Program-made: the position numbers and the translations under genes | The notes under the pieces: generated by a model | The model's input: only the letters and a program-made list of their open reading frames with translations | What the model was told of the DNA's origin: nothing | The model's database searches: none | Part shown: in pieces, positions 1 to 64,000 of the stretch | How positions within the stretch are numbered: position 1 is the stretch's first letter | How the letters are laid out: the number at the start of each line of letters is the position of its first letter | Source of the DNA: a virus | Direction: 5' to 3' (one strand) | Virus record (IMG/VR): IMGVR_UViG_3300020057_000027 | Location: 100,107 to 164,106 of that record | Length of the DNA stretch: 64,000 nucleotides

Positions 1-43
1 GGTGCGCCGCTAGTAGAGTTTTTTTAAATTGGAGTATGATAAA

Positions 44-289
44 ATGACTAAAGTAAGTACAGAGAAGAAAGAGTTGGCCGAGAAGATCGTGCAGGCTCTA
101 GGGCCTATTGTGACCCGAAAGCAGGTTCTAGCGTTCGTTAAGTCGAACGGCGGAGCGGTTGCTGATGTGCGGTTCATCTTTAATAACAAGAACTTCCGGG
201 CCGGTCGTGGTCAGTATGATCTTTCAAGCCTTAATGGTGTTGAAGCTACTAACACTTCCGTAGTGGGTGCTCCTGTTGTGAGTGCATAG
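44..289 (+). CDS. Stand-alone winged-helix-like domain protein
   Basis: 81 residues from ATG 44, chosen because GGAG lies at 31-34 with good spacing; an upstream TTG at 29 is in frame but has no ribosome binding site of its own. Residues 23-60 hold VTRKQVLAFVKSNGG followed by RGQYDL. The same pattern (FTRDEVKALAKENGI, then RGRYGV) forms the N-terminal domain of the AAA+ ATPase at 1190. I infer a winged-helix-like binding domain, perhaps an adaptor or DNA-binding partner of that ATPase. The tail (after residue 62) is low-complexity. The partner role is inference from similarity only. Confidence 0.7.
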   Translation: MTKVSTEKKELAEKIVQALGPIVTRKQVLAFVKSNGGAVADVRFIFNNKNFRAGRGQYDLSSLNGVEATNTSVVGAPVVSA

Positions 290-366
290 TCCTCAGGGCT
301 AATAAATTTCCTACCTGCCCTATTGAGCATCCTGGCATACGATGTGGGACGTGTATGCTTTTTGTT

Positions 367-374
367 TATAAATA
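367..374 (+). promoter_or_regulatory. T4-type late promoter TATAAATA
   Basis: An exact match to the T4 late -10 element. Expected transcription start is near 380-381, at the next gene's first ATG. Confidence 0.5.
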
Positions 375-379
375 ACTTT

Positions 380-649
380 ATGGATAAAAGGTTCATGCAA
401 TTATTGTTTACTCCGTTCTTTAGTGCAGCTATGCAGGGCACGGACTCGCATATTCCTGGACAGGAATATATCAATATAATGGTTAAGCGCATCAAAGAAA
501 TTAAAGCGCCGTTACAAACTGAGGTTCTGTTATACCTGGCCGCCGAATTAGAAAACACAGTAAGAAAGCTTCCAAGCATTCCGAGAGATCTCCGAGACGA
601 TTTCAAGCTTAAGATCGAAGCAATCAAGAAAGTCCTAGAAGAGTTCTAA
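380..649 (+). CDS. Hypothetical protein, helical C-terminus
   Basis: 89 residues if read from ATG 380. An alternative ATG at 395 has AAAAGG at 386-391 just ahead of it, although the spacing is short. The N-terminal part is hydrophobic and aromatic (MQLLFTPFF). The rest is charged and helical, ending in a Lys/Glu-rich helix. No family is recognised. It follows a TATAAATA element, so it may be expressed late even though it sits among early-looking genes. Confidence 0.55.
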   Translation: MDKRFMQLLFTPFFSAAMQGTDSHIPGQEYINIMVKRIKEIKAPLQTEVLLYLAAELENTVRKLPSIPRDLRDDFKLKIEAIKKVLEEF

Positions 650-704
650 TCATATCACATAGTTACGGCTGTCCAAAATACGAGTTTTTCGTAGCCGAAT
701 AGTC

Positions 705-734
705 TTGACTTAAGTGTGGATTGTATGGTATACT
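705..734 (+). promoter_or_regulatory. Sigma70-type promoter
   Basis: TTGACT at 705-710, 18-bp spacer, TATACT at 729-734 preceded by TGG (extended -10). The predicted start falls at about 741, the A of the next ATG. Confidence 0.7.
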
Positions 735-740
735 TAGTAT

Positions 741-929
741 ATGATAAGAAATGAAAACAAAAGCATTGAAGAAGTAATAGAACAGATTAACGATTTAACA
801 TATGATGTTATGTTGTTAGAATCCGAGTTAAAAGGATGTGAAGTTGTTTCACTAGGTATGGATCTAATGGATCAACTAATAGAAAAGAGAATCAAACTAG
901 CAATTTTAAAAGACTGTAACGGATTCTAA
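741..929 (+). CDS. Small acidic helical protein, possibly leaderless mRNA
   Basis: 62 residues, strongly helical (IEEVIEQINDLTYDVMLLES). No family is recognised. No Shine-Dalgarno sequence precedes ATG 741, and the promoter at 705-734 would place the transcript start on or beside this ATG, so the mRNA may be leaderless. The next in-frame Met is codon 24. The next gene starts 1 base after its stop, so the two are probably co-translated. Confidence 0.6.
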   Translation: MIRNENKSIEEVIEQINDLTYDVMLLESELKGCEVVSLGMDLMDQLIEKRIKLAILKDCNGF

Positions 930-930
930 G

Positions 931-1155
931 ATGTGCAAAGTATACGATATATTCGCTCCGAACATTAGGGTAGAAGGCAAAGCATTGGCAACATTCAGCA
1001 CCACGGCAGAGCTTGAAGCCGAGCATGAGATTTTGAAAGCTATACTATTGGATGAGACGGAAGCTAAGTGGATCCAAGAACTTGCATATGAGCAGATACA
1101 AATAGTGGAATGTGCAATTTCAATACTTGACATGTCATCCACACATGTGCTATAA
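931..1155 (+). CDS. Hypothetical protein
   Basis: 74 residues starting MCKVYDIFAPNIRV; the remainder is a helical, Glu-rich region. It begins one base after the preceding stop and has no clear ribosome binding site, which suggests translational coupling. The promoter for the downstream ATPase is embedded in its 3' end. Function unknown. Confidence 0.6.
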   Translation: MCKVYDIFAPNIRVEGKALATFSTTAELEAEHEILKAILLDETEAKWIQELAYEQIQIVECAISILDMSSTHVL

Positions 1156-1156
1156 T
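1127..1156 (+). promoter_or_regulatory. Sigma70-type promoter for AAA+ ATPase
   Basis: TTGACA at 1127-1132, 18-bp spacer, TATAAT at 1151-1156 with an upstream TGC (extended -10). It lies inside the 3' end of the preceding gene. Confidence 0.75.
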
Positions 1157-1189
1157 AGATTATAAGATAAAAATAGAGGGTTGTTAATT

Positions 1190-2128
1190 ATGAGTAATTT
1201 AGTTGAAGTATTAAAGAGTTCCGGTTCCACTAGTTTCACAAGAGACGAAGTGAAAGCACTAGCAAAGGAAAATGGAATTAAGACTACAGAGCTTAAAGCG
1301 TTTCTCCAAGATCCTGCTAATCGTCAAGAGCGCGGCCGCTATGGTGTAGTGATTACGCAAGCAAAGCCTGTACAGACAGAAACGGAAGAACAGATTGCAG
1401 TAAGAATCCGGGATCGTTTTGAGATACTAGAATCACTTTCTAGTTCCGCCGCTTCAGGTGAAACTCGGGCCCTAATAGTAAGCGGCCCTCCGGGACTTGG
1501 TAAAACTCACACAGTAACAAACACAGTAGAAGCACTATGCCGGGATAACGTAGTTGTTACCCTATCAGGTTCCGCCTCAGCTATCGGGTTGTATAGAGGT
1601 TTATCAGACACAAGATCAAAAGGTTCAGTATTGATCTTAGATGATTGTGATGCGGTATTCTTTGACCTAGCAAGTTTATCACTACTTAAGGCCGCTTGTG
1701 ATAGCACAAAGAAAAGAATCCTAAGATGGTCTAGTGAATACCACTTTGGCGGAGACGCTATAGACAAGTGTTTCGAGTATCACGGAACAGTTATATTCAT
1801 TACCAATATAGACTTTGATGCCGAGTTAGCACGTAGATCAAAACTAACACCACATTTGGAAGCCTTAATGTCAAGAGCGCATTATCTCACGTTAGGTATT
1901 AGAACCAAGAAAGATTTTATAGTACGTATCATTGATGTGATCAAGGTGATGTACAATAAGGGCGAATTCGGAAAAGATGAAGCTGTGGATGCTATTACCT
2001 TTATTAAAGACCATGCTGATAGTCTTAGAGAGTTGTCATGTAGAACAGCTATTAAGATTACACAGTTACGCAAGAGTCTCCCGGATGATTGGGAACGTGT
2101 AGCAAGAATAACAATGTGTAAGGAATAG
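1190..2128 (+). CDS. AAA+ ATPase with N-terminal winged-helix-like domain
   Basis: 312 residues. Start ATG 1190 is chosen over an in-frame TTG at 1181 because GAGGG lies at 1176-1180. Residues 15-55 form the same winged-helix-like domain as the protein at 44-289. Walker A is GPPGLGKT (residues 99-106) and Walker B is VLILDD (147-152). A sensor-1-like ITN occurs at 204-206, and arginine-finger candidates are R215/R216 and R229. The family hydrolyses ATP to remodel proteins or nucleic acid. The specific substrate is unknown; related phage ATPases are usually annotated only as AAA family. Its own strong promoter implies early expression. Confidence 0.85.
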   Translation: MSNLVEVLKSSGSTSFTRDEVKALAKENGIKTTELKAFLQDPANRQERGRYGVVITQAKPVQTETEEQIAVRIRDRFEILESLSSSAASGETRALIVSGPPGLGKTHTVTNTVEALCRDNVVVTLSGSASAIGLYRGLSDTRSKGSVLILDDCDAVFFDLASLSLLKAACDSTKKRILRWSSEYHFGGDAIDKCFEYHGTVIFITNIDFDAELARRSKLTPHLEALMSRAHYLTLGIRTKKDFIVRIIDVIKVMYNKGEFGKDEAVDAITFIKDHADSLRELSCRTAIKITQLRKSLPDDWERVARITMCKE

Positions 2129-2140
2129 CATATAGACAGG

Positions 2141-2161
2141 GCCGGGACTAAGAATCCCGGC
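2141..2161 (+). other. GC-rich hairpin after the ATPase gene
   Basis: GCCGGGA (2141-2147), 7-nt loop, TCCCGGC (2155-2161): a perfect 7-bp stem 13 nt after the stop. There is no U tract, so it is more likely an mRNA-stabilising or processing hairpin than a complete intrinsic terminator. Confidence 0.5.
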
Positions 2162-2251
2162 TCGATTAAAATTAAAAAGAATACAAGGTTCGTGTGAGGA
2201 TCCGTTTTAAGTAGGAAATAAAAAAAGAACCATTTATATAAGAGAGTACCT

Positions 2252-2464
2252 ATGACGACAGCGCAAAATTTAAAACCCATTCCAAAAAAATCTGGTAAAA
2301 AAATTTCAGACCCTATTAGTGATTTTTCTACACTCCGAGAATTCCTTAATAAAGAGTTTGCAAGAAAACAAGAGGTTAAGCGACATTTAGAATATGAGCT
2401 TAGTTTAATCGATCAAGAGTTTGAAGAACTTAAAGAGTTATATCAACAGGTTAAGACATCTTAA
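2252..2464 (+). CDS. Small coiled-coil protein
   Basis: 70 residues. A Pro/Lys-rich N-terminus is followed by a continuous charged helix (residues about 30-68; EFEELKELYQQV) with heptad character. AGAGAG at 2241-2246 could serve as ribosome binding site. No family is recognised. Confidence 0.6.
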   Translation: MTTAQNLKPIPKKSGKKISDPISDFSTLREFLNKEFARKQEVKRHLEYELSLIDQEFEELKELYQQVKTS

Positions 2465-2472
2465 TTTGACTA

Positions 2473-2501
2473 TTGACAGCCTCCAAAGAGTATGGTATAA
2501 T
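2473..2501 (+). promoter_or_regulatory. Consensus sigma70 promoter
   Basis: Perfect TTGACA (2473-2478), 17-bp spacer and TATAAT (2496-2501), preceded by TGG. By sequence this is the strongest promoter in the window. Confidence 0.85.
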
Positions 2502-2532
2502 AGTATTATAACATGATGATTGAGGTGAAACA

Positions 2533-2916
2533 ATGTTGAGATTTAGATTAAAAAAATTAATTGAAGAAGTTGCAGAACTAAGAGGTGAAAAATTTTATCT
2601 CACTAACCTAAGCAAAGAATCGGGTTTAGATAAGAACGCACTTTCCAGATTAGCTAATCATCCAAAGATTACACCATCAAGCGAAGTATATAATAAACTA
2701 TTAAACTTTGCTTACAACGAATTCCGCAAAGCATACAAGAACAGAACAGATCAAGAGGTCGCAGAACTTATACAGCGAGATTTTGTTTTGTTCGTCCCGG
2801 ATGCTCTAACGGATGCTCTAAAGGTCGCAGTAAAGGTCGCAGAACCTAATCACATAACACCAGACGATTTTGAATATCACACAAGGTACCAATGGAAAGA
2901 GATTAAGAGTATATAA
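2533..2916 (+). CDS. Probable HTH transcriptional regulator
   Basis: 127 residues with strong GAGGTG at 2522-2527. Residues 22-45 (YLTNLSKESGLDKNALSRLA) read as a Cro/C1-type helix-turn-helix, with TNLSKESG as helix 2 and NALSRLA as the recognition helix. The C-terminal half is helical. Near residues 90-107 there are two back-to-back perfect 12-bp tandem duplications (2798-2821 and 2819-2842). It sits behind a consensus promoter, fitting a phage early regulator. Its targets may include the repeated promoter cassettes at 11.0-13.0 kb, but that is inference. Confidence 0.65.
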   Translation: MLRFRLKKLIEEVAELRGEKFYLTNLSKESGLDKNALSRLANHPKITPSSEVYNKLLNFAYNEFRKAYKNRTDQEVAELIQRDFVLFVPDALTDALKVAVKVAEPNHITPDDFEYHTRYQWKEIKSI

Positions 2917-2973
2917 CGACACACTAAGTTTCCGATTATACTTCTATCTACAGAGTAAAGGGTTTAAGTTGAT

Positions 2974-3156
2974 ATGATACACAAAGCTTCCGTAAATTAC
3001 CAGAACGTACCATCTTGGAAACTTGTTTTGATTCTCAAAGACTGTAAAAAGCTGCTTGACAGTAGACCTGATTATAGTGTACAATTAAGAGAGAGGTTGA
3101 AGAACACTATTAAGCTACTGAGAAATATTTTAATTCAGAGACAGGTGTTAGCATGA
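2974..3156 (+). CDS. Hypothetical basic helical protein
   Basis: 60 residues, Lys/Arg/Leu-rich, with AAAGGG upstream. It overlaps the next gene in an ATGA arrangement (3153-3156). A promoter-like sequence lies inside it. Function unknown. Confidence 0.55.
   Translation: MIHKASVNYQNVPSWKLVLILKDCKKLLDSRPDYSVQLRERLKNTIKLLRNILIQRQVLA
3056..3085 (+). promoter_or_regulatory. Possible internal promoter
   Basis: TTGACA at 3056-3061, 18-bp spacer, TACAAT at 3080-3085, within the preceding gene and pointing at the gene cluster starting at 3153. Confidence 0.4.
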
Positions 3157-3292
3157 AAGGTCGGTCACTAAATGAGTTTGAGCAGATTAGGTTTGAGTTA
3201 AACAAACGAGGTGTTACATTCCTGTGGATGAAAATTCTGGGTATTCGTTTTATGAGATAACAGAAAAGTTTTTAAGTGAGTTTAGAAAATGA
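3153..3292 (+). pseudogene. Small gene split by an apparent -1 frameshift
   Basis: ATG 3153 overlaps the preceding stop (ATGA) and opens a frame of 35 codons closing at 3260 (start MKGRSLNEFEQIRFELNKRG). The -1 frame then reads VDENSGYSFYEITEKFLSEF and ends with a TGA at 3290-3292 that overlaps the next gene's ATG at 3289. Coupling at both ends and the natural look of the joined protein (about 46 residues) suggest one gene missing a base near 3215-3235. It could be a sequencing error, decay or frameshifting; no canonical slippery heptamer was found. Confidence 0.5.
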
Positions 3293-3507
3293 TTGATATA
3301 GTTATTCCTAGGTTGCTGAGTGGTTGCTGTGGAGCAAAGCTAATAAACGGAAGCATGTGTTCAGACTGTAAAGAACACGCTGATGTATATTGCGAGACGT
3401 GCGGTTCAGAATACGAGTACGGCACAGAGTCGTGTGTGGTGTGTGGTGCTAAAGAGATGACGATTGATGATGTACGAGACTTACTTGGACGTGCTGATGG
3501 TGAATAG
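3289..3507 (+). CDS. Double zinc-ribbon protein
   Basis: 72 residues. Eight cysteines fall in two groups: C13/C14 with C24/C27, and C35/C38 with C49/C52. This is the spacing of two treble-clef or ribbon zinc sites. The short C-terminal helix (DDVRDLLGRADGE) is acidic. Such proteins usually bind nucleic acid or protein partners; the role here is unknown. Its ATG overlaps the end of the preceding split gene. Confidence 0.7.
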   Translation: MIDIVIPRLLSGCCGAKLINGSMCSDCKEHADVYCETCGSEYEYGTESCVVCGAKEMTIDDVRDLLGRADGE

Positions 3508-3542
3508 GACGGCTTAGCGATTAAACGATATAGATTGATAAT

Positions 3543-3767
3543 ATGAAAACTACTTTTGATATTGATAACGAGATGGTGATGTTGGCTAATTCAGTTGTCA
3601 CAGTAGTTAATGGACACGATGGAAAGTTTTATCTTCACGTCACAAAGTCACGGTCTAAAGAGCAGACAGATAAACCTATTGTGTGTGATAATAGAGAAGA
3701 GTTTGCAAAGATGCTTGTAAGAATTATGTTTGATGAAAAATGTTTTATTGAAAGAGTAATACAATGA
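3543..3767 (+). CDS. Hypothetical protein
   Basis: 74 residues with a mixed alpha/beta look (FDIDNEMVMLANSVVTVV then KFYLHVTKS). The stop overlaps the next ATG (ATGA, 3764-3767). No family is recognised. Confidence 0.6.
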   Translation: MKTTFDIDNEMVMLANSVVTVVNGHDGKFYLHVTKSRSKEQTDKPIVCDNREEFAKMLVRIMFDEKCFIERVIQ

Positions 3768-4006
3768 AAGAAAAATACGTGCTATTAAAGAAAGAGTATT
3801 CAGAAGAAGATCTTTATGATCTTGAAAGAGACGTGTCAGAGATACATGACTTTCCTAAGGATGCGGAATATAAACGATTGAAGAACGATGATGACTTCAA
3901 AGCTGGAACTTATTTGGTTACTATAGTTTATGTTCCTGGAGATGGTGATAGACTAGAAGGTGGTTCAGAACTTGACGAAGACGATGTGGATTTGGGAGGT
4001 AGTTAA
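3764..4006 (+). CDS. Hypothetical acidic protein
   Basis: 80 residues ending in a very acidic stretch (SELDEDDVDLGG). It overlaps its upstream neighbour by 4 bases and abuts the next gene directly. It also carries that gene's GGGAGGT ribosome binding site (3994-4000). Confidence 0.6.
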   Translation: MKEKYVLLKKEYSEEDLYDLERDVSEIHDFPKDAEYKRLKNDDDFKAGTYLVTIVYVPGDGDRLEGGSELDEDDVDLGGS

Positions 4007-4225
4007 ATGGAACTTAATAGAGAACCAACACAAGCAGATATTAAAGAGTACGTAAGACAAGCACTTTGCAGAATGTTAAATGATGCACTTGAGTTGAATG
4101 ATCTACAGTTACAACGTGGAGAAGATCCAGCAGTGGTGAAAGCTACTGAAGAGGATATAATGGAAGACTTTCAAATGATGCTTGACTGGTTTAGATTAAC
4201 AGAGTATAATAAACAGAGAAGGTAA
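4007..4225 (+). CDS. Hypothetical helical protein
   Basis: 72 residues, mainly helical and acidic, with the strong GGGAGGT site at 3994-4000 ahead of it. A promoter-like element (4182-4210) is inside its 3' end. Function unknown. Confidence 0.65.
   Translation: MELNREPTQADIKEYVRQALCRMLNDALELNDLQLQRGEDPAVVKATEEDIMEDFQMMLDWFRLTEYNKQRR
4182..4210 (+). promoter_or_regulatory. Possible sigma70-type promoter
   Basis: TTGACT at 4182-4187, 17-bp spacer, TATAAT at 4205-4210; the ATG of the next gene is 20 nt downstream. Confidence 0.45.
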
Positions 4226-4229
4226 AATT

Positions 4230-4517
4230 ATGTCAACCATTTACATAGTGCGAGGCCAAACTGGTATATACGACGATCATTATGAATGGAATGTAATGGC
4301 ATTTACCGATAAACAACAAGCACAATTTAGGGTTTCTATTCTTCATACTATATTAAAAGAACATAATGCACTTTATGAAAATGGTATTGATTGCGCCGCT
4401 TATAATGATAAAGATGTAAAAGCATTACTGGAATCTGAAATAAAAAACTTTGACCCACACTTTTCTTTAGATTATACCGGAACAGAATATCAAATTGAAG
4501 AACTTGAATTGGTATGA
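4230..4517 (+). CDS. Hypothetical phage protein (YIVRGQTG type)
   Basis: 95 residues with GAAGGT just upstream. The N-terminal pattern (IYIVRGQTGIYDDHYEWNV) resembles small phage proteins that begin with a YxVxGxTGxYxDxxEW strand-turn motif; that family has no assigned function to my knowledge. The C-terminus is acidic. It overlaps the next gene by 4 bases. Confidence 0.65.
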   Translation: MSTIYIVRGQTGIYDDHYEWNVMAFTDKQQAQFRVSILHTILKEHNALYENGIDCAAYNDKDVKALLESEIKNFDPHFSLDYTGTEYQIEELELV

Positions 4518-4789
4518 GTAAAAAGAAACTATCAGACAAAGAACTAATCATGAGGTCTGGAGCTTTACTTGCTGAGATGTATCAGGTTATTGGTGATGCG
4601 ATGTTTACGTTGGATGAAAAGCGTATAACACAGAAAGAAAAACTTAGAGTAGGAAAGAGATTGCTTGATGCTGCTGATCTAATAGACGCTGAAATGGCTA
4701 ACTGGAATAGCAGATTGAATACTAGAAAACAATGTGATGCTTTTGATAAAGCACTTGACTATGTTAATAAGAAGATGAAGTATGAGTAA
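4514..4789 (+). CDS. Hypothetical helical protein
   Basis: 91 residues, almost entirely helical and rich in Lys, Glu and Ala, with no Cys-based motif or signal. It overlaps both neighbours (4 bases upstream, 8 downstream), so it belongs to one translationally coupled cluster from 4230 to 5072. Confidence 0.6.
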   Translation: MSKKKLSDKELIMRSGALLAEMYQVIGDAMFTLDEKRITQKEKLRVGKRLLDAADLIDAEMANWNSRLNTRKQCDAFDKALDYVNKKMKYE

Positions 4790-5072
4790 GAAAGTATTTG
4801 TTCCAGATCTATGTTCGGCTAATGTAAAGATTTATTCTTCACTGGAAGAAGCAAACGAGGTGCAAGGTTTTGTGCATCCAGGAGATACTTGTCCTACATA
4901 TATGGACGCTCTTATGTTTATTAAGAAGCACACCGAAGAAGATTTACAATATCAAGAAGCCACAGCATGTACAGCACATGCTTGGGCGAATCGTGATAGA
5001 GAAAATCTTATTAAAGTAAAGAAAGAAATTAGAAGTCTATTAACAGGTAGGAAGAATGGAACTAAGAGATAG
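4782..5072 (+). CDS. Hypothetical protein
   Basis: 96 residues. The N-terminal half is alpha/beta (VFVPDLCSANVKIYSSLEEA) and the C-terminus is Lys/Arg-rich (IRSLLTGRKNGTKR). No family is recognised. It is the last gene of the overlapping cluster; a new promoter follows. Confidence 0.6.
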   Translation: MSKKVFVPDLCSANVKIYSSLEEANEVQGFVHPGDTCPTYMDALMFIKKHTEEDLQYQEATACTAHAWANRDRENLIKVKKEIRSLLTGRKNGTKR

Positions 5073-5085
5073 ACTATTTTTATGC

Positions 5086-5114
5086 TTGTATTTCTTGATG
5101 TGATAGTGTATACT
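5086..5114 (+). promoter_or_regulatory. Probable sigma70-type promoter
   Basis: TTGTAT at 5086-5091, 17-bp spacer, TATACT at 5109-5114. It stands at the boundary between two gene clusters. Confidence 0.55.
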
Positions 5115-5143
5115 TTAGTCTTTATGCAATTGAGGAATTTAAT

Positions 5144-5305
5144 ATGAGTAATCCAGTAGAAGATATAGTAGCAGAAAAAGTAGCACAAGAAATTATTACG
5201 GTTGAGGAAATTAAAGAAGTCCTTGAGGCCATATCTACATATACTGCACTGCTAGATGTTATAGTACAAAATTTTGAACAGCGCATAGGCGCATTGGAGT
5301 TATAA
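5144..5305 (+). CDS. Small acidic helical protein (53 aa)
   Basis: ATG 5144 with GAGG at 5132-5135 opens 53 codons ending at TAA 5303-5305, one base before the next ATG. The protein is an amphipathic helix-rich acidic chain (EEIKEVLEAISTYTALLDVI). It fills the gap after the 5086 promoter and carries the next gene's GGAG site, which supports its reality. Function unknown. Confidence 0.6.
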   Translation: MSNPVEDIVAEKVAQEIITVEEIKEVLEAISTYTALLDVIVQNFEQRIGALEL

Positions 5306-5306
5306 C

Positions 5307-5600
5307 ATGGTAGACGTAAAATCAATATTAGCAGAATATGATATCTTTGAAGACGATTTCGGATTCACTGGTGTATCAGAAGATGAAATGAATCAAGCGG
5401 TAGATCAAGCGGTTGCTGCCACAGAGGAAGAAACAATTGCTGAGTATAAAGCAAAATTGCTTGAGGTAGAAAAATTGATTATGCCATTCTTAGGTAAGCT
5501 GCTAAAGACTAATGAAACATTTATCAAGTGGCCACCAGATATTCGTAAACCGACAATACAAAAACAGATTGAAAAGATTTTAGCTATAACTAGGAGTTAA
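5307..5600 (+). CDS. Conserved T4-like phage protein (LIMPFL...IKWP type)
   Basis: 97 residues with GGAG at 5296-5299. The C-terminal half (KLIMPFLGKLLKTNETFIKW then IRKPTIQKQIEKI) resembles small proteins of T4-like cyanophages with a LIMPLL...N.....YIxWPxR...I pattern. Their function is unknown to me. The N-terminal half is acidic and helical. Confidence 0.65.
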   Translation: MVDVKSILAEYDIFEDDFGFTGVSEDEMNQAVDQAVAATEEETIAEYKAKLLEVEKLIMPFLGKLLKTNETFIKWPPDIRKPTIQKQIEKILAITRS

Positions 5601-5601
5601 T

Positions 5602-5892
5602 ATGACTGAAGATACACCACAAGTAACACTAACAGAGCCAACACCACAAGTTGTTGGAGCTATTGATGCTGAGCCGTTAGCAATTCTTCCAGATACTAAG
5701 AGACTGGCGCGAGATAAGTTGATTCATAGACTACAAGTAACAAGCGTGAGGCTTGCGCGAAGACAGACTGGAAATCTTAGTCGTTTGGGAAATCTTCTTA
5801 GACGTGTTAATGGACTTAGAAAGCAGTTAGGTTTTCCTACACTTACATTAGCACAGTTCAGAGGATTTAATCCGCCACCATCTGCGGAATAA
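5602..5892 (+). CDS. Hypothetical basic protein with Pro/Thr-rich head
   Basis: 96 residues with AGGAG upstream. Residues 1-32 are Thr/Pro/Glu-rich and probably disordered. Residues 35-80 are very basic (RLARRQTGNLSRLGNLLRRV) and could bind nucleic acid. The tail is proline-rich. No family is recognised. Confidence 0.6.
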   Translation: MTEDTPQVTLTEPTPQVVGAIDAEPLAILPDTKRLARDKLIHRLQVTSVRLARRQTGNLSRLGNLLRRVNGLRKQLGFPTLTLAQFRGFNPPPSAE

Positions 5893-5910
5893 CAAAAGGA
5901 AGAGTAATGT

Positions 5911-5994
5911 GTGAGAGGTGACTGGAACTTTCTATTGCCTTGGGTGATTCCGATCTTGTGGGTGATATTAGGTATAATACATTATAGGAGTTAA
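5911..5994 (+). CDS. Possible 27-aa hydrophobic microprotein (GTG start)
   Basis: GTG 5911 follows AAGGAAGAG and opens 27 codons reading mainly as one membrane segment (WNFLLPWVIPILWVILGIIH). Its stop (5992-5994) is just before the next ATG, and its end contains that gene's AGGAG site. The small size makes this tentative; a single-pass membrane peptide is the likely product if it is translated. Confidence 0.35.
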   Translation: MRGDWNFLLPWVIPILWVILGIIHYRS

Positions 5995-5996
5995 TT

Positions 5997-6257
5997 ATGA
6001 GTTATTTGAGAGTGAACAGCGTACAAGGAGAATTAGTCCTTGACGTTGATAGAATCGGAGGTGTTGGTGAAGTATTTGCCAATTCAGCTTTAGGTGGACA
6101 AGATGATGCTTTTATTAGTGTAGCATTATTTCTTTCTGGTTATCAAATAACAGTATATGTTAGAGATGCAGAACAGAAAGATAAACTTATTGAAGCAGTG
6201 AAAGATATTCTTAATCAAAGAAAAATTAGACAGCCAATGAAGGTGATTGAAGTATGA
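5997..6257 (+). CDS. Hypothetical alpha/beta protein
   Basis: 86 residues with AGGAG at 5986-5990. It starts with beta-like segments (YLRVNSVQGELVLDVDRIGG) and ends in a basic helix. A TATAAT (5973-5978) precedes it without a convincing -35. The stop overlaps the next ATG (ATGA). Function unknown. Confidence 0.65.
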   Translation: MSYLRVNSVQGELVLDVDRIGGVGEVFANSALGGQDDAFISVALFLSGYQITVYVRDAEQKDKLIEAVKDILNQRKIRQPMKVIEV

Positions 6258-6464
6258 GCTTACCATCAGTCGAACTCTCAAGAATTTTAAATAATTTGTG
6301 CGCGAGATGAAGCAATGGAAATTTTGAAACACGCATGTACTCAATATGCTTCTGGTACTATTCATCCTGAAGACATGGAACTATTTGAACATGATTTAGA
6401 AGTTATATTCAAAGAATTAGATCTTGCTAATAATGCGTTGAATGATGTACAGTTAAAGCAATAA
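6254..6464 (+). pseudogene. Small gene split by an apparent +1 frameshift
   Basis: ATG 6254 overlaps the preceding stop, but its frame closes after 18 codons (TGA at 6308-6310). The +1 frame reads on naturally as ARDEAMEILKHACTQYASG through an internal ATG at 6315 to TAA 6462-6464, two bases before the next ATG. The joined product (about 69 residues) is acidic and helical. One extra base near 6290-6305 would explain it. Alternatively translation restarts at 6315 and gives 49 residues. Confidence 0.5.
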
Positions 6465-6465
6465 T

Positions 6466-6669
6466 ATGGAGCGCATAGATACTAATAAGGAACAAGCATT
6501 ATCAGATATTAAAGTAAAAGCATTGTTAGTTATAGAAGCACTTTGTTTTGGTGAGGTAAAGATAGACCAATTAAAACAAAACGAATTGATATATAAATTT
6601 TCTCATGCTGCTTTAAGTAAAAATGTTTGTAACCGATGTAATCATTCCGATTGGGAAAAAAGAGCTTAA
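6466..6669 (+). CDS. Hypothetical protein with C-terminal CxxC
   Basis: 67 residues. The body is helical; the C-terminus has a single CNRC motif followed by H and W (CNRCNHSDWEKRA), perhaps half of a zinc site. No family is recognised. Confidence 0.55.
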   Translation: MERIDTNKEQALSDIKVKALLVIEALCFGEVKIDQLKQNELIYKFSHAALSKNVCNRCNHSDWEKRA

Positions 6670-6716
6670 TCAATGGTACTCTGATTTAACTGGAGCCGGC
6701 ATAATATAAGTTGAAT

Positions 6717-6932
6717 ATGAAACACTTCTATAATCCACAATATGACTGCTTGGATATAGAACACGTCATGTTTTTGCGCGAGGTTTTAATTCAATTAAAA
6801 CACGAAGTTGTATCCATTCCAGAAGAGTATCTGATGGAAGAAGATGTGCGAATATATTTGGAAGATAGATTTGATTGGTTTGCTAAACTACAGTTAGAAC
6901 TTGACTTATTGTTACTGGACGTGATACACTAA
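6717..6932 (+). CDS. Hypothetical acidic protein
   Basis: 71 residues from ATG 6717; the frame is open from a TTG at 6711, but the ATG is preferred. It is Leu/Glu/Asp-rich and helical (LQLELDLLLLDVIH at the end). No recognisable domain. Confidence 0.55.
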   Translation: MKHFYNPQYDCLDIEHVMFLREVLIQLKHEVVSIPEEYLMEEDVRIYLEDRFDWFAKLQLELDLLLLDVIH

Positions 6933-6936
6933 TAGT

Positions 6937-7167
6937 ATGGGTAAAAAGAAAAAGATAATTGAGCTTCCAAAAACTAAGAATCCTGATGTAGGAGTTATTG
7001 AGTTTGTGTTAGATGCGAGAGCTACTGAATTGAGAAATAAAATTGAAGAATTAAATTCTGAAGTAGAAGATCTATCAAACGAATTAGAAGAAGTTGAAAA
7101 CGCACTTACTGAATTAGGTATTGTAACTGATGTACTATTAGATAATAATTTATTGAAGGACGAGTGA
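6937..7167 (+). CDS. Small coiled-coil protein
   Basis: 76 residues. A basic N-terminus (GKKKKIIELPKTK) is followed by a clear coiled coil (residues about 28-62; IEELNSEVEDLSNELEEVEN). It probably oligomerises. Its stop TGA overlaps the next ATG (TGATG). Confidence 0.6.
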   Translation: MGKKKKIIELPKTKNPDVGVIEFVLDARATELRNKIEELNSEVEDLSNELEEVENALTELGIVTDVLLDNNLLKDE

Positions 7168-7748
7168 TGAGTATACAGGGTAGATTTAAAAAGATTTTCG
7201 GATTCAAAGAACAGTATCTTCATGAGACTTCTATTGGACGTATCTATCAACACTCTCAAGAAAAAACTATTGGGATGATGACTGCTTTTAGAAGTGAGTT
7301 CGAGTTAAAAGAAAACATAAGACGCAATCAGCAATTGAAATTTAGTATACAAACTAATGGTTTTGGTTTTATTAATTTAACTGGGCACTATGTAGAAAAC
7401 GGAAAGCCCGTTGTTGAACAGAGCTTTTTAATTATTAGTTCCCCTGATGATAACGGTAAACTGAAAGGATTCTTAAAAGCTTCAGGACATAAATGGAATC
7501 AAGACAGTGTTCTGTATAAAGAATTCGGTGAAAAAGCTATGCTGATCGGAACATCTGCCGGTAATGATACTAATGGTAATCCACGTTGGCCTGGCCTGGG
7601 CACTGAAGTTACTGTTGGTGATTGGAAAGCAAATAAGATAGGACAATTTTACAGTCAATTAAAAGGTCGAGGTAATCGAACATTCGTGTTTGAATCTGCC
7701 GACTATGAGCCAAATTTATTCACAAAAGCATATAGAGGTAGAGTATGA
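7167..7748 (+). CDS. Hypothetical 193-aa protein
   Basis: Start ATG 7167 is chosen because it forms TGATG with the upstream stop and has GAAGGA a few bases before; the GTG at 7164 is also in frame. The protein is soluble with many aromatic and Gly residues (TNGFGFINLTGHYVENG, WPGLGTEVTVGDWKANKIG), suggesting a beta-rich fold. It is one of the larger unknowns in the early region. It overlaps the next gene by 4 bases. Confidence 0.65.
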   Translation: MSIQGRFKKIFGFKEQYLHETSIGRIYQHSQEKTIGMMTAFRSEFELKENIRRNQQLKFSIQTNGFGFINLTGHYVENGKPVVEQSFLIISSPDDNGKLKGFLKASGHKWNQDSVLYKEFGEKAMLIGTSAGNDTNGNPRWPGLGTEVTVGDWKANKIGQFYSQLKGRGNRTFVFESADYEPNLFTKAYRGRV

Positions 7749-8074
7749 ACAATTTTGAAAACCATTTAGAGGGTACTTATATTCCATACACCGGCGGGCG
7801 ATTTTATACGTTTGTTGAAAGGGATGTATTTGAAGATTATTTCGATAAGATTGATGATGAATCATTAGAAGATTTAACTGTGGGTGAAACGTATACTTTC
7901 TTCCGTGTTGTTAAAGACCAGAAGACCGATGAGGTTTTGTTTGTCAAAATTACCGGAGAGATTATTTCAATAAATGAAACAGAGATGGTTTTTATCCATA
8001 CTGGAACATTGGGTAAGGTAATGAGTTTGGATAACTTTCTTGAGAACTGGTTTTTCATGTCAGGTAAAGTATAA
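7745..8074 (+). CDS. Hypothetical acidic beta-rich protein
   Basis: 109 residues. The sequence alternates strands (YTFFRVVKDQKTDEVLFVKI, EMVFIHTGTLGKV) in the style of a small beta barrel. No family is recognised. It is coupled to the upstream gene by ATGA. Confidence 0.6.
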   Translation: MNNFENHLEGTYIPYTGGRFYTFVERDVFEDYFDKIDDESLEDLTVGETYTFFRVVKDQKTDEVLFVKITGEIISINETEMVFIHTGTLGKVMSLDNFLENWFFMSGKV

Positions 8075-8108
8075 TAAATAGGTCTATTAGTTTATAGAGG
8101 TAATACAA

Positions 8109-8339
8109 ATGGCAACATATCATACAACAGAAGAAGAAGCGGCAATCAGAGCATTAAGCACAAGAGATCTAGCAAAGAAAAATAACAAGATGCTGAATGA
8201 AGCACTTGTTGCGGATACTCCAGATAAGAAACTTAAACATAGTGAATGTAAAGCTATTGTAAGAGAAGAGCTTGCCACTAGAGGTATTCTTTCCTCATCG
8301 GCCGAAGAGCGTTTGATTGATGGCACTGAATTAGTATAA
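8109..8339 (+). CDS. Hypothetical helical protein
   Basis: 76 residues with AGAGGT upstream. Helical and rich in Glu, Ala and Lys. The upstream gap (8075-8108) contains TATAATAAATAG, which looks partly like both promoter types but has no clear -35. Function unknown. Confidence 0.6.
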   Translation: MATYHTTEEEAAIRALSTRDLAKKNNKMLNEALVADTPDKKLKHSECKAIVREELATRGILSSSAEERLIDGTELV

Positions 8340-8352
8340 GGATAATTTCATT

Positions 8353-8604
8353 ATGTTAGAATTGAATGATTATGAAAAAGGTCAAGTAAAAGATGCTATT
8401 CGGATAGCTTGCGAACATTATGGATATGGTTCATCCCTATCTAGTCCATATGCACTTAAATTTGTGCTTAATAAGAAATTAGAAAGTATTCGCAATTCTC
8501 AATATCAAGGTATTAATGATAGTACACTTCTTTTAAACACTGGAACATCTGCCATGCTAATTCGTGCTGCTATTGCTTTTTTAGAAAAGGAATATCAAGT
8601 ATGA
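8353..8604 (+). CDS. Hypothetical protein
   Basis: 83 residues with AGGA upstream, alpha-helical. It overlaps the following gene by 4 bases (ATGA). No recognisable motif. Confidence 0.6.
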   Translation: MLELNDYEKGQVKDAIRIACEHYGYGSSLSSPYALKFVLNKKLESIRNSQYQGINDSTLLLNTGTSAMLIRAAIAFLEKEYQV

Positions 8605-8858
8605 AAGTTGGTGAATTAATTGAATTACTAAAGACAGCTCCACAAGATCTTGAAGTGTTAGTTCCAGGATATGAAGGTGGATTTGATGACATAACTCGGG
8701 CCGTTACAGACTATGTAACATTTAATGCTAATAAGGAATGGTGGATGGGTTCACATGATGTTATTGAACCTAATCAGGTAAAAGACACAGAAAGGCCAAA
8801 CGCATTGCTATTAAGGACTACTCGTAATGAAAGAAAACTCGGCGCAGAAAGCGATTAA
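8601..8858 (+). CDS. Conserved phage protein (VGELIELL...GYEGGFDDI)
   Basis: 85 residues. The N-terminus has a helix (VGELIELLKTAPQDLEVLV) followed by GYEGGFDDI. This matches a small family often seen in phages and prophages, where a helix leads into a strand and a GYEGG(F/Y)DD loop. Its function is not established as far as I know. It overlaps both neighbours, with 32 bases shared with the next gene. Confidence 0.7.
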   Translation: MKVGELIELLKTAPQDLEVLVPGYEGGFDDITRAVTDYVTFNANKEWWMGSHDVIEPNQVKDTERPNALLLRTTRNERKLGAESD

Positions 8859-9087
8859 AGACTTTCTATTAAATGAAGTCCTTAGACGTGATGATACTAT
8901 ATCGGAACGTGAGTTAAAACTTACTGAAGCGATGATCCGCGCGAAGCTGGCAGAGCTTGTTGTCCAAGTAGAAAAATTAGATGATAAATCTTCCGCAGAT
9001 GCTTATAATAGCTATTTGCTTACCGCACTATCATTAAAAATAATACTATCATATTCAAAAAAGTTGAGGGCCGATGCAGTGGTTTAA
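8827..9087 (+). CDS. Hypothetical helical protein
   Basis: 86 residues, helical and charged. It starts inside the previous gene and ends inside the next one (14-base overlap), in a tightly coupled run from 8353 to 9544. Confidence 0.55.
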   Translation: MKENSAQKAIKDFLLNEVLRRDDTISERELKLTEAMIRAKLAELVVQVEKLDDKSSADAYNSYLLTALSLKIILSYSKKLRADAVV

Positions 9088-9544
9088 AAAGCTATTTAAG
9101 AAATCACTTAATACTCAATTAAATGAGGCAGCACACGAATTCAAAGATCTTGATGCTAATGATATTGGTTCAGCTACTAGTACAGCATCTACTCATCCAG
9201 TAACACATTCATGGAGTCAAAATGCTCATAATGTTCATATACCGATGGGAGCTGTTCCGGGAATAATGGGTGCCCACGTTCATACTCCACCAAGCCAGAA
9301 TCCAGTTTATGCGGGTGTAGGAATTCCTAATAATTTTAATATTCAAAAAAGAGATAGGTCAGTAACTTCATATAGAGCGCGGGAATATGTGGATAAACTC
9401 AATTTAAAAATCGCCAGTCTAATAAGAATAAGACTTGTTGCTAAGACACAAGAAGAAAAAGACGCATTGACGTTATCAATTGATATATTAGAAATGAGCA
9501 GGGAACTTGTAACGGAAGTATTTGTCAATCAACTAAAAGATTAA
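9074..9544 (+). CDS. Hypothetical protein with His/Pro-rich linker
   Basis: 156 residues. The N-terminus is amphipathic and basic (QWFKKLFKKSLNTQL), suggesting membrane or nucleic-acid contact. Residues about 35-92 are a low-complexity Ser/Thr/His/Pro/Gly stretch with several HxH/HV pairs, and the C-terminus is a long charged helix. No family is recognised. Confidence 0.6.
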   Translation: MQWFKKLFKKSLNTQLNEAAHEFKDLDANDIGSATSTASTHPVTHSWSQNAHNVHIPMGAVPGIMGAHVHTPPSQNPVYAGVGIPNNFNIQKRDRSVTSYRAREYVDKLNLKIASLIRIRLVAKTQEEKDALTLSIDILEMSRELVTEVFVNQLKD

Positions 9545-9545
9545 T

Positions 9546-9923
9546 ATGAAACTTTTTAAAGATGTGGGGTTTCTATTAAGGTGGTATGATAAAGAAGATC
9601 TATTATATTTCTATGAGCAATTACAGAATAGAATAACCAATACAGTTAAGAGTGAAACGACAGATAACGAAAAGCTTCAGGGATACATCTGGAAGATAAT
9701 GGCTACTACTATTGAACGTTGTCTTCCTCAAAGTAGAAGATATACAAGAATAAACGAAAAACAGAGAGAAGAGTTCTGCCAATTAATATCAGATAGAATG
9801 AAAGATTTGAATGTACAGTATCAAGATTACACAATAACAAAACAAGAAAGAGAAACTATATTGTTTAGTTTATATGCAATGAAGTTTCTTTTGGCCTTAG
9901 CAAAACACGATGACCTATTTTAG
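9546..9923 (+). CDS. Hypothetical helical protein
   Basis: 125 residues, all-helical in appearance, rich in Lys, Glu and aromatic residues. It follows the previous gene by one base. No recognisable motif or signal. Confidence 0.6.
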   Translation: MKLFKDVGFLLRWYDKEDLLYFYEQLQNRITNTVKSETTDNEKLQGYIWKIMATTIERCLPQSRRYTRINEKQREEFCQLISDRMKDLNVQYQDYTITKQERETILFSLYAMKFLLALAKHDDLF

Positions 9924-9931
9924 GAGACAAT

Positions 9932-10153
9932 ATGAATAAGAATAAATTAAATGAACTTGTGGCTCGCATCGAAGCTAAACTGGATAAAATGCCAGATAAT
10001 ACTAAGAAGACAAAAGAGAAAGAAGATATTCTCTTGACAAAAGGTATATTAGAGTTTATACTGATGTTAGCTCAAAATGAATTGAGTAAAAATTCTGAAA
10101 ATGGATTAGTGGCAACACTAGAGGAAGTATATAACTTAACACACGATGAGTAG
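9932..10153 (+). CDS. Hypothetical helical protein
   Basis: 73 residues with AGGAG upstream. A charged N-terminal helix (LVARIEAKLDKM) and a hydrophobic C-terminal helix. It overlaps the next gene by 8 bases. Confidence 0.6.
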   Translation: MNKNKLNELVARIEAKLDKMPDNTKKTKEKEDILLTKGILEFILMLAQNELSKNSENGLVATLEEVYNLTHDE

Positions 10154-10385
10154 AGATATATTAGACGCATTTGAAAGGAGGCATGGGAAGAGACAGTTTG
10201 AAAATGAACAACTTCCTAAGTTGACTGGCGTTGAAAAAAGATTATTTTGTGATAGACTACAAACTAAAATAGTAGCATTACAAAATCAATTGGATAAAGA
10301 GAGTGGTTCAAATTTAGATAATCTTAAACTATCTCAGATGACTTTAATGTGGATATACGATCAAGTTTTTTATGGTAAATTATGA
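10146..10385 (+). CDS. Hypothetical protein
   Basis: 79 residues, helical, with an ATGA overlap into the next gene. It has no ribosome binding site of its own, so coupled translation is likely. Function unknown. Confidence 0.55.
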   Translation: MSRDILDAFERRHGKRQFENEQLPKLTGVEKRLFCDRLQTKIVALQNQLDKESGSNLDNLKLSQMTLMWIYDQVFYGKL

Positions 10386-10960
10386 AAGATGAATTAGAGA
10401 AAGAAATAACAGATAGTTGTCCTAAACTTTTCAGATCGTTCTGGGAAGAGAGACAAAAACTTAATGATCAATGGGCCGCTAAAGGTCGAGAACCTTTTCA
10501 TCCGATTGCTTTTGGTTTTGAGTGTGGTGGTGGGTGGTTTCCTATCCTAAAAGAACTATGCTTAAAGATTGAAGCATTAATCAATACATTACCGTTAGAC
10601 GAACAGCAAAATTTTCATGTTGCTCAGGTTAAAGAAAAGTTTGGCGGACTTAGATTCTATATGCATGGCGAGACTGATGAAATGAGTAAACTTATCAGAG
10701 AAGCAGAAGAAAAATGTGATTCTACTTGTGAGACTTGTTCCGCTCCATCTATCCAATTAGGTCAGGGCTGGATTGTTAATGCTTGTCGGCCGTGTTGGGT
10801 GAAGTATGCAGTCGGCCACAGTTATCGCTATGATACTGATGAAGAATCCCAAGGAAAGTATTATGATGATACTGTAAAGCGCATTAATAAACGTAAGACC
10901 GCACTAGCAAGAGTAAACAAACTAAGAACTAGTAAGGGTTTAGAAATCCGTCATTATTAA
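10382..10960 (+). CDS. Conserved phage protein with C-terminal zinc site
   Basis: 192 residues. It has FGFECGGGWFPIL near residues 44-56, then VKEKFGGLRFY (83-93), then four cysteines C116/C119 and C135/C138 spaced as a zinc finger. This layout (GWF...IL, KEKFGGLRFY, terminal CxxC...CxxC) belongs to a family widespread in phages without assigned function. It is probably a structural zinc site rather than catalytic. It is the last gene of the 8.3-10.9 kb cluster. Confidence 0.75.
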   Translation: MKDELEKEITDSCPKLFRSFWEERQKLNDQWAAKGREPFHPIAFGFECGGGWFPILKELCLKIEALINTLPLDEQQNFHVAQVKEKFGGLRFYMHGETDEMSKLIREAEEKCDSTCETCSAPSIQLGQGWIVNACRPCWVKYAVGHSYRYDTDEESQGKYYDDTVKRINKRKTALARVNKLRTSKGLEIRHY

Positions 10961-11001
10961 ATTGAACAAAATCAATACCTTATAGTCTCTTGGAATAACT
11001 G

Positions 11002-11031
11002 TTGACAGTGACGGATAATCCATGATATACT
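11002..11031 (+). promoter_or_regulatory. Sigma70-type promoter with flanking repeat
   Basis: TTGACA (11002-11007), 18-bp spacer, TATACT (11026-11031). TGGAATA at 10991-10997 and the imperfect reverse TAATCCA at 11016-11022 straddle the -35 box, as in the cassette at 11432. Confidence 0.75.
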
Positions 11032-11037
11032 TATAGT

Positions 11038-11139
11038 ATAGAGAGTGAGTTGATATCAAATTCATTCTGAGGTGTTTACGGTTTCCACCTTTCCCACCAG
11101 AGACATATAAACCGTTTATTTTATAATGAGGTATTGAAC
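11038..11139 (+). promoter_or_regulatory. Structured 5' leader of about 100 nt
   Basis: The transcript from the 11002 promoter would carry a leader with ACGGTTT (11078-11084) complementary to AAACCGT (11109-11115). A GAGGTG upstream could pair with CACCTT between the arms. The real GAGGT ribosome binding site follows just after. This could be an attenuator or a translation-control structure; no known riboswitch class is recognised. Confidence 0.35.
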
Positions 11140-11397
11140 ATGATTACACAAAACGAATTGAACAAACTAAGCAGAGAAGAACTAAGAGAATTAAATCATC
11201 GTATCGTAGTAGCTTTAAACTATAAGCAAGCCGCACTAGCAATTACCTTTAGTGTTGGAGATCGGGTTTCCTTCACAGGAAAATATAATCAAAAATTAAC
11301 TGGTCAAGTTACCAAAGTAAACCTAAAAAGCATTAAAGTTAAAGATATTAATAATGGAAACTGGAAATGTTCACCAAGTCTATTAACTAAAATCTAA
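11140..11397 (+). CDS. Conserved small phage protein (VGDRVSFTGK type)
   Basis: 85 residues from ATG 11140 (GAGGT upstream; the TTG at 11134 is also in frame). An N-terminal helix (LNKLSREELRELNHRIVVAL) leads to a small SH3- or KOW-like beta barrel (VGDRVSFTGKYNQKLTGQV) and a WKCSPSLLTKI tail. Similar proteins occur in many large phages; a nucleic-acid-binding role is plausible by fold but not shown. Confidence 0.7.
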   Translation: MITQNELNKLSREELRELNHRIVVALNYKQAALAITFSVGDRVSFTGKYNQKLTGQVTKVNLKSIKVKDINNGNWKCSPSLLTKI

Positions 11398-11420
11398 TAA
11401 AATCAACCACTTAGATATCG

Positions 11421-11461
11421 TGGAATAGTTGTTGACAGTAGCAGTTATTCCATGATATACT
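11421..11461 (+). promoter_or_regulatory. Sigma70-type promoter overlapped by an inverted repeat
   Basis: TTGACA (11432-11437), 18-bp spacer, TATACT (11456-11461). TGGAATA (11421-11427) and TATTCCA (11446-11452) form a perfect inverted repeat around the -35 box, the geometry expected for a repressor or activator operator. Confidence 0.75.
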
Positions 11462-11499
11462 ATAAGTATAGACAATAAGAACTAAGAGGTAGTTATATT

Positions 11500-11786
11500 A
11501 TGATTCAATTAAGTGATACGCAAGTAAAAAAAATTAAGCAAGTGACTGGATATCGTGGTCGTAATGTTAAACTAGAAAACTTTAAACCTGGAATGGGTTT
11601 AGCTTCATATTGGGATGAGGGTTCTAAAAATAATTTTTGGATAATGGTCATGCGGTTCCGGTTTCATCTAATGGTGGACCGTTTCAAAAAAATGAAATCA
11701 AACTTGAAAATCTTGAAGCTAATCAAGTTGTAGCTGAAGTTAGTATTTTCAGAGGTAAATCAGTAGCTTTATATATTCATTCATAA
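11500..11786 (+). pseudogene. Small gene split by an apparent -1 frameshift
   Basis: ATG 11500 with AAGAGGT upstream reads well to residue about 47 (GLASYWDEGSKNN). After a run of A and T at 11625-11640 the frame becomes atypical (WIMVMRFRFH) and stops at 11733. The -1 frame continues naturally (GHAVPVSSNGGPFQKNEIKL, then AEVSIFRGKSVALYIHS) to TAA 11784-11786, just before the next gene's ribosome binding site. The intact product would be about 95 residues. The homopolymer setting suggests an indel or sequencing error. Confidence 0.6.
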
Positions 11787-11796
11787 GAGGTAAATC

Positions 11797-12051
11797 ATGA
11801 GTACAGCAACAATAATTGAAAGTCCGGAAACTTTAGTTTTGTTTAGTTATACTACTCCGGTTGCTTATGTCAATAAGTTGACTGGAGAAGTTTTCAAGAC
11901 AAGTAAAAAACATAGTAAGACTACTACTAAACATATCAATCAATTTTTTAGTGAGAAGGTTATTGGAAATACTCATTCTGCTTTTAACGTGATCGAAGTT
12001 GAGCAAGAGACATTAGACAAGAAATTTCCACTTAGCATTGTTAAACTATAA
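11797..12051 (+). CDS. Conserved small phage protein (SYTTPVA...TTKHIN)
   Basis: 84 residues with AAGAGGTA upstream. The pattern SYTTPVAYV...TSKKHSKTTTKHINQF resembles a phage family that reads SYNTPVA...YSxTTxxHINKW, which I recall as a domain of unknown function. It lies in a cluster (11.5-12.9 kb) whose genes share the same AAGAGGT ribosome binding site. Confidence 0.7.
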   Translation: MSTATIIESPETLVLFSYTTPVAYVNKLTGEVFKTSKKHSKTTTKHINQFFSEKVIGNTHSAFNVIEVEQETLDKKFPLSIVKL

Positions 12052-12059
12052 GAGGTAAC

Positions 12060-12257
12060 ATGAAAGCAATATATTTTCCAAGTAGAAAAGAAGAACTATT
12101 GAAGCTATTAGAAGAGCTTAAAGACGTTGTACTAGCTAGTCGAAGTCTACTAGAGGGTGAGCATTATCGTGATGCTAGTGAGACGGTAAAGAGCTTGATT
12201 GAGACAATAGAAGAAAGAGAAGTTGAAGAAGTTGTTTTGGGAGATCAATATGAATAA
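12060..12257 (+). CDS. Hypothetical helical protein
   Basis: 65 residues, AAGAGGTA ribosome binding site. One long charged helical region (EELLKLLEELKDVVLASRSL) likely forms a helical hairpin. It overlaps the next gene by 8 bases. Confidence 0.6.
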   Translation: MKAIYFPSRKEELLKLLEELKDVVLASRSLLEGEHYRDASETVKSLIETIEEREVEEVVLGDQYE

Positions 12258-12441
12258 AGAAAATTTAAATACTCCAAAACGTGTATGGGTGAATTCACCT
12301 AGTACACTTCAACCATATCACGAGCTACACGGAAGAATTGGAATCGCAGTCTTAATAAAAGACGAAGTACGAATTTACTTCACGGAAGGTTCAGTTCATA
12401 ATCAGCAAATAGATCCTTTATATCTTTCGGAGAAACATTAA
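12250..12441 (+). CDS. Hypothetical beta-rich protein
   Basis: 63 residues from ATG 12250 (GGGAG at 12239 upstream). An upstream in-frame start at 12223 would overlap the previous gene further and is not preferred. The sequence suggests a small beta barrel (RVWVNSPST, HGRIGIAVLIKDEVRIYFTE). Function unknown. Confidence 0.6.
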   Translation: MNKENLNTPKRVWVNSPSTLQPYHELHGRIGIAVLIKDEVRIYFTEGSVHNQQIDPLYLSEKH

Positions 12442-12442
12442 T

Positions 12443-12637
12443 ATGAAAAATGAAATATCAGTTGTGCTTAATGGGGTTGTTATTGGTAAGGTTTATGAGC
12501 TATCAGATCGTTGGGTTGCTCAGCCGTCGTGGTCGCTTTATAGTTGTTCGTTTCTTAGCAGTGAAGAAGCAATAATTGAACTTAAATTCCATTATCAAAC
12601 AAGTCAATTGCAATCAGGTAATCATCAAATACAATAG
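12443..12637 (+). CDS. Hypothetical small protein
   Basis: 64 residues starting one base after the previous stop. It has a beta-strand-like start (EISVVLNGVVIGKVYEL), an aromatic middle (WVAQPSWSLYSCSF) and a short acidic helix. No family is recognised. Confidence 0.6.
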   Translation: MKNEISVVLNGVVIGKVYELSDRWVAQPSWSLYSCSFLSSEEAIIELKFHYQTSQLQSGNHQIQ

Positions 12638-12645
12638 AGGTATCA

Positions 12646-12882
12646 ATGAATAGTGAAGACATTAAACGTTATCAAAGAGCTTTTGAGCAGGGTAGACAAG
12701 ACGTATTAAACAAAACAGATACACTAGAGCTTGCAAGAGACGAAAAGGAATATGAATTCTATATCAAAGGTCGTAAAGATGCTGGAGAGATTCCAGTTAA
12801 AGTTGAACCACGGATTGAAGGTTATTCAAGACAAACTGCGGAAACTGAAAACGTTAATCCACTTAAAACTATACTCTTCTAA
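12646..12882 (+). CDS. Hypothetical protein (YQRAFEQGRQDVLN)
   Basis: 78 residues with AGAGGT upstream. An N-terminal helix with YQRAFEQGRQD and a later YIKGRKDAGE carry the GxxDA-type pattern seen in small phage proteins that also start with a (Y/R)G(F/Y)xQGxxDA helix. The function of that group is unknown. Confidence 0.6.
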   Translation: MNSEDIKRYQRAFEQGRQDVLNKTDTLELARDEKEYEFYIKGRKDAGEIPVKVEPRIEGYSRQTAETENVNPLKTILF

Positions 12883-12903
12883 GAAAAACTCGTAGTTCTA
12901 AAT

Positions 12904-12953
12904 GGGTAATATACTGGTTTCATTACCCTATTTCCGTTACTTATTACCCTATT
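12904..12953 (+). promoter_or_regulatory. Operator-like repeats upstream of a promoter
   Basis: ATTACCCTATT occurs at 12922-12932 and again at 12943-12953, exactly 21 bp apart (two helical turns). GGGTAAT at 12904-12910 is its inverted copy. The group lies just upstream of the 12970 promoter, so it may be a binding-site array for a regulator. Confidence 0.4.
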
Positions 12954-12969
12954 ATATTCCAAATAAGTA

Positions 12970-12999
12970 TTGACAAGAGCATTGGATCTATGGTATACT
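12970..12999 (+). promoter_or_regulatory. Sigma70-type promoter
   Basis: TTGACA (12970-12975), 18-bp spacer, TATACT (12994-12999) preceded by TGG. The sequence after the -10 (TATAAGTATAGACAATAAGA, overlapping its end) is shared with the promoter at 11432. Confidence 0.75.
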
Positions 13000-13028
13000 A
13001 TAAGTATAGACAATAAGAATAAGAGGTA

Positions 13029-13328
13029 ATGAGAATGAAAATTGAATTTAGTTTATTGAATAAGAAGTATAATGAAGCATTGAAGCTGGTTAAAAGTCCA
13101 GAGAATGAATCAAGTATTGTTAAGAACGTTCCGCTTGAGGTACTAGACAAGGTTAAAGAGATATTGAAAGAGACGTTTCCGAATTCAAAGTTTTATGTTA
13201 AGTATAGAGGTCCAAGACAAGCTGTTGGATCTGCTAGTGGTACGTGTTGGAAAAAGTTTGCTAAGTCGGCAGCTATATATTTCAAAACGTCATATGATTA
13301 TGAGACAAGAACTTGGAAGTATCAGTAA
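13029..13328 (+). CDS. Hypothetical basic protein
   Basis: 99 residues from ATG 13029, with a second possible ATG at 13035; AAGAGGT lies upstream of both. Lys-rich N-terminal half with helices, then a beta-rich aromatic C-terminus (SKFYVKYRGPRQAVG, FKTSYDYETRTWKYQ). It is monocistronic between a strong promoter and the tRNA-like element. Function unknown. Confidence 0.6.
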   Translation: MRMKIEFSLLNKKYNEALKLVKSPENESSIVKNVPLEVLDKVKEILKETFPNSKFYVKYRGPRQAVGSASGTCWKKFAKSAAIYFKTSYDYETRTWKYQ

Positions 13329-13335
13329 TTAGAGA

Positions 13336-13346
13336 GCTTATAAGGT
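13336..13346 (+). repeat. 11-bp direct repeat, left copy
   Basis: GCTTATAAGGT, identical to 13466-13476; the two copies bracket the tRNA-like element with little spare sequence. The core CTTATAAG is palindromic. Confidence 0.6.
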
Positions 13347-13356
13347 TTAAAATTAT

Positions 13357-13465
13357 GCCGGGCTAGCTCAACGAAAGAGCGGCCAAAGAACACCGCACTG
13401 TCCGTGTTGAGGACAGAGAGCGGATTCTGGTGTAAGGGTTCCGGGTTAAACTCCCGGGCCCGGCG
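13357..13465 (+). ncRNA. tRNA-like RNA with enlarged central arm
   Basis: GCCGGGC (13357-13363) pairs perfectly with GCCCGGC (13458-13464) as a 7-bp acceptor. TA follows, then a 4-bp D stem (GCTC 13366-13369 with GAGC 13377-13380) and a 5-bp T stem (CCGGG 13441-13445 with CCCGG 13453-13457), both with 7-nt loops. U8 and A14 are in place. The central part is 60 nt instead of about 22 and folds as one long interrupted hairpin ending in CTGTCC/GGACAG around GTGTTGA. The D loop lacks GG and the T loop reads TTAAACT. No CCA is encoded. It may be a diverged tRNA (loop anticodon would read GUU, Asn), a tRNA with an insertion, or a tRNA mimic. Confidence 0.5.
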
Positions 13466-13476
13466 GCTTATAAGGT
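13466..13476 (+). repeat. 11-bp direct repeat, right copy
   Basis: GCTTATAAGGT, second copy, beginning directly after the discriminator base of the tRNA-like element. Confidence 0.6.
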
Positions 13477-13545
13477 AGCGTTGGAAGACGAGAAAATAAC
13501 ACGAGGCGACTGTACGCGCCTACTCTAATGAAAAGTTTTTTTATG

Positions 13546-13574
13546 TTGACAGTATATGATTAATCTGGTATTAT
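13546..13574 (+). promoter_or_regulatory. Sigma70-type promoter giving a leaderless mRNA
   Basis: TTGACA (13546-13551), 17-bp spacer, TATTAT (13569-13574) preceded by TGG. The expected start is at about 13581, the first base of the next ATG. Confidence 0.65.
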
Positions 13575-13580
13575 TATAAT

Positions 13581-14273
13581 ATGGGTTGCGATATTCACAT
13601 ATATCCTGAGTGGTACTCTAAGAAAGACCAACTAGAAAGTATACCAGAAAAATCTGTTTGGATTCATTCCGCTTGTTCTGAATTTCATGTTGGTAGAAAT
13701 TACGAGCTGTTTAGTATAATGGCTCAAGTAAGAGGTGCTTCTCCATTTGGTTATTCACCAAGAGGTTTACCCGATGATCCAGCTCCTGGATTTGATGCTA
13801 GTTACAAATATAAACTAATAGTAATACCCGATGAAGAATTAAAAGAATCAGGTTCGTCGGATTTTGGACAGTCTTTTGTTGCAAAGAGTATAGCAGAAAA
13901 TTGGAAAACCTGTTTATGTTATTCAATCAAAGTATTACAAGATGCAGATCCAGAAAACAGAAAAAGAGAAGAGATCATGCATCCAGATTATCATTCTCAT
14001 TCGTGGTTGACCACAAAAGAATTATTTCACGTTAGACAGATCTATCTAAGAGAGCAGATCGAATTTAATTACTCCCAATATGATATGACAAAGAAGAAAG
14101 TTAAACCTCTTCTTAAAAAGCTTGATGATTGTCCAGACCCTATAGACCTGTTCAATATAAATTTTGGTAATTTTGAATATACTAGTCTTAATGCTTTGAT
14201 TGGTATGTTATATTCTGCTGAGAGAACTGATCCAGATACGCAAGGTAGAATAGTTTTTTGGTTTGATAGTTAA
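13581..14273 (+). CDS. Conserved phage protein of the MGCDIH family
   Basis: 230 residues. The exact N-terminus MGCDIHIYPEW, a central RNYELFSIMAQVRG, and a later DYHSHSWLTTKEL match a family common in phages, which reads MGCDIH..., (R)YxLFxxLA(D/Q)VR and HSxSWLTxxEL. I know of no established function; the conserved Cys, His and Asp could form a metal site. The conserved first residues fix the start at ATG 13581, which has no Shine-Dalgarno and coincides with the predicted transcription start. Confidence 0.8.
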   Translation: MGCDIHIYPEWYSKKDQLESIPEKSVWIHSACSEFHVGRNYELFSIMAQVRGASPFGYSPRGLPDDPAPGFDASYKYKLIVIPDEELKESGSSDFGQSFVAKSIAENWKTCLCYSIKVLQDADPENRKREEIMHPDYHSHSWLTTKELFHVRQIYLREQIEFNYSQYDMTKKKVKPLLKKLDDCPDPIDLFNINFGNFEYTSLNALIGMLYSAERTDPDTQGRIVFWFDS

Positions 14274-14285
14274 AGGAAATATATT

Positions 14286-14570
14286 ATGTTTAAATACCCT
14301 GAATCGTTTGTTGCTAAGTGTAAAGAAGTTTATCCTGATTGGGAAGATCTCCATTATCAATTGAATCTCAATAGTCGAGCAGTTGGTAATATTCTTGAGC
14401 GTGGAGTAGGTTTCTCATTAGATGAAGAGATGATTATATCATTATTCAGAAACAAGAAAGAAACTAAAATTTTAGAAGCTGCTAAGAGAGCTAAACTTAA
14501 ACGAGATCTTTATAGAGAGTGGACAGAAGTGGTAGATACAATCATAGAGCATAACGGGCATGAGGTTTAG
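14286..14570 (+). CDS. Hypothetical helical protein
   Basis: 94 residues, helical (NSRAVGNILERGVGFSLDEE then a Lys-rich helix). It follows the previous gene by 12 bases with AAGGAA at 14274-14279 upstream. It overlaps the next small gene by 11 bases. No family assigned with confidence. Confidence 0.6.
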   Translation: MFKYPESFVAKCKEVYPDWEDLHYQLNLNSRAVGNILERGVGFSLDEEMIISLFRNKKETKILEAAKRAKLKRDLYREWTEVVDTIIEHNGHEV

Positions 14571-14727
14571 AGTGTCAGAAGACGAAGTGAAAGTTGTTTT
14601 TAAATGTGGTGTAGGTGAAGCACTAGCAATGATTATTTCATGGAGTCTTCATAAGTCTTTAATTTGGGCTATAGTTCATGGACTGTTTGGCTGGTTCTAC
14701 GTCATTTATTATATCATCGTAAGGTAA
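14560..14727 (+). CDS. Small membrane protein (55 aa)
   Basis: ATG 14560 (or GTG 14572) opens a frame to TAA 14725-14727. The product has a short polar head (FRVSEDEVKVVFKCGVGEAL) and a hydrophobic C-terminal half with one or two membrane segments (LIWAIVHGLFGWFYVIYYII). Small phage membrane proteins with a WAIxHGxxGWxYVIYY ending are common; their function is not established. The ATG start has a weak ribosome binding site. Confidence 0.6.
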   Translation: MRFRVSEDEVKVVFKCGVGEALAMIISWSLHKSLIWAIVHGLFGWFYVIYYIIVR

Positions 14728-14746
14728 TATAGGTTTCTAAAACTGA

Positions 14747-14754
14747 ACTAAATA
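14747..14754 (+). promoter_or_regulatory. Variant late promoter ACTAAATA
   Basis: One of a recurring set of NNTAAATA elements at the heads of virion gene groups; it precedes the central spike gene. Confidence 0.4.
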
Positions 14755-14787
14755 TCTCTATGATTGATAAAACATATGTAGAGATTT

Positions 14788-16710
14788 ATGGAAAGTAATT
14801 GGTTCGGAAAAGAAATGATATGGTGGAAAGGCGTTGTCGAAGACCGCAAAGACCCATTGTTTCTTGGCCGTTGTAAAATCAGAATATTCGGCTGGCACAC
14901 TCAAGATAAAACACAGATGCCGACTGAGGCACTTCCTTGGGCTCTACCAAGTCTACCTATTGATAACGGAAGAAGTCCTGTAGGGTTGCGCGAGGGTGAT
15001 TGGACGTGGGGTTTCTTCATGGACGGTTCTGAAGCACAACAACCAATTGTGTGTGGTTTCACTCCAGGAATTCCCGAAGATAAAGCAGACCCCGAAAAAG
15101 GATATCACGATCCAACTCCAGAAGAAGAATTATTAAGCACTCTACAACCAAGACCTCCTGAGTTTTCTCCTATTATTGAAGCTGAAGAAGGTGAAGAGGG
15201 AGAAGCTGTAGTTGGGTTAGGTAGATTTGATGACCCGAATAAGTTGCCTGGAGAAAACGTTGCGTTTGGTGAATTAACGCAAGACTATGATCCAGCATTA
15301 TATAAGTGGGACGTAAATCGTGATGGAAAATATGATGCCGTTGACGCACTTCAAATAAGTGATCCTGATGGTGATGGTATTCCCGGAACGGGAGCAGGCA
15401 GCGACGATATTTTTTCTGGTGGAGAAGTTACTACCATATCTTATCCGATGAGTAGGTATCCATTAGAGCCATTTTTAAATGAACCTACTACACCAAGAAT
15501 ATCAAGAAACGAAAAGATTGAAGAAACTATAGTTGCAAAAAAGAAAGGTGATCTTCAAACTGGTGATGCTGCCGCTCATGAAGCATTGGGTGTAGGTAGT
15601 GATCAGGGAGCAGAAGCAGAAGCGTTTGGTGAACCAGAAACACCATACGCAGCCAAGTATCCTTTTAATCACGTATATGAAAGTGAAGCTGGCCATTATC
15701 AAGAAATAGATGATACTCCTGGCGCAGAAAGATTACATTCGTATCATAGATCTGGAACATTCAATGAAATACATCCTGACGGTACGCAAGTAAACAAAGT
15801 AGTAAAAAAAGGCTTTCATTTTGTAGTAGAAGAACATAATTTTGCAACAAAGAGTTTTGCTAATTTTAGTGCTGCCCAAGCCTTTAGAATCAATGCTGGC
15901 GCAGAGATGAATCTAAAATCCGGCGGCGACATGAATCAAGATGCTGGTGGCAACCATAATACTATTGTTAAAGGTGATTCTAATAATAGAATAAAGAAGA
16001 ATTCATATACTGTTATTGAGGGTGATGTTAGAGTATTAGTAAAGGGTAACGTGTTTCTTGCCGTTGAAGGTAATTTAGAAACAAAAGTCGTCGGCAATAT
16101 TTTATTAGACGCTGGCGGAGATATATGTTTAACTGCTGGTGGTGGTATACATACAACCGCTCCACAAATTCATATGGTAACTCCTGTTGTTGAAGCTAAT
16201 GTTAAATTTGCTATGACGGCTGGAAGTTCTCCTATAGGACCTCCTCTGCCTGCAATACCACTACCTTGTACTCATATTAACACTGCTGATAATAAAGATA
16301 ATCTGGTGGCAGAACCATTTACACCAAAAGAAGGTTTTGTTTGGGAAGAACACACAGGAGATTTATGGAAACCAATATCAGATAGTGATGGTAATGCAGT
16401 TACTTTAAGTTTGACTTTGGGTGTTCCTCATTTCTTAGTAGAAGCACTTCCTACTGGAGCACTAGAGACAGTAACTATCAAATATAAACACAAAGATGGT
16501 AGAATAGTAGAATGGGAAGTTACAAGGCCAGTACATACACCAGGAACACGAATACTTGAAGCTGGTGTTTATAAAGGTAATGGCAACGGAGGTAGAGATC
16601 ATTACCGTTGGAGTAAACCAGGAGCTGAATATCCAACACAGATGTTTTTACGTATCGGTTCATATCATCAATTAATACTTTCAGCGGATGTTAGACATGA
16701 AGCTTTCTAG
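14788..16710 (+). CDS. gp5: Baseplate central spike / hub protein, gp5-like
   Basis: 640 residues (T4 gp5 is 575). Residues 8-100 read as the OB-fold hub domain (WKGVVEDRKDPLFLGRCKIR). Residues about 370-465 are a beta-helix of short VxGxxxxxV-like repeats (VIEGDVRVLVKGNVFLAVEG) like the gp5C/VgrG needle. The lysozyme domain that splits T4 gp5 is absent. Instead, residues 175-198 contain DVNRDGKYDAVD and DPDGDG, which look like EF-hand/dockerin calcium loops. The C-terminus (about 495-640) has an extra domain with GRDHYRWSKPGAEYP. It should trimerise at the tail tip and pierce the envelope. Confidence 0.85.
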   Translation: MESNWFGKEMIWWKGVVEDRKDPLFLGRCKIRIFGWHTQDKTQMPTEALPWALPSLPIDNGRSPVGLREGDWTWGFFMDGSEAQQPIVCGFTPGIPEDKADPEKGYHDPTPEEELLSTLQPRPPEFSPIIEAEEGEEGEAVVGLGRFDDPNKLPGENVAFGELTQDYDPALYKWDVNRDGKYDAVDALQISDPDGDGIPGTGAGSDDIFSGGEVTTISYPMSRYPLEPFLNEPTTPRISRNEKIEETIVAKKKGDLQTGDAAAHEALGVGSDQGAEAEAFGEPETPYAAKYPFNHVYESEAGHYQEIDDTPGAERLHSYHRSGTFNEIHPDGTQVNKVVKKGFHFVVEEHNFATKSFANFSAAQAFRINAGAEMNLKSGGDMNQDAGGNHNTIVKGDSNNRIKKNSYTVIEGDVRVLVKGNVFLAVEGNLETKVVGNILLDAGGDICLTAGGGIHTTAPQIHMVTPVVEANVKFAMTAGSSPIGPPLPAIPLPCTHINTADNKDNLVAEPFTPKEGFVWEEHTGDLWKPISDSDGNAVTLSLTLGVPHFLVEALPTGALETVTIKYKHKDGRIVEWEVTRPVHTPGTRILEAGVYKGNGNGGRDHYRWSKPGAEYPTQMFLRIGSYHQLILSADVRHEAF

Positions 16711-16987
16711 TAAACTTGCGGTCTTCTTAATTACACTTCAAGTGGCTGATGCTACTCTAACAGGTTTTGGTGTCAATACATTTGGAATAGGCGCAGAGGG
16801 TAATCCGCTAGTTAAATATGTTATGGTGGAGCTTGGTGTGATTCCGGGACTAATTTTAGTTAAGATGTTTGCTATTCTTTGTATTGGTTTACTGTGGAAA
16901 GCTAAAGCCACTAATATTATATTATTTTTATCGGGCCTATATACTAGTATAGTAATAATGTGGTTACTTGCATTTTACTACAACTAA
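16688..16987 (+). CDS. Small integral membrane protein, DUF5658-like
   Basis: 99 residues with three or four hydrophobic segments. It has the pattern LQVADATLT...GxGAEGNPLVKY, which resembles DUF5658-type membrane proteins (ADxxxT...EANPL). The function of that group is unknown. It overlaps the spike gene by 23 bases; ATG 16697 is an alternative start. A holin role is possible from topology alone, but a better holin candidate exists at 44978. Confidence 0.65.
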   Translation: MLDMKLSSKLAVFLITLQVADATLTGFGVNTFGIGAEGNPLVKYVMVELGVIPGLILVKMFAILCIGLLWKAKATNIILFLSGLYTSIVIMWLLAFYYN

Positions 16988-17007
16988 AATTAAGTATATG
17001 GAATATT

Positions 17008-17259
17008 ATGAAATTGTCAGGGCCGATAGTAGAAAAGAACGCTAAGGGAGAAACAGTAGTTCATTTAGAAGCAGTAGAAGAGTTTCTTGATTATAGTGAA
17101 AGGTTAGAAGAAGCTGTAAATAGGTTTGGCGAGATATTGAATTCCAAAGAATTCAATGAAGCATTGGTGGATGTATATGATCCAGAGAGAACACCATCTT
17201 CAGAAGTAATAATACAAACAGCATTAACACTTAAGAACATCTTGGCCAAAGTGGTATAA
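17008..17259 (+). CDS. Hypothetical acidic protein
   Basis: 83 residues from ATG 17008 (the longer in-frame reading from 16960 overlaps the membrane gene and is not preferred). Helical and acidic, with VYDPERTPSSEV in the middle. It lies between the spike gene and gp25; the late promoter for gp25 is embedded in its end. Function unknown. Confidence 0.6.
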   Translation: MKLSGPIVEKNAKGETVVHLEAVEEFLDYSERLEEAVNRFGEILNSKEFNEALVDVYDPERTPSSEVIIQTALTLKNILAKVV

Positions 17260-17262
17260 ATA
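17255..17262 (+). promoter_or_regulatory. T4-type late promoter TATAAATA
   Basis: Exact late -10 element, 32 bp ahead of the gp25 start. Confidence 0.75.
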
Positions 17263-17294
17263 ACTCTTGGATATACCAAAAGGTTAATATACTC

Positions 17295-17684
17295 ATGCCT
17301 GTAGTTAAGAAATATAAAGATTTAGACTTAGACTTTATACCTCATCCCGTATCTGGAGATCTTTTACCGTTGAAAGATGCTGATGCGGTTAAACGTTCTG
17401 TTAGAAATCTCATACTAACTGGTCTATATGAAAGAGTCTTTCAACCTAAAATTGGTTCAGGCGTTAGAGAGTTATTATTTGAGCTTATAAATCCATTAAC
17501 ACAAAAGAGTATTGAAATAGCTATTGAAGACGTTTTAAGAAAACATGAAAAAAGAATAACTTTAATATCTACATTGGCCTCAGTTAATACAGAAGAAAAT
17601 GGTTATAATATAACAATAACATTTTCAGTAGACGCTATATCAGAAATATTGGTTGTTGATATGTTCTTAGAAAGAGTAAGATAA
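17295..17684 (+). CDS. gp25: Baseplate wedge protein gp25
   Basis: 129 residues (T4 132). It shows the GPW/gp25 layout: KRSVRNLILTGLYERVFQP, GSGVRELLFELINPLT and a beta-rich C-terminus. In T4, gp25 with gp6 and gp53 forms the wedge core and initiates sheath assembly. The next gene follows after 3 bases and is gp6, as expected. Confidence 0.92.
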   Translation: MPVVKKYKDLDLDFIPHPVSGDLLPLKDADAVKRSVRNLILTGLYERVFQPKIGSGVRELLFELINPLTQKSIEIAIEDVLRKHEKRITLISTLASVNTEENGYNITITFSVDAISEILVVDMFLERVR

Positions 17685-17687
17685 AAA

Positions 17688-19487
17688 ATGGCACAAATAA
17701 AATACACCGAATTAGACTTTGCTAAGATTAAAGATAATCTAAAGACATTCTTAAAATCACAAGATCAATTCAAAGATTATGATTTTGATGGTGCTGGTAT
17801 TTCGGTGCTACTAGATCTATTGGCATATAATACTGCCTATAACGGTTTCTATCTAAACATGCTTGCTAGTGAAATGTTTCTTGATAGTGCTGTTCTTAGA
17901 GATAGTGTAGTATCAAGAGCAAAACATTTAGGTTACACTCCACGATCAGTTCGTTCAAATGTTGCTACTATTGATTTAGAAATCTTTCCAGCTTTCGGTC
18001 CAGGAGCAACATCCCCGACAAGTATATTCATAGATACTACTCAAAAATTTTATGCTGTTGTTGATAATAAGAAATATATCTTCAGTCCAAAACAATCTAT
18101 ATTAATACAACCTAATGCTGGTAAATATCTTGCTACAGGTTTAGAACTAATTGAGGGAACAAGATTAACCCATAGATGGACTTTTGATGCGTCATTAAGC
18201 ATAAAACAGAGATTTATTATACCTAATAGTAATATAGATACCACTCAATTAAAAGTTACTGTACAAGATTCAGAAACTAATAATACAATAAGATCATATA
18301 ATCTGCACGAAGATATAAATGAATTAACTCCTGAGTCGCAAGTGTATTTTCTGCAAGAGGCAACAGATAAAAAATATGAAATTATTTTCGGTGATGGTGT
18401 AGTAGGTAAAGGTTTAATTGATGGCAACATTGTTATTGTAGATTATATTGTTTCATCTGGCAGCTTATCTGTTGGCGCAAAGAAATTTGTTCCTGTAGAA
18501 AAAGTTGGCGGTTATGATCAATCAACAATTGTTTGTACTATTCCGGCCAAGGGTTTTACTGAGCAAGAAAGTATTGATAACATTAAAAGATTGGCACCAT
18601 TAAATTATGATGCACAAAATCGAGCAGTAACTAGATTAGATTATGAGACATTAGTAAAGAAAGATATACCATCAATTCAATATCTCAGAGTATGGGGAGG
18701 AGAAGATAATGTACCTCCACAATATGGAAGAGTATTCATGTCGCTCAAGCCATTTACTGGAACATCATTATCTGAAGATCAAAAAGCGGCTTTAATTGAA
18801 GCATATATTAGACCTAGAAATCCAATTTCAATCGAAGTAAAAATTGTAGAGCCTGATTATCTAAGATTGCAGATAGAAAGTTTAATATTATATAAGAGTA
18901 GTAATACTATTTTATCTGAAGCTGATATTAAAAATAAAGTTAAAGATGCTATTATAGCATTTAGATCTGCTGAATTAAATGGGTTTGACGCAGATTTTAG
19001 ATATAGTAAGTTTGTTCAAACTATTGATGAAGCTGATATAGCTATTGAAGGAAATTTAACTAATATTAAAATGAAATATCGTATATTTCCTCCATTCAAT
19101 GTACCAACAAAATTTGAAATCAGCTTGAATAACTCAATAGATAAAGGTGATGCGGCTAACGGTTTAGCATCTATAGTTAGTAGTGCTTTCATATATAAAG
19201 GTAATACAACATTTGCAGGGGATGATGGTAAAGGTGTATTATCATTATTTCGCATAGTAAATGATCAAAAAGTTACCATAGAAAATAATATCGGAACCGT
19301 CAACTATGAAACTGGAGAAATAGTTTTAGATGGCTTCTTAGTTCAAAGCATTCCAGATAATAAAGACTATGTTGATTTTGTTATTGTACCTAAAGTACAA
19401 GACGTTGAATCATTACGTAACCAGATCCTTTTAATGGAAGATGAAGATATAATTCTGGCAACTAAAGATCTGAATAAAAAGGTTTAA
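17688..19487 (+). CDS. gp6: Baseplate wedge protein gp6
   Basis: 599 residues (T4 660). The N-terminus is diagnostic (ISVLLDLLAYNTAYNGFYLN, then SVVSRAKHLGYTPRS), and the middle has the gp6/J-like core with YEIIFGDGVVGKG and NYDAQNRAVTRLDYE. gp6 dimers join neighbouring wedges into the ring of the baseplate inner part. Co-transcribed with gp25. Confidence 0.93.
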   Translation: MAQIKYTELDFAKIKDNLKTFLKSQDQFKDYDFDGAGISVLLDLLAYNTAYNGFYLNMLASEMFLDSAVLRDSVVSRAKHLGYTPRSVRSNVATIDLEIFPAFGPGATSPTSIFIDTTQKFYAVVDNKKYIFSPKQSILIQPNAGKYLATGLELIEGTRLTHRWTFDASLSIKQRFIIPNSNIDTTQLKVTVQDSETNNTIRSYNLHEDINELTPESQVYFLQEATDKKYEIIFGDGVVGKGLIDGNIVIVDYIVSSGSLSVGAKKFVPVEKVGGYDQSTIVCTIPAKGFTEQESIDNIKRLAPLNYDAQNRAVTRLDYETLVKKDIPSIQYLRVWGGEDNVPPQYGRVFMSLKPFTGTSLSEDQKAALIEAYIRPRNPISIEVKIVEPDYLRLQIESLILYKSSNTILSEADIKNKVKDAIIAFRSAELNGFDADFRYSKFVQTIDEADIAIEGNLTNIKMKYRIFPPFNVPTKFEISLNNSIDKGDAANGLASIVSSAFIYKGNTTFAGDDGKGVLSLFRIVNDQKVTIENNIGTVNYETGEIVLDGFLVQSIPDNKDYVDFVIVPKVQDVESLRNQILLMEDEDIILATKDLNKKV

Positions 19488-19490
19488 TAG

Positions 19491-21575
19491 ATGACTCAGT
19501 TTATTGACTTATCTGGTTTAGGTATTATCTCAGAAGAAAACTGGGCTTGGGTTATTCGACCTATTGGTATTGGTCCACTATTAGTTGGTACGCCCGAACT
19601 TAATTTAACAATATTCACTCCTTCTATAGTTTCACAAGAAACTTTTGGTTATCATAGTGTTGGTAACATTACATTAAATTCTAGTATAGCTGATGCCAAC
19701 AATACGTTTGGTATTCCTAATATTAGTAATACTTCAAGTGTTCCTTTAATATCATCTCAAATATATTCTCAGCTTCCTAGTTTTGTTAGAGAAGATCATC
19801 CACATTTCATAAACTTCATGGAAGCATATTATGAATGGATGGAAAATTATAGAAATGTTCAATTTGATATAGCAAGATTAAAAACATATCAAGATGTTGA
19901 AACTAGTATTGATATTTTTACAGAACAATTCTTTAAAGAATTTTTAACTAATATACCAAGAGGTATTGTTGCTGATAAAGAAAATGTTTTAAAAAACATT
20001 AGAGAGTTCTATCGTGCTAAAGGAACAGAAAAGTCATATAAGTTCTTTTTCAGAATATTGTTTAATATAGATGTTGATTTTTATTATCCTAGAATAGACA
20101 TGTTGCGAGTGTCTGATGGTAAATGGATTCAACCAATTACATTGCGTATCAGATCTACTGTGGGTAATCCTTTTGATTTAGTCGGTAGACGAATTAGAGG
20201 ACTAAACAATAATGCTTCGGCGTTTGTTGAACAAGTACAATTCGTTCAAGAAGGTTTCTTAACTGTATATGAATTATTTTTAAATCGTTCGAGTATATCT
20301 GGTTTATTTGAAGGTGATGAAGTTATCAAAGCTGCGGATGTTGATATTGAAGGGGTAATTTATCCAATAGTAGATTCAATTAAAGTTGTGAGCGGCGGCG
20401 AAGGGTATTCAACCGGAGACCCTATATTGATTGGTGGGCCAGGCGTTGGAGCTACTGCTGTAGTTCAATCTGTTGGTAGTTTGGGTGCGATAAAGAAAGT
20501 TAAGATGACTGCTTTCGGAGCAGGATATACAAGTGCTCCACTAGTAACTGCTCCCGGAGGTACGGTAGTAGCATCATTAGAAGCAGTAATCGGCGCACAA
20601 ACTAAGTATCCCGGATTCTTTTTAAATGAAGATGGTCAAATATCCGCATCAAAATATATTCAAGACGGTAAGTATTACCAACAATTTTCTTATGTAGTAT
20701 TTGTTAATGAGTCTATAGAAAAATATAGAGACGCATTAAAGCGAATGATCCATCCTGCCGGTTTAGAGATGTTTGGTGGATTCAGATCTCAAGAATTGAT
20801 AGATGCTGGTGTAAACCTTTCTTCAAGATATGGACAGGTTGGCACTTCAATGCTTAGAATCCACGACCATTTTAAATTTGTTTGGGTGGTATTTGATATT
20901 AATAATCAACCATTGAATGTATTTGATAATGAACAGCTTGCTATACAGTGGTTAAAAGAGCTAGGAACCTTACCATACACCGAATATCTATCAACCGACT
21001 ATGTGGTGCTAGATGTAAATTTGAAAGTATTAGCTGTATTTGCTTCACAGATCGAAGCGCAAGACTGGTTGAACGATCACGAGTCTGAGTATCCAGGTAC
21101 ATTATTTCATATAAAAGAAAGAATAGACACTAGATTCAATTCTCAATATCTCCAAAGAAGAGATAGTAGACAAGTAAATCCATTTTATTTTGATCCTATA
21201 GATGCTCGTATTAAATCACAACAAACAGAGCTTATTTTAATCCACGATCTATATGAAGGTATTAATCAAGCCAAACTTGGACCTTCTTACCGTTCTATTG
21301 AGCGAGATAAATTCACATATAGACCATTTGAGAAAACCGATATTACTGGAGAGTTGAATGGTGTTAATGCTGGCTATTGGGGTATTCAAGGTGTTTTTAT
21401 ATCTCAATTTGCTAATTATCAGATAAAAGACTTTAAAGATATAACAGTAAAAGAGATGACAGAAAAACCTTGGACGAAGATAAATATAATGCCTGAACCT
21501 ATTGTTAGAAACAGTGACGGAACTAGCATTAACAGTTTAGAAAAGTTTGGAATAGCTGAAATCTCACACACTTAA
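19491..21575 (+). CDS. Conserved T4-like baseplate/tail structural protein
   Basis: 694 residues. Residues about 90-210 carry LPSFVREDHPHFINFMEAYY and YRAKGTEKSYKFFFRILFN, a signature of a structural protein found after gp6 in cyanophage-type T4-like phages, where it takes a place near gp53/gp7 of T4. Residues about 295-360 have GGxGY beta-repeat segments shared with the gp8-like protein. Near residues 460-540 a 35-40-residue unit is duplicated (FVWVVFDINNQPLNVFDNEQ and YVVLDVNLKVLAVFASQIEA). The exact T4 equivalent is uncertain. Confidence 0.75.
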   Translation: MTQFIDLSGLGIISEENWAWVIRPIGIGPLLVGTPELNLTIFTPSIVSQETFGYHSVGNITLNSSIADANNTFGIPNISNTSSVPLISSQIYSQLPSFVREDHPHFINFMEAYYEWMENYRNVQFDIARLKTYQDVETSIDIFTEQFFKEFLTNIPRGIVADKENVLKNIREFYRAKGTEKSYKFFFRILFNIDVDFYYPRIDMLRVSDGKWIQPITLRIRSTVGNPFDLVGRRIRGLNNNASAFVEQVQFVQEGFLTVYELFLNRSSISGLFEGDEVIKAADVDIEGVIYPIVDSIKVVSGGEGYSTGDPILIGGPGVGATAVVQSVGSLGAIKKVKMTAFGAGYTSAPLVTAPGGTVVASLEAVIGAQTKYPGFFLNEDGQISASKYIQDGKYYQQFSYVVFVNESIEKYRDALKRMIHPAGLEMFGGFRSQELIDAGVNLSSRYGQVGTSMLRIHDHFKFVWVVFDINNQPLNVFDNEQLAIQWLKELGTLPYTEYLSTDYVVLDVNLKVLAVFASQIEAQDWLNDHESEYPGTLFHIKERIDTRFNSQYLQRRDSRQVNPFYFDPIDARIKSQQTELILIHDLYEGINQAKLGPSYRSIERDKFTYRPFEKTDITGELNGVNAGYWGIQGVFISQFANYQIKDFKDITVKEMTEKPWTKINIMPEPIVRNSDGTSINSLEKFGIAEISHT

Positions 21576-21583
21576 ATTAGTGC

Positions 21584-21591
21584 TATAAATA
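21584..21591 (+). promoter_or_regulatory. T4-type late promoter TATAAATA
   Basis: Exact late -10 element between the preceding structural gene and the gp8-like gene. Confidence 0.75.
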
Positions 21592-21612
21592 TTACTAGAG
21601 GATAAAACTAAG

Positions 21613-23352
21613 ATGACCGCAATAATTAAAAATAGATTCAGAATACAGAACGCTAAAGACTTCTTAGAAAATCTTGTCGGTCATCCTAGAACAAGTGTTA
21701 TAGGTAACACAATCAATCTTACTGGTGTAACCGAAGCAGAAAGAATTGCAGATCTTCAAACTGAAATTGGTTCTCATGCTGTAGATAGAAATTTATATTT
21801 GTTTGTTGGTAGAGCTAGACCTTGGCCAACAGATCTTTTGAACGGAACTAATGAGTTGGCTCCACCTCTAGCTAAAGATACGATATCAGAAGAGTATCGT
21901 ATTTGGGATGCTATGTTAGGTTTAAAGAAAGTCACTGAAACTTATTCTTCTCTTGTTGTTCCTAGATTTGATTGGGACGCTACAGGTGAAACTGTATATA
22001 AACCCTTTGACGATCAAGATAAAGATCTATTCAATCATCCAACTACTGCTGAAATTGCTGATGGTAATCTTAATAGCTATACCGCAGGATCTTTTTATGT
22101 ATTGACTGATGAATATCATCTATTCAAATGTTTAGGTAATAATCTTTCAGCAAAATCTACAGTTAAACCACAAAAACCTTTAGCTGCTCCATTTATATTT
22201 GAGGGCTCAGATGGTTATAGATGGAAGTATCTAACAACAATTACTCCCGGCCAGGTAGTTAAATTTTTAACTGAAAGATGGATACCTGTAGTTCAACTAG
22301 CAGAAGATGATGGTAGTTCACAATGGTTGGTTCAACAGGCTGCCACTGAAGGTACTATTGATACTTTTATTATTGATAATAAAGGTTCCGGATATATTTA
22401 CGTTCATTCAGGAACACTACAGGGGTTTAGCGGAACCACAGGTTCTTTAGATTCTGGATTTTCTATTGTGGCCTCAGCATATGTTGGAGCACAGATTCAT
22501 ATAGTTTCTGGAACTGGAGCAGGCACAGTAAGAAACATTACATCATATGATGAAACTTTTGGTATTGTTACTGTAAATGTTGCTTGGTCTGTTGACGGAA
22601 GTTCTGTATATGAAATAACGCCAAAACTTACTATTTCAGGAAACGGAACAGGCGCTACAGCCAAAGCAGTTGTTGAAACTCTTGCTGGGCCTGACCAATA
22701 TAAAATAACAAAAATTATTTCCACTGCTGGTGGTTCTGGTTACACTTTTGCTTCTGTGTCTATTACTGGAGCTGGTGGTTCTGGTGCTTCAGTGAGAGCG
22801 CAGATAGCTGCTCCGGGTGGTCATGGTTCAGATATAGAAAAAGAACTTGGTGCTTTCTTTGCCATGTTGAATGTTAGATTGAAATATGAAGAAGGTGCTG
22901 GAGACTTTCCTATATCTAATGACTATAGACAAATTGGAGTAGTTAGAGATCTTAGAAACTTAGATGGTTCTTTAGCGACTGAAGATACTCGTATTGCTAC
23001 AAAGAAATTAAATCTAACTGGTGTTAGTCCTGGTTTGGGTGGCGATTTTGCTCCAGATGAAGATATCACTACTGGTGGAGCTACTGCTAAAGTTATAGAT
23101 TATGTTGCTACTGGTCCTGGAACAGGAACAATAACTTTCTTTCAAGATGAAATAACAGGTTATGCTTCATTTGCTGGTGGACAAGTGGTTAGTGGTTTAA
23201 CTAGTGGTGCTACAGGAACTATTGCTTTATCGGGAGTAATAAATGAAGAAATTAAAAAGAATGTTGGAGAAATCATTTACATAGAAAATCGTAGACCTGT
23301 TCTGCGAGCCCCTGACCAGATAGAAGATATAAAAGCTATTATAGAATTCTAA
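21613..23352 (+). CDS. gp8: Baseplate wedge protein gp8-like, enlarged
   Basis: 579 residues against 334 in T4. The N-terminal part has the gp8 pattern FVGRARPWP...RIWDAMLGLKKV, and the last residues (IIYIENRRPVLRAPDQIEDI) align well with the T4 gp8 end (MIYMENRPP...DQTEEI). Between them are inserted beta segments with GGSGYTFASVSITGAGGSGA-type repeats (about residues 250-400) and another around 475-545. The inserts probably sit on the wedge surface. Confidence 0.85.
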   Translation: MTAIIKNRFRIQNAKDFLENLVGHPRTSVIGNTINLTGVTEAERIADLQTEIGSHAVDRNLYLFVGRARPWPTDLLNGTNELAPPLAKDTISEEYRIWDAMLGLKKVTETYSSLVVPRFDWDATGETVYKPFDDQDKDLFNHPTTAEIADGNLNSYTAGSFYVLTDEYHLFKCLGNNLSAKSTVKPQKPLAAPFIFEGSDGYRWKYLTTITPGQVVKFLTERWIPVVQLAEDDGSSQWLVQQAATEGTIDTFIIDNKGSGYIYVHSGTLQGFSGTTGSLDSGFSIVASAYVGAQIHIVSGTGAGTVRNITSYDETFGIVTVNVAWSVDGSSVYEITPKLTISGNGTGATAKAVVETLAGPDQYKITKIISTAGGSGYTFASVSITGAGGSGASVRAQIAAPGGHGSDIEKELGAFFAMLNVRLKYEEGAGDFPISNDYRQIGVVRDLRNLDGSLATEDTRIATKKLNLTGVSPGLGGDFAPDEDITTGGATAKVIDYVATGPGTGTITFFQDEITGYASFAGGQVVSGLTSGATGTIALSGVINEEIKKNVGEIIYIENRRPVLRAPDQIEDIKAIIEF

Positions 23353-23360
23353 TATAAATA
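23353..23360 (+). promoter_or_regulatory. T4-type late promoter TATAAATA
   Basis: Exact late -10 element directly after the gp8 stop and 28 bp before the next ATG. Confidence 0.75.
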
Positions 23361-23387
23361 GAATACAGACTTTGGTAATAAGAGAAT

Positions 23388-26300
23388 ATGACTAAAATAG
23401 ATTTAAATCAATCACCATATTTTGATGATTATAATGAGAATAAAAAATTCTATAAAATCCTATTCCGTCCAGGAAGAGCAGTTCAAGCAAGAGAACTAAC
23501 ACAAATTCAAACTGCTTTACAGAAGCAAGTTGAAAGAATGGGAAGACACATCTTTGAACAGGGTTCACAGGTTCTTCCAGGCTCTAAAGAAGGAGTTCGT
23601 TATATTAACAATAACGGCTTCATTAAAATTCCAAGAACCTCATATGCTAATACCTTAACTGAACTTAATACTTATTGGTTAGGAAAAGAAATAATTAGTG
23701 CTAGTGGTGTTCGTGCTAAAGTAATCGGGGTTAGAGAAGCAGACACTATTAATGAAGCAAGATTATATCTTAACTATCTTAATGCTTCTACTAGCGGTTT
23801 AGTTACTTCTTTTGTTTTGGGTGAAATCATACAAACAGATGAAATAGTTCCAATTACAACTACTATTCCTGCTACTCAATATTCTATCGGTTTAATATCT
23901 TCTGTTATAGTCGAAGAGGGTGTATATTTCTTTGATGGTAATTTTATTCTTGTTGATCAACAAACTGTTTTTATTACTCCGCCAGACACCGAAGATCAAG
24001 CAACATGGAATAACCAACCAACGGCTTTGGTTGGACTTAAAATAACTGAAAGTGTTATAACATCCGATGACGATGAAACGCTATTAGATAATGCGTTGGG
24101 TTCACCAAACTATGCGGCTCCAGGAGCCGACAGACTTCATATATCTGCTGATTTAATTCAAGCTGCTTTAAACACTGACGATTCGGATTTTATTTCTCTT
24201 CTTAGAGTTGTTGATGGTGTTGTTCAAGCAAGAGTTATACGAACTGAATATTCAGTCCTTGAAGATACATTAGCTAGAAGAACAAATGATGAAAGTGGAG
24301 ACTATAGTGTAGTACCATTTCAAATCCAGATTAGAGATTTCCTAAGAAATAATATTAATAATGGTATTCATAATGAAAAGGAATTTCATTTTGATACTCA
24401 ATTAGAAGCTCAAAAAATATCAATATCTACTTTTGGTTTAGCCGAGCCAGGAAATGCAGTGCTTCATCCTGATTTTATTTCAGTGTGGGTTCCTGGAACT
24501 TCATATAATACTGCTGGAGATGCTAGTTCATTTATTCAACTATGTGATGATCGATTAAGTATCAAAGTTGATCCAGGTAAAGCATACGTTAAGGGTTATG
24601 AAATTGAAAAACTTTCTACTACTATAATAGATGTTGTTAAAGCAAGAACATTACGATATAGAAATAATAAAACTATATCTACTCCTCTTGGAACATTTTT
24701 ATATGTTAAGAAAATGTATGGAGCATTAACTCTTGAGACATATGACACTGTTGAACTTTATGATCGTCCTATAGTAACTGGAGGTGCATCTTCTGGAAAT
24801 AAAATAGGCACTGCTAGAGTATTAGCCGTAGAATTTTTCAGTGGTGTTAATGGTAGTGTTGATGGAGTATATCGCCTATTTGTTTTTGATATGAAAGCCG
24901 ATCCAGGCAAGTCACTTAGACAATTAAAATCTATATACTCACCAAATCCAACTTTTACTTGTGATTGTGTAACTCAAAATTTTAGATTAACTGGTTCTGT
25001 TGCTAAATTACCTAATCAATTAATTGGTACGGGAACATCTTGGAAAAACGATGAACTACAAAGACTACAAGCAGGAGATTTTGTTCAAGTAAGCCAAGGG
25101 CCAACAGCTACTATCTATAGACTCCTTTCTACTCCATCAAACGATAATGTGTTAGATGTTACCCCTAATCCAGCAGGAGCACTTTGGCCTGAGGGTTCTA
25201 CTATAGATTATTCTTTTGTGTCTCCAGAAACCAATTCACAAAATTCGGGATTATTATTCAGACTACCAGATGATGTTGTATACACACTTCATGGGGGTTC
25301 ACAAGGTTTTGTTGATACTTCTCTAGCTGGAATTGATACTGTATATACTTCACGTAGAGTTGTGGGTAATGGAGTTGTTCCTGTATCTGATGAACTACAA
25401 TTTACTTTATCTGATCCTAATGAAGAGTTTGAAGATTTTAATACTTCTGGATATGCAGTAATTAATCTTGGTGGATTATCTGGTGATTGGTTAGAACTTA
25501 TTCCATATGTTGCAGGAAATCCTTCTGCTGGAAAATGTGAAGTTCAAGCACTTGGAGCACAAGTAACATTTCACTTAAATAATACTGATACGCTTTCTGC
25601 TGGTCTTAATGGGTTTTATGTAATCACTCCTGTAATACATAGTGGAAATTTTGCTTCAAAAGAAAGATCTAAAACTTTAGTTAAAGGTTCTTTTCCTCTT
25701 GGAGTATACTCTGGTGAAAGTGTAGTTAGTGCAGGCTCGGATGTATCAGAAATTTCTCTTGGTAGAGCAGACGTACTTAGAATAACTAGAGTTGTAGAAT
25801 CTCAAAATTATACGTCAGTGCCAAGCGATTTAGAAGTTCTTCCTCCAACAGATAGAGATATTACTGGTCTTTATATTTTAGATGATGGTCAAAGAGATTA
25901 TTTTTATGATATCGCTAAAGTAGTATTACGTCCCGGAGTAACCAGACCAAGAGGACGAGTAAGAGTAGAATTTGATTATTTTCAACATGGTACTTCTGGT
26001 AATTATTTCTGTGTAGATTCATATCCATTCAGAGGTCCTGGTAAGCAAATGGACTATGAAGAAATTGGCATATATGTTTCTGCTGATGGTACAGAATATG
26101 ATTTAGCTTCTGCTGTAGATTTTAGACCTAGAGTAATAGAGCCTGGTGGTATTGGTTCTGGTTTTGCTACTACTCTTGAATTACCAAAAGAAAATTTTAG
26201 ATGTGATTATCACTTCTACGAAGGACGTATTGATAAACTATTCTTAGATAAGAGTAGTAAGTTTCTTATTAAGTCAGGAACTCCTGATGTTAAACCTCAA

Positions 26301-29300
26301 GCTCCAGATGAACCAGAAACAGGAATGGTAATCTATGCTTTAGATTTTGCTCCATATACTGCTTTGCCGGCTTCGGTATTTCCTAGATTCCGAGATAATA
26401 AGCGTTATACAATGCGCGATATTGGTAAACTTGAAAAGAGAATTTCTAATCTCGAATACTATACTACTCTTTCTTTACTTGAAGTAAATACAAAAGATCT
26501 TAAGATCACTGATGCTCAAGGTAATGATAAATTTAAGAATGGTTTCTTAGTTGATAACTTCGGAACATTCAATGGCGATTTAGGTAGTGCTGACTATAAA
26601 GCTGCCGTTGATCGTACTGCTGGCACAGCTAGACCTATTATAGTTCAACAAAATGCTGGACTATTTGAAAAGGTATTACTAGAGCCAAATACTATTCAAC
26701 AAAATGCACTAAGAGTAGCTGCCAGATATCAAAAGACTGGAGATATATACACTCTTCCTTACACTCCAAATAAACTACTTGAACAAAAGAAAGCAAGTAA
26801 AGTAGCTAATGTAAATCCTTATGCTGTATTCACATTTGTTGGAGCAGTAGATATTACTCCTTGGTCTGATGAATGGAGAGAAACTAAAACTGTTGAACCA
26901 TTAAATGTTGTTGATTCCGGTGCGTATGAAGCTGCACAGAAATCATTCGGACCGACAGGCACAACTATTGATTATACTTCTACTACACAGCAATGGACTG
27001 GTAGCAAAACAGAATCAACTAAGATTGGAGAAGTTATTAAGGTTGGTGGTCATGAATTCTTTGATGATCTTCCTAAGAAAGAAAAAAAGAAACTTAAGAA
27101 TCAAATAAAGAAAGGCAAAGGTAAAGTTGTTATTCCAGAAGGTTATGTAAATTCTGGTGAAGAAGTTCCTGCTGGCCGTAGCACAGAAATTGCTGATAAG
27201 TTTAGAACTACAACAACTATTACTGGCGAACAAATCACACAAACTTTCACTTCAACTTTTGTCGATCAAGGTTTCTCAAATCCAGTTTCATTTGGTTCGA
27301 GAATTATTGAAACTGCAATGGCAGAGTTTATGCGCGAGCGAGAAATAGTTTTCAGTGCCAAAGCTTTTATGCCATTTGCTAGATTGTATCCTTTCTTTGA
27401 TGATGTTGATGTTGCTGAAGACTGTAAGCCAGATGGTGGAGCTTATGGTAACGATCTTATATGCGACAGTAAAGGAAGACTTAAAGGTACTTACAAAATT
27501 CCTAATAGAGAAGGAAAGAAATTCAAAGTTGGTGATCGTATATTCCGACTAACTACCTCTCCAAACAATCAAAAGAATCCACCTCCTGCTTCTGCTGGTG
27601 AAGGTAAATATACTGCACGTGGATGGATTGATGTTCAACAAGAAACAACCTATTCAACAAGATTGTTTACTGTTGACCGAGGCAGCACAACAAGCTCAAG
27701 TGATATTTCTTTACAAACTTCTGAAACATTCTCAGAAGGTAAAGCGTGTCCAAGAGATCCTATAGCACAGAGTTTCTTCATTTACGAAAATGGCGGATGT
27801 TTTATCACGGCCGTAGATGTTTTCTTTTATAAGAAGCCAACAGGAAGTTCTCAACCTTCAATTACATTACAGATTAGACCTTTAGATGAAGGTGGTAATC
27901 CATCTAATAAAGTTCTTCCGTTCGGTGAGATAATTAAAGAAGCGGTTGAAATAGTAACTAATAAAGTAGATCTGATTAATGGAACTCTAACTGTTGTGGG
28001 TTATGATAACTCCGATTCTCAGATTGATGCTACTACTGATAATTCTGGCCCATGGCCTTCAACTAATGTTACTAATTCTTCTGGTAGAGCAATAACTTCT
28101 GGAGTTCCAGTAACTCTTGGTACGGTTCCTTCTGATGATATGATACCAACAAGATTTACTTTTGAAAGTCCAATATATCTTTCACAGAATGAAAGTTTTT
28201 GTTTTGTTTTAATATCTGATAGTAACGAATATAATGTTTGGGTTGCTCAATCTGGCCCAGACGTAACAAGCAGAGAAGGACTTGATGCTTTCAGAGATGA
28301 GGGTGAAGTTAATACTGAAATTGGAACTAATACGCCAATATTAAAAGACCCATATATTCAAGGTATCTTCTTTAAGTCACAAAACGGAATATCTTGGTCT
28401 GCCGATCAAACTATTGATATAAAGTTCAGCATTTGGAAAGCAGAATTTAATACTGCTGTCAATGGTGAAATAGAATTTGTTAATGATGAATTAGCATTAA
28501 AGAAACTTACTTTAGATCCTATTGAAACAAAAACTGGATCAAGCAGAGTTAGAATACTTCATCCTAATCATGGTTTAACTACTGATGCGCCTATAAGTAA
28601 AGTAGTATTTCAACCTAATTATGACATTACTCTTACTGGTGCATTAAGTAGTGTAGGAACAACTGTAACAGGATCTGGAACTCTATTCACTAGCGAACTT
28701 GTTGTTGGAAGTTTTATTCAACATCCCGTAACTGGAGAACAAAAGAAAGTAACAGCAATTGCTAATGCTACTTCTTTAACTATTGCGAGTGCGTTCACTT
28801 CATTACAATTAGCATCAAGCACTAATGTACAAGGAACAACCTTTGCTCTTCCTGACGCTTCTTCATTAAATGGTTTAGACGCTTCGACATTATTTAACTA
28901 TGTTGGACATAGTGTATTATTAACAGAAATGGATTACTACATTATAGATCTTGGAACAAATGCCACTGTTGATGGACGTGTGGGCGGTTCGCAAATATTG
29001 GCGTCTGAAAATAGAAGATTTGAAGAATTAATGTTATTGACTACTCCATTAGCATTACCACAAACAGATATTACTTGGAACGTTCAAACAACTTCTTCTG
29101 CTGGTGTTAATGATTTAATAACACAACCATATGAAGTTCTTCCTAGAAAAAATCTAACACCTAACGAAAAAATTATTTTTGATAAGCCAATGCAGATCAG
29201 TTCATATATTAATGAACATAATAGTGGAGATGTTCCTCCTGGCCCATCACAAGTATCTACTTCTGGTTTAGGTGATAAGAAATCATTAAATATTCGTGCT

Positions 29301-30416
29301 ATATTAAAGAGTTCAAATAAAAATCTATCTCCTGTTATTGATAGATCTCGTATGAGTGCGTTCCTACTTTCACATAGATTGGATGATCCTCGTGGTATTA
29401 GTGGTTCTGGAGTTGTTGCATCACAGATTGTGAATGATGTATTTGATAATTATCAGTGCTTACCTACTACTGTATCTCCAATTGTTGCTACTACTGCAAG
29501 CCTGTTTTGGTTTACTACATCTACTGGAGCACTATCTGGACAGTCTTCAGGTGCGTCAGGAAGCATAACTGTTACAGGTGATATAAATGCAAAATACTTA
29601 TCTGAATTGAAAGTTGGCTCTAAGATTAAAGTAAGTTCTTCTTCTGAAGAAAGAATAGTTAGAACTATTGCAAGTGATACTTCATTAACTGTTGATGTGG
29701 CATTTGGGGTAACATTTGGACCTGAAGTGATACATACTGATCCAGCTAATGTTAAAATTAAAACTGCTGACCCTAGTGCAGCAAAACATATTAGCAAACT
29801 AGATATTGGTAAATATTTGACTATTTCTGGTGCAACTGGAACAAGAAGCTTTACAGATAGATTAATTACTTCTGTAGAATATAGTCCAGATAATACTGTT
29901 GTTGATTCAAATTTGGGAGCTCCTAAACTAGCAGAAATTGAAGTTGATTATAGAACATTAACTGCCGCTACTATCGAAACAAACGCTATAACTATAACAC
30001 AAAAAGATAGATATATTGATGAAATAGCTCCATCTGGTGGAAGCTGTGCCGCTAAGTATGTTTCTAAGAAATTAGTAGTACCAAGAGAATCAAATTCTCT
30101 TAAGGTTATGTTTGATGCTCATAGACATAATTCGTGTCAATTAGAACTTTATTATAAACTTGAGCCTGTAAATTCTGATAAGCACATAGATAAGCTTAAC
30201 TGGATTAAAGGTGAGTTTAATCTTGATATTAATAGTGTATTACAGCCCGCTATTCCAGATGCTAATGACGGTCTTAATGAATTTAATACTTATGAAGCTA
30301 CTTTGAATGATCTGCCTGGTTATGTTGGAGCCCAAGTTAAAGTAGTTATGAGAGGTGGTAATCCTGCAAGACCTCCACTTATCAGAAACTTCAGATTAAT
30401 TGGTTTGGATGAATAG
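23388..30416 (+). CDS. Giant DUF4815-type baseplate/tail protein (2342 aa)
   Basis: The N-terminus (SPYFDDYNENKKFYKILFRP, then GRAVQARELTQIQTALQKQV) is the DUF4815 signature of large structural proteins of cyanophage-type T4-like phages. The middle has a conserved segment RFRDNKRYTMRDIGKLEKRI followed by a coiled segment (LEYYTTLSLLEVNT). Three copies of a roughly 60-residue beta module lie near residues 533-593, 1747-1809 and 2058-2106. The C-terminal third resembles a receptor- or fibre-attachment region. It probably replaces T4 gp7/gp10 functions at the wedge periphery, which is inference from position and size. No frame break is seen in 7 kb. Confidence 0.8.
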   Translation: MTKIDLNQSPYFDDYNENKKFYKILFRPGRAVQARELTQIQTALQKQVERMGRHIFEQGSQVLPGSKEGVRYINNNGFIKIPRTSYANTLTELNTYWLGKEIISASGVRAKVIGVREADTINEARLYLNYLNASTSGLVTSFVLGEIIQTDEIVPITTTIPATQYSIGLISSVIVEEGVYFFDGNFILVDQQTVFITPPDTEDQATWNNQPTALVGLKITESVITSDDDETLLDNALGSPNYAAPGADRLHISADLIQAALNTDDSDFISLLRVVDGVVQARVIRTEYSVLEDTLARRTNDESGDYSVVPFQIQIRDFLRNNINNGIHNEKEFHFDTQLEAQKISISTFGLAEPGNAVLHPDFISVWVPGTSYNTAGDASSFIQLCDDRLSIKVDPGKAYVKGYEIEKLSTTIIDVVKARTLRYRNNKTISTPLGTFLYVKKMYGALTLETYDTVELYDRPIVTGGASSGNKIGTARVLAVEFFSGVNGSVDGVYRLFVFDMKADPGKSLRQLKSIYSPNPTFTCDCVTQNFRLTGSVAKLPNQLIGTGTSWKNDELQRLQAGDFVQVSQGPTATIYRLLSTPSNDNVLDVTPNPAGALWPEGSTIDYSFVSPETNSQNSGLLFRLPDDVVYTLHGGSQGFVDTSLAGIDTVYTSRRVVGNGVVPVSDELQFTLSDPNEEFEDFNTSGYAVINLGGLSGDWLELIPYVAGNPSAGKCEVQALGAQVTFHLNNTDTLSAGLNGFYVITPVIHSGNFASKERSKTLVKGSFPLGVYSGESVVSAGSDVSEISLGRADVLRITRVVESQNYTSVPSDLEVLPPTDRDITGLYILDDGQRDYFYDIAKVVLRPGVTRPRGRVRVEFDYFQHGTSGNYFCVDSYPFRGPGKQMDYEEIGIYVSADGTEYDLASAVDFRPRVIEPGGIGSGFATTLELPKENFRCDYHFYEGRIDKLFLDKSSKFLIKSGTPDVKPQAPDEPETGMVIYALDFAPYTALPASVFPRFRDNKRYTMRDIGKLEKRISNLEYYTTLSLLEVNTKDLKITDAQGNDKFKNGFLVDNFGTFNGDLGSADYKAAVDRTAGTARPIIVQQNAGLFEKVLLEPNTIQQNALRVAARYQKTGDIYTLPYTPNKLLEQKKASKVANVNPYAVFTFVGAVDITPWSDEWRETKTVEPLNVVDSGAYEAAQKSFGPTGTTIDYTSTTQQWTGSKTESTKIGEVIKVGGHEFFDDLPKKEKKKLKNQIKKGKGKVVIPEGYVNSGEEVPAGRSTEIADKFRTTTTITGEQITQTFTSTFVDQGFSNPVSFGSRIIETAMAEFMREREIVFSAKAFMPFARLYPFFDDVDVAEDCKPDGGAYGNDLICDSKGRLKGTYKIPNREGKKFKVGDRIFRLTTSPNNQKNPPPASAGEGKYTARGWIDVQQETTYSTRLFTVDRGSTTSSSDISLQTSETFSEGKACPRDPIAQSFFIYENGGCFITAVDVFFYKKPTGSSQPSITLQIRPLDEGGNPSNKVLPFGEIIKEAVEIVTNKVDLINGTLTVVGYDNSDSQIDATTDNSGPWPSTNVTNSSGRAITSGVPVTLGTVPSDDMIPTRFTFESPIYLSQNESFCFVLISDSNEYNVWVAQSGPDVTSREGLDAFRDEGEVNTEIGTNTPILKDPYIQGIFFKSQNGISWSADQTIDIKFSIWKAEFNTAVNGEIEFVNDELALKKLTLDPIETKTGSSRVRILHPNHGLTTDAPISKVVFQPNYDITLTGALSSVGTTVTGSGTLFTSELVVGSFIQHPVTGEQKKVTAIANATSLTIASAFTSLQLASSTNVQGTTFALPDASSLNGLDASTLFNYVGHSVLLTEMDYYIIDLGTNATVDGRVGGSQILASENRRFEELMLLTTPLALPQTDITWNVQTTSSAGVNDLITQPYEVLPRKNLTPNEKIIFDKPMQISSYINEHNSGDVPPGPSQVSTSGLGDKKSLNIRAILKSSNKNLSPVIDRSRMSAFLLSHRLDDPRGISGSGVVASQIVNDVFDNYQCLPTTVSPIVATTASLFWFTTSTGALSGQSSGASGSITVTGDINAKYLSELKVGSKIKVSSSSEERIVRTIASDTSLTVDVAFGVTFGPEVIHTDPANVKIKTADPSAAKHISKLDIGKYLTISGATGTRSFTDRLITSVEYSPDNTVVDSNLGAPKLAEIEVDYRTLTAATIETNAITITQKDRYIDEIAPSGGSCAAKYVSKKLVVPRESNSLKVMFDAHRHNSCQLELYYKLEPVNSDKHIDKLNWIKGEFNLDINSVLQPAIPDANDGLNEFNTYEATLNDLPGYVGAQVKVVMRGGNPARPPLIRNFRLIGLDE

Positions 30417-30417
30417 C

Positions 30418-30657
30418 ATGAAAACTTCTTTAGTTGAAAATAATCCACAACTACGTAGAGATTTGAATACTGGTTCAGTGATTAATATAGACGAAAATGG
30501 TTATAGAAATCATAAGAAGCAAAAAGCTCTTAGTAAACAAAAAATAGAGTTAGAACAGGCCAAAGAAGAGCGAATAAATAGATTAGAGACAGACGTATCA
30601 GAATTGAAAACTGGTATAAATCAAATTTTAGAGATATTGAAAAATGCCAATTCTTAA
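30418..30657 (+). CDS. Small coiled-coil protein of the tail gene cluster
   Basis: 79 residues from ATG 30418, one base after the giant gene's stop. Pattern SLVENNPQLRRDLNTGSVIN, then a Lys/Glu coiled coil with RLETDVSELKTGINQILEIL. Similar short proteins (…NPxLxRDxxSxAVIN…DVxEIK) occur beside fibre genes in T4-like marine phages. It may be a fibre-assembly or attachment helper. It overlaps the next gene by 14 bases. Confidence 0.7.
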   Translation: MKTSLVENNPQLRRDLNTGSVINIDENGYRNHKKQKALSKQKIELEQAKEERINRLETDVSELKTGINQILEILKNANS

Positions 30658-31048
30658 AGTACCAGACACAGACAGTTTTGACTTGTGGAGACAGAAGACT
30701 AATCTTCTTGCTCTTCAACAAGGAGACTTTCAACGTCTTATTGCTCCATTGGTTTATCCTATTTCTGGTTCGGTAACTTCTTTTGGTGATAGCTTAGTTG
30801 GTGTTGGAACAAACTTTGTTACAGAACTTATTGTAGGTAGTCGTGTTAGAGATATTGGAACTTTTGCAGAAAGAACTATTATTGAAATAACTTCTGCTAC
30901 TACTGCTAAAACTGACACTGCTTTTACTCCCGCATTGGCAGCTTCACAATTAGCAACAATGGATATTATAACAGCACTAAATTCTACGTACCTAGCAATA
31001 GGAACAGTACAAAGAAATATTTTAATCCGCGCAATAGCGATGAGTTAA
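30644..31048 (+). CDS. Virion protein with VPDTDSFDLWRQ head and beta module
   Basis: 134 residues. The N-terminus (LKVPDTDSFDLWRQKTNLLA) is typical of fibre-attachment proteins in T4-like phages, where it probably docks to the baseplate. Residues about 39-100 are one copy of the beta module also found in the sheath and giant baseplate protein (SGSVTSFGDSLVGVGTNFVT...). It starts inside the coiled-coil gene. Confidence 0.7.
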   Translation: MPILKVPDTDSFDLWRQKTNLLALQQGDFQRLIAPLVYPISGSVTSFGDSLVGVGTNFVTELIVGSRVRDIGTFAERTIIEITSATTAKTDTAFTPALAASQLATMDIITALNSTYLAIGTVQRNILIRAIAMS

Positions 31049-31057
31049 AGAGGTAAT

Positions 31058-31405
31058 ATGACAGCACTAAATGGATTATTTAAAAACGCGGTAAAGGCAG
31101 CTATAGGAAATTCCTTTCAGACTATCTATACCGCCCCGGCTCTAAAAGATAGTTATGCTATTGAACTTGACGTTGCTAACAACGGCAATACTGGTGTTCA
31201 GATTACCGCAAGACTTTATGATATCTCGGCTGGTGTTACAGCAAATATTGTTAAGCTCGCTCCTGTTCCTGTGGGTTCTGCTATTCAAATTATTGATGGT
31301 CAAAAGATTGTTCTTGAAGCTGGAGATTACATTGAAGTTAAATGTGATACTCCTGGCGAAACAGTAGATGTTATTCTATCATTAGTAGAAGACGTAAATA
31401 GTTAA
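31058..31405 (+). CDS. Small virion beta-sandwich protein
   Basis: 115 residues with AGAGGT upstream. Beta-rich (AIELDVANNGNTGVQITARL, ending GETVDVILSLVEDV). The end resembles the GETVxW strand at the tips of the two larger fibres. Probably a fibre or decoration protein; no named family. Confidence 0.6.
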   Translation: MTALNGLFKNAVKAAIGNSFQTIYTAPALKDSYAIELDVANNGNTGVQITARLYDISAGVTANIVKLAPVPVGSAIQIIDGQKIVLEAGDYIEVKCDTPGETVDVILSLVEDVNS

Positions 31406-31414
31406 AGGTATTTC

Positions 31415-34000
31415 ATGGCTTATATCGGTAACGGTAGAACATTATTAATTTTCGGACCTAATGCTCAAGATGACATTGTTCCTGATGGTGTATCTTCTAC
31501 TTTTAATTTATCTCAAGAAGTTCCTGGTGGTTACGAAGGTAATGTAGTAGTTGTTCGTAAAAGATATCTTTTAGACCAACTTATTGTTGAAAACGGTGGC
31601 GCTCCAATTTCTTTAGTTTCACCTAATAGAATCACTACGATTAATACAGATGTGGCGGCCGCCTTATCTATAGTTCAAGCTCCCACAACTGATAATGATT
31701 CATCTAATATTCACATCTCAGGATCGGGTGCTGGTAATGATGGTGTTTATAGAGTTGCTTCTATAAATTATACTGGAGACCAAATTGAAATTTTTATTAT
31801 AGGAACTTTTTTTGATGAATATAATGCTCCAATAGATGTTTCTTGGGGAAGAACAACTGAATGGGAAGTTCTTGAACCTGAACTTGATTATGTAATAGGT
31901 GGCGTAGGAAATAATACAAATCAAGAAATCACCTTTCAAGCTGGATATATTCCTGCCATTGATGATAAAATTTATGTTATTCATAAAGGTGATGCTACTT
32001 ATAATTTTGTTCCTTCACAGGCATCTGTTGGACCAGATCAATTACAACAAAATTTAAGAAACTTTGTATGCGATAGATATGTTGGAGATGGGACTACTAC
32101 TACTTTTGCTCTATCACAATTTGCCGTAAACGCTAAAACATTATTAGTATATCAAGTAGGCACAGAAAGAGATGGTGATGATCCAGATCAATCATTTATA
32201 GGCGATTGGTCATTAGCTCTTAATGGTCTTAGTATAACATTCGCTAGTCCTCCTAATATAGGAAATCCTATAAAAATTCTTCATTTAGGATTTTCTACTG
32301 TTGCTAGACGTGCTTCTTTATCTCCAGGACAGGCTGGTTTATTAGCTCCAGGAACTGTAAACAACGCTGCGCTCTCTGCCAATAGTGTAACTACAGATAA
32401 GATTGCACCTGGAGCAGTTCAAAATTCTGACATTGGTTCCGATGCAGTAGGTGGTTCTAAAATTCTTTTAAACAATGAAGAAAATCTTCGCGGTAAAGAT
32501 TTTGGTGGTACTGCTAGAGGTCTACTTAAAATAAATGCAAGCGATCAAACAGTTTTAAACTCTCAAGGTGATACACTACTTCAAGTTGCTGGTGTAACTA
32601 AAATAAAATTAGATAATGCTAATAGTGCATTATCTCCTGAAGTGACAAATACTATTGCATTAGGTACAGCAACAAAAAAATATTCTGCTTTATTTGTTCA
32701 AGGCACCGCAAGTCTTGGAGCTACCGATGTTACAACATTAAGTGCTTTAGGTAATATTACTGTAACAGGTAACGTTATTTTACCTACTGGTGGAGCAACT
32801 GTTGATGGTGTAGATCTTACAGCATTAAAAACTCAAGTAGACCAATTAGCATTAGATCTTCTTGCTGCTGTTCCTACAGGAACTATGAAAATGTGGATGG
32901 TTGATGGCGCTACCCCTGCTGGTTATCTACTATGTCAAGGGCAAGTAGTTTCACAAGCCACATATAGTAATTTATTTTCTGTATTAAGTACAACCTTTAA
33001 TACCGGCGGAGAAGGTGGTGGCAACTTTAGAATACCAGATTTAAGACAAAGATTTCCTATAGGTAAAGCCGCTTCAGGTACAGGATCTTTATGGGGTCCA
33101 GTTTCGGGTGTTGGTGGTTCAATAGATCATACTCATACTAGCGGCGCCCATACACACGATTTAAGTTCGCACACGCATGCGGTTCCTGGACATTTTCATG
33201 CACAAGATACAGGTGGCGGTGGCTCAACATTAGCCATAACTGGTTTATCGGGAACTCATACTACAAATATTGATATATCGCACGGACATACTGCAAGTTC
33301 TCTTGGTTCTTCAACTGGAGCTTCTATATCTCAAAGTGCCCACGCACATACTATTAATATTAGTGATCCTGGACATGCTCACAGTGTTTTTGATCCTGGA
33401 CATACTCACGGTATGGCCGGAATGAACGCTAACGCGAATCACTCCCATACTGGAAGCACAAATACAGACGGTTCACATAATCATGCCACTGATACTTCAA
33501 GAGGTGCCGGAGTAAATTCAGGTTCTACTGGAAAACCCGACAAAAATGATGGTAATGTGACTGCTAATACTGGTACTATGAATATAGATACCGCATCAAG
33601 TACCCACAGCCATGCATTTACAACTAATACGGCGAATGTTGATCACTCTCATACAATTTATGTAAACGGAACAGGAGTGGGAACAAATGGGATCGGCACA
33701 GGAGTAAGTGCTGTTTGTGTTCCAACTACAGCTAACGTAACTTTTAATGATGCATCACATTCCCATACTATAACAGTAAATGCTTTAGGTGCGACAAATA
33801 AAACTGATATTTCAGGCGTTCACACTCATGCAGCTAATACATTTTCTGGATCTATTGGTAATGTAGCAGGTGGTATTTCGGGCAACTCAAATTTTTCAAC
33901 ATTTGGGCCAAGTGCTGCCAATACGGGTTCCGCTGGAGCAGTAACAACTACTTCAAATAATCCTCCATTCCACACAGTGCATTTCATAATTAAAACATAA
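31415..34000 (+). CDS. Short-tail-fibre-like adhesin: collar domain plus HxH tip
   Basis: 861 residues. The N-terminal part has attachment-type beta domains (VPDGVSSTFNLSQEVPGGYE). Residues about 488-560 are a phage tail collar domain (GTMKMWMVDGATPAGYLLCQ, RIPDLRQRFPIGKAASG). Residues about 569-815 hold dozens of His-x-His pairs (HTHTSGAHTHDLSSHTH), which in T4 gp12/gp37 tips coordinate metal ions between three chains. It ends NPPFHTVHFIIK, the usual collar-family finish. It should be a trimeric receptor-binding protein. Confidence 0.85.
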   Translation: MAYIGNGRTLLIFGPNAQDDIVPDGVSSTFNLSQEVPGGYEGNVVVVRKRYLLDQLIVENGGAPISLVSPNRITTINTDVAAALSIVQAPTTDNDSSNIHISGSGAGNDGVYRVASINYTGDQIEIFIIGTFFDEYNAPIDVSWGRTTEWEVLEPELDYVIGGVGNNTNQEITFQAGYIPAIDDKIYVIHKGDATYNFVPSQASVGPDQLQQNLRNFVCDRYVGDGTTTTFALSQFAVNAKTLLVYQVGTERDGDDPDQSFIGDWSLALNGLSITFASPPNIGNPIKILHLGFSTVARRASLSPGQAGLLAPGTVNNAALSANSVTTDKIAPGAVQNSDIGSDAVGGSKILLNNEENLRGKDFGGTARGLLKINASDQTVLNSQGDTLLQVAGVTKIKLDNANSALSPEVTNTIALGTATKKYSALFVQGTASLGATDVTTLSALGNITVTGNVILPTGGATVDGVDLTALKTQVDQLALDLLAAVPTGTMKMWMVDGATPAGYLLCQGQVVSQATYSNLFSVLSTTFNTGGEGGGNFRIPDLRQRFPIGKAASGTGSLWGPVSGVGGSIDHTHTSGAHTHDLSSHTHAVPGHFHAQDTGGGGSTLAITGLSGTHTTNIDISHGHTASSLGSSTGASISQSAHAHTINISDPGHAHSVFDPGHTHGMAGMNANANHSHTGSTNTDGSHNHATDTSRGAGVNSGSTGKPDKNDGNVTANTGTMNIDTASSTHSHAFTTNTANVDHSHTIYVNGTGVGTNGIGTGVSAVCVPTTANVTFNDASHSHTITVNALGATNKTDISGVHTHAANTFSGSIGNVAGGISGNSNFSTFGPSAANTGSAGAVTTTSNNPPFHTVHFIIKT

Positions 34001-34010
34001 GGTGATATAG

Positions 34011-34946
34011 ATGGCAAAGTATTTAGGACGAGATGTAGCATACGGTTTATTTGATAAACAAGTAATTGTACCTGATGGAGTTAATGACGAATTTACTCTC
34101 ATCTATCAAGTCGGCTCAACTGGTTCTTTGCTTATTAACTATGCTGGAACTATATTAGAGCCTGGCACTGAATATGCTTTAACTGAAGGCGGTCAGAAAG
34201 TCCAGTTTTCTTTTGTGCCTCAAATTGGTTATAGTCTATATCTTGTTTATATGGGTAAAGAAATGCAAGTGCCTTCAGTGGCAGGAGCTTTCCCATTACT
34301 AGTACAAGCATTAGGTGATGGTGTTACAACTGCTTTTACTTTACCATTATCTCCATTAAATGTTGCTGGTATTATTGTATTCAAACAAGGTATTCAACAA
34401 AGAGCAACAACACATTTTACTCTATCAGGAGCAATAGTTACTTTTACAACTGCTCCTGCGTTTGGCGATTTTGTAGATTTTTATATTCTTGGTATTGAAA
34501 GAACTGATCTAGTTACTGTAGATCCTCTTGCTATTACTAATGATAAAATTGGGCCAATGGCCGTGACTGCTGATAAACTTAATTTATTATATACTGCTTA
34601 TGCTAGTGCGTTAGATACTTTCGGTGGAATGGCCATTGATAGTTATACTATTAACGTTGCTGAGTATATTGATCAGGGTAGATGTATTAAATTAAGGTTT
34701 CAAGCTACAGTAACTTTAAGCGGAACACCTGATAACAAGATTAGAATTCTTTTACCAATTCCAAACAACGGTAGTACACTTGTTACTGGCTCAGTAACAT
34801 TAAGTTCTTCTACTACTCTTGAGAATGGAATCATTAGATGGGGTAGCGTCAATCACTTTGACATACACAGACAATTTGGGGTAAATTACGAAGCTAATCC
34901 AACCGAGTGGACCGTTGAAGTTGATATGGAGTATGAATCTGCCTAA
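34011..34946 (+). CDS. Tail fibre protein, attachment-domain type
   Basis: 311 residues. Its first 90 residues (VIVPDGVNDEFTLIYQVGST, EPGTEYALTEGG) resemble the N-terminal domains of the collar adhesin before it. Residues about 165-190 (VDPLAITNDKIGPMAVTADK) are the connector pattern of fibre shafts, and the C-terminus is a small beta domain. It is likely a short fibre or a fibre subunit sharing the same docking site. Confidence 0.65.
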   Translation: MAKYLGRDVAYGLFDKQVIVPDGVNDEFTLIYQVGSTGSLLINYAGTILEPGTEYALTEGGQKVQFSFVPQIGYSLYLVYMGKEMQVPSVAGAFPLLVQALGDGVTTAFTLPLSPLNVAGIIVFKQGIQQRATTHFTLSGAIVTFTTAPAFGDFVDFYILGIERTDLVTVDPLAITNDKIGPMAVTADKLNLLYTAYASALDTFGGMAIDSYTINVAEYIDQGRCIKLRFQATVTLSGTPDNKIRILLPIPNNGSTLVTGSVTLSSSTTLENGIIRWGSVNHFDIHRQFGVNYEANPTEWTVEVDMEYESA

Positions 34947-34957
34947 AGCGGTTTCAA

Positions 34958-34989
34958 ACTAAATAATTGGAGCTATAGCTCTAACAATT
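34958..34989 (+). promoter_or_regulatory. Variant late promoter with 5' hairpin
   Basis: ACTAAATA (34958-34965) runs into AATTG, GAGC-TATA-GCTC, CAATT (34965-34989), a strong hairpin. This could be a late promoter followed by a 5'-end hairpin or a terminator of the previous gene; the few following T residues weakly favour the latter as well. Confidence 0.4.
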
Positions 34990-35005
34990 TTAAGGCGGAA
35001 ACACA

Positions 35006-37246
35006 ATGTCAACCACTCTAACAAGTGCCATCATAAATGTAAATGTTTCCAAGCTCAAGAAAGATCTTGAAGCACTTGGAGACATCAAAGTACAATCTAT
35101 TGCGCCCAAAGACGGTCTTACGCTCACAACTGTTATCATGGTTCGTGGGGATGGTGTTTCTAATCTCACAGGTTCACAAGTAATAGCCGCCCAAGCAGTC
35201 ATAGATGCTCACGTAGACCTTCAAGACGAAGACTTAAGACTTCTTGGTAGAAACGATACGGTATTAGGTAATACACAGGCAGGAACACTTGATTTCTATA
35301 ATACTAACGTTGCCCGTTGGAGAATCAATACTTCTCATGCTCTTTTGCCTGTTGCCAATGCTTCTTATGATCTAGGTAGTTCTGGATTAAGAATCAATCA
35401 ACTCTTTTCTGTTACTGGTAACTTTTCTGGTGATGTTAGTATCTCTGGTAACTTAACTGTAAGCGGAACCACTACTACAATCAATACAGCAAACTTAAAT
35501 ATTGCTGATAATATAATCACTCTTAATTCAGATTGGACTGGAGCTCCCACTGAAGATGCTGGTATTCTTATTGAACGTGGTTCATCTACTGATGCTGAAA
35601 TTCTATGGAATGAAACTACTGATAAATTTCAGGCTGGTGTATTAACAGATCTACAAAACATTATTAGACAAACTGAATTTGATACTCACGTAAACAACGT
35701 AAGTAATCCACACTCAGTAACTAAAACACAAGTTGGACTTTCTAACGTTACTGATGATGCACAGTTAAAAAGAGCTTCTGGTGATTACATAAGTTTTACT
35801 GCTAAAACTGTTCCTGTTTCTGCTGATGTATTTTTAATTGAAGATAGTGCGGCCGGTAATGCCAAAAAGCGGGTAACGTTTACACAAATTAATTCTAATC
35901 TAGTTCACCAAAATCTTTCTGGTGCTGGAACAAATACTCATACTCAAATTGATGCACATATATCAGATCTTGCTAACCCACACGCAGTAACTAAAACACA
36001 AGTTGGACTTTCTAACGTTACTAATGATGCACAGTTAAAAAGAGCCGCAAGTGATTTTAGTTCTTTTACTGTTAAAGCTACACCAACAAATTCAGACGTT
36101 CTTTTGATTGAAGATGCTGCTGGTTCTGGAGCAAAGAAATTTGTAACTATTGGAAGCTTACCATTTTCTGCTTCTGCTACCTTAGATGGATTTCCTCTTC
36201 CTGCTACTCCAACCAACGGACAGACTGTATTATTTAATAGCGGTTTAAGTCAATGGGATTATATTGAAGAAGGGGTTGCAAAGAAAGTTGTAACAGGTTC
36301 GGGTAATAAATCTTTTGATGCTACAAGTATTCCAGATGATGCCGAATATCTAAGATACGATTCAGGTTTAGATAAGATTATTTGGGCGACTGCTCCTGGT
36401 GTATCAAGTTCTGGACCTATTGGTTCTATTATTTCTCATTCTGCTTCTACTGCTCCTTTAGGTTATTTACATTGTGATGGTTCGGCAGTCTCAAGAACTT
36501 TCTATGCTGATCTATTTGCAGTTATTGGAACTCTATATGGTGTTGGAGATGGTTCAACTACTTTCAATCTGCCCGATACACGACAAAAGTTTTTACTTGG
36601 TCTAGCAGTTTCAGGAACTGGTTCTACTCTTGGTAGTTCAGGTGGTGCTATAGATCATCAACACACTCTATCAACCACTGCTACTGGACAAACTGGTGGA
36701 GCTGGTTTATTGTTGACTTCAACATCTACTGGAACAAGTAACCCTCCGTTTGTAGCAATTAAACACTTCATTAAGTATAGTGATAATATTCTTGCTAGTG
36801 GTATTACTAATATAGCAAATGATATTGCTTTTACTGGTATATTAACACAACAAACACATTCTGCTTATGCTGGTTCGCAAGAAATAAAGAAAACTTTTGG
36901 TTTTCAAACAACAAACGCAACACAACAAACCGCTTTATCAATTGCTTTACCTGATTTAACTGTAACATGGATTGAAGTTTTATTAACTGCAAGATTTCAA
37001 AACACTGGCACAAATAAAAGTTATGTTGCAAGAGTATTTGGTGGCGTAAGAAGAAACAATGGAGGTTCCGCGGCGCTAATAGATTCGCCAGAAATTGCTG
37101 ACTTGATTGCTGAAAACCCAACAAATTATTCTGTAGATTTAGGAGTTAGTGGTAACAATGTAACTGTGTTGGTTACTGGTGCTGCTGGCGAAACAGTAAA
37201 TTGGACGGGCACAGTAAGATACCAATCAGTAAGTCTAGCGGTTTAG
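35006..37246 (+). CDS. Tail fibre with central collar domain
   Basis: 746 residues. The head domain (residues 1-70; LTSAIINVNVSKLKKDLEAL) precedes a shaft with NLTVSGTTTTINTANLNIAD and EDAGILIERGSSTDAEILWN. Two copies of a 90-residue unit contain NPHxVTKTQVGLSNVTxDAQ. A tail collar domain lies at about 470-545 (TAPLGYLHCDGSAVSRTFYA). A C-terminal beta domain (TGAAGETVNWTGTVRYQSVS) is shared with the next long fibre. It is probably a trimeric side or long fibre. Confidence 0.8.
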   Translation: MSTTLTSAIINVNVSKLKKDLEALGDIKVQSIAPKDGLTLTTVIMVRGDGVSNLTGSQVIAAQAVIDAHVDLQDEDLRLLGRNDTVLGNTQAGTLDFYNTNVARWRINTSHALLPVANASYDLGSSGLRINQLFSVTGNFSGDVSISGNLTVSGTTTTINTANLNIADNIITLNSDWTGAPTEDAGILIERGSSTDAEILWNETTDKFQAGVLTDLQNIIRQTEFDTHVNNVSNPHSVTKTQVGLSNVTDDAQLKRASGDYISFTAKTVPVSADVFLIEDSAAGNAKKRVTFTQINSNLVHQNLSGAGTNTHTQIDAHISDLANPHAVTKTQVGLSNVTNDAQLKRAASDFSSFTVKATPTNSDVLLIEDAAGSGAKKFVTIGSLPFSASATLDGFPLPATPTNGQTVLFNSGLSQWDYIEEGVAKKVVTGSGNKSFDATSIPDDAEYLRYDSGLDKIIWATAPGVSSSGPIGSIISHSASTAPLGYLHCDGSAVSRTFYADLFAVIGTLYGVGDGSTTFNLPDTRQKFLLGLAVSGTGSTLGSSGGAIDHQHTLSTTATGQTGGAGLLLTSTSTGTSNPPFVAIKHFIKYSDNILASGITNIANDIAFTGILTQQTHSAYAGSQEIKKTFGFQTTNATQQTALSIALPDLTVTWIEVLLTARFQNTGTNKSYVARVFGGVRRNNGGSAALIDSPEIADLIAENPTNYSVDLGVSGNNVTVLVTGAAGETVNWTGTVRYQSVSLAV
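35715..36048 (+). repeat. 270-nt spaced duplication within the fibre gene
   Basis: A stretch of about 63 nt starting at 35715 recurs at 35985 with one visible mismatch; the offset is exactly 270 nt (90 codons). It encodes the VTKTQVGLSNVT motif. Confidence 0.75.
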
Positions 37247-37259
37247 GAGTAATTTAACT

Positions 37260-38447
37260 ATGGCTAAACTACGAAACATCACAACAGTCGTAGGATGCGC
37301 AGGGGTCCCAGTCGGAACAATTGTTGCGTTTGGTGCTTCTACGGTTCCGGCAGGCTGGCTATTATGTGATGGTTCACCCATTTCAAGAACAACGTATCTA
37401 GATCTATTTAATGCTGTTAATACTATTCACGGAGCTGGTGATGGTTCTACTACATTTAATATCCCAGACATAAGACAAAGATTTATTTTAGGTAAAGCTG
37501 CTTCAGGCACAGGAAATATTCTAGGAACTTTTGGTGGTTCTATAGATCATAATCATACTGTAGCAGGACACTTTCATGGTATGGGAGCAGGAGCAGATCT
37601 TAATATTAGTTCTTCAGGTTCTCATACTATTGTATTAGATCACTCACATTCTGCCGGAACTACTGGAGCTGGTTCTGCTCACACTCACGGATTAGGAACT
37701 ATTGCTACTTCCGCCACTTCACACAGCCACGCACACACTTTAGGCACTGATACTGTTGGAGCCCACACTCATGATATTAGTCATGGACATAGTGCGAGTT
37801 CTGGTTTACAATCAGCAAACCATTCTCACAATGTTAATGGAAATACGAACACTGATGGTCTACACGGACATAATATTCAAGACCCACAACATTTACATTA
37901 TCAAACAACTACAGCTAATCCTGGATCAGGTAATGGTTCTGCTCCTTATCAAAATGGTGTAAAAGCAACTTACGATTTCGATGCATCAAATTTAACTTCT
38001 TATCCTGGAGCAGGCGCCACAGAATATAGTTATACCGGAGTCTATATAAATGCTGGTGGAGAATCTAACCATTCTCATGGTATTGCTATTGTTTCTGGTG
38101 GTGATAACAGTAATCACAATCACGCAATCACAGTAAATTCTTTAGGTGGTTCAAGCGGTGGAGCAGGATCTCATAGTCATGAGGTGAATACAGGCTCAAT
38201 CACCGCAGAATCCGCACACGTTCATACTGTTACTGGAGCTCCTGCTACTGAATCAGCACACACTCATTCATTTACTACTCCTGCTTTTGTTGGTAACTCT
38301 TCAAGCACTGGCGTTCATGTACACGCATCTGGAACTTTTGCTGGTAGAATTGGTAATGTAACAGGAGCTATAGATGGTAACTCTCCGATAACTTCTAATA
38401 CAAGCAACCCTCCGTTTTATGTATTAAATCATATTATTAAATATTAA
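37260..38447 (+). CDS. Collar-domain adhesin with HxH-rich tip
   Basis: 395 residues. The collar domain is at the N-terminus (residues about 16-85; GTIVAFGASTVPAGWLLCDG, IPDIRQRFILGKAASG), without the long shaft of the 31415 protein. Residues about 95-380 are a His-x-His tract (SAHTHGLGTIATSATSHSHA), ending NPPFYVLNHIIK. It looks like the tip half of the first adhesin made as its own gene. It is likely a trimeric, metal-stabilised receptor-binding tip. Confidence 0.8.
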   Translation: MAKLRNITTVVGCAGVPVGTIVAFGASTVPAGWLLCDGSPISRTTYLDLFNAVNTIHGAGDGSTTFNIPDIRQRFILGKAASGTGNILGTFGGSIDHNHTVAGHFHGMGAGADLNISSSGSHTIVLDHSHSAGTTGAGSAHTHGLGTIATSATSHSHAHTLGTDTVGAHTHDISHGHSASSGLQSANHSHNVNGNTNTDGLHGHNIQDPQHLHYQTTTANPGSGNGSAPYQNGVKATYDFDASNLTSYPGAGATEYSYTGVYINAGGESNHSHGIAIVSGGDNSNHNHAITVNSLGGSSGGAGSHSHEVNTGSITAESAHVHTVTGAPATESAHTHSFTTPAFVGNSSSTGVHVHASGTFAGRIGNVTGAIDGNSPITSNTSNPPFYVLNHIIKY

Positions 38448-38454
38448 CTAAATA
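38447..38454 (+). promoter_or_regulatory. Variant late promoter ACTAAATA
   Basis: Overlaps the stop of the preceding gene and precedes the 4.9-kb fibre gene. Confidence 0.4.
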
Positions 38455-38475
38455 TTGGAAAAGAAGATTTAACAA

Positions 38476-41400
38476 ATGGCAAGAATTCGTGGTATAGGAC
38501 AGATTGACAGAAACACTAATCTAGTGTCTGATCAATTAATTGGCGTAGAGTCTGGGACTCTTGATACCCTCATTTCAACTGACGGCACGCAAGTTCGTTT
38601 TGTTAAAGAAGGTACTGGAGCTTTAGCTTACTTTGAATCCAACAAACTTCTTTGGACTTCTAGTGCTGGTTTAACGCACGTTGTTGGAACTAATTCTGTT
38701 GATGGTGCTGATACTAGAACACTTCTTTTAAGTTCTTCTGATAGTGCTAACGCCGCTAGAGGTGCTTTCATTACTCTTGCTGGTAATGAGGCTTCAGTAA
38801 ATCCTAGTTCTATATTTCTTACTAGTGGCAATGCTACTAACTCTTTAATCTCTATTAACGCAACTGGAAGTAATGGTACTATACAATTACATTCCTCAAA
38901 TATTTTGCGATTAACACTTACTTCAGGTGGTTCATTAGAATATAATAACAACATGACTATTCATGCGGCGTCTGTTGATGGTGCTGATAATCAAAGAATA
39001 GTTATTAATGGTGGCGGTAATACTGGTGGTATAGATCCTGCTAGAGGAGCTGGTTTACAACTTTCTGGTAATGAAGAATCTAATCCTGGCTTAGCACAGA
39101 TATTTTCTGGTGATGCAGTTGGAAGTAAAATACAATTCTTTACTCCTGGAAATTATCCAATTAGATTTTGGACTAACTCAACACAAAGATGGGACATAGA
39201 CGGCTCTGGTCATTTAGTTCCTGCTAGTGCTTCAGCATATAATTTTGGTAGTGCTAGTTCTCCTGTCAACAATGTTTACGCAACAAGTATTGGTTTATTT
39301 GCTGCATCAAGTTTTTCTATATTTACTAACAACATTAATAGATGGCAAGTAAATTCTACTGGAAGTTTTATTCCTGGAGCCAGCAATACTTACGATATTG
39401 GTACTGATACATCAAGAGTTAGTCGCATCTATGCACAAAATGAATTAAGAGTTGATGCTATTAGTAAAGCTGATGCTGATGGAGTTATGTCTTTCGCTTC
39501 GGGTACAGGAGCATTACCATATATTAAATTACAAGGAACAACTGGTAATAAAATTACTGCTGGAACTTCTGATGGTGCTGATAATACATATGTAAAATTG
39601 GCGGGTGGTGGAGATGTAGGAAGTTCTCGTGGTGCTACCATAGAATTATATGGTAATGAAGCTCCATCTTCTAACAACGGAAAAGTTTTAATTCAAGGTG
39701 GACAAGATGCTAATGGAACAATACAACTTCAAACCAATAATGCTTCTGCTGGAATTAATTTAACTACTGGTGGTAACAGTGCCAATATAACTCTTGAAGG
39801 AAATTCTGGTGGTGCAAAATGGTTATATGTTGCTAACGATGGTGAATTAGAATTTACTGGAACAACTACCGGCTTTATTGGTACTACAACAAGTGATGGA
39901 GCAGATAACGCATCACTATATCTTTCTGCCGGCGGTGGCGGCGCGGGAACAAACGCGAGTTTGCCAACTAGAACTGGTTCTCTAACACTTAGAGGTAATG
40001 AAAATGCTTTTGGTGGTCAAGTATTCCTACAAGGTGGAGCTGTTGCTTCAGGTAAAATAAGATTACAAACCAATCACGCAACACCAACTATTGATATTGA
40101 AGCAAATACTTTAGTTACTTGGTCATTCAATAGCACAGGACAACTAGTTCAAAATGCAACCAATGGCGATAATATAATCATTAACCGTAATGGTAAAGGT
40201 ATATTCCATGGCAATAATGCTATGGACTTGATTTTTGGTGATAGCACTCTCGGAGCTTTCATTGTTGCTAGTGGTAGTACAGTAAGCAGTGAAATGTTAA
40301 TTTCTACTGGCCCAACGGTTTCTGGAGCTGCTTTATATCTAAGAGCGCAAGGCGCAACTGCTCCTATATTATTACAAGCTGGAGGTGCTACTACTAGATG
40401 GTCTGTATTATCTTCAGGTCATTATGTTCCTTTTGTCGGCAGCACATATGATATTGGAACTACTTCATTAAGAGTTAGAAATCTTTATGTAGATAATATA
40501 ATTGGAGGTGCTGGTGGTGGCTCATTAAGCACATTAGCTAATGATACATTCTTAAATGGTAGAAACTTTGCTAATAGTGCTGATGTTGGTTTAATTAAAT
40601 TAAGTGTTGCTGATGATACTACTATTAGTTCAGCTAGTGCTAAGAAAATTAAATTAATGAATATTGCTGGTTCTGCTTATGTTGGCACATTTGATTATGT
40701 TAATCAATCTTTAACCCTTGCTGCCACTGCTGGTGTTAGTAGATTAATTCAAACTTCTGCCACTATTGATTCTCGTTGGACACTTGATGTTGCTAACTCA
40801 CGATCAATAGTAGGAAATACAACTTCTCATGATTTATATTTTAATACAACCAATTTAAATAGATGGTATATTGATACCACAGGAAGACTTGCGGAAGATC
40901 CTACAAATGGTAATGGTATTCTATTACAAAATCCTACAAGTGGTATAGAATATAATAGTGCTTCAGGCGATCTATATTTCGGTTCTATACAGTCTAATGA
41001 TCTTAGATTCTATACTAATAATAGTAATAGATGGAGAATAAAAAATACTTCAGGTAACTTAGAGCAAGATGTAACTAACGGCGGCGATCTTGTATTTAAT
41101 AAGTCTTCTGGAATTATTCGACAAGGCACTGTTGATGCGACAGATACTAACTCTATTTCTCTAGTCGGCGGTGGTGCAGAAGCGACTAGCAGAGGCTCAT
41201 ATATTAGAGTTTCTGGTAATGAACATGCAGATTTAGGAAAAGTAATAATTCAATCGGGTGCAGTAGCCGGCGCAGATATTAGAATGGACGTTGGCTCTAA
41301 TGCTAACATCTATCAACTTTCTATCGGTAATACACCGGTAGATCAAAATTCTGGCACATTAAGAACTTTCACTACTAGAGATCGTCCAACCGTGGATGGC

Positions 41401-43395
41401 GTGAACTTCATATTCAATGCAAAATATCCAGATATTACTTCCACTGTAACTCGTTATCAAAAAGTTGCAGAGTTTAGAGGTTATGATCCTAAAATAAATG
41501 TTGGTATAACTGATTCTGGTTATAGAATTGGTATAGCAGTTGAGCATTACTTCAATACAGCAAATTTTGCTGGAACCCTTGCTGAACAGTATGGTACATG
41601 GTCGAGAGTTGGACTCCATACTCTTAATCCAACCGGCACAATATCTAATTCATATGCACTATATGCAGAAACTTTAAATTTTGGTATAGCTGGCTCTATC
41701 ACTAATGCTTGGGGTATCTTTCAAGCATCAAACGGTGGCGGGAATACTAAGAACTATTTTGAGGGTCGTGTTGGTATTGGTGTTGCGCCTGCGACCGGAT
41801 TCTTTCTCGATGTTGCTGGAGCATTACAAGTTGCCGGTAACATTCAGTACACTCCTTCTATATTTTCTATTGCTGCAAATACTGCTGATGGTGCAGACAA
41901 TAAGAAAATTATAATTGGTGGTGGCGGTGCTGCTGGATTTGCACAAGTAGGACGTGGCGCATATCTAGAACTTGGCGGCAACGAAAGTAATTCTGGTGGT
42001 GCAACACTTTCAACTGGTGACGCTGGCGGACATCTATATCTCTACACTCGTAACAGTGCTGCTGATATTTACTTTAATGCAGGAGCAATCGGAAACTGGA
42101 AAGCATCTGGTGCAGACGGCGACCTAGTATTCAGTGGTTCAACTTCAAGAATTCATGCTGATACTGCTGATGGCGCAGACACAAAAAGACTATTACTTTG
42201 TGGTGGTGGAATTCAAGGTGATTCTAGAGGCGGTACAATATATCTCTACGGAAATGAGCACGGAAGCACCGGTTCAGTAGAAATATTAGCAGGCGGTGCA
42301 GGTTCAATCTATTTTGAAACTCTAAATGCTGTTCAGTGGCAAGTTCAAAATGCTGGACATTTAGTACCTGGCTCAAATAATACAAAAGATATTGGTAATT
42401 CTAGCTTAGGTATACGCGACATTTACTTGCGCGATCTTTTAGTTAGAGGTGCAATCACTGGCACTGCAACTAACACACTTAATATCACAACTGGTACTGT
42501 TGATGGCACAGACAACATGAGATTAGAAATATCTGGTGGTGGTGATATTGGTTCTTCTCGTGGAGCTTATATTTCTCTTTTTGGTAATGAAGAAGCTAAT
42601 ACGGGAAGAATAGATCTTGTTGCCGGTAACGTTTCTGGTGGACATATTACTATATCAACTGCCGGAGCAGAGAGATGGAGAATAATAAACTCATCAAATT
42701 CTAACTTACAGTTCAGCACAACAAACGGTTATATTTTCGCTACTACTTCTGATGGCTCGGACAGTGCTAGACTTATTCTATCGGGTGGCGGCAACGTTTT
42801 AGATACTGCTAGAGGCGGTTACATTACTATCAATGGTAATGAACATGCTGGACTTGGTGGTATTCAAATACAATCTGGAATTGGTACGGCTGGTGTTGGT
42901 ATTAACATTCAAGTTAATAGCACTACCGGAGAACTAAATCTTGGCACTAATGCTACAACAAGATTAGCTATAGATGCTAATGGTAGAACACAACATAGAG
43001 CATTTACTGGCTACACACCTTCAGGTAAATTTGAAATTCCCGTAGTAGCAAATACAACTAATGCGACTACAGCTAATCTTTATACTTTAACATTAGCAGA
43101 TAATACTACCTACATATTCACTGTAACTCTTGGCGGAAGATTTAATAGCACTACAGCCAAAGGTATTGGTGGAAAACTTAAGTTCACTGTCTATAGAAAC
43201 AATGCTGGAGCTGCTGTTATTGCTTCAGACTTGGGAGGAAGAATTAAAGAAATAGAAACCTATGGTTCTCCGGGATATGATTTTGATGTAGATGTTTCAA
43301 GTAATGATATAAGAATCAGAATTACTGGAGCGGCGGCAGAAACAGTTTCTTGGATTGGTAATATAGAATACTTAGCGGTTTCAACGGCAACATAA
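38476..43395 (+). CDS. Long tail fibre built of GGG/GNE repeat modules (1639 aa)
   Basis: The protein has nine copies of a module reading roughly (T/S)xDGADNxxLxLxGGG...RGAxIxLxGNE...GxxxLxxG, for example DGADNTYVKLAGGGDVGSSR. These alternate with fibre segments of the type GHLVPxSxxxYDIGxxxxRVxxIYA. About residues 990-1120 form a unique domain. The C-terminus (TGAAAETVSWIGNIEYLAVS) matches the end of the 35006 fibre. It is expected to trimerise as a long fibre shaft with beta-sandwich beads. The next gene encodes a fibre of the same module type with a chaperone domain. Confidence 0.8.
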   Translation: MARIRGIGQIDRNTNLVSDQLIGVESGTLDTLISTDGTQVRFVKEGTGALAYFESNKLLWTSSAGLTHVVGTNSVDGADTRTLLLSSSDSANAARGAFITLAGNEASVNPSSIFLTSGNATNSLISINATGSNGTIQLHSSNILRLTLTSGGSLEYNNNMTIHAASVDGADNQRIVINGGGNTGGIDPARGAGLQLSGNEESNPGLAQIFSGDAVGSKIQFFTPGNYPIRFWTNSTQRWDIDGSGHLVPASASAYNFGSASSPVNNVYATSIGLFAASSFSIFTNNINRWQVNSTGSFIPGASNTYDIGTDTSRVSRIYAQNELRVDAISKADADGVMSFASGTGALPYIKLQGTTGNKITAGTSDGADNTYVKLAGGGDVGSSRGATIELYGNEAPSSNNGKVLIQGGQDANGTIQLQTNNASAGINLTTGGNSANITLEGNSGGAKWLYVANDGELEFTGTTTGFIGTTTSDGADNASLYLSAGGGGAGTNASLPTRTGSLTLRGNENAFGGQVFLQGGAVASGKIRLQTNHATPTIDIEANTLVTWSFNSTGQLVQNATNGDNIIINRNGKGIFHGNNAMDLIFGDSTLGAFIVASGSTVSSEMLISTGPTVSGAALYLRAQGATAPILLQAGGATTRWSVLSSGHYVPFVGSTYDIGTTSLRVRNLYVDNIIGGAGGGSLSTLANDTFLNGRNFANSADVGLIKLSVADDTTISSASAKKIKLMNIAGSAYVGTFDYVNQSLTLAATAGVSRLIQTSATIDSRWTLDVANSRSIVGNTTSHDLYFNTTNLNRWYIDTTGRLAEDPTNGNGILLQNPTSGIEYNSASGDLYFGSIQSNDLRFYTNNSNRWRIKNTSGNLEQDVTNGGDLVFNKSSGIIRQGTVDATDTNSISLVGGGAEATSRGSYIRVSGNEHADLGKVIIQSGAVAGADIRMDVGSNANIYQLSIGNTPVDQNSGTLRTFTTRDRPTVDGVNFIFNAKYPDITSTVTRYQKVAEFRGYDPKINVGITDSGYRIGIAVEHYFNTANFAGTLAEQYGTWSRVGLHTLNPTGTISNSYALYAETLNFGIAGSITNAWGIFQASNGGGNTKNYFEGRVGIGVAPATGFFLDVAGALQVAGNIQYTPSIFSIAANTADGADNKKIIIGGGGAAGFAQVGRGAYLELGGNESNSGGATLSTGDAGGHLYLYTRNSAADIYFNAGAIGNWKASGADGDLVFSGSTSRIHADTADGADTKRLLLCGGGIQGDSRGGTIYLYGNEHGSTGSVEILAGGAGSIYFETLNAVQWQVQNAGHLVPGSNNTKDIGNSSLGIRDIYLRDLLVRGAITGTATNTLNITTGTVDGTDNMRLEISGGGDIGSSRGAYISLFGNEEANTGRIDLVAGNVSGGHITISTAGAERWRIINSSNSNLQFSTTNGYIFATTSDGSDSARLILSGGGNVLDTARGGYITINGNEHAGLGGIQIQSGIGTAGVGINIQVNSTTGELNLGTNATTRLAIDANGRTQHRAFTGYTPSGKFEIPVVANTTNATTANLYTLTLADNTTYIFTVTLGGRFNSTTAKGIGGKLKFTVYRNNAGAAVIASDLGGRIKEIETYGSPGYDFDVDVSSNDIRIRITGAAAETVSWIGNIEYLAVSTAT

Positions 43396-43396
43396 T

Positions 43397-44491
43397 ATGG
43401 CAAAGATAGTATCAAGTACAACATACATTGCTCCGACAGGTCAAAACGACTTTGCTACAAAAAAATATGTAGACGATAATGCTGGCGATGCGTCCGGTGG
43501 TATTACTTATACGCCTACTACTTATACCATTAAAGCTAATACTACCGATGGTTCTGATAATAAAAGAATTCTTATTGAGGGCGGCGGAGATTTTGCTACT
43601 GGTAGAGGTGCATATATTGGTATCTATGGTAATGAATTTGCTGGTGGAGAGGGTACATTAGAAATATATGGCGGAGATGCTACTACTGGTGGTTCTGGTA
43701 ATGTTAATATAGGAAGCAGAAGTACAACAGGAGAATTAAGACTATCTACTAATAATTCTATAAGATGGCTTGTAGATTCTGGAGGACATTATGTTCCTAA
43801 TGGAAATATTACTTCAGATATTGGAAATGGTTCTAATTATATTAGAAATCTATATATAGATTCTACCATCGGAACTAGAGTCACACTTAATCGTGGTAGT
43901 GCGTCGGCTGCATCTGCTTCAGGATTTAATGTTCAAGTTGATGGAACTACTTATGGATATTTTAGATTAAGTGATACCGATACTACATTAGATATATCAG
44001 CCAATCAAGATATGTATTTCTTTACTGGAGGTTCTGCTAGATGGTCTATAGCAGCCGCAGGTGGACTTAGAGCGGAAGCAAATAACGCATATGATATTGG
44101 CAGTTCCGGGGCCCGAGTAGCAACCATCTATGCCGTTAATGCTCTTAACACTTCAGATCAGAGATTAAAACAAGGTATCATAAGTATATCTAGTTCTGAT
44201 GCTTTAGATAAAGTATGTGGTTTAGATCCTATAAGATATACATTCAAACCAGAATATGACGATGGTTCAGCAAGAGTCCGAACAGGTTTCTTAGCACAAG
44301 AGGTAATAGATGAAATTCCTGAAGCAGTAGTAGCTGGAGACTCTAATAATAATTTAGAATTTGGTGATGAGGGCTTTGAAGCTTGGTCAATGCAAACTGA
44401 TCATATCATTCCATATCTAGTTGGAGCTATTAAGAAACTTAAAGAAGAACTTGAAGCCGCTAAAGCAAGAATAACAGTATTGGAGAATTAA
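43397..44491 (+). CDS. Tail fibre with C-terminal S74 self-cleaving chaperone
   Basis: 364 residues. One GGG/GNE module (DGSDNKRILIEGGGDFATGR) and YDIG segments form the fibre part. From S253 (SDQRLKQ) to the end is a peptidase S74 intramolecular chaperone domain with the Ser253/Lys258 pair used for autocleavage in this family. The following LDPIRYTFKPEY and TGFLAQEVIDEIPEAV are typical. A C-terminal coiled coil ends the protein. The chaperone assists trimer folding and is normally released. Confidence 0.88.
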   Translation: MAKIVSSTTYIAPTGQNDFATKKYVDDNAGDASGGITYTPTTYTIKANTTDGSDNKRILIEGGGDFATGRGAYIGIYGNEFAGGEGTLEIYGGDATTGGSGNVNIGSRSTTGELRLSTNNSIRWLVDSGGHYVPNGNITSDIGNGSNYIRNLYIDSTIGTRVTLNRGSASAASASGFNVQVDGTTYGYFRLSDTDTTLDISANQDMYFFTGGSARWSIAAAGGLRAEANNAYDIGSSGARVATIYAVNALNTSDQRLKQGIISISSSDALDKVCGLDPIRYTFKPEYDDGSARVRTGFLAQEVIDEIPEAVVAGDSNNNLEFGDEGFEAWSMQTDHIIPYLVGAIKKLKEELEAAKARITVLEN

Positions 44492-44492
44492 T

Positions 44493-44696
44493 ATGCCACT
44501 AGCACCTAATACATGGCCACTACCGTATACCGCATCATATAGAATGGTTTTTGATAGTGAGAACAGACCATCTTATTATGACATAACTATTACAGATAAT
44601 TCCACAAATGAATCGGTGTCTGCCCAGACTAGTAATGCAGACCCTTTGGAATTAAACAAAACAATAAAAGACTTAGCAGATTTACTATATCCATAG
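44493..44696 (+). CDS. Hypothetical small protein of the fibre cluster
   Basis: 67 residues starting one base after the fibre gene. Beta-like with ASYRMVFDSENRPSYYDITI. Position suggests a fibre accessory protein; no family recognised. Confidence 0.6.
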   Translation: MPLAPNTWPLPYTASYRMVFDSENRPSYYDITITDNSTNESVSAQTSNADPLELNKTIKDLADLLYP

Positions 44697-44710
44697 TGGC
44701 TACAAGTTTT

Positions 44711-44718
44711 AATAAATA
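44711..44718 (+). promoter_or_regulatory. Variant late promoter AATAAATA
   Basis: Fits the NNTAAATA series; 29 bp before the next ATG. Confidence 0.4.
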
Positions 44719-44747
44719 ATGTAAGATCATTACTTAGGAGACTAATC

Positions 44748-44978
44748 ATGGCAAGACAGAGCGTAGCTATTACACCGAATAACGGTGCAGATCTAGCAAG
44801 ACCCATTACTTCACTGTATGTTGGGGGCGCTGGTGACATCACACTTGAACTAGTCAAAGATGTGCCAGGTGGTACTCAACTTAAATCAGTTCCTGCTGGT
44901 ACATACCTAGAGAATCTAGTCATTAGAAAAATATACGCCACTGGAACAACTGCCACATTTCTAGTGGGGTTCTTTTAA
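44748..44978 (+). CDS. Spike-base-like small virion protein
   Basis: 76 residues with AGGAG upstream. The order DLARPITSLYVGGAGDITLE, VKDVPGGTQLKSVPAGTYLE and IYATGTTATFLVGFF fits small proteins annotated as spike base protein (RCAP_Rcc01079 type) in gene transfer agents and phages: a short beta barrel at a virion surface. Its stop overlaps the holin start (TAATG). Confidence 0.6.
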   Translation: MARQSVAITPNNGADLARPITSLYVGGAGDITLELVKDVPGGTQLKSVPAGTYLENLVIRKIYATGTTATFLVGFF

Positions 44979-45481
44979 TGTCAATAAAATCTTATTTCAA
45001 TATTGTTTCTGATGTATTTGAGTTAGTAGATCTCAAAATCTTCTTAACTAAAGTATTACTATTAATCACTGCTTTTCTTGCTCCTATATCAAGCATCATC
45101 TTTGGAGTAGTTTTTCTTGTTGCTTGCGATCTTATCACTGGTGTCATAGCTGCTTTCAAAAAGAAAGAAAAGATTACAAGCTCAAAGCTATCAAGAACTA
45201 TATCCAAACTTCTTGTGTATTTTGTTACTATAGTTGTCTGTAGAATAATTAATGAGTATTTGTTATTTGGGGCTGATGTTGTTCCTCTAACCTCAATGGT
45301 TACTAGCTATATTGCATTAACAGAATTAAAATCTATTCTTGAGAATCTTGATAAGATGACTAAAGGAAAGATGAGTGCATTGGGTGCTATTATGAGAGCA
45401 TTATCAAATGAAAGATTTAGATCCAACGGCAACGGCGCATCAACACCAAAAAGAATTAAAGATAAACCAAAGAGAAAATAA
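44978..45481 (+). CDS. Phage holin (PF05105-like)
   Basis: 167 residues. Hydrophobic segments lie at about 22-45, 46-66, 78-100 and perhaps 105-125. The family motif ACDLITGVIAAFKKKEKITS (membrane helix, D-x-I-T-G, basic loop, S-S-K) is that of the holin 4 family, followed by SKLSRTISKLLVYF. The C-terminus is strongly basic. It should oligomerise in the inner membrane to time lysis. No endolysin gene is seen nearby. Confidence 0.8.
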   Translation: MSIKSYFNIVSDVFELVDLKIFLTKVLLLITAFLAPISSIIFGVVFLVACDLITGVIAAFKKKEKITSSKLSRTISKLLVYFVTIVVCRIINEYLLFGADVVPLTSMVTSYIALTELKSILENLDKMTKGKMSALGAIMRALSNERFRSNGNGASTPKRIKDKPKRK

Positions 45482-45483
45482 CC

Positions 45484-46446
45484 ATGCCACTTCCAGCTAC
45501 CAGAGTTGATTTAATAGAGTGGTGCCTGAGAAAGTTGGGTGCTCCTGTTATTGAATTAAATTTGGATGAAGATCAAATTGAAGACCGCATAGATGAAGGT
45601 CTAGCGTATTTTCGTGACTATCATTTTGATGGTGTAGAGCGTTGTTATCTTAAACATCAAATCACCGCATCAAGTTTTGTAATCACTGGAGCTCCTGTTG
45701 GAGTTTTTGAAAAAAGACAAGTATTGAAGGGAAACACAAGCAATGCTACAGCGTATTTTTATGATGTTGTTGGCCTTAATGTGCGCTTTATTACTGCGGC
45801 TGGAAGCTTTACGCCAGGAGAAACAGTCACCAATCAAACTACCGCCGGCACATTCGTTATTTCTAATACTCCCAATGCAATCGTTATTGGAGATATAGAT
45901 ACAAAATCTATTCCAGTTGGTGATAGAGTAATCAGTGTTACCGATATATTACCTCCACAGAGTTCTTCGCTTGGTGGAAATATGGGTGGTATATTTGACT
46001 TTCAATATCAATGGGCATTGAACAATATGTTCAGCATGGCTTCTACTGATTTAATTACCTACGATATTTACAAAACATATATTGCTACTTGGGAATTTCT
46101 ATTCAGAGGTAAAAAGGGTTTACGTTTTAATAGAAAAACAGATACGCTTTATATTGATATCAATGATTACATGGTAGACCAATTTGTAATTATAGAAGCA
46201 TGGGTAGCATTAGATCCAGAACAATATAAAGAAGTCTACGGAGATGAAATTGTTAGAGAGTATTGCTACAACTTAATCAAAGAACAGTGGGGAAATAACC
46301 TCAAAAAGTTTTCGGGTATTCAACTTCCAGGCGGGATAACTCTCAACGGACAAGTAATCTACGATGAAGCACAAAGAGATTTAGAAAAACTCAGAGAGCG
46401 TATTCGTAAAGAGTTTGAGTTGCCACCTGATTTTATGGTTGGATAA
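45484..46446 (+). CDS. gp13: Head completion / neck protein gp13
   Basis: 320 residues (T4 309). The N-terminus LRKLGAPVIELNLDEDQIED followed by YFRDYHFDGVERCYL and the C-terminus LPGGITLNGQVIYDEAQRDL match T4 gp13 (RRLGAPIINVELTPDQI..., LPGGVTVDGQRLIEEA). Residues about 72-130 are a small inserted beta domain (VLKGNTSNATAYFYDVVGLN). It seals the portal vertex after packaging together with gp14. Confidence 0.9.
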   Translation: MPLPATRVDLIEWCLRKLGAPVIELNLDEDQIEDRIDEGLAYFRDYHFDGVERCYLKHQITASSFVITGAPVGVFEKRQVLKGNTSNATAYFYDVVGLNVRFITAAGSFTPGETVTNQTTAGTFVISNTPNAIVIGDIDTKSIPVGDRVISVTDILPPQSSSLGGNMGGIFDFQYQWALNNMFSMASTDLITYDIYKTYIATWEFLFRGKKGLRFNRKTDTLYIDINDYMVDQFVIIEAWVALDPEQYKEVYGDEIVREYCYNLIKEQWGNNLKKFSGIQLPGGITLNGQVIYDEAQRDLEKLRERIRKEFELPPDFMVG

Positions 46447-46451
46447 TAGGG

Positions 46452-46459
46452 CATAAATA
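46452..46459 (+). promoter_or_regulatory. Variant late promoter CATAAATA
   Basis: Near-consensus late element between gp13 and gp14. Confidence 0.5.
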
Positions 46460-46487
46460 CCCTATAGCAACAATTTAAGGTGGAACC

Positions 46488-47345
46488 GTGGGAACCAATC
46501 GTTACTTCAATCTATTTAATCCGCGATCAGAACAAAATCTGGTTGACGATCTCAATCGTGAGGCCATACAAATACATGGCATAGATTGTGTGTACCTTCC
46601 AAGATCAAACCAAAAAATAGATCTAGTATTAGGTGAAGATGTTCTCTCTAAATTTGATGACGTATATGATATAGAAGTGTACATTAAAAACGTAGATGGC
46701 TTTGAAGGTCAAGGAACTTTAATGAACAAGTTCGGGATTGATATCAAAGATCAGATCACTTTAACTATTTCACGCACAAGATTTAACGATGTAGTAGGAA
46801 CAGAATTAGAAAGACCAAGAGAAGGTGATTTAATTTACTTTCCTCTAAACAATGCACTATTAGAAATTAGATATGTAGAACATGAAAGTGTATTTTATAA
46901 TCTTGGCGAAAGATATGTTTACGAATTAAAATGTGAACAGTATGCTTTCTCACATGAAGAAGTTAAAACTGGAGTTGATGCAATTGATGAAATTGCTGAT
47001 ATAGCGGCATCAAGTATATTCTTAAAACTTGGAGTTGGTGTTGGTACTTTTCAACAAGGCGAAATTGTTTATCAAGGTTTAGATCTATTAGAAGCAGATG
47101 CAAAAGCTACTGTTATTCAAGCAATCTTTCCTGCTGGACAACTTCAAGTTAAAGATATTTTTGGTGTGTTTGATCCTACTAACGGCCCAGTTAAAGGTGT
47201 TAAAAGTGCCGCTTCATATTCTCTAACATCTCTTAATACTCAAGCTATTAGTGATCCATTAGCAGAGAATGTTCCTATTCAGACAGAGAGTGATTCTATT
47301 ATAGATTTCACTGAGAACAATCCATTTTCTGAGGATGACTTCTAA
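46488..47345 (+). CDS. gp14: Neck protein gp14 (GTG start)
   Basis: 285 residues (T4 256). GTG 46488 is used with AAGGTGGA upstream. Typical gp14 segments: REAIQIHGIDCVYLPRSNQK, LVLGEDVLSKF, GFEGQGTLMNKFGIDIKDQI, GDLIYFPLNNALLEI. The C-terminal ENNPFSEDDF parallels the T4 end. It works with gp13 to form the neck that joins head and tail. Confidence 0.9.
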   Translation: MGTNRYFNLFNPRSEQNLVDDLNREAIQIHGIDCVYLPRSNQKIDLVLGEDVLSKFDDVYDIEVYIKNVDGFEGQGTLMNKFGIDIKDQITLTISRTRFNDVVGTELERPREGDLIYFPLNNALLEIRYVEHESVFYNLGERYVYELKCEQYAFSHEEVKTGVDAIDEIADIAASSIFLKLGVGVGTFQQGEIVYQGLDLLEADAKATVIQAIFPAGQLQVKDIFGVFDPTNGPVKGVKSAASYSLTSLNTQAISDPLAENVPIQTESDSIIDFTENNPFSEDDF

Positions 47346-48238
47346 TGTTTGGCAATATATTCTACCATAGAACAATGAGAAAAGTTGTTTCAGTGTTTGG
47401 TTCACTGTTCAATGATATCTCTATTGTAAGAAGAGACGCACAAGGTAAAGAGATCAAGCGTATTAAAGTCCCTTTGGCTTACGGTCCAAAAGAAAGATAC
47501 TTATCAAGAACATCTAAAGAGCCAGATTTCAATCAAGGTTATACAATAGAACTTCCACGTTTAGCTTTTCAAATTGTTTCATTCAATTATGATGGAGCAA
47601 GAAAACTAAACACAATGCATAGAAATAAAAAGGCTATTGCAGGCGATGGTTCACATGTGAACAGACAGTACAATCCAGTGTCGTACAAGCTCGGCCTAGA
47701 GCTTTACGTGCTTGCTAAGTACATAGATGATGCTAACCAGATCATAGAACAAATACTTCCTTGGTTCACTCCTGACTATACTGTAACTATTAAAGCTATA
47801 CCAGAAGTAAATCTTATTGATGACGTTCCAATCACTCTCCAAGCTGTTTCTATGGCTGATAACTATGAAGAAGATTGGCTAACAAGAAGAGATATTATTT
47901 GGACTCTAAATTTTGAAGTTAAGACTTTATTCTATGGGCCAGTAAAACCAGAAGATGTTATTACAAAAATACAAACAGATATTCTTGTTGGGCCTATTGG
48001 AAATTCTGTTCAAGATCAAATAGCAAGAAACGCAACACCTAGATCGGCACGACATTTAATTGAAGCTCTTCCTGGAGAAACTTTTGAAGATGATTTTGGA
48101 TTCAGTGAAAGCTATACTGAATATACAGACAATAAGAAGTTTAATCCTGAGACTGGATTAGATGAAGACATTGTATTAAAAATAAAAACTGAAATTTTAC
48201 ATACTGGCGAGCAATTTGGGAAACCAAAAATTATTTAA
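47345..48238 (+). CDS. gp15: Tail completion / sheath stabiliser gp15
   Basis: 297 residues (T4 272). The start MFGNIFYHRTMRKVVSVFGS and the segments VPLAYGPKERYLSRT, YNPVSYKLGLELYVLAKYID and QIIEQILPWFTPDY align with T4 gp15. It caps the tail tube and sheath at the head-proximal end. Its start overlaps the gp14 stop (TAATG). Confidence 0.9.
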   Translation: MFGNIFYHRTMRKVVSVFGSLFNDISIVRRDAQGKEIKRIKVPLAYGPKERYLSRTSKEPDFNQGYTIELPRLAFQIVSFNYDGARKLNTMHRNKKAIAGDGSHVNRQYNPVSYKLGLELYVLAKYIDDANQIIEQILPWFTPDYTVTIKAIPEVNLIDDVPITLQAVSMADNYEEDWLTRRDIIWTLNFEVKTLFYGPVKPEDVITKIQTDILVGPIGNSVQDQIARNATPRSARHLIEALPGETFEDDFGFSESYTEYTDNKKFNPETGLDEDIVLKIKTEILHTGEQFGKPKII

Positions 48239-48246
48239 GGTGATAT

Positions 48247-48801
48247 ATGAGTGACGATATTATAAAAGATAATGATCAGGAATTTAATCAGTTTGTAGCA
48301 ACTGAAGACGATCTTCGTGCTATTACTGGAAATACTTTACCTGTTATTTCTTCTGAGAAAACAGAAGAGACTAAACTTCCTACGGCAGCTAAAGACGGCT
48401 CACCATTAGTGCCGGTAATATTTGAAGAAGCTGTGCCGGTATTAGCACCAAAGAAAGATACACATACTGAAGAGGTTGAAACAGACTATAAGTATGTGAG
48501 AGATAATCTATACACAATTACTGAACGATCTGTTGAAGCACTAAACAATCTATCTCAGATTGCTAACGCAAGCCAACATCCTAGAGCTTTTGAAGTTTTA
48601 AGTTTGTTAGTTAAAACAATTGCTGATGCACAGAAAGACTTGATGACCATGCACAAAGATAAGGTTAAGATCGAAAATGAGAAAGCAAAACAAATTTCTG
48701 ACACTGGTCCTGAAGTTGTCAACAATAATTTATTTGTTGGTACGACTACTCAACTGGATGAGATCATAAAGAAAATGGGGTTAGTCAAGAAAGATGCCTA
48801 G
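48247..48801 (+). CDS. gp16: Terminase small subunit gp16
   Basis: 184 residues (T4 164). The N-terminal third is disordered and charged. The core, with RDNLYTITERSVEALNNLSQ, HPRAFEVLSLLVKTIADAQK and VVNNNLFVGTTTQLDEIIKK, matches the coiled-coil core and tail of T4 gp16. It regulates DNA recognition and the motor activity of gp17. It overlaps gp17 by 8 bases, as often in this family. Confidence 0.9.
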   Translation: MSDDIIKDNDQEFNQFVATEDDLRAITGNTLPVISSEKTEETKLPTAAKDGSPLVPVIFEEAVPVLAPKKDTHTEEVETDYKYVRDNLYTITERSVEALNNLSQIANASQHPRAFEVLSLLVKTIADAQKDLMTMHKDKVKIENEKAKQISDTGPEVVNNNLFVGTTTQLDEIIKKMGLVKKDA

Positions 48802-50521
48802 ATATAATCCACAGACTATGCGGCACTACAAAGGTAATCCTAACCTTAAGTGCGCTGGCGTTCAAATGGCTTATACTACCGATCAAATTGCGGAGCGTAT
48901 TAAATGCACCAATGATCCATTATATTTCATTCAGACTTACATGAAGATCGTTCACGTGGATAGAGGACTTGTGTCTTTTGATCTATATGACTTTCAAAAA
49001 ACATTACTTCAAGCATATATTGATGAACGTTTTGTTATTGCAAAACTACCAAGGCAGGTAGGAAAATCTACTGTAACAATTGCTTACATCATGTGGACTG
49101 TATTATTTGGTCCGATGCAAAATATTGCTGTGCTTGCTAACAAGGCTCAGATTGCTAGAGATATTTTAGCTAAACTTCAATTAGCTTTTGAACATATACC
49201 ACTATGGATGCAACAAGGTATCGTATCGTGGAACAGAGGTTCTATTGAATTAGAAAATGGTTCAAAAGTTGTTGCTGCTTCTACTGCTAAAAGTTCTATT
49301 CGTGGTAACACATATAATATTATTTTCTTGGACGAGTTTGCTTTCGTACCACAAAATATTGCTAACGAGTTTATTACTTCTGTATATCCTACTATTTCTT
49401 CAGGTACTACAACAAAACTATTCATGGTATCAACACCGAATGGTATGAATTTATTTTATGATTATTGGGAAGCTGCTCTAGCAAAAGAAAATCTTTATAA
49501 ACCTATTGAAGCTCATTGGTCGGTTGTTCCTGGACGTGATGCTAAGTGGGCTGAAGACCAAATTAAACAATTAGGACAAGAAAAATTTAATCAAGAATTT
49601 AATTGCGAATTCTTAGGTTCTGTGAATACGCTTATTGTTCCATCTAAAATGATGTCACTGGGAACTAGAAAAAGAGAACCTCTTCATAAAATTAATGATA
49701 TAGACATTTACGAATTCCCACAAGAAAAACATATCTATATGACCATTGTGGATACCGCAGAAGGACAAAATTTAGATTATTCTGCTATGACTGTGATTGA
49801 TGTTACCGAAGCTCCTTATAGGGTGGTAGCAAAATACAGAAATAACAAAGTATCTCCAATGATGCTACCCAATATCATATATAACGTGGCCACTAAATAT
49901 AACACATCGCATGTATTGATTGAAACAAATAATATCGGAAGTCAAGTAGCAGAAACTTTACACTCAGATCTAGAATACGAAAACATCTTTTCTACTACTA
50001 ATATGGGGAGAGGAGGTCAAAGAATCTCGGCAGGGTTTAAGAAAAACGCTAAGTTAGGAGTAAAGACCACGGCCCCAATTAAATCTTTAGGGTGTTCAAA
50101 CCTTAAAAGTATAATTGAAAATGATCAACTATTAATCCACGACAAAGATACTATTAAAGAGTTAGCCGCTTTCGTAGCAACTAAAAAAAGCTTTGCCGCA
50201 GGGGCAGGTCATAATGATGACTTGGTTATGTGTTTAGTTCTTTTTGGTTGGTTAGCTACTCAGCCCGTCTTCAAGGAATTGACAGACGTGGATATACGAA
50301 AGAACATGGCTGACCAGAAAGAAGAGAGTATGAGAGAAGAGATGCTTCCCTTTGGAATTATCGCTTCAAGTGAAGACCATGTTAAAGCTGTTGAGACTTT
50401 CAAAGATAATGACGGAACTAATTGGGAAGTTGTTAATGAGTGGGAAGAGAGCAAAAGATCATGGAATGAGTTTGACTATACCGGAAAAGACGATCAAGAT
50501 GAGAGTTTTGAAGACTGGTAA
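48794..50521 (+). CDS. gp17: Terminase large subunit gp17
   Basis: 575 residues (T4 610). ATPase: Walker A PRQVGKST around residues 86-93 with K91, Walker B IIFLDEF with D180 and catalytic E181, and coupling segment FMVSTPNGMNLFYDYW. Nuclease (RNase H fold): D320 in VDTAEG, E377 in LIETNNIGSQ, and D475/D476 in HNDDLV, corresponding to the T4 Asp-Glu-Asp set. The enzyme packages and cuts genome concatemers at the portal. Confidence 0.96.
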   Translation: MPRYNPQTMRHYKGNPNLKCAGVQMAYTTDQIAERIKCTNDPLYFIQTYMKIVHVDRGLVSFDLYDFQKTLLQAYIDERFVIAKLPRQVGKSTVTIAYIMWTVLFGPMQNIAVLANKAQIARDILAKLQLAFEHIPLWMQQGIVSWNRGSIELENGSKVVAASTAKSSIRGNTYNIIFLDEFAFVPQNIANEFITSVYPTISSGTTTKLFMVSTPNGMNLFYDYWEAALAKENLYKPIEAHWSVVPGRDAKWAEDQIKQLGQEKFNQEFNCEFLGSVNTLIVPSKMMSLGTRKREPLHKINDIDIYEFPQEKHIYMTIVDTAEGQNLDYSAMTVIDVTEAPYRVVAKYRNNKVSPMMLPNIIYNVATKYNTSHVLIETNNIGSQVAETLHSDLEYENIFSTTNMGRGGQRISAGFKKNAKLGVKTTAPIKSLGCSNLKSIIENDQLLIHDKDTIKELAAFVATKKSFAAGAGHNDDLVMCLVLFGWLATQPVFKELTDVDIRKNMADQKEESMREEMLPFGIIASSEDHVKAVETFKDNDGTNWEVVNEWEESKRSWNEFDYTGKDDQDESFEDW

Positions 50522-50550
50522 TATTTGGAATATTATAAAGACAGTAAAAT

Positions 50551-50558
50551 TATAAATA
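50551..50558 (+). promoter_or_regulatory. T4-type late promoter TATAAATA
   Basis: Exact late -10 element ahead of the sheath gene. It leaves a leader of about 65 nt in which GTGCT (50562-50566) can pair with AGCAC just before the AAGGAG ribosome binding site. Confidence 0.75.
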
Positions 50559-50630
50559 TCTAGTGCTAAAGCTATACAAAGGCCTGCTCAGATTTGAGGT
50601 GGAGCACTTAAAACTTTAAGGAGAAAAAAC

Positions 50631-52784
50631 ATGGGATTTCAAGTATCGCCCGGAGTAAATGTAAGTGAAATTGATCTTACTACTATTGTCCCTGCCGTAT
50701 CAACTACTGACGGTGGTTTCTGTGGTGTGTTCAAATGGGGGCCGCTCAACGAGATCGTTCTTGTTGGAAACGAAAATGACGTAGTAAGACGATTCGGTAA
50801 ACCCGATTTGGAAACTGCTACTTCGTTCTTCACTGCCGCAAACTTTTTAGCTTACGGAAATAAACTTCGTATTGTTCGTGCTGCAAGCACAGCAACACAA
50901 TCTGTTGCCTTCACTGGCGTAAGTTCTACTGGAACTGCTGTAACTGGTTCAGGCTTCTTGCTTGGTGCTTTACGTGTACGTCCTGGAGACACTATTGTTT
51001 TTGGACTTGACGAAAGAAATGTAACTGCTGTTGCAAGTGATATCGCATTAACTATTGATGCTGCATTTTCTCCAGATTTAAGTTCTGCTGCTGTTACCAT
51101 TAAAATCTTTGTTGGAGCTTTAAATGCTACTTCAGAAGAAGGTACTGGAACTGCTGCTCCTGGTATCGGAGTTCTTATTAAGAATGACGATGACTATACA
51201 CAAAACTATTCTAGCGGTTTAGCTAACGTTGGACCTTTTGCTGCTAAGTATCCTGGAGCATTAGGTAATGCTATTTTGGTTTCTATTTGTCCAAGTGGTA
51301 GCACTAATCCTGCAACTGCTAACGCATTTAAACAAAACCTTGCTGGCACTGTTTCTAGTTCTGGTGTTACTTTAACTGGTACTGGAACTGACTTCTTAAA
51401 TAAATTAACTGTTGGTTCTATCGTTAGAGATTTAGCTTCAGGTCAAGAAAGAAAGATCGCTTCTGTAGTATCTGCTACTTCAGCAGATACCGATACCGCT
51501 TTCTCTCCTGTATTACTTGGTGCTTCACTTTCTGCTAAATGGGAATTCGCTGATGCTATCGGTGTTGCTCCTGGAACTTCTGACTATGCTGCTGATCGTT
51601 CTAGTTCTGCTGATGAACTTCACGTTGTAGTTATTGACGCAAATGGAGATATCTCTGGTACTAAAGGTGCTGTTCTTGAAAGACATGCTTTCCTTTCTAA
51701 AGCTGCTGATGCTAAGAGTCCAGATGGTGCTTCTGTTTATTACGTAAATAAAATCAATGAAGTGTCAAACCTAATACGTTGGACAGATCATCTTCCTGCT
51801 GGATTAAACTGGGGAAGTAGTGCCGCTGGTATTGCTTTCACTGCTATTAATAAGCCATACACAGTTCGCTTGAAAGGTGGACGTGATGTGAATACTGGAG
51901 GCGCTGTAGAGGGCGCACGTATTCAAGGTTACGATTTGTTTGCTAATGCTGATCTAGTTGATGTATCACTTGTTCTATTAGGTGAAGCATCTTCAGCAAT
52001 CGCAATTTCTGTAATCAATAACGTTTGTGAAGTGCGTAAAGATTGTGTTGCTTTTATCTCACCAGAAAAAGCTGACGTAGTTGATAACGTAGATAACGAA
52101 GTTGAAGATTCTATTGAATTCCGCGATACTCTTCCATCAAGCTCGTATGCTTTTATGGACAGTGGTTGGAAACTTCAATACGACAAATACAATGACGTTA
52201 AGAGATGGGTTCCTTTGAATGGTGATATTGCTGGTCTATGTGTTAGAACAGATACTATTGCTGATCCTTGGTACTCTCCTGCTGGATATAACAGAGGTAA
52301 TATTAAAAATGTATTACGTCTTGCTTATAGCCCACACAAAGCGCAAAGAGATGACTTGTATCTTTCTGGAATCAATTCTGTAATTGACGAACACGCTCAA
52401 GGCACTGTATTGTTTGGAGATAAAACTCTTCTTGCTAAACCAAGTGCGTTTGATCGTATTAACGTTCGTAGATTGTTTATTGTTCTTGAAAAAGCAATTG
52501 CTCGTGCTTCTAAATTTACTTTGTTTGAATTCAACGATTCATTCACAAGATCACAATTTAGAAACCTTGTTGAGCCTTTCTTGAGAGATGTTCAAGGTAG
52601 ACGTGGAATATATGACTTCAAAGTTGTATGTGATACATCTAACAACACTCCTGAAGTAATTGACCGTAACGAGTTTATTGGAGATATTTACATCAAGCCA
52701 GCACGTTCGATCAACTTCATTCAGTTGAACTTTATTGCTGTAAGAACTGGTGTCGAATTTGCTGAAATTGTTGGTAAATTCTAA
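50631..52784 (+). CDS. gp18: Tail sheath protein gp18
   Basis: 717 residues (T4 659). The start (FQVSPGVNVSEIDLTTIVPA, then FCGVFKWGPLNEIVLVGNEN) and the C-terminal half (WYSPAGYNRGNIKNVLRLAY, LFEFNDSFTRSQFRNLVEPF) are typical of contractile sheaths. Two copies of a roughly 60-residue beta module lie at about 92-158 and 237-303 (FTGVSSTGTAVTGSGF, LAGTVSSSGVTLTGTGTDF) and probably form outward-facing domains. Strong AAGGAG precedes ATG 50631. Confidence 0.94.
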   Translation: MGFQVSPGVNVSEIDLTTIVPAVSTTDGGFCGVFKWGPLNEIVLVGNENDVVRRFGKPDLETATSFFTAANFLAYGNKLRIVRAASTATQSVAFTGVSSTGTAVTGSGFLLGALRVRPGDTIVFGLDERNVTAVASDIALTIDAAFSPDLSSAAVTIKIFVGALNATSEEGTGTAAPGIGVLIKNDDDYTQNYSSGLANVGPFAAKYPGALGNAILVSICPSGSTNPATANAFKQNLAGTVSSSGVTLTGTGTDFLNKLTVGSIVRDLASGQERKIASVVSATSADTDTAFSPVLLGASLSAKWEFADAIGVAPGTSDYAADRSSSADELHVVVIDANGDISGTKGAVLERHAFLSKAADAKSPDGASVYYVNKINEVSNLIRWTDHLPAGLNWGSSAAGIAFTAINKPYTVRLKGGRDVNTGGAVEGARIQGYDLFANADLVDVSLVLLGEASSAIAISVINNVCEVRKDCVAFISPEKADVVDNVDNEVEDSIEFRDTLPSSSYAFMDSGWKLQYDKYNDVKRWVPLNGDIAGLCVRTDTIADPWYSPAGYNRGNIKNVLRLAYSPHKAQRDDLYLSGINSVIDEHAQGTVLFGDKTLLAKPSAFDRINVRRLFIVLEKAIARASKFTLFEFNDSFTRSQFRNLVEPFLRDVQGRRGIYDFKVVCDTSNNTPEVIDRNEFIGDIYIKPARSINFIQLNFIAVRTGVEFAEIVGKF

Positions 52785-52790
52785 TAAATA
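52783..52790 (+). promoter_or_regulatory. Variant late promoter AATAAATA
   Basis: Overlaps the sheath stop codon and precedes the tube gene by 22 bp. Confidence 0.45.
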
Positions 52791-52811
52791 TTAACTTAGG
52801 GAGAAACCAAA

Positions 52812-53405
52812 ATGGCTTTTAAAATTCAAGATATCAAGACAGCATTAGAGTTTGGTGGAGCACGTCCGTCACTCTTTAGAGTAGAGCTAGACCTTCCGCT
52901 TGCTATAAGCGGAGGTCAAATTCTTCCACAAGGCGGTTCACAAGCGGCAGATAAAACTACATTCAAAAACAAATTAAGTTTTCTATGTAATGCTGCTTCT
53001 TTACCCTCTTCAACTATTGCTCCAATCGAAGTATCATACTTTGGTAGAAAAATTAAGGTTGCTGGTAATAGAACATTCCCTGAATGGACATTGACTATTA
53101 TCAACGATGAAGATTTTGCTTTAAGAAATGCTTTTGAATCATGGATGGGAGCTATCAACGGACATACAACTAACTTACGTAACTCTGGTGCTACATCAAC
53201 TCCAGATACATATAAGGTAGACGGTAAGGTATTACAATTTGGAAAAGCTGATGATCAGTCTCCAATTAGAAAGTACCAATTTCAAGGTTTGTTTCCAACT
53301 GAAGTTTCTGCTATTGAAACAAATTGGGCAACCGAAAATGAAATTGAAAGTTTCACTGTAACCCTTCAGTACGACTTATGGGTTCTTGACGCCAGCAAAG
53401 AATAA
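52812..53405 (+). CDS. gp19: Tail tube protein gp19
   Basis: 197 residues (T4 163). The pattern ARPSLFRVELDLP, LSFLCNAASLPSSTIAPIEV, YFGRKIKVAGNRTFPEWTLT and FPTEVSAIETNWATENEIES is that of T4 gp19-type tube proteins. It builds the hexameric inner tube. Placed between sheath and portal as in T4. Confidence 0.94.
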   Translation: MAFKIQDIKTALEFGGARPSLFRVELDLPLAISGGQILPQGGSQAADKTTFKNKLSFLCNAASLPSSTIAPIEVSYFGRKIKVAGNRTFPEWTLTIINDEDFALRNAFESWMGAINGHTTNLRNSGATSTPDTYKVDGKVLQFGKADDQSPIRKYQFQGLFPTEVSAIETNWATENEIESFTVTLQYDLWVLDASKE

Positions 53406-53415
53406 TTTAGGCTCA

Positions 53416-53423
53416 CCTAAATA
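53416..53423 (+). promoter_or_regulatory. Variant late promoter CCTAAATA
   Basis: NNTAAATA-type element between tube and portal genes. Confidence 0.35.
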
Positions 53424-53480
53424 TCAAGTGAAGGTCTTGGAGATAATCACAAGCCTATTATAGTATGAACAGGAGAGCAA

Positions 53481-55589
53481 ATGGATTTTAAATTATTCGG
53501 TTATACATTAAAAAAGACTGAACTAGAAAAAGCTAAAGAAGATGCTAAGTCTTTTGTACCGCCTACTAATGAAGATGGCGCAGTAACCGTTGAAGGTGTT
53601 GGTGCCTACGGAGCCTTCATTGACCTTGAAGGCTCTTCTAAAAACGAATTTGAATTAATCACACGCTATAGAGAAATGGCACTTCTACCTGAAGTAGATA
53701 GTGCTATAGACGACATTGTTAATGAAGCAATTGTTGTTAATGGACAAAGAGATGCCGTAGAAATTAATCTCAGCAATATCAAAGAAAAGAAAGAAGTTAA
53801 AGAAGCAATCTATGAAGAGTTTGATAATATTCTTACTCTATTAAATTGGAATCAAAACTCATACGACCTATTCAGAAAATGGTATATAGACGGTAGACTG
53901 TTTTTTCACGTTATACTAGACGATCAAAAAAAGAAAAATGGGATCTTAGAACTTCGATATATTGACCCAAGACAAATTCGTAAAGTTAGAGAAATAGAAA
54001 GAGATGTTTCAGAACAGGGTGTTGAGCTATTAAAAGTTGCCGATGAATATTACGTGTTCAACCAAAGAGGACTTCTTCGTGGTGGTTCTGGTAATACCAC
54101 ATACACTGGCGCATCTACTACCGTAGAAGGTATTAAAATTTCTACTGATTCAATTCTATTTGTTCATTCTGGTATTGTAGATAAATTTTCTTCTACCATT
54201 CTTTCTAATCTACATAAAGCATTAAAAGGAATGAATCAACTAAAAATGATGGAAGATGCGATGGTTATCTATCGTATTGCTCGTGCTCCAGAAAGAAGAA
54301 TTTTCTATGTTGATGTTGGTAATCTTCCTAAATCAAAAGCTGATGCATATCTTAGAGATATCATGCAAAGATATCGTAACAAGATGGTCTACAATATCGA
54401 AACTGGAGAAGTCAAAGACGATAGACGAACACTTTCTATGCTTGAAGACTTTTGGTTGCCGAGGAGAGAGGGATGCCTTTCATTGAATACGCAGATAGAT
54501 TTACTAGATGGCCGTCAAGTTCCTTTAAGTGATTTAATATTAGAATATGATCAAGGCAAACAAAACTGGACATACTCTGTTTCACCCGAAGGAGAAATAG
54601 TTCCTGGCCTGATATCTTGGGCTGGCGTTACACGCAAAAATACTGATGTGCTTAAAATAACTCTCGACAACGGCGAAGAAGTTATAGCAACACCAGATCA
54701 CAAATTTATTTTGCGAGACGGCACTAAAATAGAAGCAAGAGATCTGAAACCACAAGATTCGTTAATGCCTTTCTATACGAGAGAGAAAGATAAACAAATA
54801 TTAAGTAAAGCAGAATACTTAGAAAAATGGTCTCCTGGCTTGGCTAAAATGCAAGCGATGAATGAAGAAAAGAAACTCCATAACCATAAAGTCGTTTCAA
54901 TAGAAATACTTTCTGAAAGAATGGATGTCGGAACCTTAACAATTGATAAAGACCACAGATATCACGATTATCACAACTTTGCTCTATCGGCTGGAATCTT
55001 TGTGATGAACAGTCAGGGCACTTCTATTGATACACTTCCAGGTGGTGAAAATCTTGGTGAGATGGCAGACGTTGAATACTTTCAGAAGAAATTATATAAA
55101 GCACTTAATGTTCCAGTATCAAGATTAGATCCAGAAAATGGTTTCCAATTAGGACGTGCTGCTGAAATTACTCGTGATGAATTGAAGTTTACTAAATTCA
55201 TCTATAGACAAAGAATTAGATTCTCACACCTATTCATTGAACTATTAGAAAAGCAACTAACTATAAAGGGTATTGTAAACCGAGATGAATGGGAGAATAT
55301 AAAAGAGCAAGTAACTTTTGATTGGGCTAACGATAATCACTTTACTGAATTGAAAGACTCTGAAATTCTTAGAAACAGACTTGAGCTTATTCAATTGATA
55401 GATCCATACACACAAAAATACTTCTCAGTTAAGTGGATTAGAAAGAACGTACTAAAACAGACTGAGGATGAACAGAAAACTGTGGATAAAGACATTGTAG
55501 CTGAAAAAGACGTTTACCCTGATCCGGCTCCCGCTCCGGGAGAAGATGGGGTTAAAATGACTAATTTTGATGATGGTAACGAATTTTAA
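53481..55589 (+). CDS. gp20: Portal protein gp20 carrying an intein
   Basis: 702 residues as translated. Residues 1-331 and 511-702 match T4 gp20: ELITRYREMALLPEVDSAID, LELRYIDPRQIRKVREIERD, YRIARAPERRIFYVDVGNLP, LEDFWLPRREG, then DTLPGGENLGEMADVEYFQK and RLDPENGFQLGRAAEITRDE. The T4 motif LPRREGxxGTxIxTLPGG is broken after LPRREG by 179 residues (332-510) with intein blocks. The spliced product is 523 residues, against 524 in T4. The dodecameric portal nucleates the prohead and is the docking site of terminase. GGAG lies upstream of ATG 53481. Confidence 0.95.
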   Translation: MDFKLFGYTLKKTELEKAKEDAKSFVPPTNEDGAVTVEGVGAYGAFIDLEGSSKNEFELITRYREMALLPEVDSAIDDIVNEAIVVNGQRDAVEINLSNIKEKKEVKEAIYEEFDNILTLLNWNQNSYDLFRKWYIDGRLFFHVILDDQKKKNGILELRYIDPRQIRKVREIERDVSEQGVELLKVADEYYVFNQRGLLRGGSGNTTYTGASTTVEGIKISTDSILFVHSGIVDKFSSTILSNLHKALKGMNQLKMMEDAMVIYRIARAPERRIFYVDVGNLPKSKADAYLRDIMQRYRNKMVYNIETGEVKDDRRTLSMLEDFWLPRREGCLSLNTQIDLLDGRQVPLSDLILEYDQGKQNWTYSVSPEGEIVPGLISWAGVTRKNTDVLKITLDNGEEVIATPDHKFILRDGTKIEARDLKPQDSLMPFYTREKDKQILSKAEYLEKWSPGLAKMQAMNEEKKLHNHKVVSIEILSERMDVGTLTIDKDHRYHDYHNFALSAGIFVMNSQGTSIDTLPGGENLGEMADVEYFQKKLYKALNVPVSRLDPENGFQLGRAAEITRDELKFTKFIYRQRIRFSHLFIELLEKQLTIKGIVNRDEWENIKEQVTFDWANDNHFTELKDSEILRNRLELIQLIDPYTQKYFSVKWIRKNVLKQTEDEQKTVDKDIVAEKDVYPDPAPAPGEDGVKMTNFDDGNEF
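54474..55010 (+). mobile_element. Mini-intein in the portal gene (179 aa)
   Basis: Cys1 begins CLSLNTQIDLLDGRQVPLSD (block A). Block B is GEEVIATPDHKFILRDG with the Thr-x-x-His core. The C-terminal blocks read HRYHDYHNFALSAGIFVMN with terminal Asn and +1 Ser in the extein. Only about 45 residues separate the splicing halves, so there is no homing endonuclease. The usual penultimate His is Met here, a known tolerated variation but notable. The flanking exteins rejoin exactly at a conserved portal motif. Confidence 0.93.
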
Positions 55590-55602
55590 TAAACTTGGAA
55601 AG

Positions 55603-55610
55603 GATAAATA
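55603..55610 (+). promoter_or_regulatory. Variant late promoter GATAAATA
   Basis: Immediately upstream of the prohead core gene; the distance to its ATG is only 5 bp, so it might instead serve genes further down. Confidence 0.35.
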
Positions 55611-55615
55611 CATAT

Positions 55616-55777
55616 ATGTCAAAAAAGAAACTAAAAAACCTTATTAAGTTAGCTTCAGAAATGAACCTTTCGGCTTTCAGAAAGACGCTAAAAGAAGTTC
55701 TTTTGGCTAAGACAGCTAAGAGACTTGACGAAAAAGAAGTACAGCTTTCCAAGAAACTTTTTAAAGAGAAACGTTAG
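55616..55777 (+). CDS. Prohead core protein, gp67/gp68-like
   Basis: 53 residues from ATG 55616 (GGAAAGGA upstream; an in-frame upstream start at 55595 is not preferred). Basic helix-rich chain (IKLASEMNLSAFRKTLKEVL, AKTAKRLDEKEVQLSKKLF). Short proteins of this size and pattern stand between genes 20 and 21 in T4 (67 and 68) and fill the scaffold core; the assignment rests mainly on position. Confidence 0.7.
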   Translation: MSKKKLKNLIKLASEMNLSAFRKTLKEVLLAKTAKRLDEKEVQLSKKLFKEKR

Positions 55778-55786
55778 GCCTAAGAA

Positions 55787-56452
55787 ATGAAACTCATTAC
55801 AGAAGTAAATGAAAATTTAGCGTACAAGGTTATTACCGAAGAAAAGTCTGGCGGTAAAAACTACTTCATTGAAGGTATCTTTCTCCAAGCAGAAATGAAG
55901 AACCGCAATGGAAGAATGTACCCTAAAGAACTTCTACAAAATGAAGTTAAAAGATATATTAAAGAGTACGTAGAAAAGAATCGTGCTTTTGGTGAATTGG
56001 GACATCCAGATGGTCCGACTATCAATCTTGATCGTGTATCGCATATGATTACCGAATTAAGAGAAGATGGTGATAATTTTATTGGTAAAGCTAAAATATT
56101 AGTTGACTTGCCTAACGGTAAAATCGTTAAGGCTTTTATTGATGCTGGTGCTTCACTTGGCGTATCTTCTCGTGGTATGGGTTCGTTAAGAACCGAAGGC
56201 CACGATATACAGATAGTTCAAGATGATTTTTATCTTGTAACGGCTGGTGACATTGTTGCCGACCCTTCTGCTCCTGATGCTTTCGTAAATGGCATCATGG
56301 AAGGTAAAGAATGGGTTTGGGATAATGGGCTCATCAAAGAACGTACCATTGCCGGCTACAAGAAAGAAATATCTAAGGCTCCTGCTAAGAAGATTCGTGA
56401 AGTAAGCGTAAAAGCTTTTGAAGACTTCATGAAACGACTTAGCAGAGGATAA
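55787..56452 (+). CDS. gp21: Prohead core protease gp21
   Basis: 221 residues (T4 212). NGRMYPKELLQNEVKRYI, FGELGHPDGPTINLDRVSH (His73, His86) and GASLGVSSRGMGSL (Ser127/Ser128) form the phage prohead serine protease core, with DFYLVTAGDIVADPSAPDAF following. It matures scaffold and capsid proteins during assembly. It is followed directly by an unrelated gene rather than the scaffold gene 22. Confidence 0.93.
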   Translation: MKLITEVNENLAYKVITEEKSGGKNYFIEGIFLQAEMKNRNGRMYPKELLQNEVKRYIKEYVEKNRAFGELGHPDGPTINLDRVSHMITELREDGDNFIGKAKILVDLPNGKIVKAFIDAGASLGVSSRGMGSLRTEGHDIQIVQDDFYLVTAGDIVADPSAPDAFVNGIMEGKEWVWDNGLIKERTIAGYKKEISKAPAKKIREVSVKAFEDFMKRLSRG

Positions 56453-57028
56453 ATGTTCACGCATAAAGATTTAATAAGAACATTAAAGACTGAATTACTT
56501 ACTGACCCCGAACATTTAGGGTATAGTAGATATTTTGCTTATCCGGCGCAGATCGCTGCTTTAATGAATCAACCACAAAGACAATCAGAAATACAATCTA
56601 CTAGTATAACTAAAGCATTAGAATATCTAACTTGGCTTGAGGAATTAAAGGTAGTTAATAATGTACAGCTTGTAAAAGAACTAGTTGAGTTTTTAATATA
56701 TCATGGAGCAGGAAATGCAGTTAATAATACTGTTGCTACCGAAGAAAGTGATGGATTGTTAAGAATTCTTAAATTACTAGGCATAGATTTTTTTCTAAAT
56801 ATGTTTGGTATATCATCATATTGGGGTGATAAAGAAAAGCTTAAGATGGCTGTTTTAGATGTTTTGGAACACGCTTCAAAAATAGGACAGAAAAAGTATT
56901 CTGTTCATATAAGTAATAAAATTATTTCATGTAGAATTCTTAGATTATTTAGTGGTGTTGCTGGGGCGCCAAACGCCGTGACTGAAAAAGATATTATTGA
57001 TACAAAACATTACGCTAATATAATATAG
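56453..57028 (+). CDS. Hypothetical 191-aa protein after the protease
   Basis: It starts directly after the protease stop. The N-terminus LIRTLKTELLTDPEHLGYSR then AAQIAALMN-like text (YPAQIAALMNQPQ) resembles small proteins in other phages that read LKxELxTDPxxxGYA...AxxLN, of unknown role. The centre is helical. The C-terminus has VSGVAGAP-like loops. Not a scaffold by sequence. Confidence 0.65.
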   Translation: MFTHKDLIRTLKTELLTDPEHLGYSRYFAYPAQIAALMNQPQRQSEIQSTSITKALEYLTWLEELKVVNNVQLVKELVEFLIYHGAGNAVNNTVATEESDGLLRILKLLGIDFFLNMFGISSYWGDKEKLKMAVLDVLEHASKIGQKKYSVHISNKIISCRILRLFSGVAGAPNAVTEKDIIDTKHYANII

Positions 57029-57038
57029 GAAAACAAAA

Positions 57039-57521
57039 ATGGCTTCAACATTAAACATTACATATTCAGCTTCAGCAAGTATAACTTGTACTCTTGCTTC
57101 TTTAGCTACTGCTTCAGCAAGATCTTGCGATGCTGTAGATAACGGCACAAACAAATATATTGATGCTATACTATATCTTGCTATACCTTTGGTTACGGGC
57201 ACTCCGGCCTCAGATAAAGCTATCAACGTTTGGTTCTATGGTTCAGAAGATGGAACAAACTATACCGATAACTCTTTAGGTACTAATGCTGCTGTTACAT
57301 TAAGAGTACCAACAAATTTGCGTGGACCTTTTATCATAACAACTCCAACTGCTGGTGCTTTAACCTATAAAGCAACTATAGGTTCTGTTGCTTCTTTCTT
57401 TGGTGGCATACTTCCTAGAAAATGGGGATTTGTTATTGAGAATAGAACTAACTTAGCTTTCAATGCAACTGAAGGAAATTTAATAAAGACTTTTACTGGT
57501 ATAACATATACGACGACTTAA
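57039..57521 (+). CDS. Phage virion beta-sandwich protein
   Basis: 160 residues with AGGAA upstream. The pattern ITCTLASLATASARSCDAVD, YIDAILYLAIPLVTGTPASD and INVWFYGSEDGTNYTDNSLG matches a phage protein group reading ITxTLASLAxGxARxSxAVDN...VYxYGSxDGGxxYTD, found near fibre or decoration genes. Probably a structural protein associated with the giant repeat protein downstream. Confidence 0.65.
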   Translation: MASTLNITYSASASITCTLASLATASARSCDAVDNGTNKYIDAILYLAIPLVTGTPASDKAINVWFYGSEDGTNYTDNSLGTNAAVTLRVPTNLRGPFIITTPTAGALTYKATIGSVASFFGGILPRKWGFVIENRTNLAFNATEGNLIKTFTGITYTTT

Positions 57522-57551
57522 TAAAACCCTTTAGGAGTGTGAAGAGTCGTT

Positions 57552-60500
57552 ATGTATAATTTCCGACGTAGTAAATTAATAGCCCAACCAATGCAGCCAA
57601 TAGTGGACGGAAACCACTATTTGAGCAAAGGCCTCGTGGGTTATTGGCCGTGTTCTGTAGATACTGCTACTGGTGGTACAGGAGCATTAAAAGACTATTC
57701 AGGTTATGGTAATCACGGCACAATAAGTAATACTTCTATAACTTATTCAACTACTCCTGGCCCTCTTAATGCTGTTGGTCTTAATTTCCCAAGCATAAAA
57801 CAATTTGTATCATTTACGACTCCGGCTGGACTTCCTGCTTATCCAACTGGAGCAAACCAATTAACTATATCATTCTGGATTAAATCAAATTCAGCAACTC
57901 TTAAAGATATTGTTCAATATAATGCTGGGACTACTAGCGGAACAAATTTATTAATACAAACTTCTAGCGATAATATACAAATAGATTTCGGTTCGGCTGG
58001 ACATATTTGGGGAACGGCGGCGAGTACCATATCGCAAAACTACATGTCTCATGTGGTTATAGTTGTGCCACCTGGAGCTACCTTAACTTCAGATATAAAA
58101 ATTTACATTAATGGTATTGACGTTGCAGTATCAACTTTATCTGGAACGGCTGCTACCTTAAATCTATCTGCTGCCGATTGGCTATTTGGTGAAAGAGGAC
58201 CTTCTCAAGCTAATAAAGCAGATCAAATTTTATCTGAAGTTCGTTTATATAATAGAGCATTACAAAGTTCAGAAGTTAGAGAATTATATTCCGACCCTTG
58301 GTCTGGACTTATTAATCCTGCTAATGAAATATTATATACTTTTGCTGGTGTCCCACCGACACAAAACATACAACCAACAGGAATATCTTCTGCTGAAGCA
58401 TTTGGTTCACATAAAATAAACCAAAATATTAATACGGTGGGAAATATATCTTCTACTCAAGCTTTCGGCACTCATCAACTCAACCAAAAAATTCATAATG
58501 TTGGAGCGATAGTAAGCGCAGAAGCTTTCGGGACACACAAACTTAATCACGTAATTAAACCTATAGCCATAACATCACAAGAAGTTTTTGGTATACCAAA
58601 ATTACATTTGGTTATCTATACTACTGGCCCACCAATTCTATCGGCCGAAACATTTGGAACTCATAAGCTAAATCAAAAAATACATCTTGTTGGTAATATT
58701 GCTTCTGTTGAAGCCTTTGGTTCTCACAAACTAAACCAAAGAATTTCTCCTACATCTATTACAACACTAGAAGCTTTTGGTTCTCACAAACTAAATCTAA
58801 AAATACATAATGCTGGCAACATTGCTAGTGCTGAAGCTTTCGGAACTCCAACAATAGTTCCTGGAACCGCTTACGTTCTTCCATCTGGTATTATAAGCCA
58901 AGAGGCTTTTGGTTTACATGAACTTGATTTAGAAATAGAAGAGCCTGGAGTTCCTAGTGCGGAAGCATTTGGTTTACACCAGATCAACCAAAAAATCAAA
59001 CCATCTTCTATAGATTCATTAGAAGCTTTTGGTTCACATAAAGTAAATCTTAATATTCATGTAATTGGTATTACATCTGATGAAGCTTTTGGTACTCACA
59101 TAATAGAAGTTGGAGATGTTATTATCTCTACTTCTTCTATAAACTCACTAGAAGCATTTGGTTCTCATAAAGTAAATCTTAATATTGTTCCTTCTTCTAT
59201 TGATTCATTAGAAGGTGTTGGACTACCACACATAAAACATCATATTAAGCCAGCATCAATTGATAGTGCTGAAACTTTTGGTACACACCAATTAAATCTT
59301 TATATTGTTCCATCTTCTATTAATAGTAATGAAGCTTTTGGCAGTCATACCTTAACAACTGGCAATGTAAATATATTACCATCTTCTATTGATTCATTAG
59401 AAGTATTTGGTGTACACAATATAGTACATAAGATTAAACCATCTTCTATTGATTCAGAAGAAGCTTTTGGTTTGCATCAATTAAATCTTACTATCTTCCC
59501 GTTGGGTATTCTATCTCAAGAATATGTCAATGAAGCTCCTGGAGTTGAATATGAAATAGAACCTCCATCTATTAATAGTGCAGAAGATTTTGGTTTCCCA
59601 ACTATAACTTCTATTGTATCTATTCAAGTAACTTCTATTAATAGTGCCGAAACTTTTGGTTTACATAAAGTAAATCAAAAAATTCATGCTCAAAGTATTA
59701 CAAGTCAAGAAGCTTTTGGTTTACATAAGTTTAGTTACATAATATATCCAGATCACGTAAACAGTGCTGAAGCTTTTGGTTCACCTATTATACTTTCTGT
59801 TGTTTACGTACAACCATCTTCTATAGACTCACTAGAAGCTTTTGGTTCACATTCATTACATCTTAGAATATTCCCACAAGCAATAAACACTTCGGAAGCT
59901 TTTGGTTCACATTCATTATCGGCTGTTATATACCCATCTTCTATTAACAGTGAAGAAGCATTTGGCACACATCAATTAAATCTTTATGTTGTTCCTTCTT
60001 CTATTGATTCTACTGAAACATTTGGTTCACATACTGTAACACCTGGAACGGCTTACGTTCTTCCATCTGGTATTGTTAGCCAAGAAGCTTTTGGTTTACA
60101 TGAACTTGATTTAGAAATAGAAGAGCCTGGAGTTCCTAGTGCTGAAGCATTTGGCACACATCAAATTAATCAAAAGATTAAACCTAGTTCAGTAGACAGT
60201 GATGAAGCTTTCGGAACTACAATGTTGGTTCACGAGATTGAGCCAAGCTCAATTGATAGTGAAGAAGCATTTGGCACTCCAACAATAGTAAGTGGAAATA
60301 TTAATATCTATCCATCTTCTATATCTTCATTAGAATCTTTTGGTACACATAAAGTAAATCAAAAGATTCATGCTGAAAGTATTACAAGCCAAGAAACTTT
60401 TGGTAATCTAAAAATTAATTTTGTTATCTTTGCTCAAGATATCAATACTCAAGAAACTGTAAATGAACCTACATTACATTTAAAGATTTTCATTAATGAG

Positions 60501-63500
60501 ATATTTTCATCTGAAGCTTTTGGTTCACATGTAATACAACCTGGAGTTGTTTACATTCAACCAAGTTCAATAACTTCATTAGAAGCCTTTGGCTCTCATA
60601 AAGTAAATCATCTTATCAATATCACAAGTATTGATTCGGAAGAAGCTTTTGGTACACATCTATTAATTCTTTATGTTGTTCCTTCTTCAATAACTTCTGA
60701 AGAAGCTTTCGGAACTCCAACACTAACTTCTATAGCTTACATTCAACCAAGTTCAATTGATAGTGAAGAGTATATTGGAACTCATAGTGTTGTACAAGTA
60801 ATACAACCTAATGCTATTGATACAGAAGAATTTGTAAATGATGTAAATGTAGTTCAAGTAATACAACCACTATCAATTAACTCACAAGAAATGTTTGGTG
60901 GTCTGGATGATATTGAACAAAACATTTATCCACCAAGTATTAATTCGGCTGAATCGGTTGGTTTCCCAATAGTACAACCTGGAGCTGTATACATTCAACC
61001 GACTTCTATTGATTCGGAAGAAGCTTTTGGTATAGCACAACTTTCTATTTCTATAATAGTAAATGCTATTACTACCGAAGAAGTATTCGGATATCATATC
61101 GTTCATCAAAATATTCACACAACATCTATCTTTGAAGATGAATATGGAACACCACAAGTAAATCTAAACATTCATGTTCTTGGTATAGCATCATTAGAAG
61201 CTTTCGGTTCACACCAATTAAATTACATCATCTATCCTATTGGTGTTACTTCTGATGAAGCTTTCGGAACTACAATGTTGGTTCATGAGATTGAACCAAG
61301 TTCAATCAATAGTAATGAAGCATTTGGCACTCCAACATTAACATCTAATGCTTATATTAATCCATCTTCTATAACATCATTAGAAGCATTTGGTACACAC
61401 CAAGTAAACTTAAATGTTCATGTTCTTGGTATAGCATCATTAGAAGAATTTGGTACTCACCAATTAAATCTTACTATCTTCCCAGTAAGTATTACTAGTG
61501 AAGAAGCATTTGGCTCACACCAATTAAATCTTTATATTGTTCCATCTTCTATTGATTCAGAAGAATACATTGGCTCACATAGTTTAGTTCAAGTAATACA
61601 ACCATCTTCTATAACATCATTAGAAGCTTTCGGTACTCATCAATTAAATCTTACTATCTTTACTCAAGCTATTGGTAGTGATGAAGCTTTTGGTTTACAT
61701 CAATTAAATCATGTTATTAATATTACATCAATTGATAGCGAAGAAGCTTTTGGCACTCATCAAGTAAATCTAAACATTCATGTTCTTGGTATAGCTAGTG
61801 AAGAGGCATTTGACACTCCAACATTAACATCTAATGCTTATATTAATCCATCTTCAATTGATAGTGAAGAGTATATTGGAACACACTTATTTGTTCTTGA
61901 AATTGAAAATGGTAATATTTCTTCAGAAGAAGCATTTGGTACTCACCAATTAAATCTTACTATCTTCCCAGTAAGTATTACTAGTGATGAAGCTTTTGGT
62001 TCACATAGTATAGTTCAAATAATACAACCTAATAGTATTGATAGTGAAGAGGCTTTCGGAACTCATCAATTAAACCAAAACATATACACTCAAGCTATTG
62101 GAACAGAAGAAGCATTTGGCACACACCAAGTAAACTTGAATATTCATGTTCTTGGTATTGCTAGTGAAGAGGCTTTCGGAACTCATCAATTAAATCAAAA
62201 TGTATATTCTGTTGGTATTACTTCTGATGAAAACTTTGGTTCACATCAATTAAATCTTACTATCTTCCCACAAGATATTAACACCGATGAAGCTTTCGGA
62301 ACTCCAAGTCTAGTTCAAGTAATACAACCATCTTCTATAACATCATTAGAAGCTTTCGGTACTCATCAATTAAACTTGAAGATCTTCATTGATACTATTA
62401 ACAGTGATGAAGCATTTGGTACTCCTGATCTAACTGCCGCGTATTTAATATACCCATCTTCTATAGATTCACTAGAAGCTTTTGGTTCACATCAATTAAA
62501 CTTGAAGATCTTCATTGATACTATTAACAGTGATGAAGCATTTGGTACTCATCAATTAAATCTTCATATAACAACTATTGGTATTACCACTGGAGAAATC
62601 TTTGGTACACCACAACTAAACTTAGTAATATATCCATTTGATATACCATCACAAGAAGTTTTTGGTTCACATCAATTAAATGTAAACATTCTTCCTGTCG
62701 GTGTTGTTACCGAAGAGTATATTGGCACACATCAAATTGATCTTGAAATTGAGAATGGTAATGTTGATTCTGGAGAAGAATTCGGCACACATCAAATCAA
62801 TCAAACAATATTATATGCTGGTGATATAGTAAGTAATGAAACATTTGGTGTACAACCTCTAATAATAATATATGTTGATCCTCTTGCTATAGACTCAGAA
62901 GAGTATATCGGCACACATCAATTAAATTACATCATCTATCCTGTTGCTATAGATTCAGAAGAATTTGTAAATGGTGGCGATGAACAGATCATACATGAGG
63001 TTGAGCCTGTAAGTATTCCTTCAGAAGAGTATATTGGCTCACATAGTCTAGTTCAAGTAATACAACCTAATACTATTGGTTCTGAAGAAGCCTTCGGAAC
63101 TCATATGCTAGTTCACGAAATTGAACCTGTAAGTATTCCTTCGGAAGAAGCTTTTGGTTTACCTTATTTAACTTCAAGTATAACTTTAACTGGTATACCT
63201 TCTGATGAAGCTTTCGGAACTCATCAACTTAACCTTACTATCTTCCCTGTAAGTATTGATAGTGAAGAAGTTGTAAACCAAGTTAATGTAGTTCAAGTAA
63301 TACAACCTACAGAAATAACTTCGGAAGAAGCTTTTGGTAATCATACGCTATCACAAAGAATATACTTGGTTGGTATATTGAGTGAAGAGTATATTGGAAA
63401 CTTAAAAGTAAATCAAGAGTTCCAAGATGGTTTCATACCAAGTGCTGAAGCCTTCGGAACACATCAACTAAACTTCACAATATTCCCACAAGATGTTAAT

Positions 63501-64000
63501 AGTGATGAATCTTTTGGTAATGCTAATATTAATTACATAATAAAACCTTTTGGTATTTCTTCTGCTGAAAATGTAAATTCACCTAAAGTAAATCTACACA
63601 TTCACTTAACTGGAATCAATAGTGATGAATTGTTTGGTACTCATACACTAGTATCTACTATTCATGTTCTATCTATTAACAGTGATGAAGCTTTTGGTTT
63701 ACATCAAGTTAATCTGAATATACACACTATTAGTATTGATAGTGAAGAAGCATTTGGAACTCATCAATTAAATCTTACTATTTTCCCTGTACAAATTGAT
63801 AGTGAAGAATACATTGGCGCACATAGTCTTGTTCAAATAATACAACCAACTTCAATAGACAGTGAAGAAGCATTTGGCACACATCATCTTAAGCATATTA
63901 TTAAACCAGTTTCAATTAATTCACAAGAAGCTTTTGGTACTCATACAATTGTATCTACTATTCATGTTCTATCTATTGATAGCGAAGAATACATTGGCAC
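57552..64000 (+). CDS. Giant LamG plus 20-residue-repeat protein, 3' end outside window
   Basis: ATG 57552 (GAAGAG at 57541-57546) opens a frame with no stop to the window end, at least 2149 codons. Residues about 25-260 form a LamG/concanavalin-like domain (LVGYWPCSVDTATGG, LKDYSGYGNHGTI, LTISFWIKS, KIYINGIDV, SEVRLYNRALQSSEVRELY), a sugar-binding fold. From about residue 272 on, a repeat of 20 residues (xSIDSEEAFGTHQLNLTIFP) runs to the end, about ninety copies. There is no signal peptide. EAFG-type repeats are known in phage tail proteins, but this number is exceptional. It is likely a virion adhesin or decoration fibre. Confidence 0.85.
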   Translation, partial: MYNFRRSKLIAQPMQPIVDGNHYLSKGLVGYWPCSVDTATGGTGALKDYSGYGNHGTISNTSITYSTTPGPLNAVGLNFPSIKQFVSFTTPAGLPAYPTGANQLTISFWIKSNSATLKDIVQYNAGTTSGTNLLIQTSSDNIQIDFGSAGHIWGTAASTISQNYMSHVVIVVPPGATLTSDIKIYINGIDVAVSTLSGTAATLNLSAADWLFGERGPSQANKADQILSEVRLYNRALQSSEVRELYSDPWSGLINPANEILYTFAGVPPTQNIQPTGISSAEAFGSHKINQNINTVGNISSTQAFGTHQLNQKIHNVGAIVSAEAFGTHKLNHVIKPIAITSQEVFGIPKLHLVIYTTGPPILSAETFGTHKLNQKIHLVGNIASVEAFGSHKLNQRISPTSITTLEAFGSHKLNLKIHNAGNIASAEAFGTPTIVPGTAYVLPSGIISQEAFGLHELDLEIEEPGVPSAEAFGLHQINQKIKPSSIDSLEAFGSHKVNLNIHVIGITSDEAFGTHIIEVGDVIISTSSINSLEAFGSHKVNLNIVPSSIDSLEGVGLPHIKHHIKPASIDSAETFGTHQLNLYIVPSSINSNEAFGSHTLTTGNVNILPSSIDSLEVFGVHNIVHKIKPSSIDSEEAFGLHQLNLTIFPLGILSQEYVNEAPGVEYEIEPPSINSAEDFGFPTITSIVSIQVTSINSAETFGLHKVNQKIHAQSITSQEAFGLHKFSYIIYPDHVNSAEAFGSPIILSVVYVQPSSIDSLEAFGSHSLHLRIFPQAINTSEAFGSHSLSAVIYPSSINSEEAFGTHQLNLYVVPSSIDSTETFGSHTVTPGTAYVLPSGIVSQEAFGLHELDLEIEEPGVPSAEAFGTHQINQKIKPSSVDSDEAFGTTMLVHEIEPSSIDSEEAFGTPTIVSGNINIYPSSISSLESFGTHKVNQKIHAESITSQETFGNLKINFVIFAQDINTQETVNEPTLHLKIFINEIFSSEAFGSHVIQPGVVYIQPSSITSLEAFGSHKVNHLINITSIDSEEAFGTHLLILYVVPSSITSEEAFGTPTLTSIAYIQPSSIDSEEYIGTHSVVQVIQPNAIDTEEFVNDVNVVQVIQPLSINSQEMFGGLDDIEQNIYPPSINSAESVGFPIVQPGAVYIQPTSIDSEEAFGIAQLSISIIVNAITTEEVFGYHIVHQNIHTTSIFEDEYGTPQVNLNIHVLGIASLEAFGSHQLNYIIYPIGVTSDEAFGTTMLVHEIEPSSINSNEAFGTPTLTSNAYINPSSITSLEAFGTHQVNLNVHVLGIASLEEFGTHQLNLTIFPVSITSEEAFGSHQLNLYIVPSSIDSEEYIGSHSLVQVIQPSSITSLEAFGTHQLNLTIFTQAIGSDEAFGLHQLNHVINITSIDSEEAFGTHQVNLNIHVLGIASEEAFDTPTLTSNAYINPSSIDSEEYIGTHLFVLEIENGNISSEEAFGTHQLNLTIFPVSITSDEAFGSHSIVQIIQPNSIDSEEAFGTHQLNQNIYTQAIGTEEAFGTHQVNLNIHVLGIASEEAFGTHQLNQNVYSVGITSDENFGSHQLNLTIFPQDINTDEAFGTPSLVQVIQPSSITSLEAFGTHQLNLKIFIDTINSDEAFGTPDLTAAYLIYPSSIDSLEAFGSHQLNLKIFIDTINSDEAFGTHQLNLHITTIGITTGEIFGTPQLNLVIYPFDIPSQEVFGSHQLNVNILPVGVVTEEYIGTHQIDLEIENGNVDSGEEFGTHQINQTILYAGDIVSNETFGVQPLIIIYVDPLAIDSEEYIGTHQLNYIIYPVAIDSEEFVNGGDEQIIHEVEPVSIPSEEYIGSHSLVQVIQPNTIGSEEAFGTHMLVHEIEPVSIPSEEAFGLPYLTSSITLTGIPSDEAFGTHQLNLTIFPVSIDSEEVVNQVNVVQVIQPTEITSEEAFGNHTLSQRIYLVGILSEEYIGNLKVNQEFQDGFIPSAEAFGTHQLNFTIFPQDVNSDESFGNANINYIIKPFGISSAENVNSPKVNLHIHLTGINSDELFGTHTLVSTIHVLSINSDEAFGLHQVNLNIHTISIDSEEAFGTHQLNLTIFPVQIDSEEYIGAHSLVQIIQPTSIDSEEAFGTHHLKHIIKPVSINSQEAFGTHTIVSTIHVLSIDSEEYIG
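58369..64000 (+). repeat. About ninety 60-nt coding repeats
   Basis: Period is 60 nt (20 codons), strict from about 59 kb; earlier units are 20-24 codons. The core is E-A-F-G-x-H-x-L/V-N, with variants EEYIG and E(E/N)xVN. Codon choice varies between copies (gaagcttttggt, gaagcatttggc, gaggctttcgga), though some units are nearly identical over 50-120 nt. Confidence 0.9.

Follow-up and report, generated by a model that had tools for sequence, protein, structure and literature searches.

A probable class 1 mini-intein in the T4-type portal protein of an uncultured phage, and its relatives in other portals

The portal gene of an uncultured T4-like phage carries an in-frame insert of 179 residues, and we asked what this insert is, where it came from and whether the portal depends on its removal. 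The window (the whole 64,000-nucleotide stretch analysed, bases 100107 to 164106 of a virus record 164,106 bases long) contains ORFs for gp17, sheath, tube, portal and prohead protease in T4 order. DNA matches were to T4-like phages of Pelagibacter, Methylophilales and cyanobacteria. The exteins of the 702-aa ORF matched Portal_T4 (PF07230) with E=2e-162, in two stretches with the insert between them, and the ORF matched the PHROGs portal family phrog_213 with E=1e-190. Family membership and the gp17-18-19-20-21 gene order identify it as a T4-type gp20. Removal of the insert (702-179) leaves 523 residues, close to the 524 aa of T4 gp20 (PDB set), as the sequence-only reading had claimed. The features are collected in the table.

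Coordinates of the portal gene and of the parts of its insert within the window
Feature	Position	Strand	Evidence
Gene 20 (portal) precursor ORF, 702 aa, unbroken frame	53481..55589	+	PF07230, phrog_213
N-extein, residues 1-331, C-terminal end EDFWLPRREG	53481..54473	+	Alignment to T4 gp20 23-341
Mini-intein, 179 aa, class 1 type, residues 332-510	54474..55010	+	PF14890, TIGR01445, HINT fold
Block A, intein residues 1-13, nucleophile C1 at 54474-54476	54474..54512	+	C1 in 100/100 family members
Block B TxxH, T73-H76 (TPDH)	54690..54701	+	T73, D75, H76 invariant, 19-relative alignment
Endonuclease scar, residues 103-134, low model confidence	54780..54875	+	ILSKAEYLEKWSPG matches distal endonuclease segment of full-length relatives
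Block F, residues 151-169; F:4 = Thr154	54924..54980	+	Family counts
Extra His164 and usual His167, both in block F	54963-54965, 54972-54974	+	Both invariant, 19-relative alignment
Block G GIFVMN, residues 174-179, penultimate Met178, terminal Asn179	54993..55010	+	Met 14/14 at site
C-extein, 192 aa, Ser+1 first (SQGTSIDTLPGG)	55011..55586	+	Alignment to T4 gp20 from 342/345

The insert starts with CLSLNTQIDLLDGR and ends with GIFVMN, followed by Ser+1 of the C-extein. Profile search, which had been named as a check on intein homology, gave matches of the insert to Pfam Intein_splicing (PF14890, E=5e-18, above the curated cut-off), to NCBIfam intein_Nterm (TIGR01445, E=3.8e-9) and to the RtcB intein model NF052663 (E=1.7e-33). 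The C-terminal model TIGR01443, which detects other inteins of the 164-kb genome, did not match the portal intein, and no PHROGs family was matched by the intein taken alone. An Rfam search over 53400-55700 found no intron and no other RNA family, ruling out an intron as an alternative. C1, T73, H76, H167 and N179 were invariant in an alignment of 19 relatives. The blocks proposed earlier (A, B and the C-terminal Asn/+1 Ser) are all there, and C1, TPDH, N179 and S+1 together define a class 1 intein by sequence. Class 3, which lacks the N-terminal nucleophile and has Cys at F:4 (WCT triplet), was rejected on the presence of C1 and of Thr at F:4.

About five further inteins were observed in the same genome outside the window (L036, L037, L038): a LAGLIDADG intein in a family B DNA polymerase, an apparently split intein of a gp41-type helicase in overlapping ORFs, a mini-intein in ThyX and two inteins in a B12-dependent ribonucleotide reductase, one with LAGLIDADG and one apparently split. 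Three inteins per genome (plus 14 introns) were termed unprecedented in a paper on crAss-like phages.

An AlphaFold model of the intein, built from the 19 relatives (mean pLDDT 82.8), showed the HINT fold, with the best Z score, 20.5, to the NrdJ-1 intein (8ubs) and 20.4 to the Mtu RecA intein (3ifj). Its single poorly predicted stretch was residues 103-134. Within it, ILSKAEYLEKWSPGLAKMQ shares 65% identity with the distal part of the endonuclease in full-length relatives (L010, for example). On this match, residues about 103-134 are not a plain linker and hold the remnant of a deleted HNH-endonuclease segment. The claim that the intein has no endonuclease was upheld, since Pfam found no HNH or LAGLIDADG domain in the 179-aa insert, which is thus a mini-intein, but the remnant has to be added to it. 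Most members of the portal intein family carry an HNH homing endonuclease (HNH_3 in Pfam, E=2.6e-8 in L004) and, given the scar, the window mini-intein is a deletion derivative. Its nearest relative, in L004, has kept the HNH portion but not the distal one; the two may represent different deletions of one full-length ancestor.

The intein interrupts the inner clip loop, where it separates the residues corresponding to T4 G341 and K342. R338 and K342 of this loop face the channel in T4 gp20 and their changes to Ala abolish packaging; the stem comprises residues 255-278 and 359-377, and the channel loop 350-359 (PMC4493910). With the insert in a loop needed for packaging, the earlier proposal that a working portal should require splicing is a sound inference, and the precursor is probably spliced. 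In 83 intein-free portals the N- and C-exteins are joined with a gap of 0 at the exact insertion residue (intein-free relatives L200-L203 and L288-L367); these 83 are the nearest to the N-extein by similarity, and the prevalence of the intein is not measurable from them. Their +1 residue is Gly in 75 or 76 and Ser in 3, while all 14 occupied alleles at this site have Ser. The closest intein-free portal, L288 (64% identity over the N-extein), has the SQGTS motif of the window, either as a pre-adapted site or as the footprint of a lost intein. Near gp20 position 332, L325, L358 and L288 are intein-free with Ser instead of the usual Gly at +1, and these residues could be footprints of past inteins.

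Relatives were collected by family-profile scans of IMG/VR, with the best 80 of 385 candidates retained, plus further scans. After removal of near copies there were 104 intein-bearing ORFs, and 104/104 matched gp20-type portals; loci were chosen by similarity to portal inteins, so distant members in other hosts may escape. Sites were assigned by dynamic-programming mapping onto window extein positions (T4 numbering is +10). The 100 family inteins fell at 306/309 (19), 318 (21), 328/329 (8), 331 (14, including the window intein) and 343/344 (38). All five main sites fall inside a 38-residue stretch of the clip/channel region (T4 about 316-353), with a probability of about 1e-4 for five random sites in 38 of 523 residues. 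The family, little noticed so far, has repeatedly invaded a small DNA-touching part of gp20. Two or more inteins were found in 11 portals, and the L008/L218 portal has three of this family. Its 1141-aa ORF (L008:1-3423, the same contig as L218) has lost its 5' end at the contig edge and bears inteins at 318, 331 and 343, a span of 26 portal residues.

A separate set with penultimate His occurs at 241, 246 and 266 (n=9). At gp20 position 266 (VIYRL^SRAPER) a second, unrelated intein family was observed in L072, L073, L231, L239, L274 and L284; these inteins have penultimate His, some have LAGLIDADG, and they are often paired with a site-306 intein. Among 50,697 phage records the only close intein match was the portal of an uncultured 484-kb phage (LR756508.1; L039:1027-5187), a distant, unannotated portal-like ORF with three inteins at other positions. 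A gp20-like portal is present in 2,502 of these records, and the other T4-like records were absent from the intein matches. An intein C-terminal region ending SHN^CLFNGSS was seen at L010:1223-2464, in an apparent large terminase of the same phage. At L233:1411-4361 a site-318 portal intein lies in two overlapping frames, and a split intein was set aside: the overlap falls within the endonuclease and no start codon precedes the HNH region in the second frame, which makes a frameshift likelier, though an early split intein is possible. A literature search, thin for subscription journals, returned no report of inteins in T4-type gp20; portal inteins have already been reported in mycobacteriophages (PMC5050341).

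The sequence-only reading had drawn attention to the penultimate Met in place of His. This is correct, but it is no peculiarity of the window copy, for Met occupies this position in 14/14 inteins at site 331. Cys is found in 17/19 at site 306, Lys in 29/38 at site 343 and 16/21 at site 318, and His in 1/100 members of the family. At least 83/100 have Thr at block F position 4, where Asp is usual, then Cys, then Trp (PMC4031507). The window intein lacks both penultimate His and F:4 Asp (Met178, Thr154), described as the usual assisting residues (PMC4031507), though they are not obligatory; with this combination, no particular speed or yield of splicing should be presumed. An extra His, three residues upstream of the block F His, is present in 97/99 portal inteins without penultimate His, whereas GyrB and RtcB inteins have penultimate His in 71/71 and the extra His in 0/71. 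An upstream block F His has been proposed earlier as a stand-in for penultimate His (PMC5050341). That the extra His compensates in the portal family may be taken only as a lead, because independent changes on the tree are few and 5/6 site-266 inteins of the other family have both residues.

We compared the window with L004. The intein splicing blocks are 94% identical in protein and 90% in DNA, while the 150 codons on each side are 87 and 85% identical in protein and 77 and 75% in DNA. At positions with the same residue, codons differ at 28/137 in the intein and at 125/248 in the exteins (P=6e-9); gp21, with 83/174, is extein-like. The intein is much closer than the exteins, so it moved between these lineages after the portals diverged. 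HNH homing would be the simplest cause of this transfer, though ordinary recombination, not driven by an endonuclease, could also be the source of the low synonymous divergence. Extein identity near the junction was not clearly raised next to the insertion, and we therefore draw no co-conversion tract. The dN/dS of the intein is about 0.29, a rough value with the scar region included, which indicates that the splicing domain is under purifying selection.

Two well supported groups emerged in a tree of 75 splicing domains, which has some long branches. Bacterial GyrB and RtcB inteins shared one of them with gp20 sites 329 and 331; gp20 sites 306, 318 and 343 formed the other. Inteins clustered by site (11 label changes vs 46.7 after shuffling). 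Cellular relatives in GTDB genomes were almost all GyrB or RtcB inteins.

The original proposal of a mini-intein in the portal is borne out by profile matches, by the fold, by empty-site alleles and by some 100 relatives. Very probably the insert is a mini-intein of class 1 that splices in cis from gp20 and derives from an HNH-bearing homing intein of the portal family. The precursor would fold, C1 would attack the Gly-1 carbonyl and the N-extein would be transferred onto Ser+1; Asn179 would then cyclise, probably aided by His167 and/or the extra His164, which we propose because penultimate His is absent, to give the 523-residue portal. On this reading its forebear was a homing intein with an HNH endonuclease, one of a portal-specific family whose members have entered the clip/channel region of gp20 at five points or more; the window copy has lost the endonuclease and retained the scar. 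The fold, the catalytic residues, the exact empty sites, the family and the signature of homing can be read from the sequences themselves. By default we regard the insert as the descendant of a selfish element, lodged in an essential gene, that splices fast and no longer moves; it would persist since nothing short of precise removal would be harmless.

It had also been suggested that splicing acts as a timing or redox switch on head assembly. A conditional intein of this kind, waiting for redox state, time after infection or a metal before releasing the portal for assembly, is improbable. Mini-inteins of the family are long-lived (34/100 members are below 205 aa), the splicing domain is under purifying selection, and non-His penultimate residues can change splicing rate in phage inteins (PMC5050341); but 83 intein-free relatives do without such control, Ser+1 is the sole conserved extein feature linked to the intein, and no observation favoured a timer. 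Redox control by an intramolecular disulfide fails, as the only Cys of the 702-aa precursor is C1, which has no extein Cys to be trapped with; oxidation of C1 or intermolecular disulfides are possible forms of a switch. A broader proposal is also unlikely: that of a portal-dedicated clade with its own catalysis, in which each site has its own substitute for penultimate His (Met, Lys or Cys), Asn cyclisation falls to a second His in block F, and the twelve portal subunits, each releasing one to three inteins, become ready for head assembly at a time set by splicing.

The non-canonical F:4 Thr and penultimate Met would fit a relic that is dead for splicing or merely cleaves, with unspliced portal tolerated. 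We regard this as very improbable, since the same residues occur in 14/14 inteins at site 331, Ser+1 and Asn179 are kept, and the insertion falls in a packaging-essential loop of an essential gene whose frame is intact and under purifying selection. The window derives from a metagenomic virus record, and an assembly or sequencing artefact could have fused an intein to gp20; we give this next to no credence, as identical intein and exteins are found on three further IMG/VR contigs, making a chimera unlikely, and site 331 is occupied in more than 10 divergent portals.

The intein sink here is a structural protein essential to the virus and not an enzyme of replication, and one family occupies five nearby points of the DNA-contacting clip/channel region in many uncultured phages. 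Its family-wide catalytic set without penultimate His, present in both full-length and mini members, allows Asn cyclisation in the absence of that His to be probed directly. Intein-bearing portals exceed the expected length by 30-130% and could be broken up or miscalled, which matters for annotation and gp20-based surveys.

The closest cellular relatives found, with 31-56% identity, are the GyrB (VEGDSAGG^) and RtcB (GVDIG^) inteins of bacteria and archaea, which sit in other host proteins, have penultimate His and lack the extra block F His. The Npu and Ssp DnaE, gp41-1 and NrdJ-1 inteins share the HINT fold with the window intein at about 16-26% identity; the window intein sits in a structural protein and not in one of replication. 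The mycobacteriophage PORT inteins of cluster C1 are also in a phage portal (PMC5050341), and phage class 1 inteins are often without penultimate His (PMC5050341); by description they are set apart, belonging to a different phage group with no T4-type gp20 among the hosts listed (PMC5050341). Multi-site hot spots are known in Prp8 (7 sites; PMC6805012) and mycobacteriophage TerL1 (5 sites; PMC5050341), where, as in gp20, a single protein is invaded repeatedly near its active centre and inteins cluster by site. The Prp8 sites are spread over several domains and are described as independent acquisitions (PMC6805012), whereas in gp20 one intein family occupies five sites within 38 residues, with two or three inteins in some portals.

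Follow-up and report, generated by a model that had tools for sequence, protein, structure and literature searches.

A giant LamG-repeat gene between the prohead protease and scaffold genes of a T4-like phage, read as a candidate virion fibre of variable length

Introduction

T4-type head genes begin with the gene for the portal protein gp20. In the phage considered here, the head module contains, a short way after gene 20, an open reading frame of more than two thousand codons, which starts with a lectin-like domain and continues as a long array of 20-residue repeats. What might so large a protein do between the prohead protease and the scaffold, at a point where, as the original prediction from the DNA letters pointed out, T4-like genomes have genes 22 and 23 after gene 21? 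The window analysed here (64,000 b) is the final part of a virus record of 164,106 b.

Results

The gene order at the locus is 20, 21, a 191-aa protein, a 160-aa protein, the giant, a phrog_644 protein (135 aa), a Gp77-like protein (118 aa), 22 and 23 (Table 1). Genes foreign to T4 do follow gene 21, as had been suspected, and five of them separate gp21 from the scaffold gp22 and the capsid protein gp23. Upstream of this insert lie genes for the baseplate, tail fibres, neck, terminase, sheath, tube, portal and gp21. The insert is absent from DLP_6, Melnitz and HTVC008M, the phages closest in capsid protein. The other array proteins found in viral contigs have fewer repeats and none is longer than 1,336 aa in total, with no array above 1,291 aa, which makes the giant the largest found. 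Both its size and its place are therefore as unusual as first supposed. A family search with the 191-aa protein and a search of the phage collection with the 160-aa protein gave no match. For the 118-aa protein, the only Pfam match is to Gp77 (PF23148, the podophage GP4 fibre-tail adaptor) at 22.6 bits, below the cut-off of 27; the same holds for its ortholog at 19.6 bits. Two relatives are used repeatedly below, the circular T4-like genome G001 (167,808 b, loci L024 and L109) and L025. The portal gene, split by an intein in the window, also looks interrupted in L025 and is uninterrupted in G001.

Table 1. Features of the locus in window coordinates.
Feature	Position	Strand	Evidence or remark
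Portal gp20 with intein	53481..55589	+	Portal_T4 E 2e-162; Intein_splicing residues 342-509
gp21 prohead protease	55787..56452	+	Peptidase_S77 E 2e-37; phrog_207
191-aa protein, insert gene 1	56453..57028	+	In L109, a shorter protein (125 aa) in the corresponding position is a likely relative
160-aa protein, insert gene 2	57039..57521	+	65% identical ortholog across the ends of circular record G001
Giant LamG-repeat gene, 5' part (2,149 codons)	57552..64000	+	ORF open to window end
LamG (concanavalin A-like) domain, residues 100-242	57849..58277	+	Laminin_G_3 PF13385 E 7.5e-15
20-residue repeat array, window part	58380..63998	+	phrog_13352 E 1.5e-256; PSSM/DP and HMM counts
668 codons absent from contig L014	61728..63731	+	In-frame deletion between repeats both beginning SIDSEEAFGTHQ
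106-b sequence also opening the record	63895..64000	+	In L015 as a 127-b version, twice, 729 b apart

The giant frame (57552..63998) has no stop up to the window end, and the expectation that it runs on was correct, since the same record continues it. The first 106 b of the record equal the last 106 b, and when the two ends are joined there the frame stays intact. The continuation occupies bases 107-1067 of the record (L009), so that extension of the contig, which had been proposed as a check, yields a stop at base 1067, a joined protein of 2,469 aa, and phrog_644, Gp77-like, 22 and 23 as the next genes. The sister contig L015 spans the junction. It has approximately 580 b more repeat DNA between its two 127-b copies, adds 243 aa in frame and arrives at the same stop. 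We therefore rejected the view that the record ends mark a physical genome end, and attribute the contig break to the exact recurrence of the 127-b sequence. In light of L015, the window's record probably lacks one repeat block, and the full giant is likely to have 2,712 aa (~300 kDa). Contig breaks within the array, and differences between strains, leave the exact repeat number uncertain. Assembled giant repeat genes can in general be under-counted, as contigs break at exact repeats.

Could the array itself be a product of assembly, from stacked or chimeric repeats? Every contig breaks in the array at related places, and the exact 127-b repeat is the kind of sequence at which this might happen. 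Nevertheless, the array order is given almost base for base by three further contigs: L012 is nucleotide-identical to the window array over 1,883 repeat codons, L013 matches across 1,366 codons apart from a single silent change, and L014 agrees outside its deletion. The source metagenomes may be related samples, so these contigs are not fully independent, but L024 has the array in an independent phage, and an artefact, if any, makes the array shorter. An artefactual origin is thus hardly credible, and the early stop or assembly error that had been named as the outcome fatal to the original prediction did not materialize: the frame continues in the record and the array recurs elsewhere. Separately, a comparison of L012 with window positions 52313-63996 shows identity in the array but numerous differences upstream of it, the pattern that a recent exchange or sweep of the array would leave.

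The LamG domain in the giant is well founded, with 55.8 bits against a curated cut-off of 27.6 for Laminin_G_3, and it is also found in the ortholog of the related phage (E 6e-13, 49.6 bits). The array starts at residue 277 and reaches nearly to the C-terminus. About 88-90 units were counted in the window part, as good as the predicted 'about ninety'; 97 units are detected by HMM in the joined 2,469 aa, and the giant as a whole has about 100 to 120 copies. Over 88 units the consensus (in per cent) is S48 I89 x S88 x E97 A62 F81 G94 x H71 x L57 N51 x x I79 x P44, in agreement with the SIxSxEAFGxHxLNxxIxP pattern first described. The self-identity of the array at a lag of 20 residues is 0.30, compared to 0.078 (maximum 0.098) in 200 shuffles. 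The period was initially called an exact 60 nt. This is the modal value, but it is not exact: 66 of 95 intervals measure 20 aa, and the remainder are mostly 21-23 aa (22-23 in a second unit type) or reflect one skipped unit. The DNA of the joined gene contains no exact internal repeat of 80 b or more.

With respect to family, the array belongs to phrog_13352, whose profile it matches in 26 stretches. This is a 'minor tail protein' family of actinophages, consistent with the earlier remark that short EAFG repeats are familiar in phage tail proteins; a literature search for the EAFG repeat found no paper. A CdiI_4 Pfam match in the repeats fell below the cut-off and was taken as chance, and PDB sequence searches with the LamG domain, the 160-aa protein and the repeats returned nothing useful. 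AlphaFold2 modelled five repeats, with an alignment, at pLDDT 48. Sixteen repeats alone gave an all-beta model (pLDDT 69, pTM 0.72), for which the PDB held no match at E<=0.001; its best phage match was a glycine-rich protein of mycobacteriophage DS6A with a TM score of 0.52. In view of these values, we claim no fold for the repeats, neither the simple beta-solenoid for which a check had been proposed nor any other.

The same five-gene insert is present in G001, where the 160-aa gene spans the overlapping ends of the record. The G001 phrog_644 protein is 90% identical to that of the window phage, and its LamG-repeat protein has 1,291 aa and about half the repeats. In L025, the order is gp21, an 86-aa ORF, phrog_644, Gp77-like, gp22 and gp23. 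The 86-aa stub retains only three repeats, and its 3' end is that of the giant gene. It is not the result of mere repeat collapse, because the sequence of the missing 191-aa, 160-aa and LamG parts is unique. Contig L014 is 99.9% identical to the window phage across its own first 14.2 kb, and is the one contig from which the 668-codon deletion is known. The 1,291-aa version, the stub and the deletion together indicate that the repeat number is highly variable.

Variation of this extent raises the possibility that a short minor structural protein has expanded passively and under little selection, by slippage or recombination, into the array, and that the extra repeats have no function. The stub fits this explanation, all the more so as the 3' end of the giant gene includes a T4-type late-promoter motif, TATAAATA, 51 b before phrog_644, which alone might account for the retention of the stub. 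However, the frame, the E, G, F and I positions and the spacing have been kept across about 100 units whose DNA differs, to the point that the joined gene has no exact 80-b repeat, and no frameshift or stop occurs within the array in any contig examined. The long array kept in an independent relative (G001) argues in the same direction. We therefore regard passive expansion as quite improbable.

A second late-promoter motif precedes gp22, and both placements are repeated in L024 and L025. The motif TATAAATA is no commoner than base composition predicts (8 on the + strand, ~9 expected), but it is strand-biased (8 to 0) and well placed. A conserved C-terminal RNYKY was considered as a protein anchor motif and rejected. 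Its coding sequence in the window, L024 and L025 is AATTATAAATAT, which is a late-promoter motif of the T4 type located 43-54 b upstream of the start of phrog_644, and the conservation of RNYKY may therefore be at the DNA level.

Discussion

Repeat family, LamG domain and partner family were all known before. New here are the size of the protein, the presence of a five-gene insert separating 21 from 22 in T4-like phages, and the evidence that the length changes rapidly. The actinophage minor tail proteins phiT46-1 gp23, McProf 72, MosMoris 90 and MaryV 45 have the same repeats, with a phrog_644 gene directly after the repeat gene as in the window phage, and their phrog_644 proteins are 57-70% identical to that of the window phage. 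These repeat proteins are smaller (about five to eight repeats, 580-720 aa). Among the IMG/VR loci fetched by phrog_644, 43 of 80 also have a repeat ORF. In actinophages, the pair mostly closes the tail module; the mycobacteriophage repeat proteins sit at the end of that module, unlike the giant between gp21 and gp22.

The phrog_644 protein is a homologue of the Bxb1 'tail wing arm' gp31 (E 1.1e-22 to 9d93_Ra). The Bxb1 tail wing consists of a base, the gp31 arm and the gp33 brush (PDB 9d93); a passage of PMC13243192 mentions the gp33 brush and the gp29 spike, and one of PMC13148394 the tail wing base. The likeness to Bxb1 lies in the arm; the window phage differs in being T4-like and contractile-tailed and in having a giant repeat partner. 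A second lead comes from an unrelated phage (L078), in which a single chain joins a LamG domain, about 18 repeats and a C-terminal PF05354 head-tail attachment domain (lambda FII). With L140 and L141, this fusion is found in three metagenome contigs altogether. The protein resembles the giant in the N-terminal LamG domain, the repeat array and the adjoining phrog_644 gene, and differs from it in length (895 aa), in the fused neck domain and in a Phage_cap_E-type capsid. The fusion suggests the orientation and a neck location in the L078 phage, and is a concrete lead to the virion site of such repeat proteins. As neither the giant nor its C-terminal part matches PF05354, a neck site for the giant is an analogy.

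Taken together, these data are best explained if the giant is a virion structural fibre, with its C-terminus at the neck or tail, the LamG domain as a distal glycan binder and the repeats as an adjustable shaft; we place the probability of this reading at about 0.6. The C-terminal end would be held at the particle with the help of two small partners, the phrog_644 and Gp77-like proteins. The array would form an extended, beta-rich spacer, and the N-terminal LamG domain, at or near the far end, may bind a host-surface glycan and so tether the phage before the normal tail fibres engage. As the shaft would consist of similar 60-nt units, in-frame recombination between them could lengthen or shorten it, and the fibre length would vary among close relatives. 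Scaled by the length per residue applied to phiCbK tail proteins (70-120 nm for 1,412 aa, PMC3556154), the fibre would measure about 120-230 nm, whereas a solenoid rising 0.48 nm per unit would give about 50-60 nm. The T4-like phage keeps tail-fibre and collar-domain genes of its own, and so does not depend on the giant as its sole fibre. The long appendages of the T4-type virion are the long tail fibres gp34-gp37 and the fibritin whiskers. The giant has no family match to either and differs from them in gene place; if the proposal is right, T4-like phages gain a long appendage that is not among their known fibres and whose length is quick to change. The domain order of the actinophage relatives, in which the repeats are N-terminal to other domains, differs from that of the giant and speaks against a fibre.

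The original prediction of a very long head fibre or adhesin survives in part. The giant is best read as a long fibre or adhesin that has a lectin-like head, but a site on the phage head is not established, and the homologues whose location is known or inferred point to the tail tip or the neck. Alternatively, the giant could be a filament on the capsid shell or apical vertex, like the flagellum-catching head filament of phiCbK. The gene lies between gp21 and gp22/gp23, and similar arrangements occur in unrelated phages. In L078 and L085, a Phage_cap_E gene is found 0.4 kb before phrog_644; in L136, the phrog_644/repeat pair lies beside an ORF judged capsid-like by eye; and in the jumbo phage L120 the array adjoins the major head protein. 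One array was located in a bacterial bin contig, beside a capsid-like gene. In phiCbK, gp76 is a large lectin-domain protein near the head genes and a proposed head filament (PMC3556154), and is like the giant in size, concanavalin A-like lectin domain, tandem duplications and head-gene vicinity. However, it is glycine-rich, with 21% glycine (PMC3556154) compared to 7.4% in the giant's array, its lectin domain is central, and no sequence similarity to the giant was detected: a tblastn search of the phage collection matched only Mycobacterium phages and Virus Rctr197k, and no Caulobacter phage. Moreover, gene position is weak evidence, and homologous parts whose place is known are limited to the Bxb1 tail tip and the FII-type neck domain. 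A head filament thus seems unlikely, and a neck or tail site, C-terminus in and LamG out, is favoured over the capsid shell by about two to one. Following the L078 fusion, the neck site would also reconcile the position in the head module with closeness to tail assembly.

More generally, and as a tentative extension that we consider possible rather than probable, LamG-repeat arrays may be widespread adhesive filaments mounted at the neck or head. They would belong to a small mobile phrog_644 cassette, with their length tuned in populations by in-frame recombination of 60-nt units, and the T4-like version would be the longest found.

Several other features of these genomes deserve mention. The window encodes a second giant (23388-30416, 2,342 aa) of the DUF4815/phrog_358 type in the baseplate-fibre region, and, among the tail-fibre genes, a 1,639-aa protein (38476-43395) for which PHROGs, Pfam and the phage collection gave no match. 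The scaffold gp22 (L009:1940-3355) contains an acidic insert in which DEDKMAKLRAMKE-like units recur, and similar units are found in L025. Directly after the capsid gene gp23 there is a free-standing GIY-YIG endonuclease gene (L009:4806-5552), and the UvsW helicase (L009:8235-10778) is split by an intein that contains the homing endonuclease domains Hom_end_hint and LAGLIDADG_3. In G001, the large terminase consists of two ORFs around a GIY-YIG domain insertion (L109:3716-6456).
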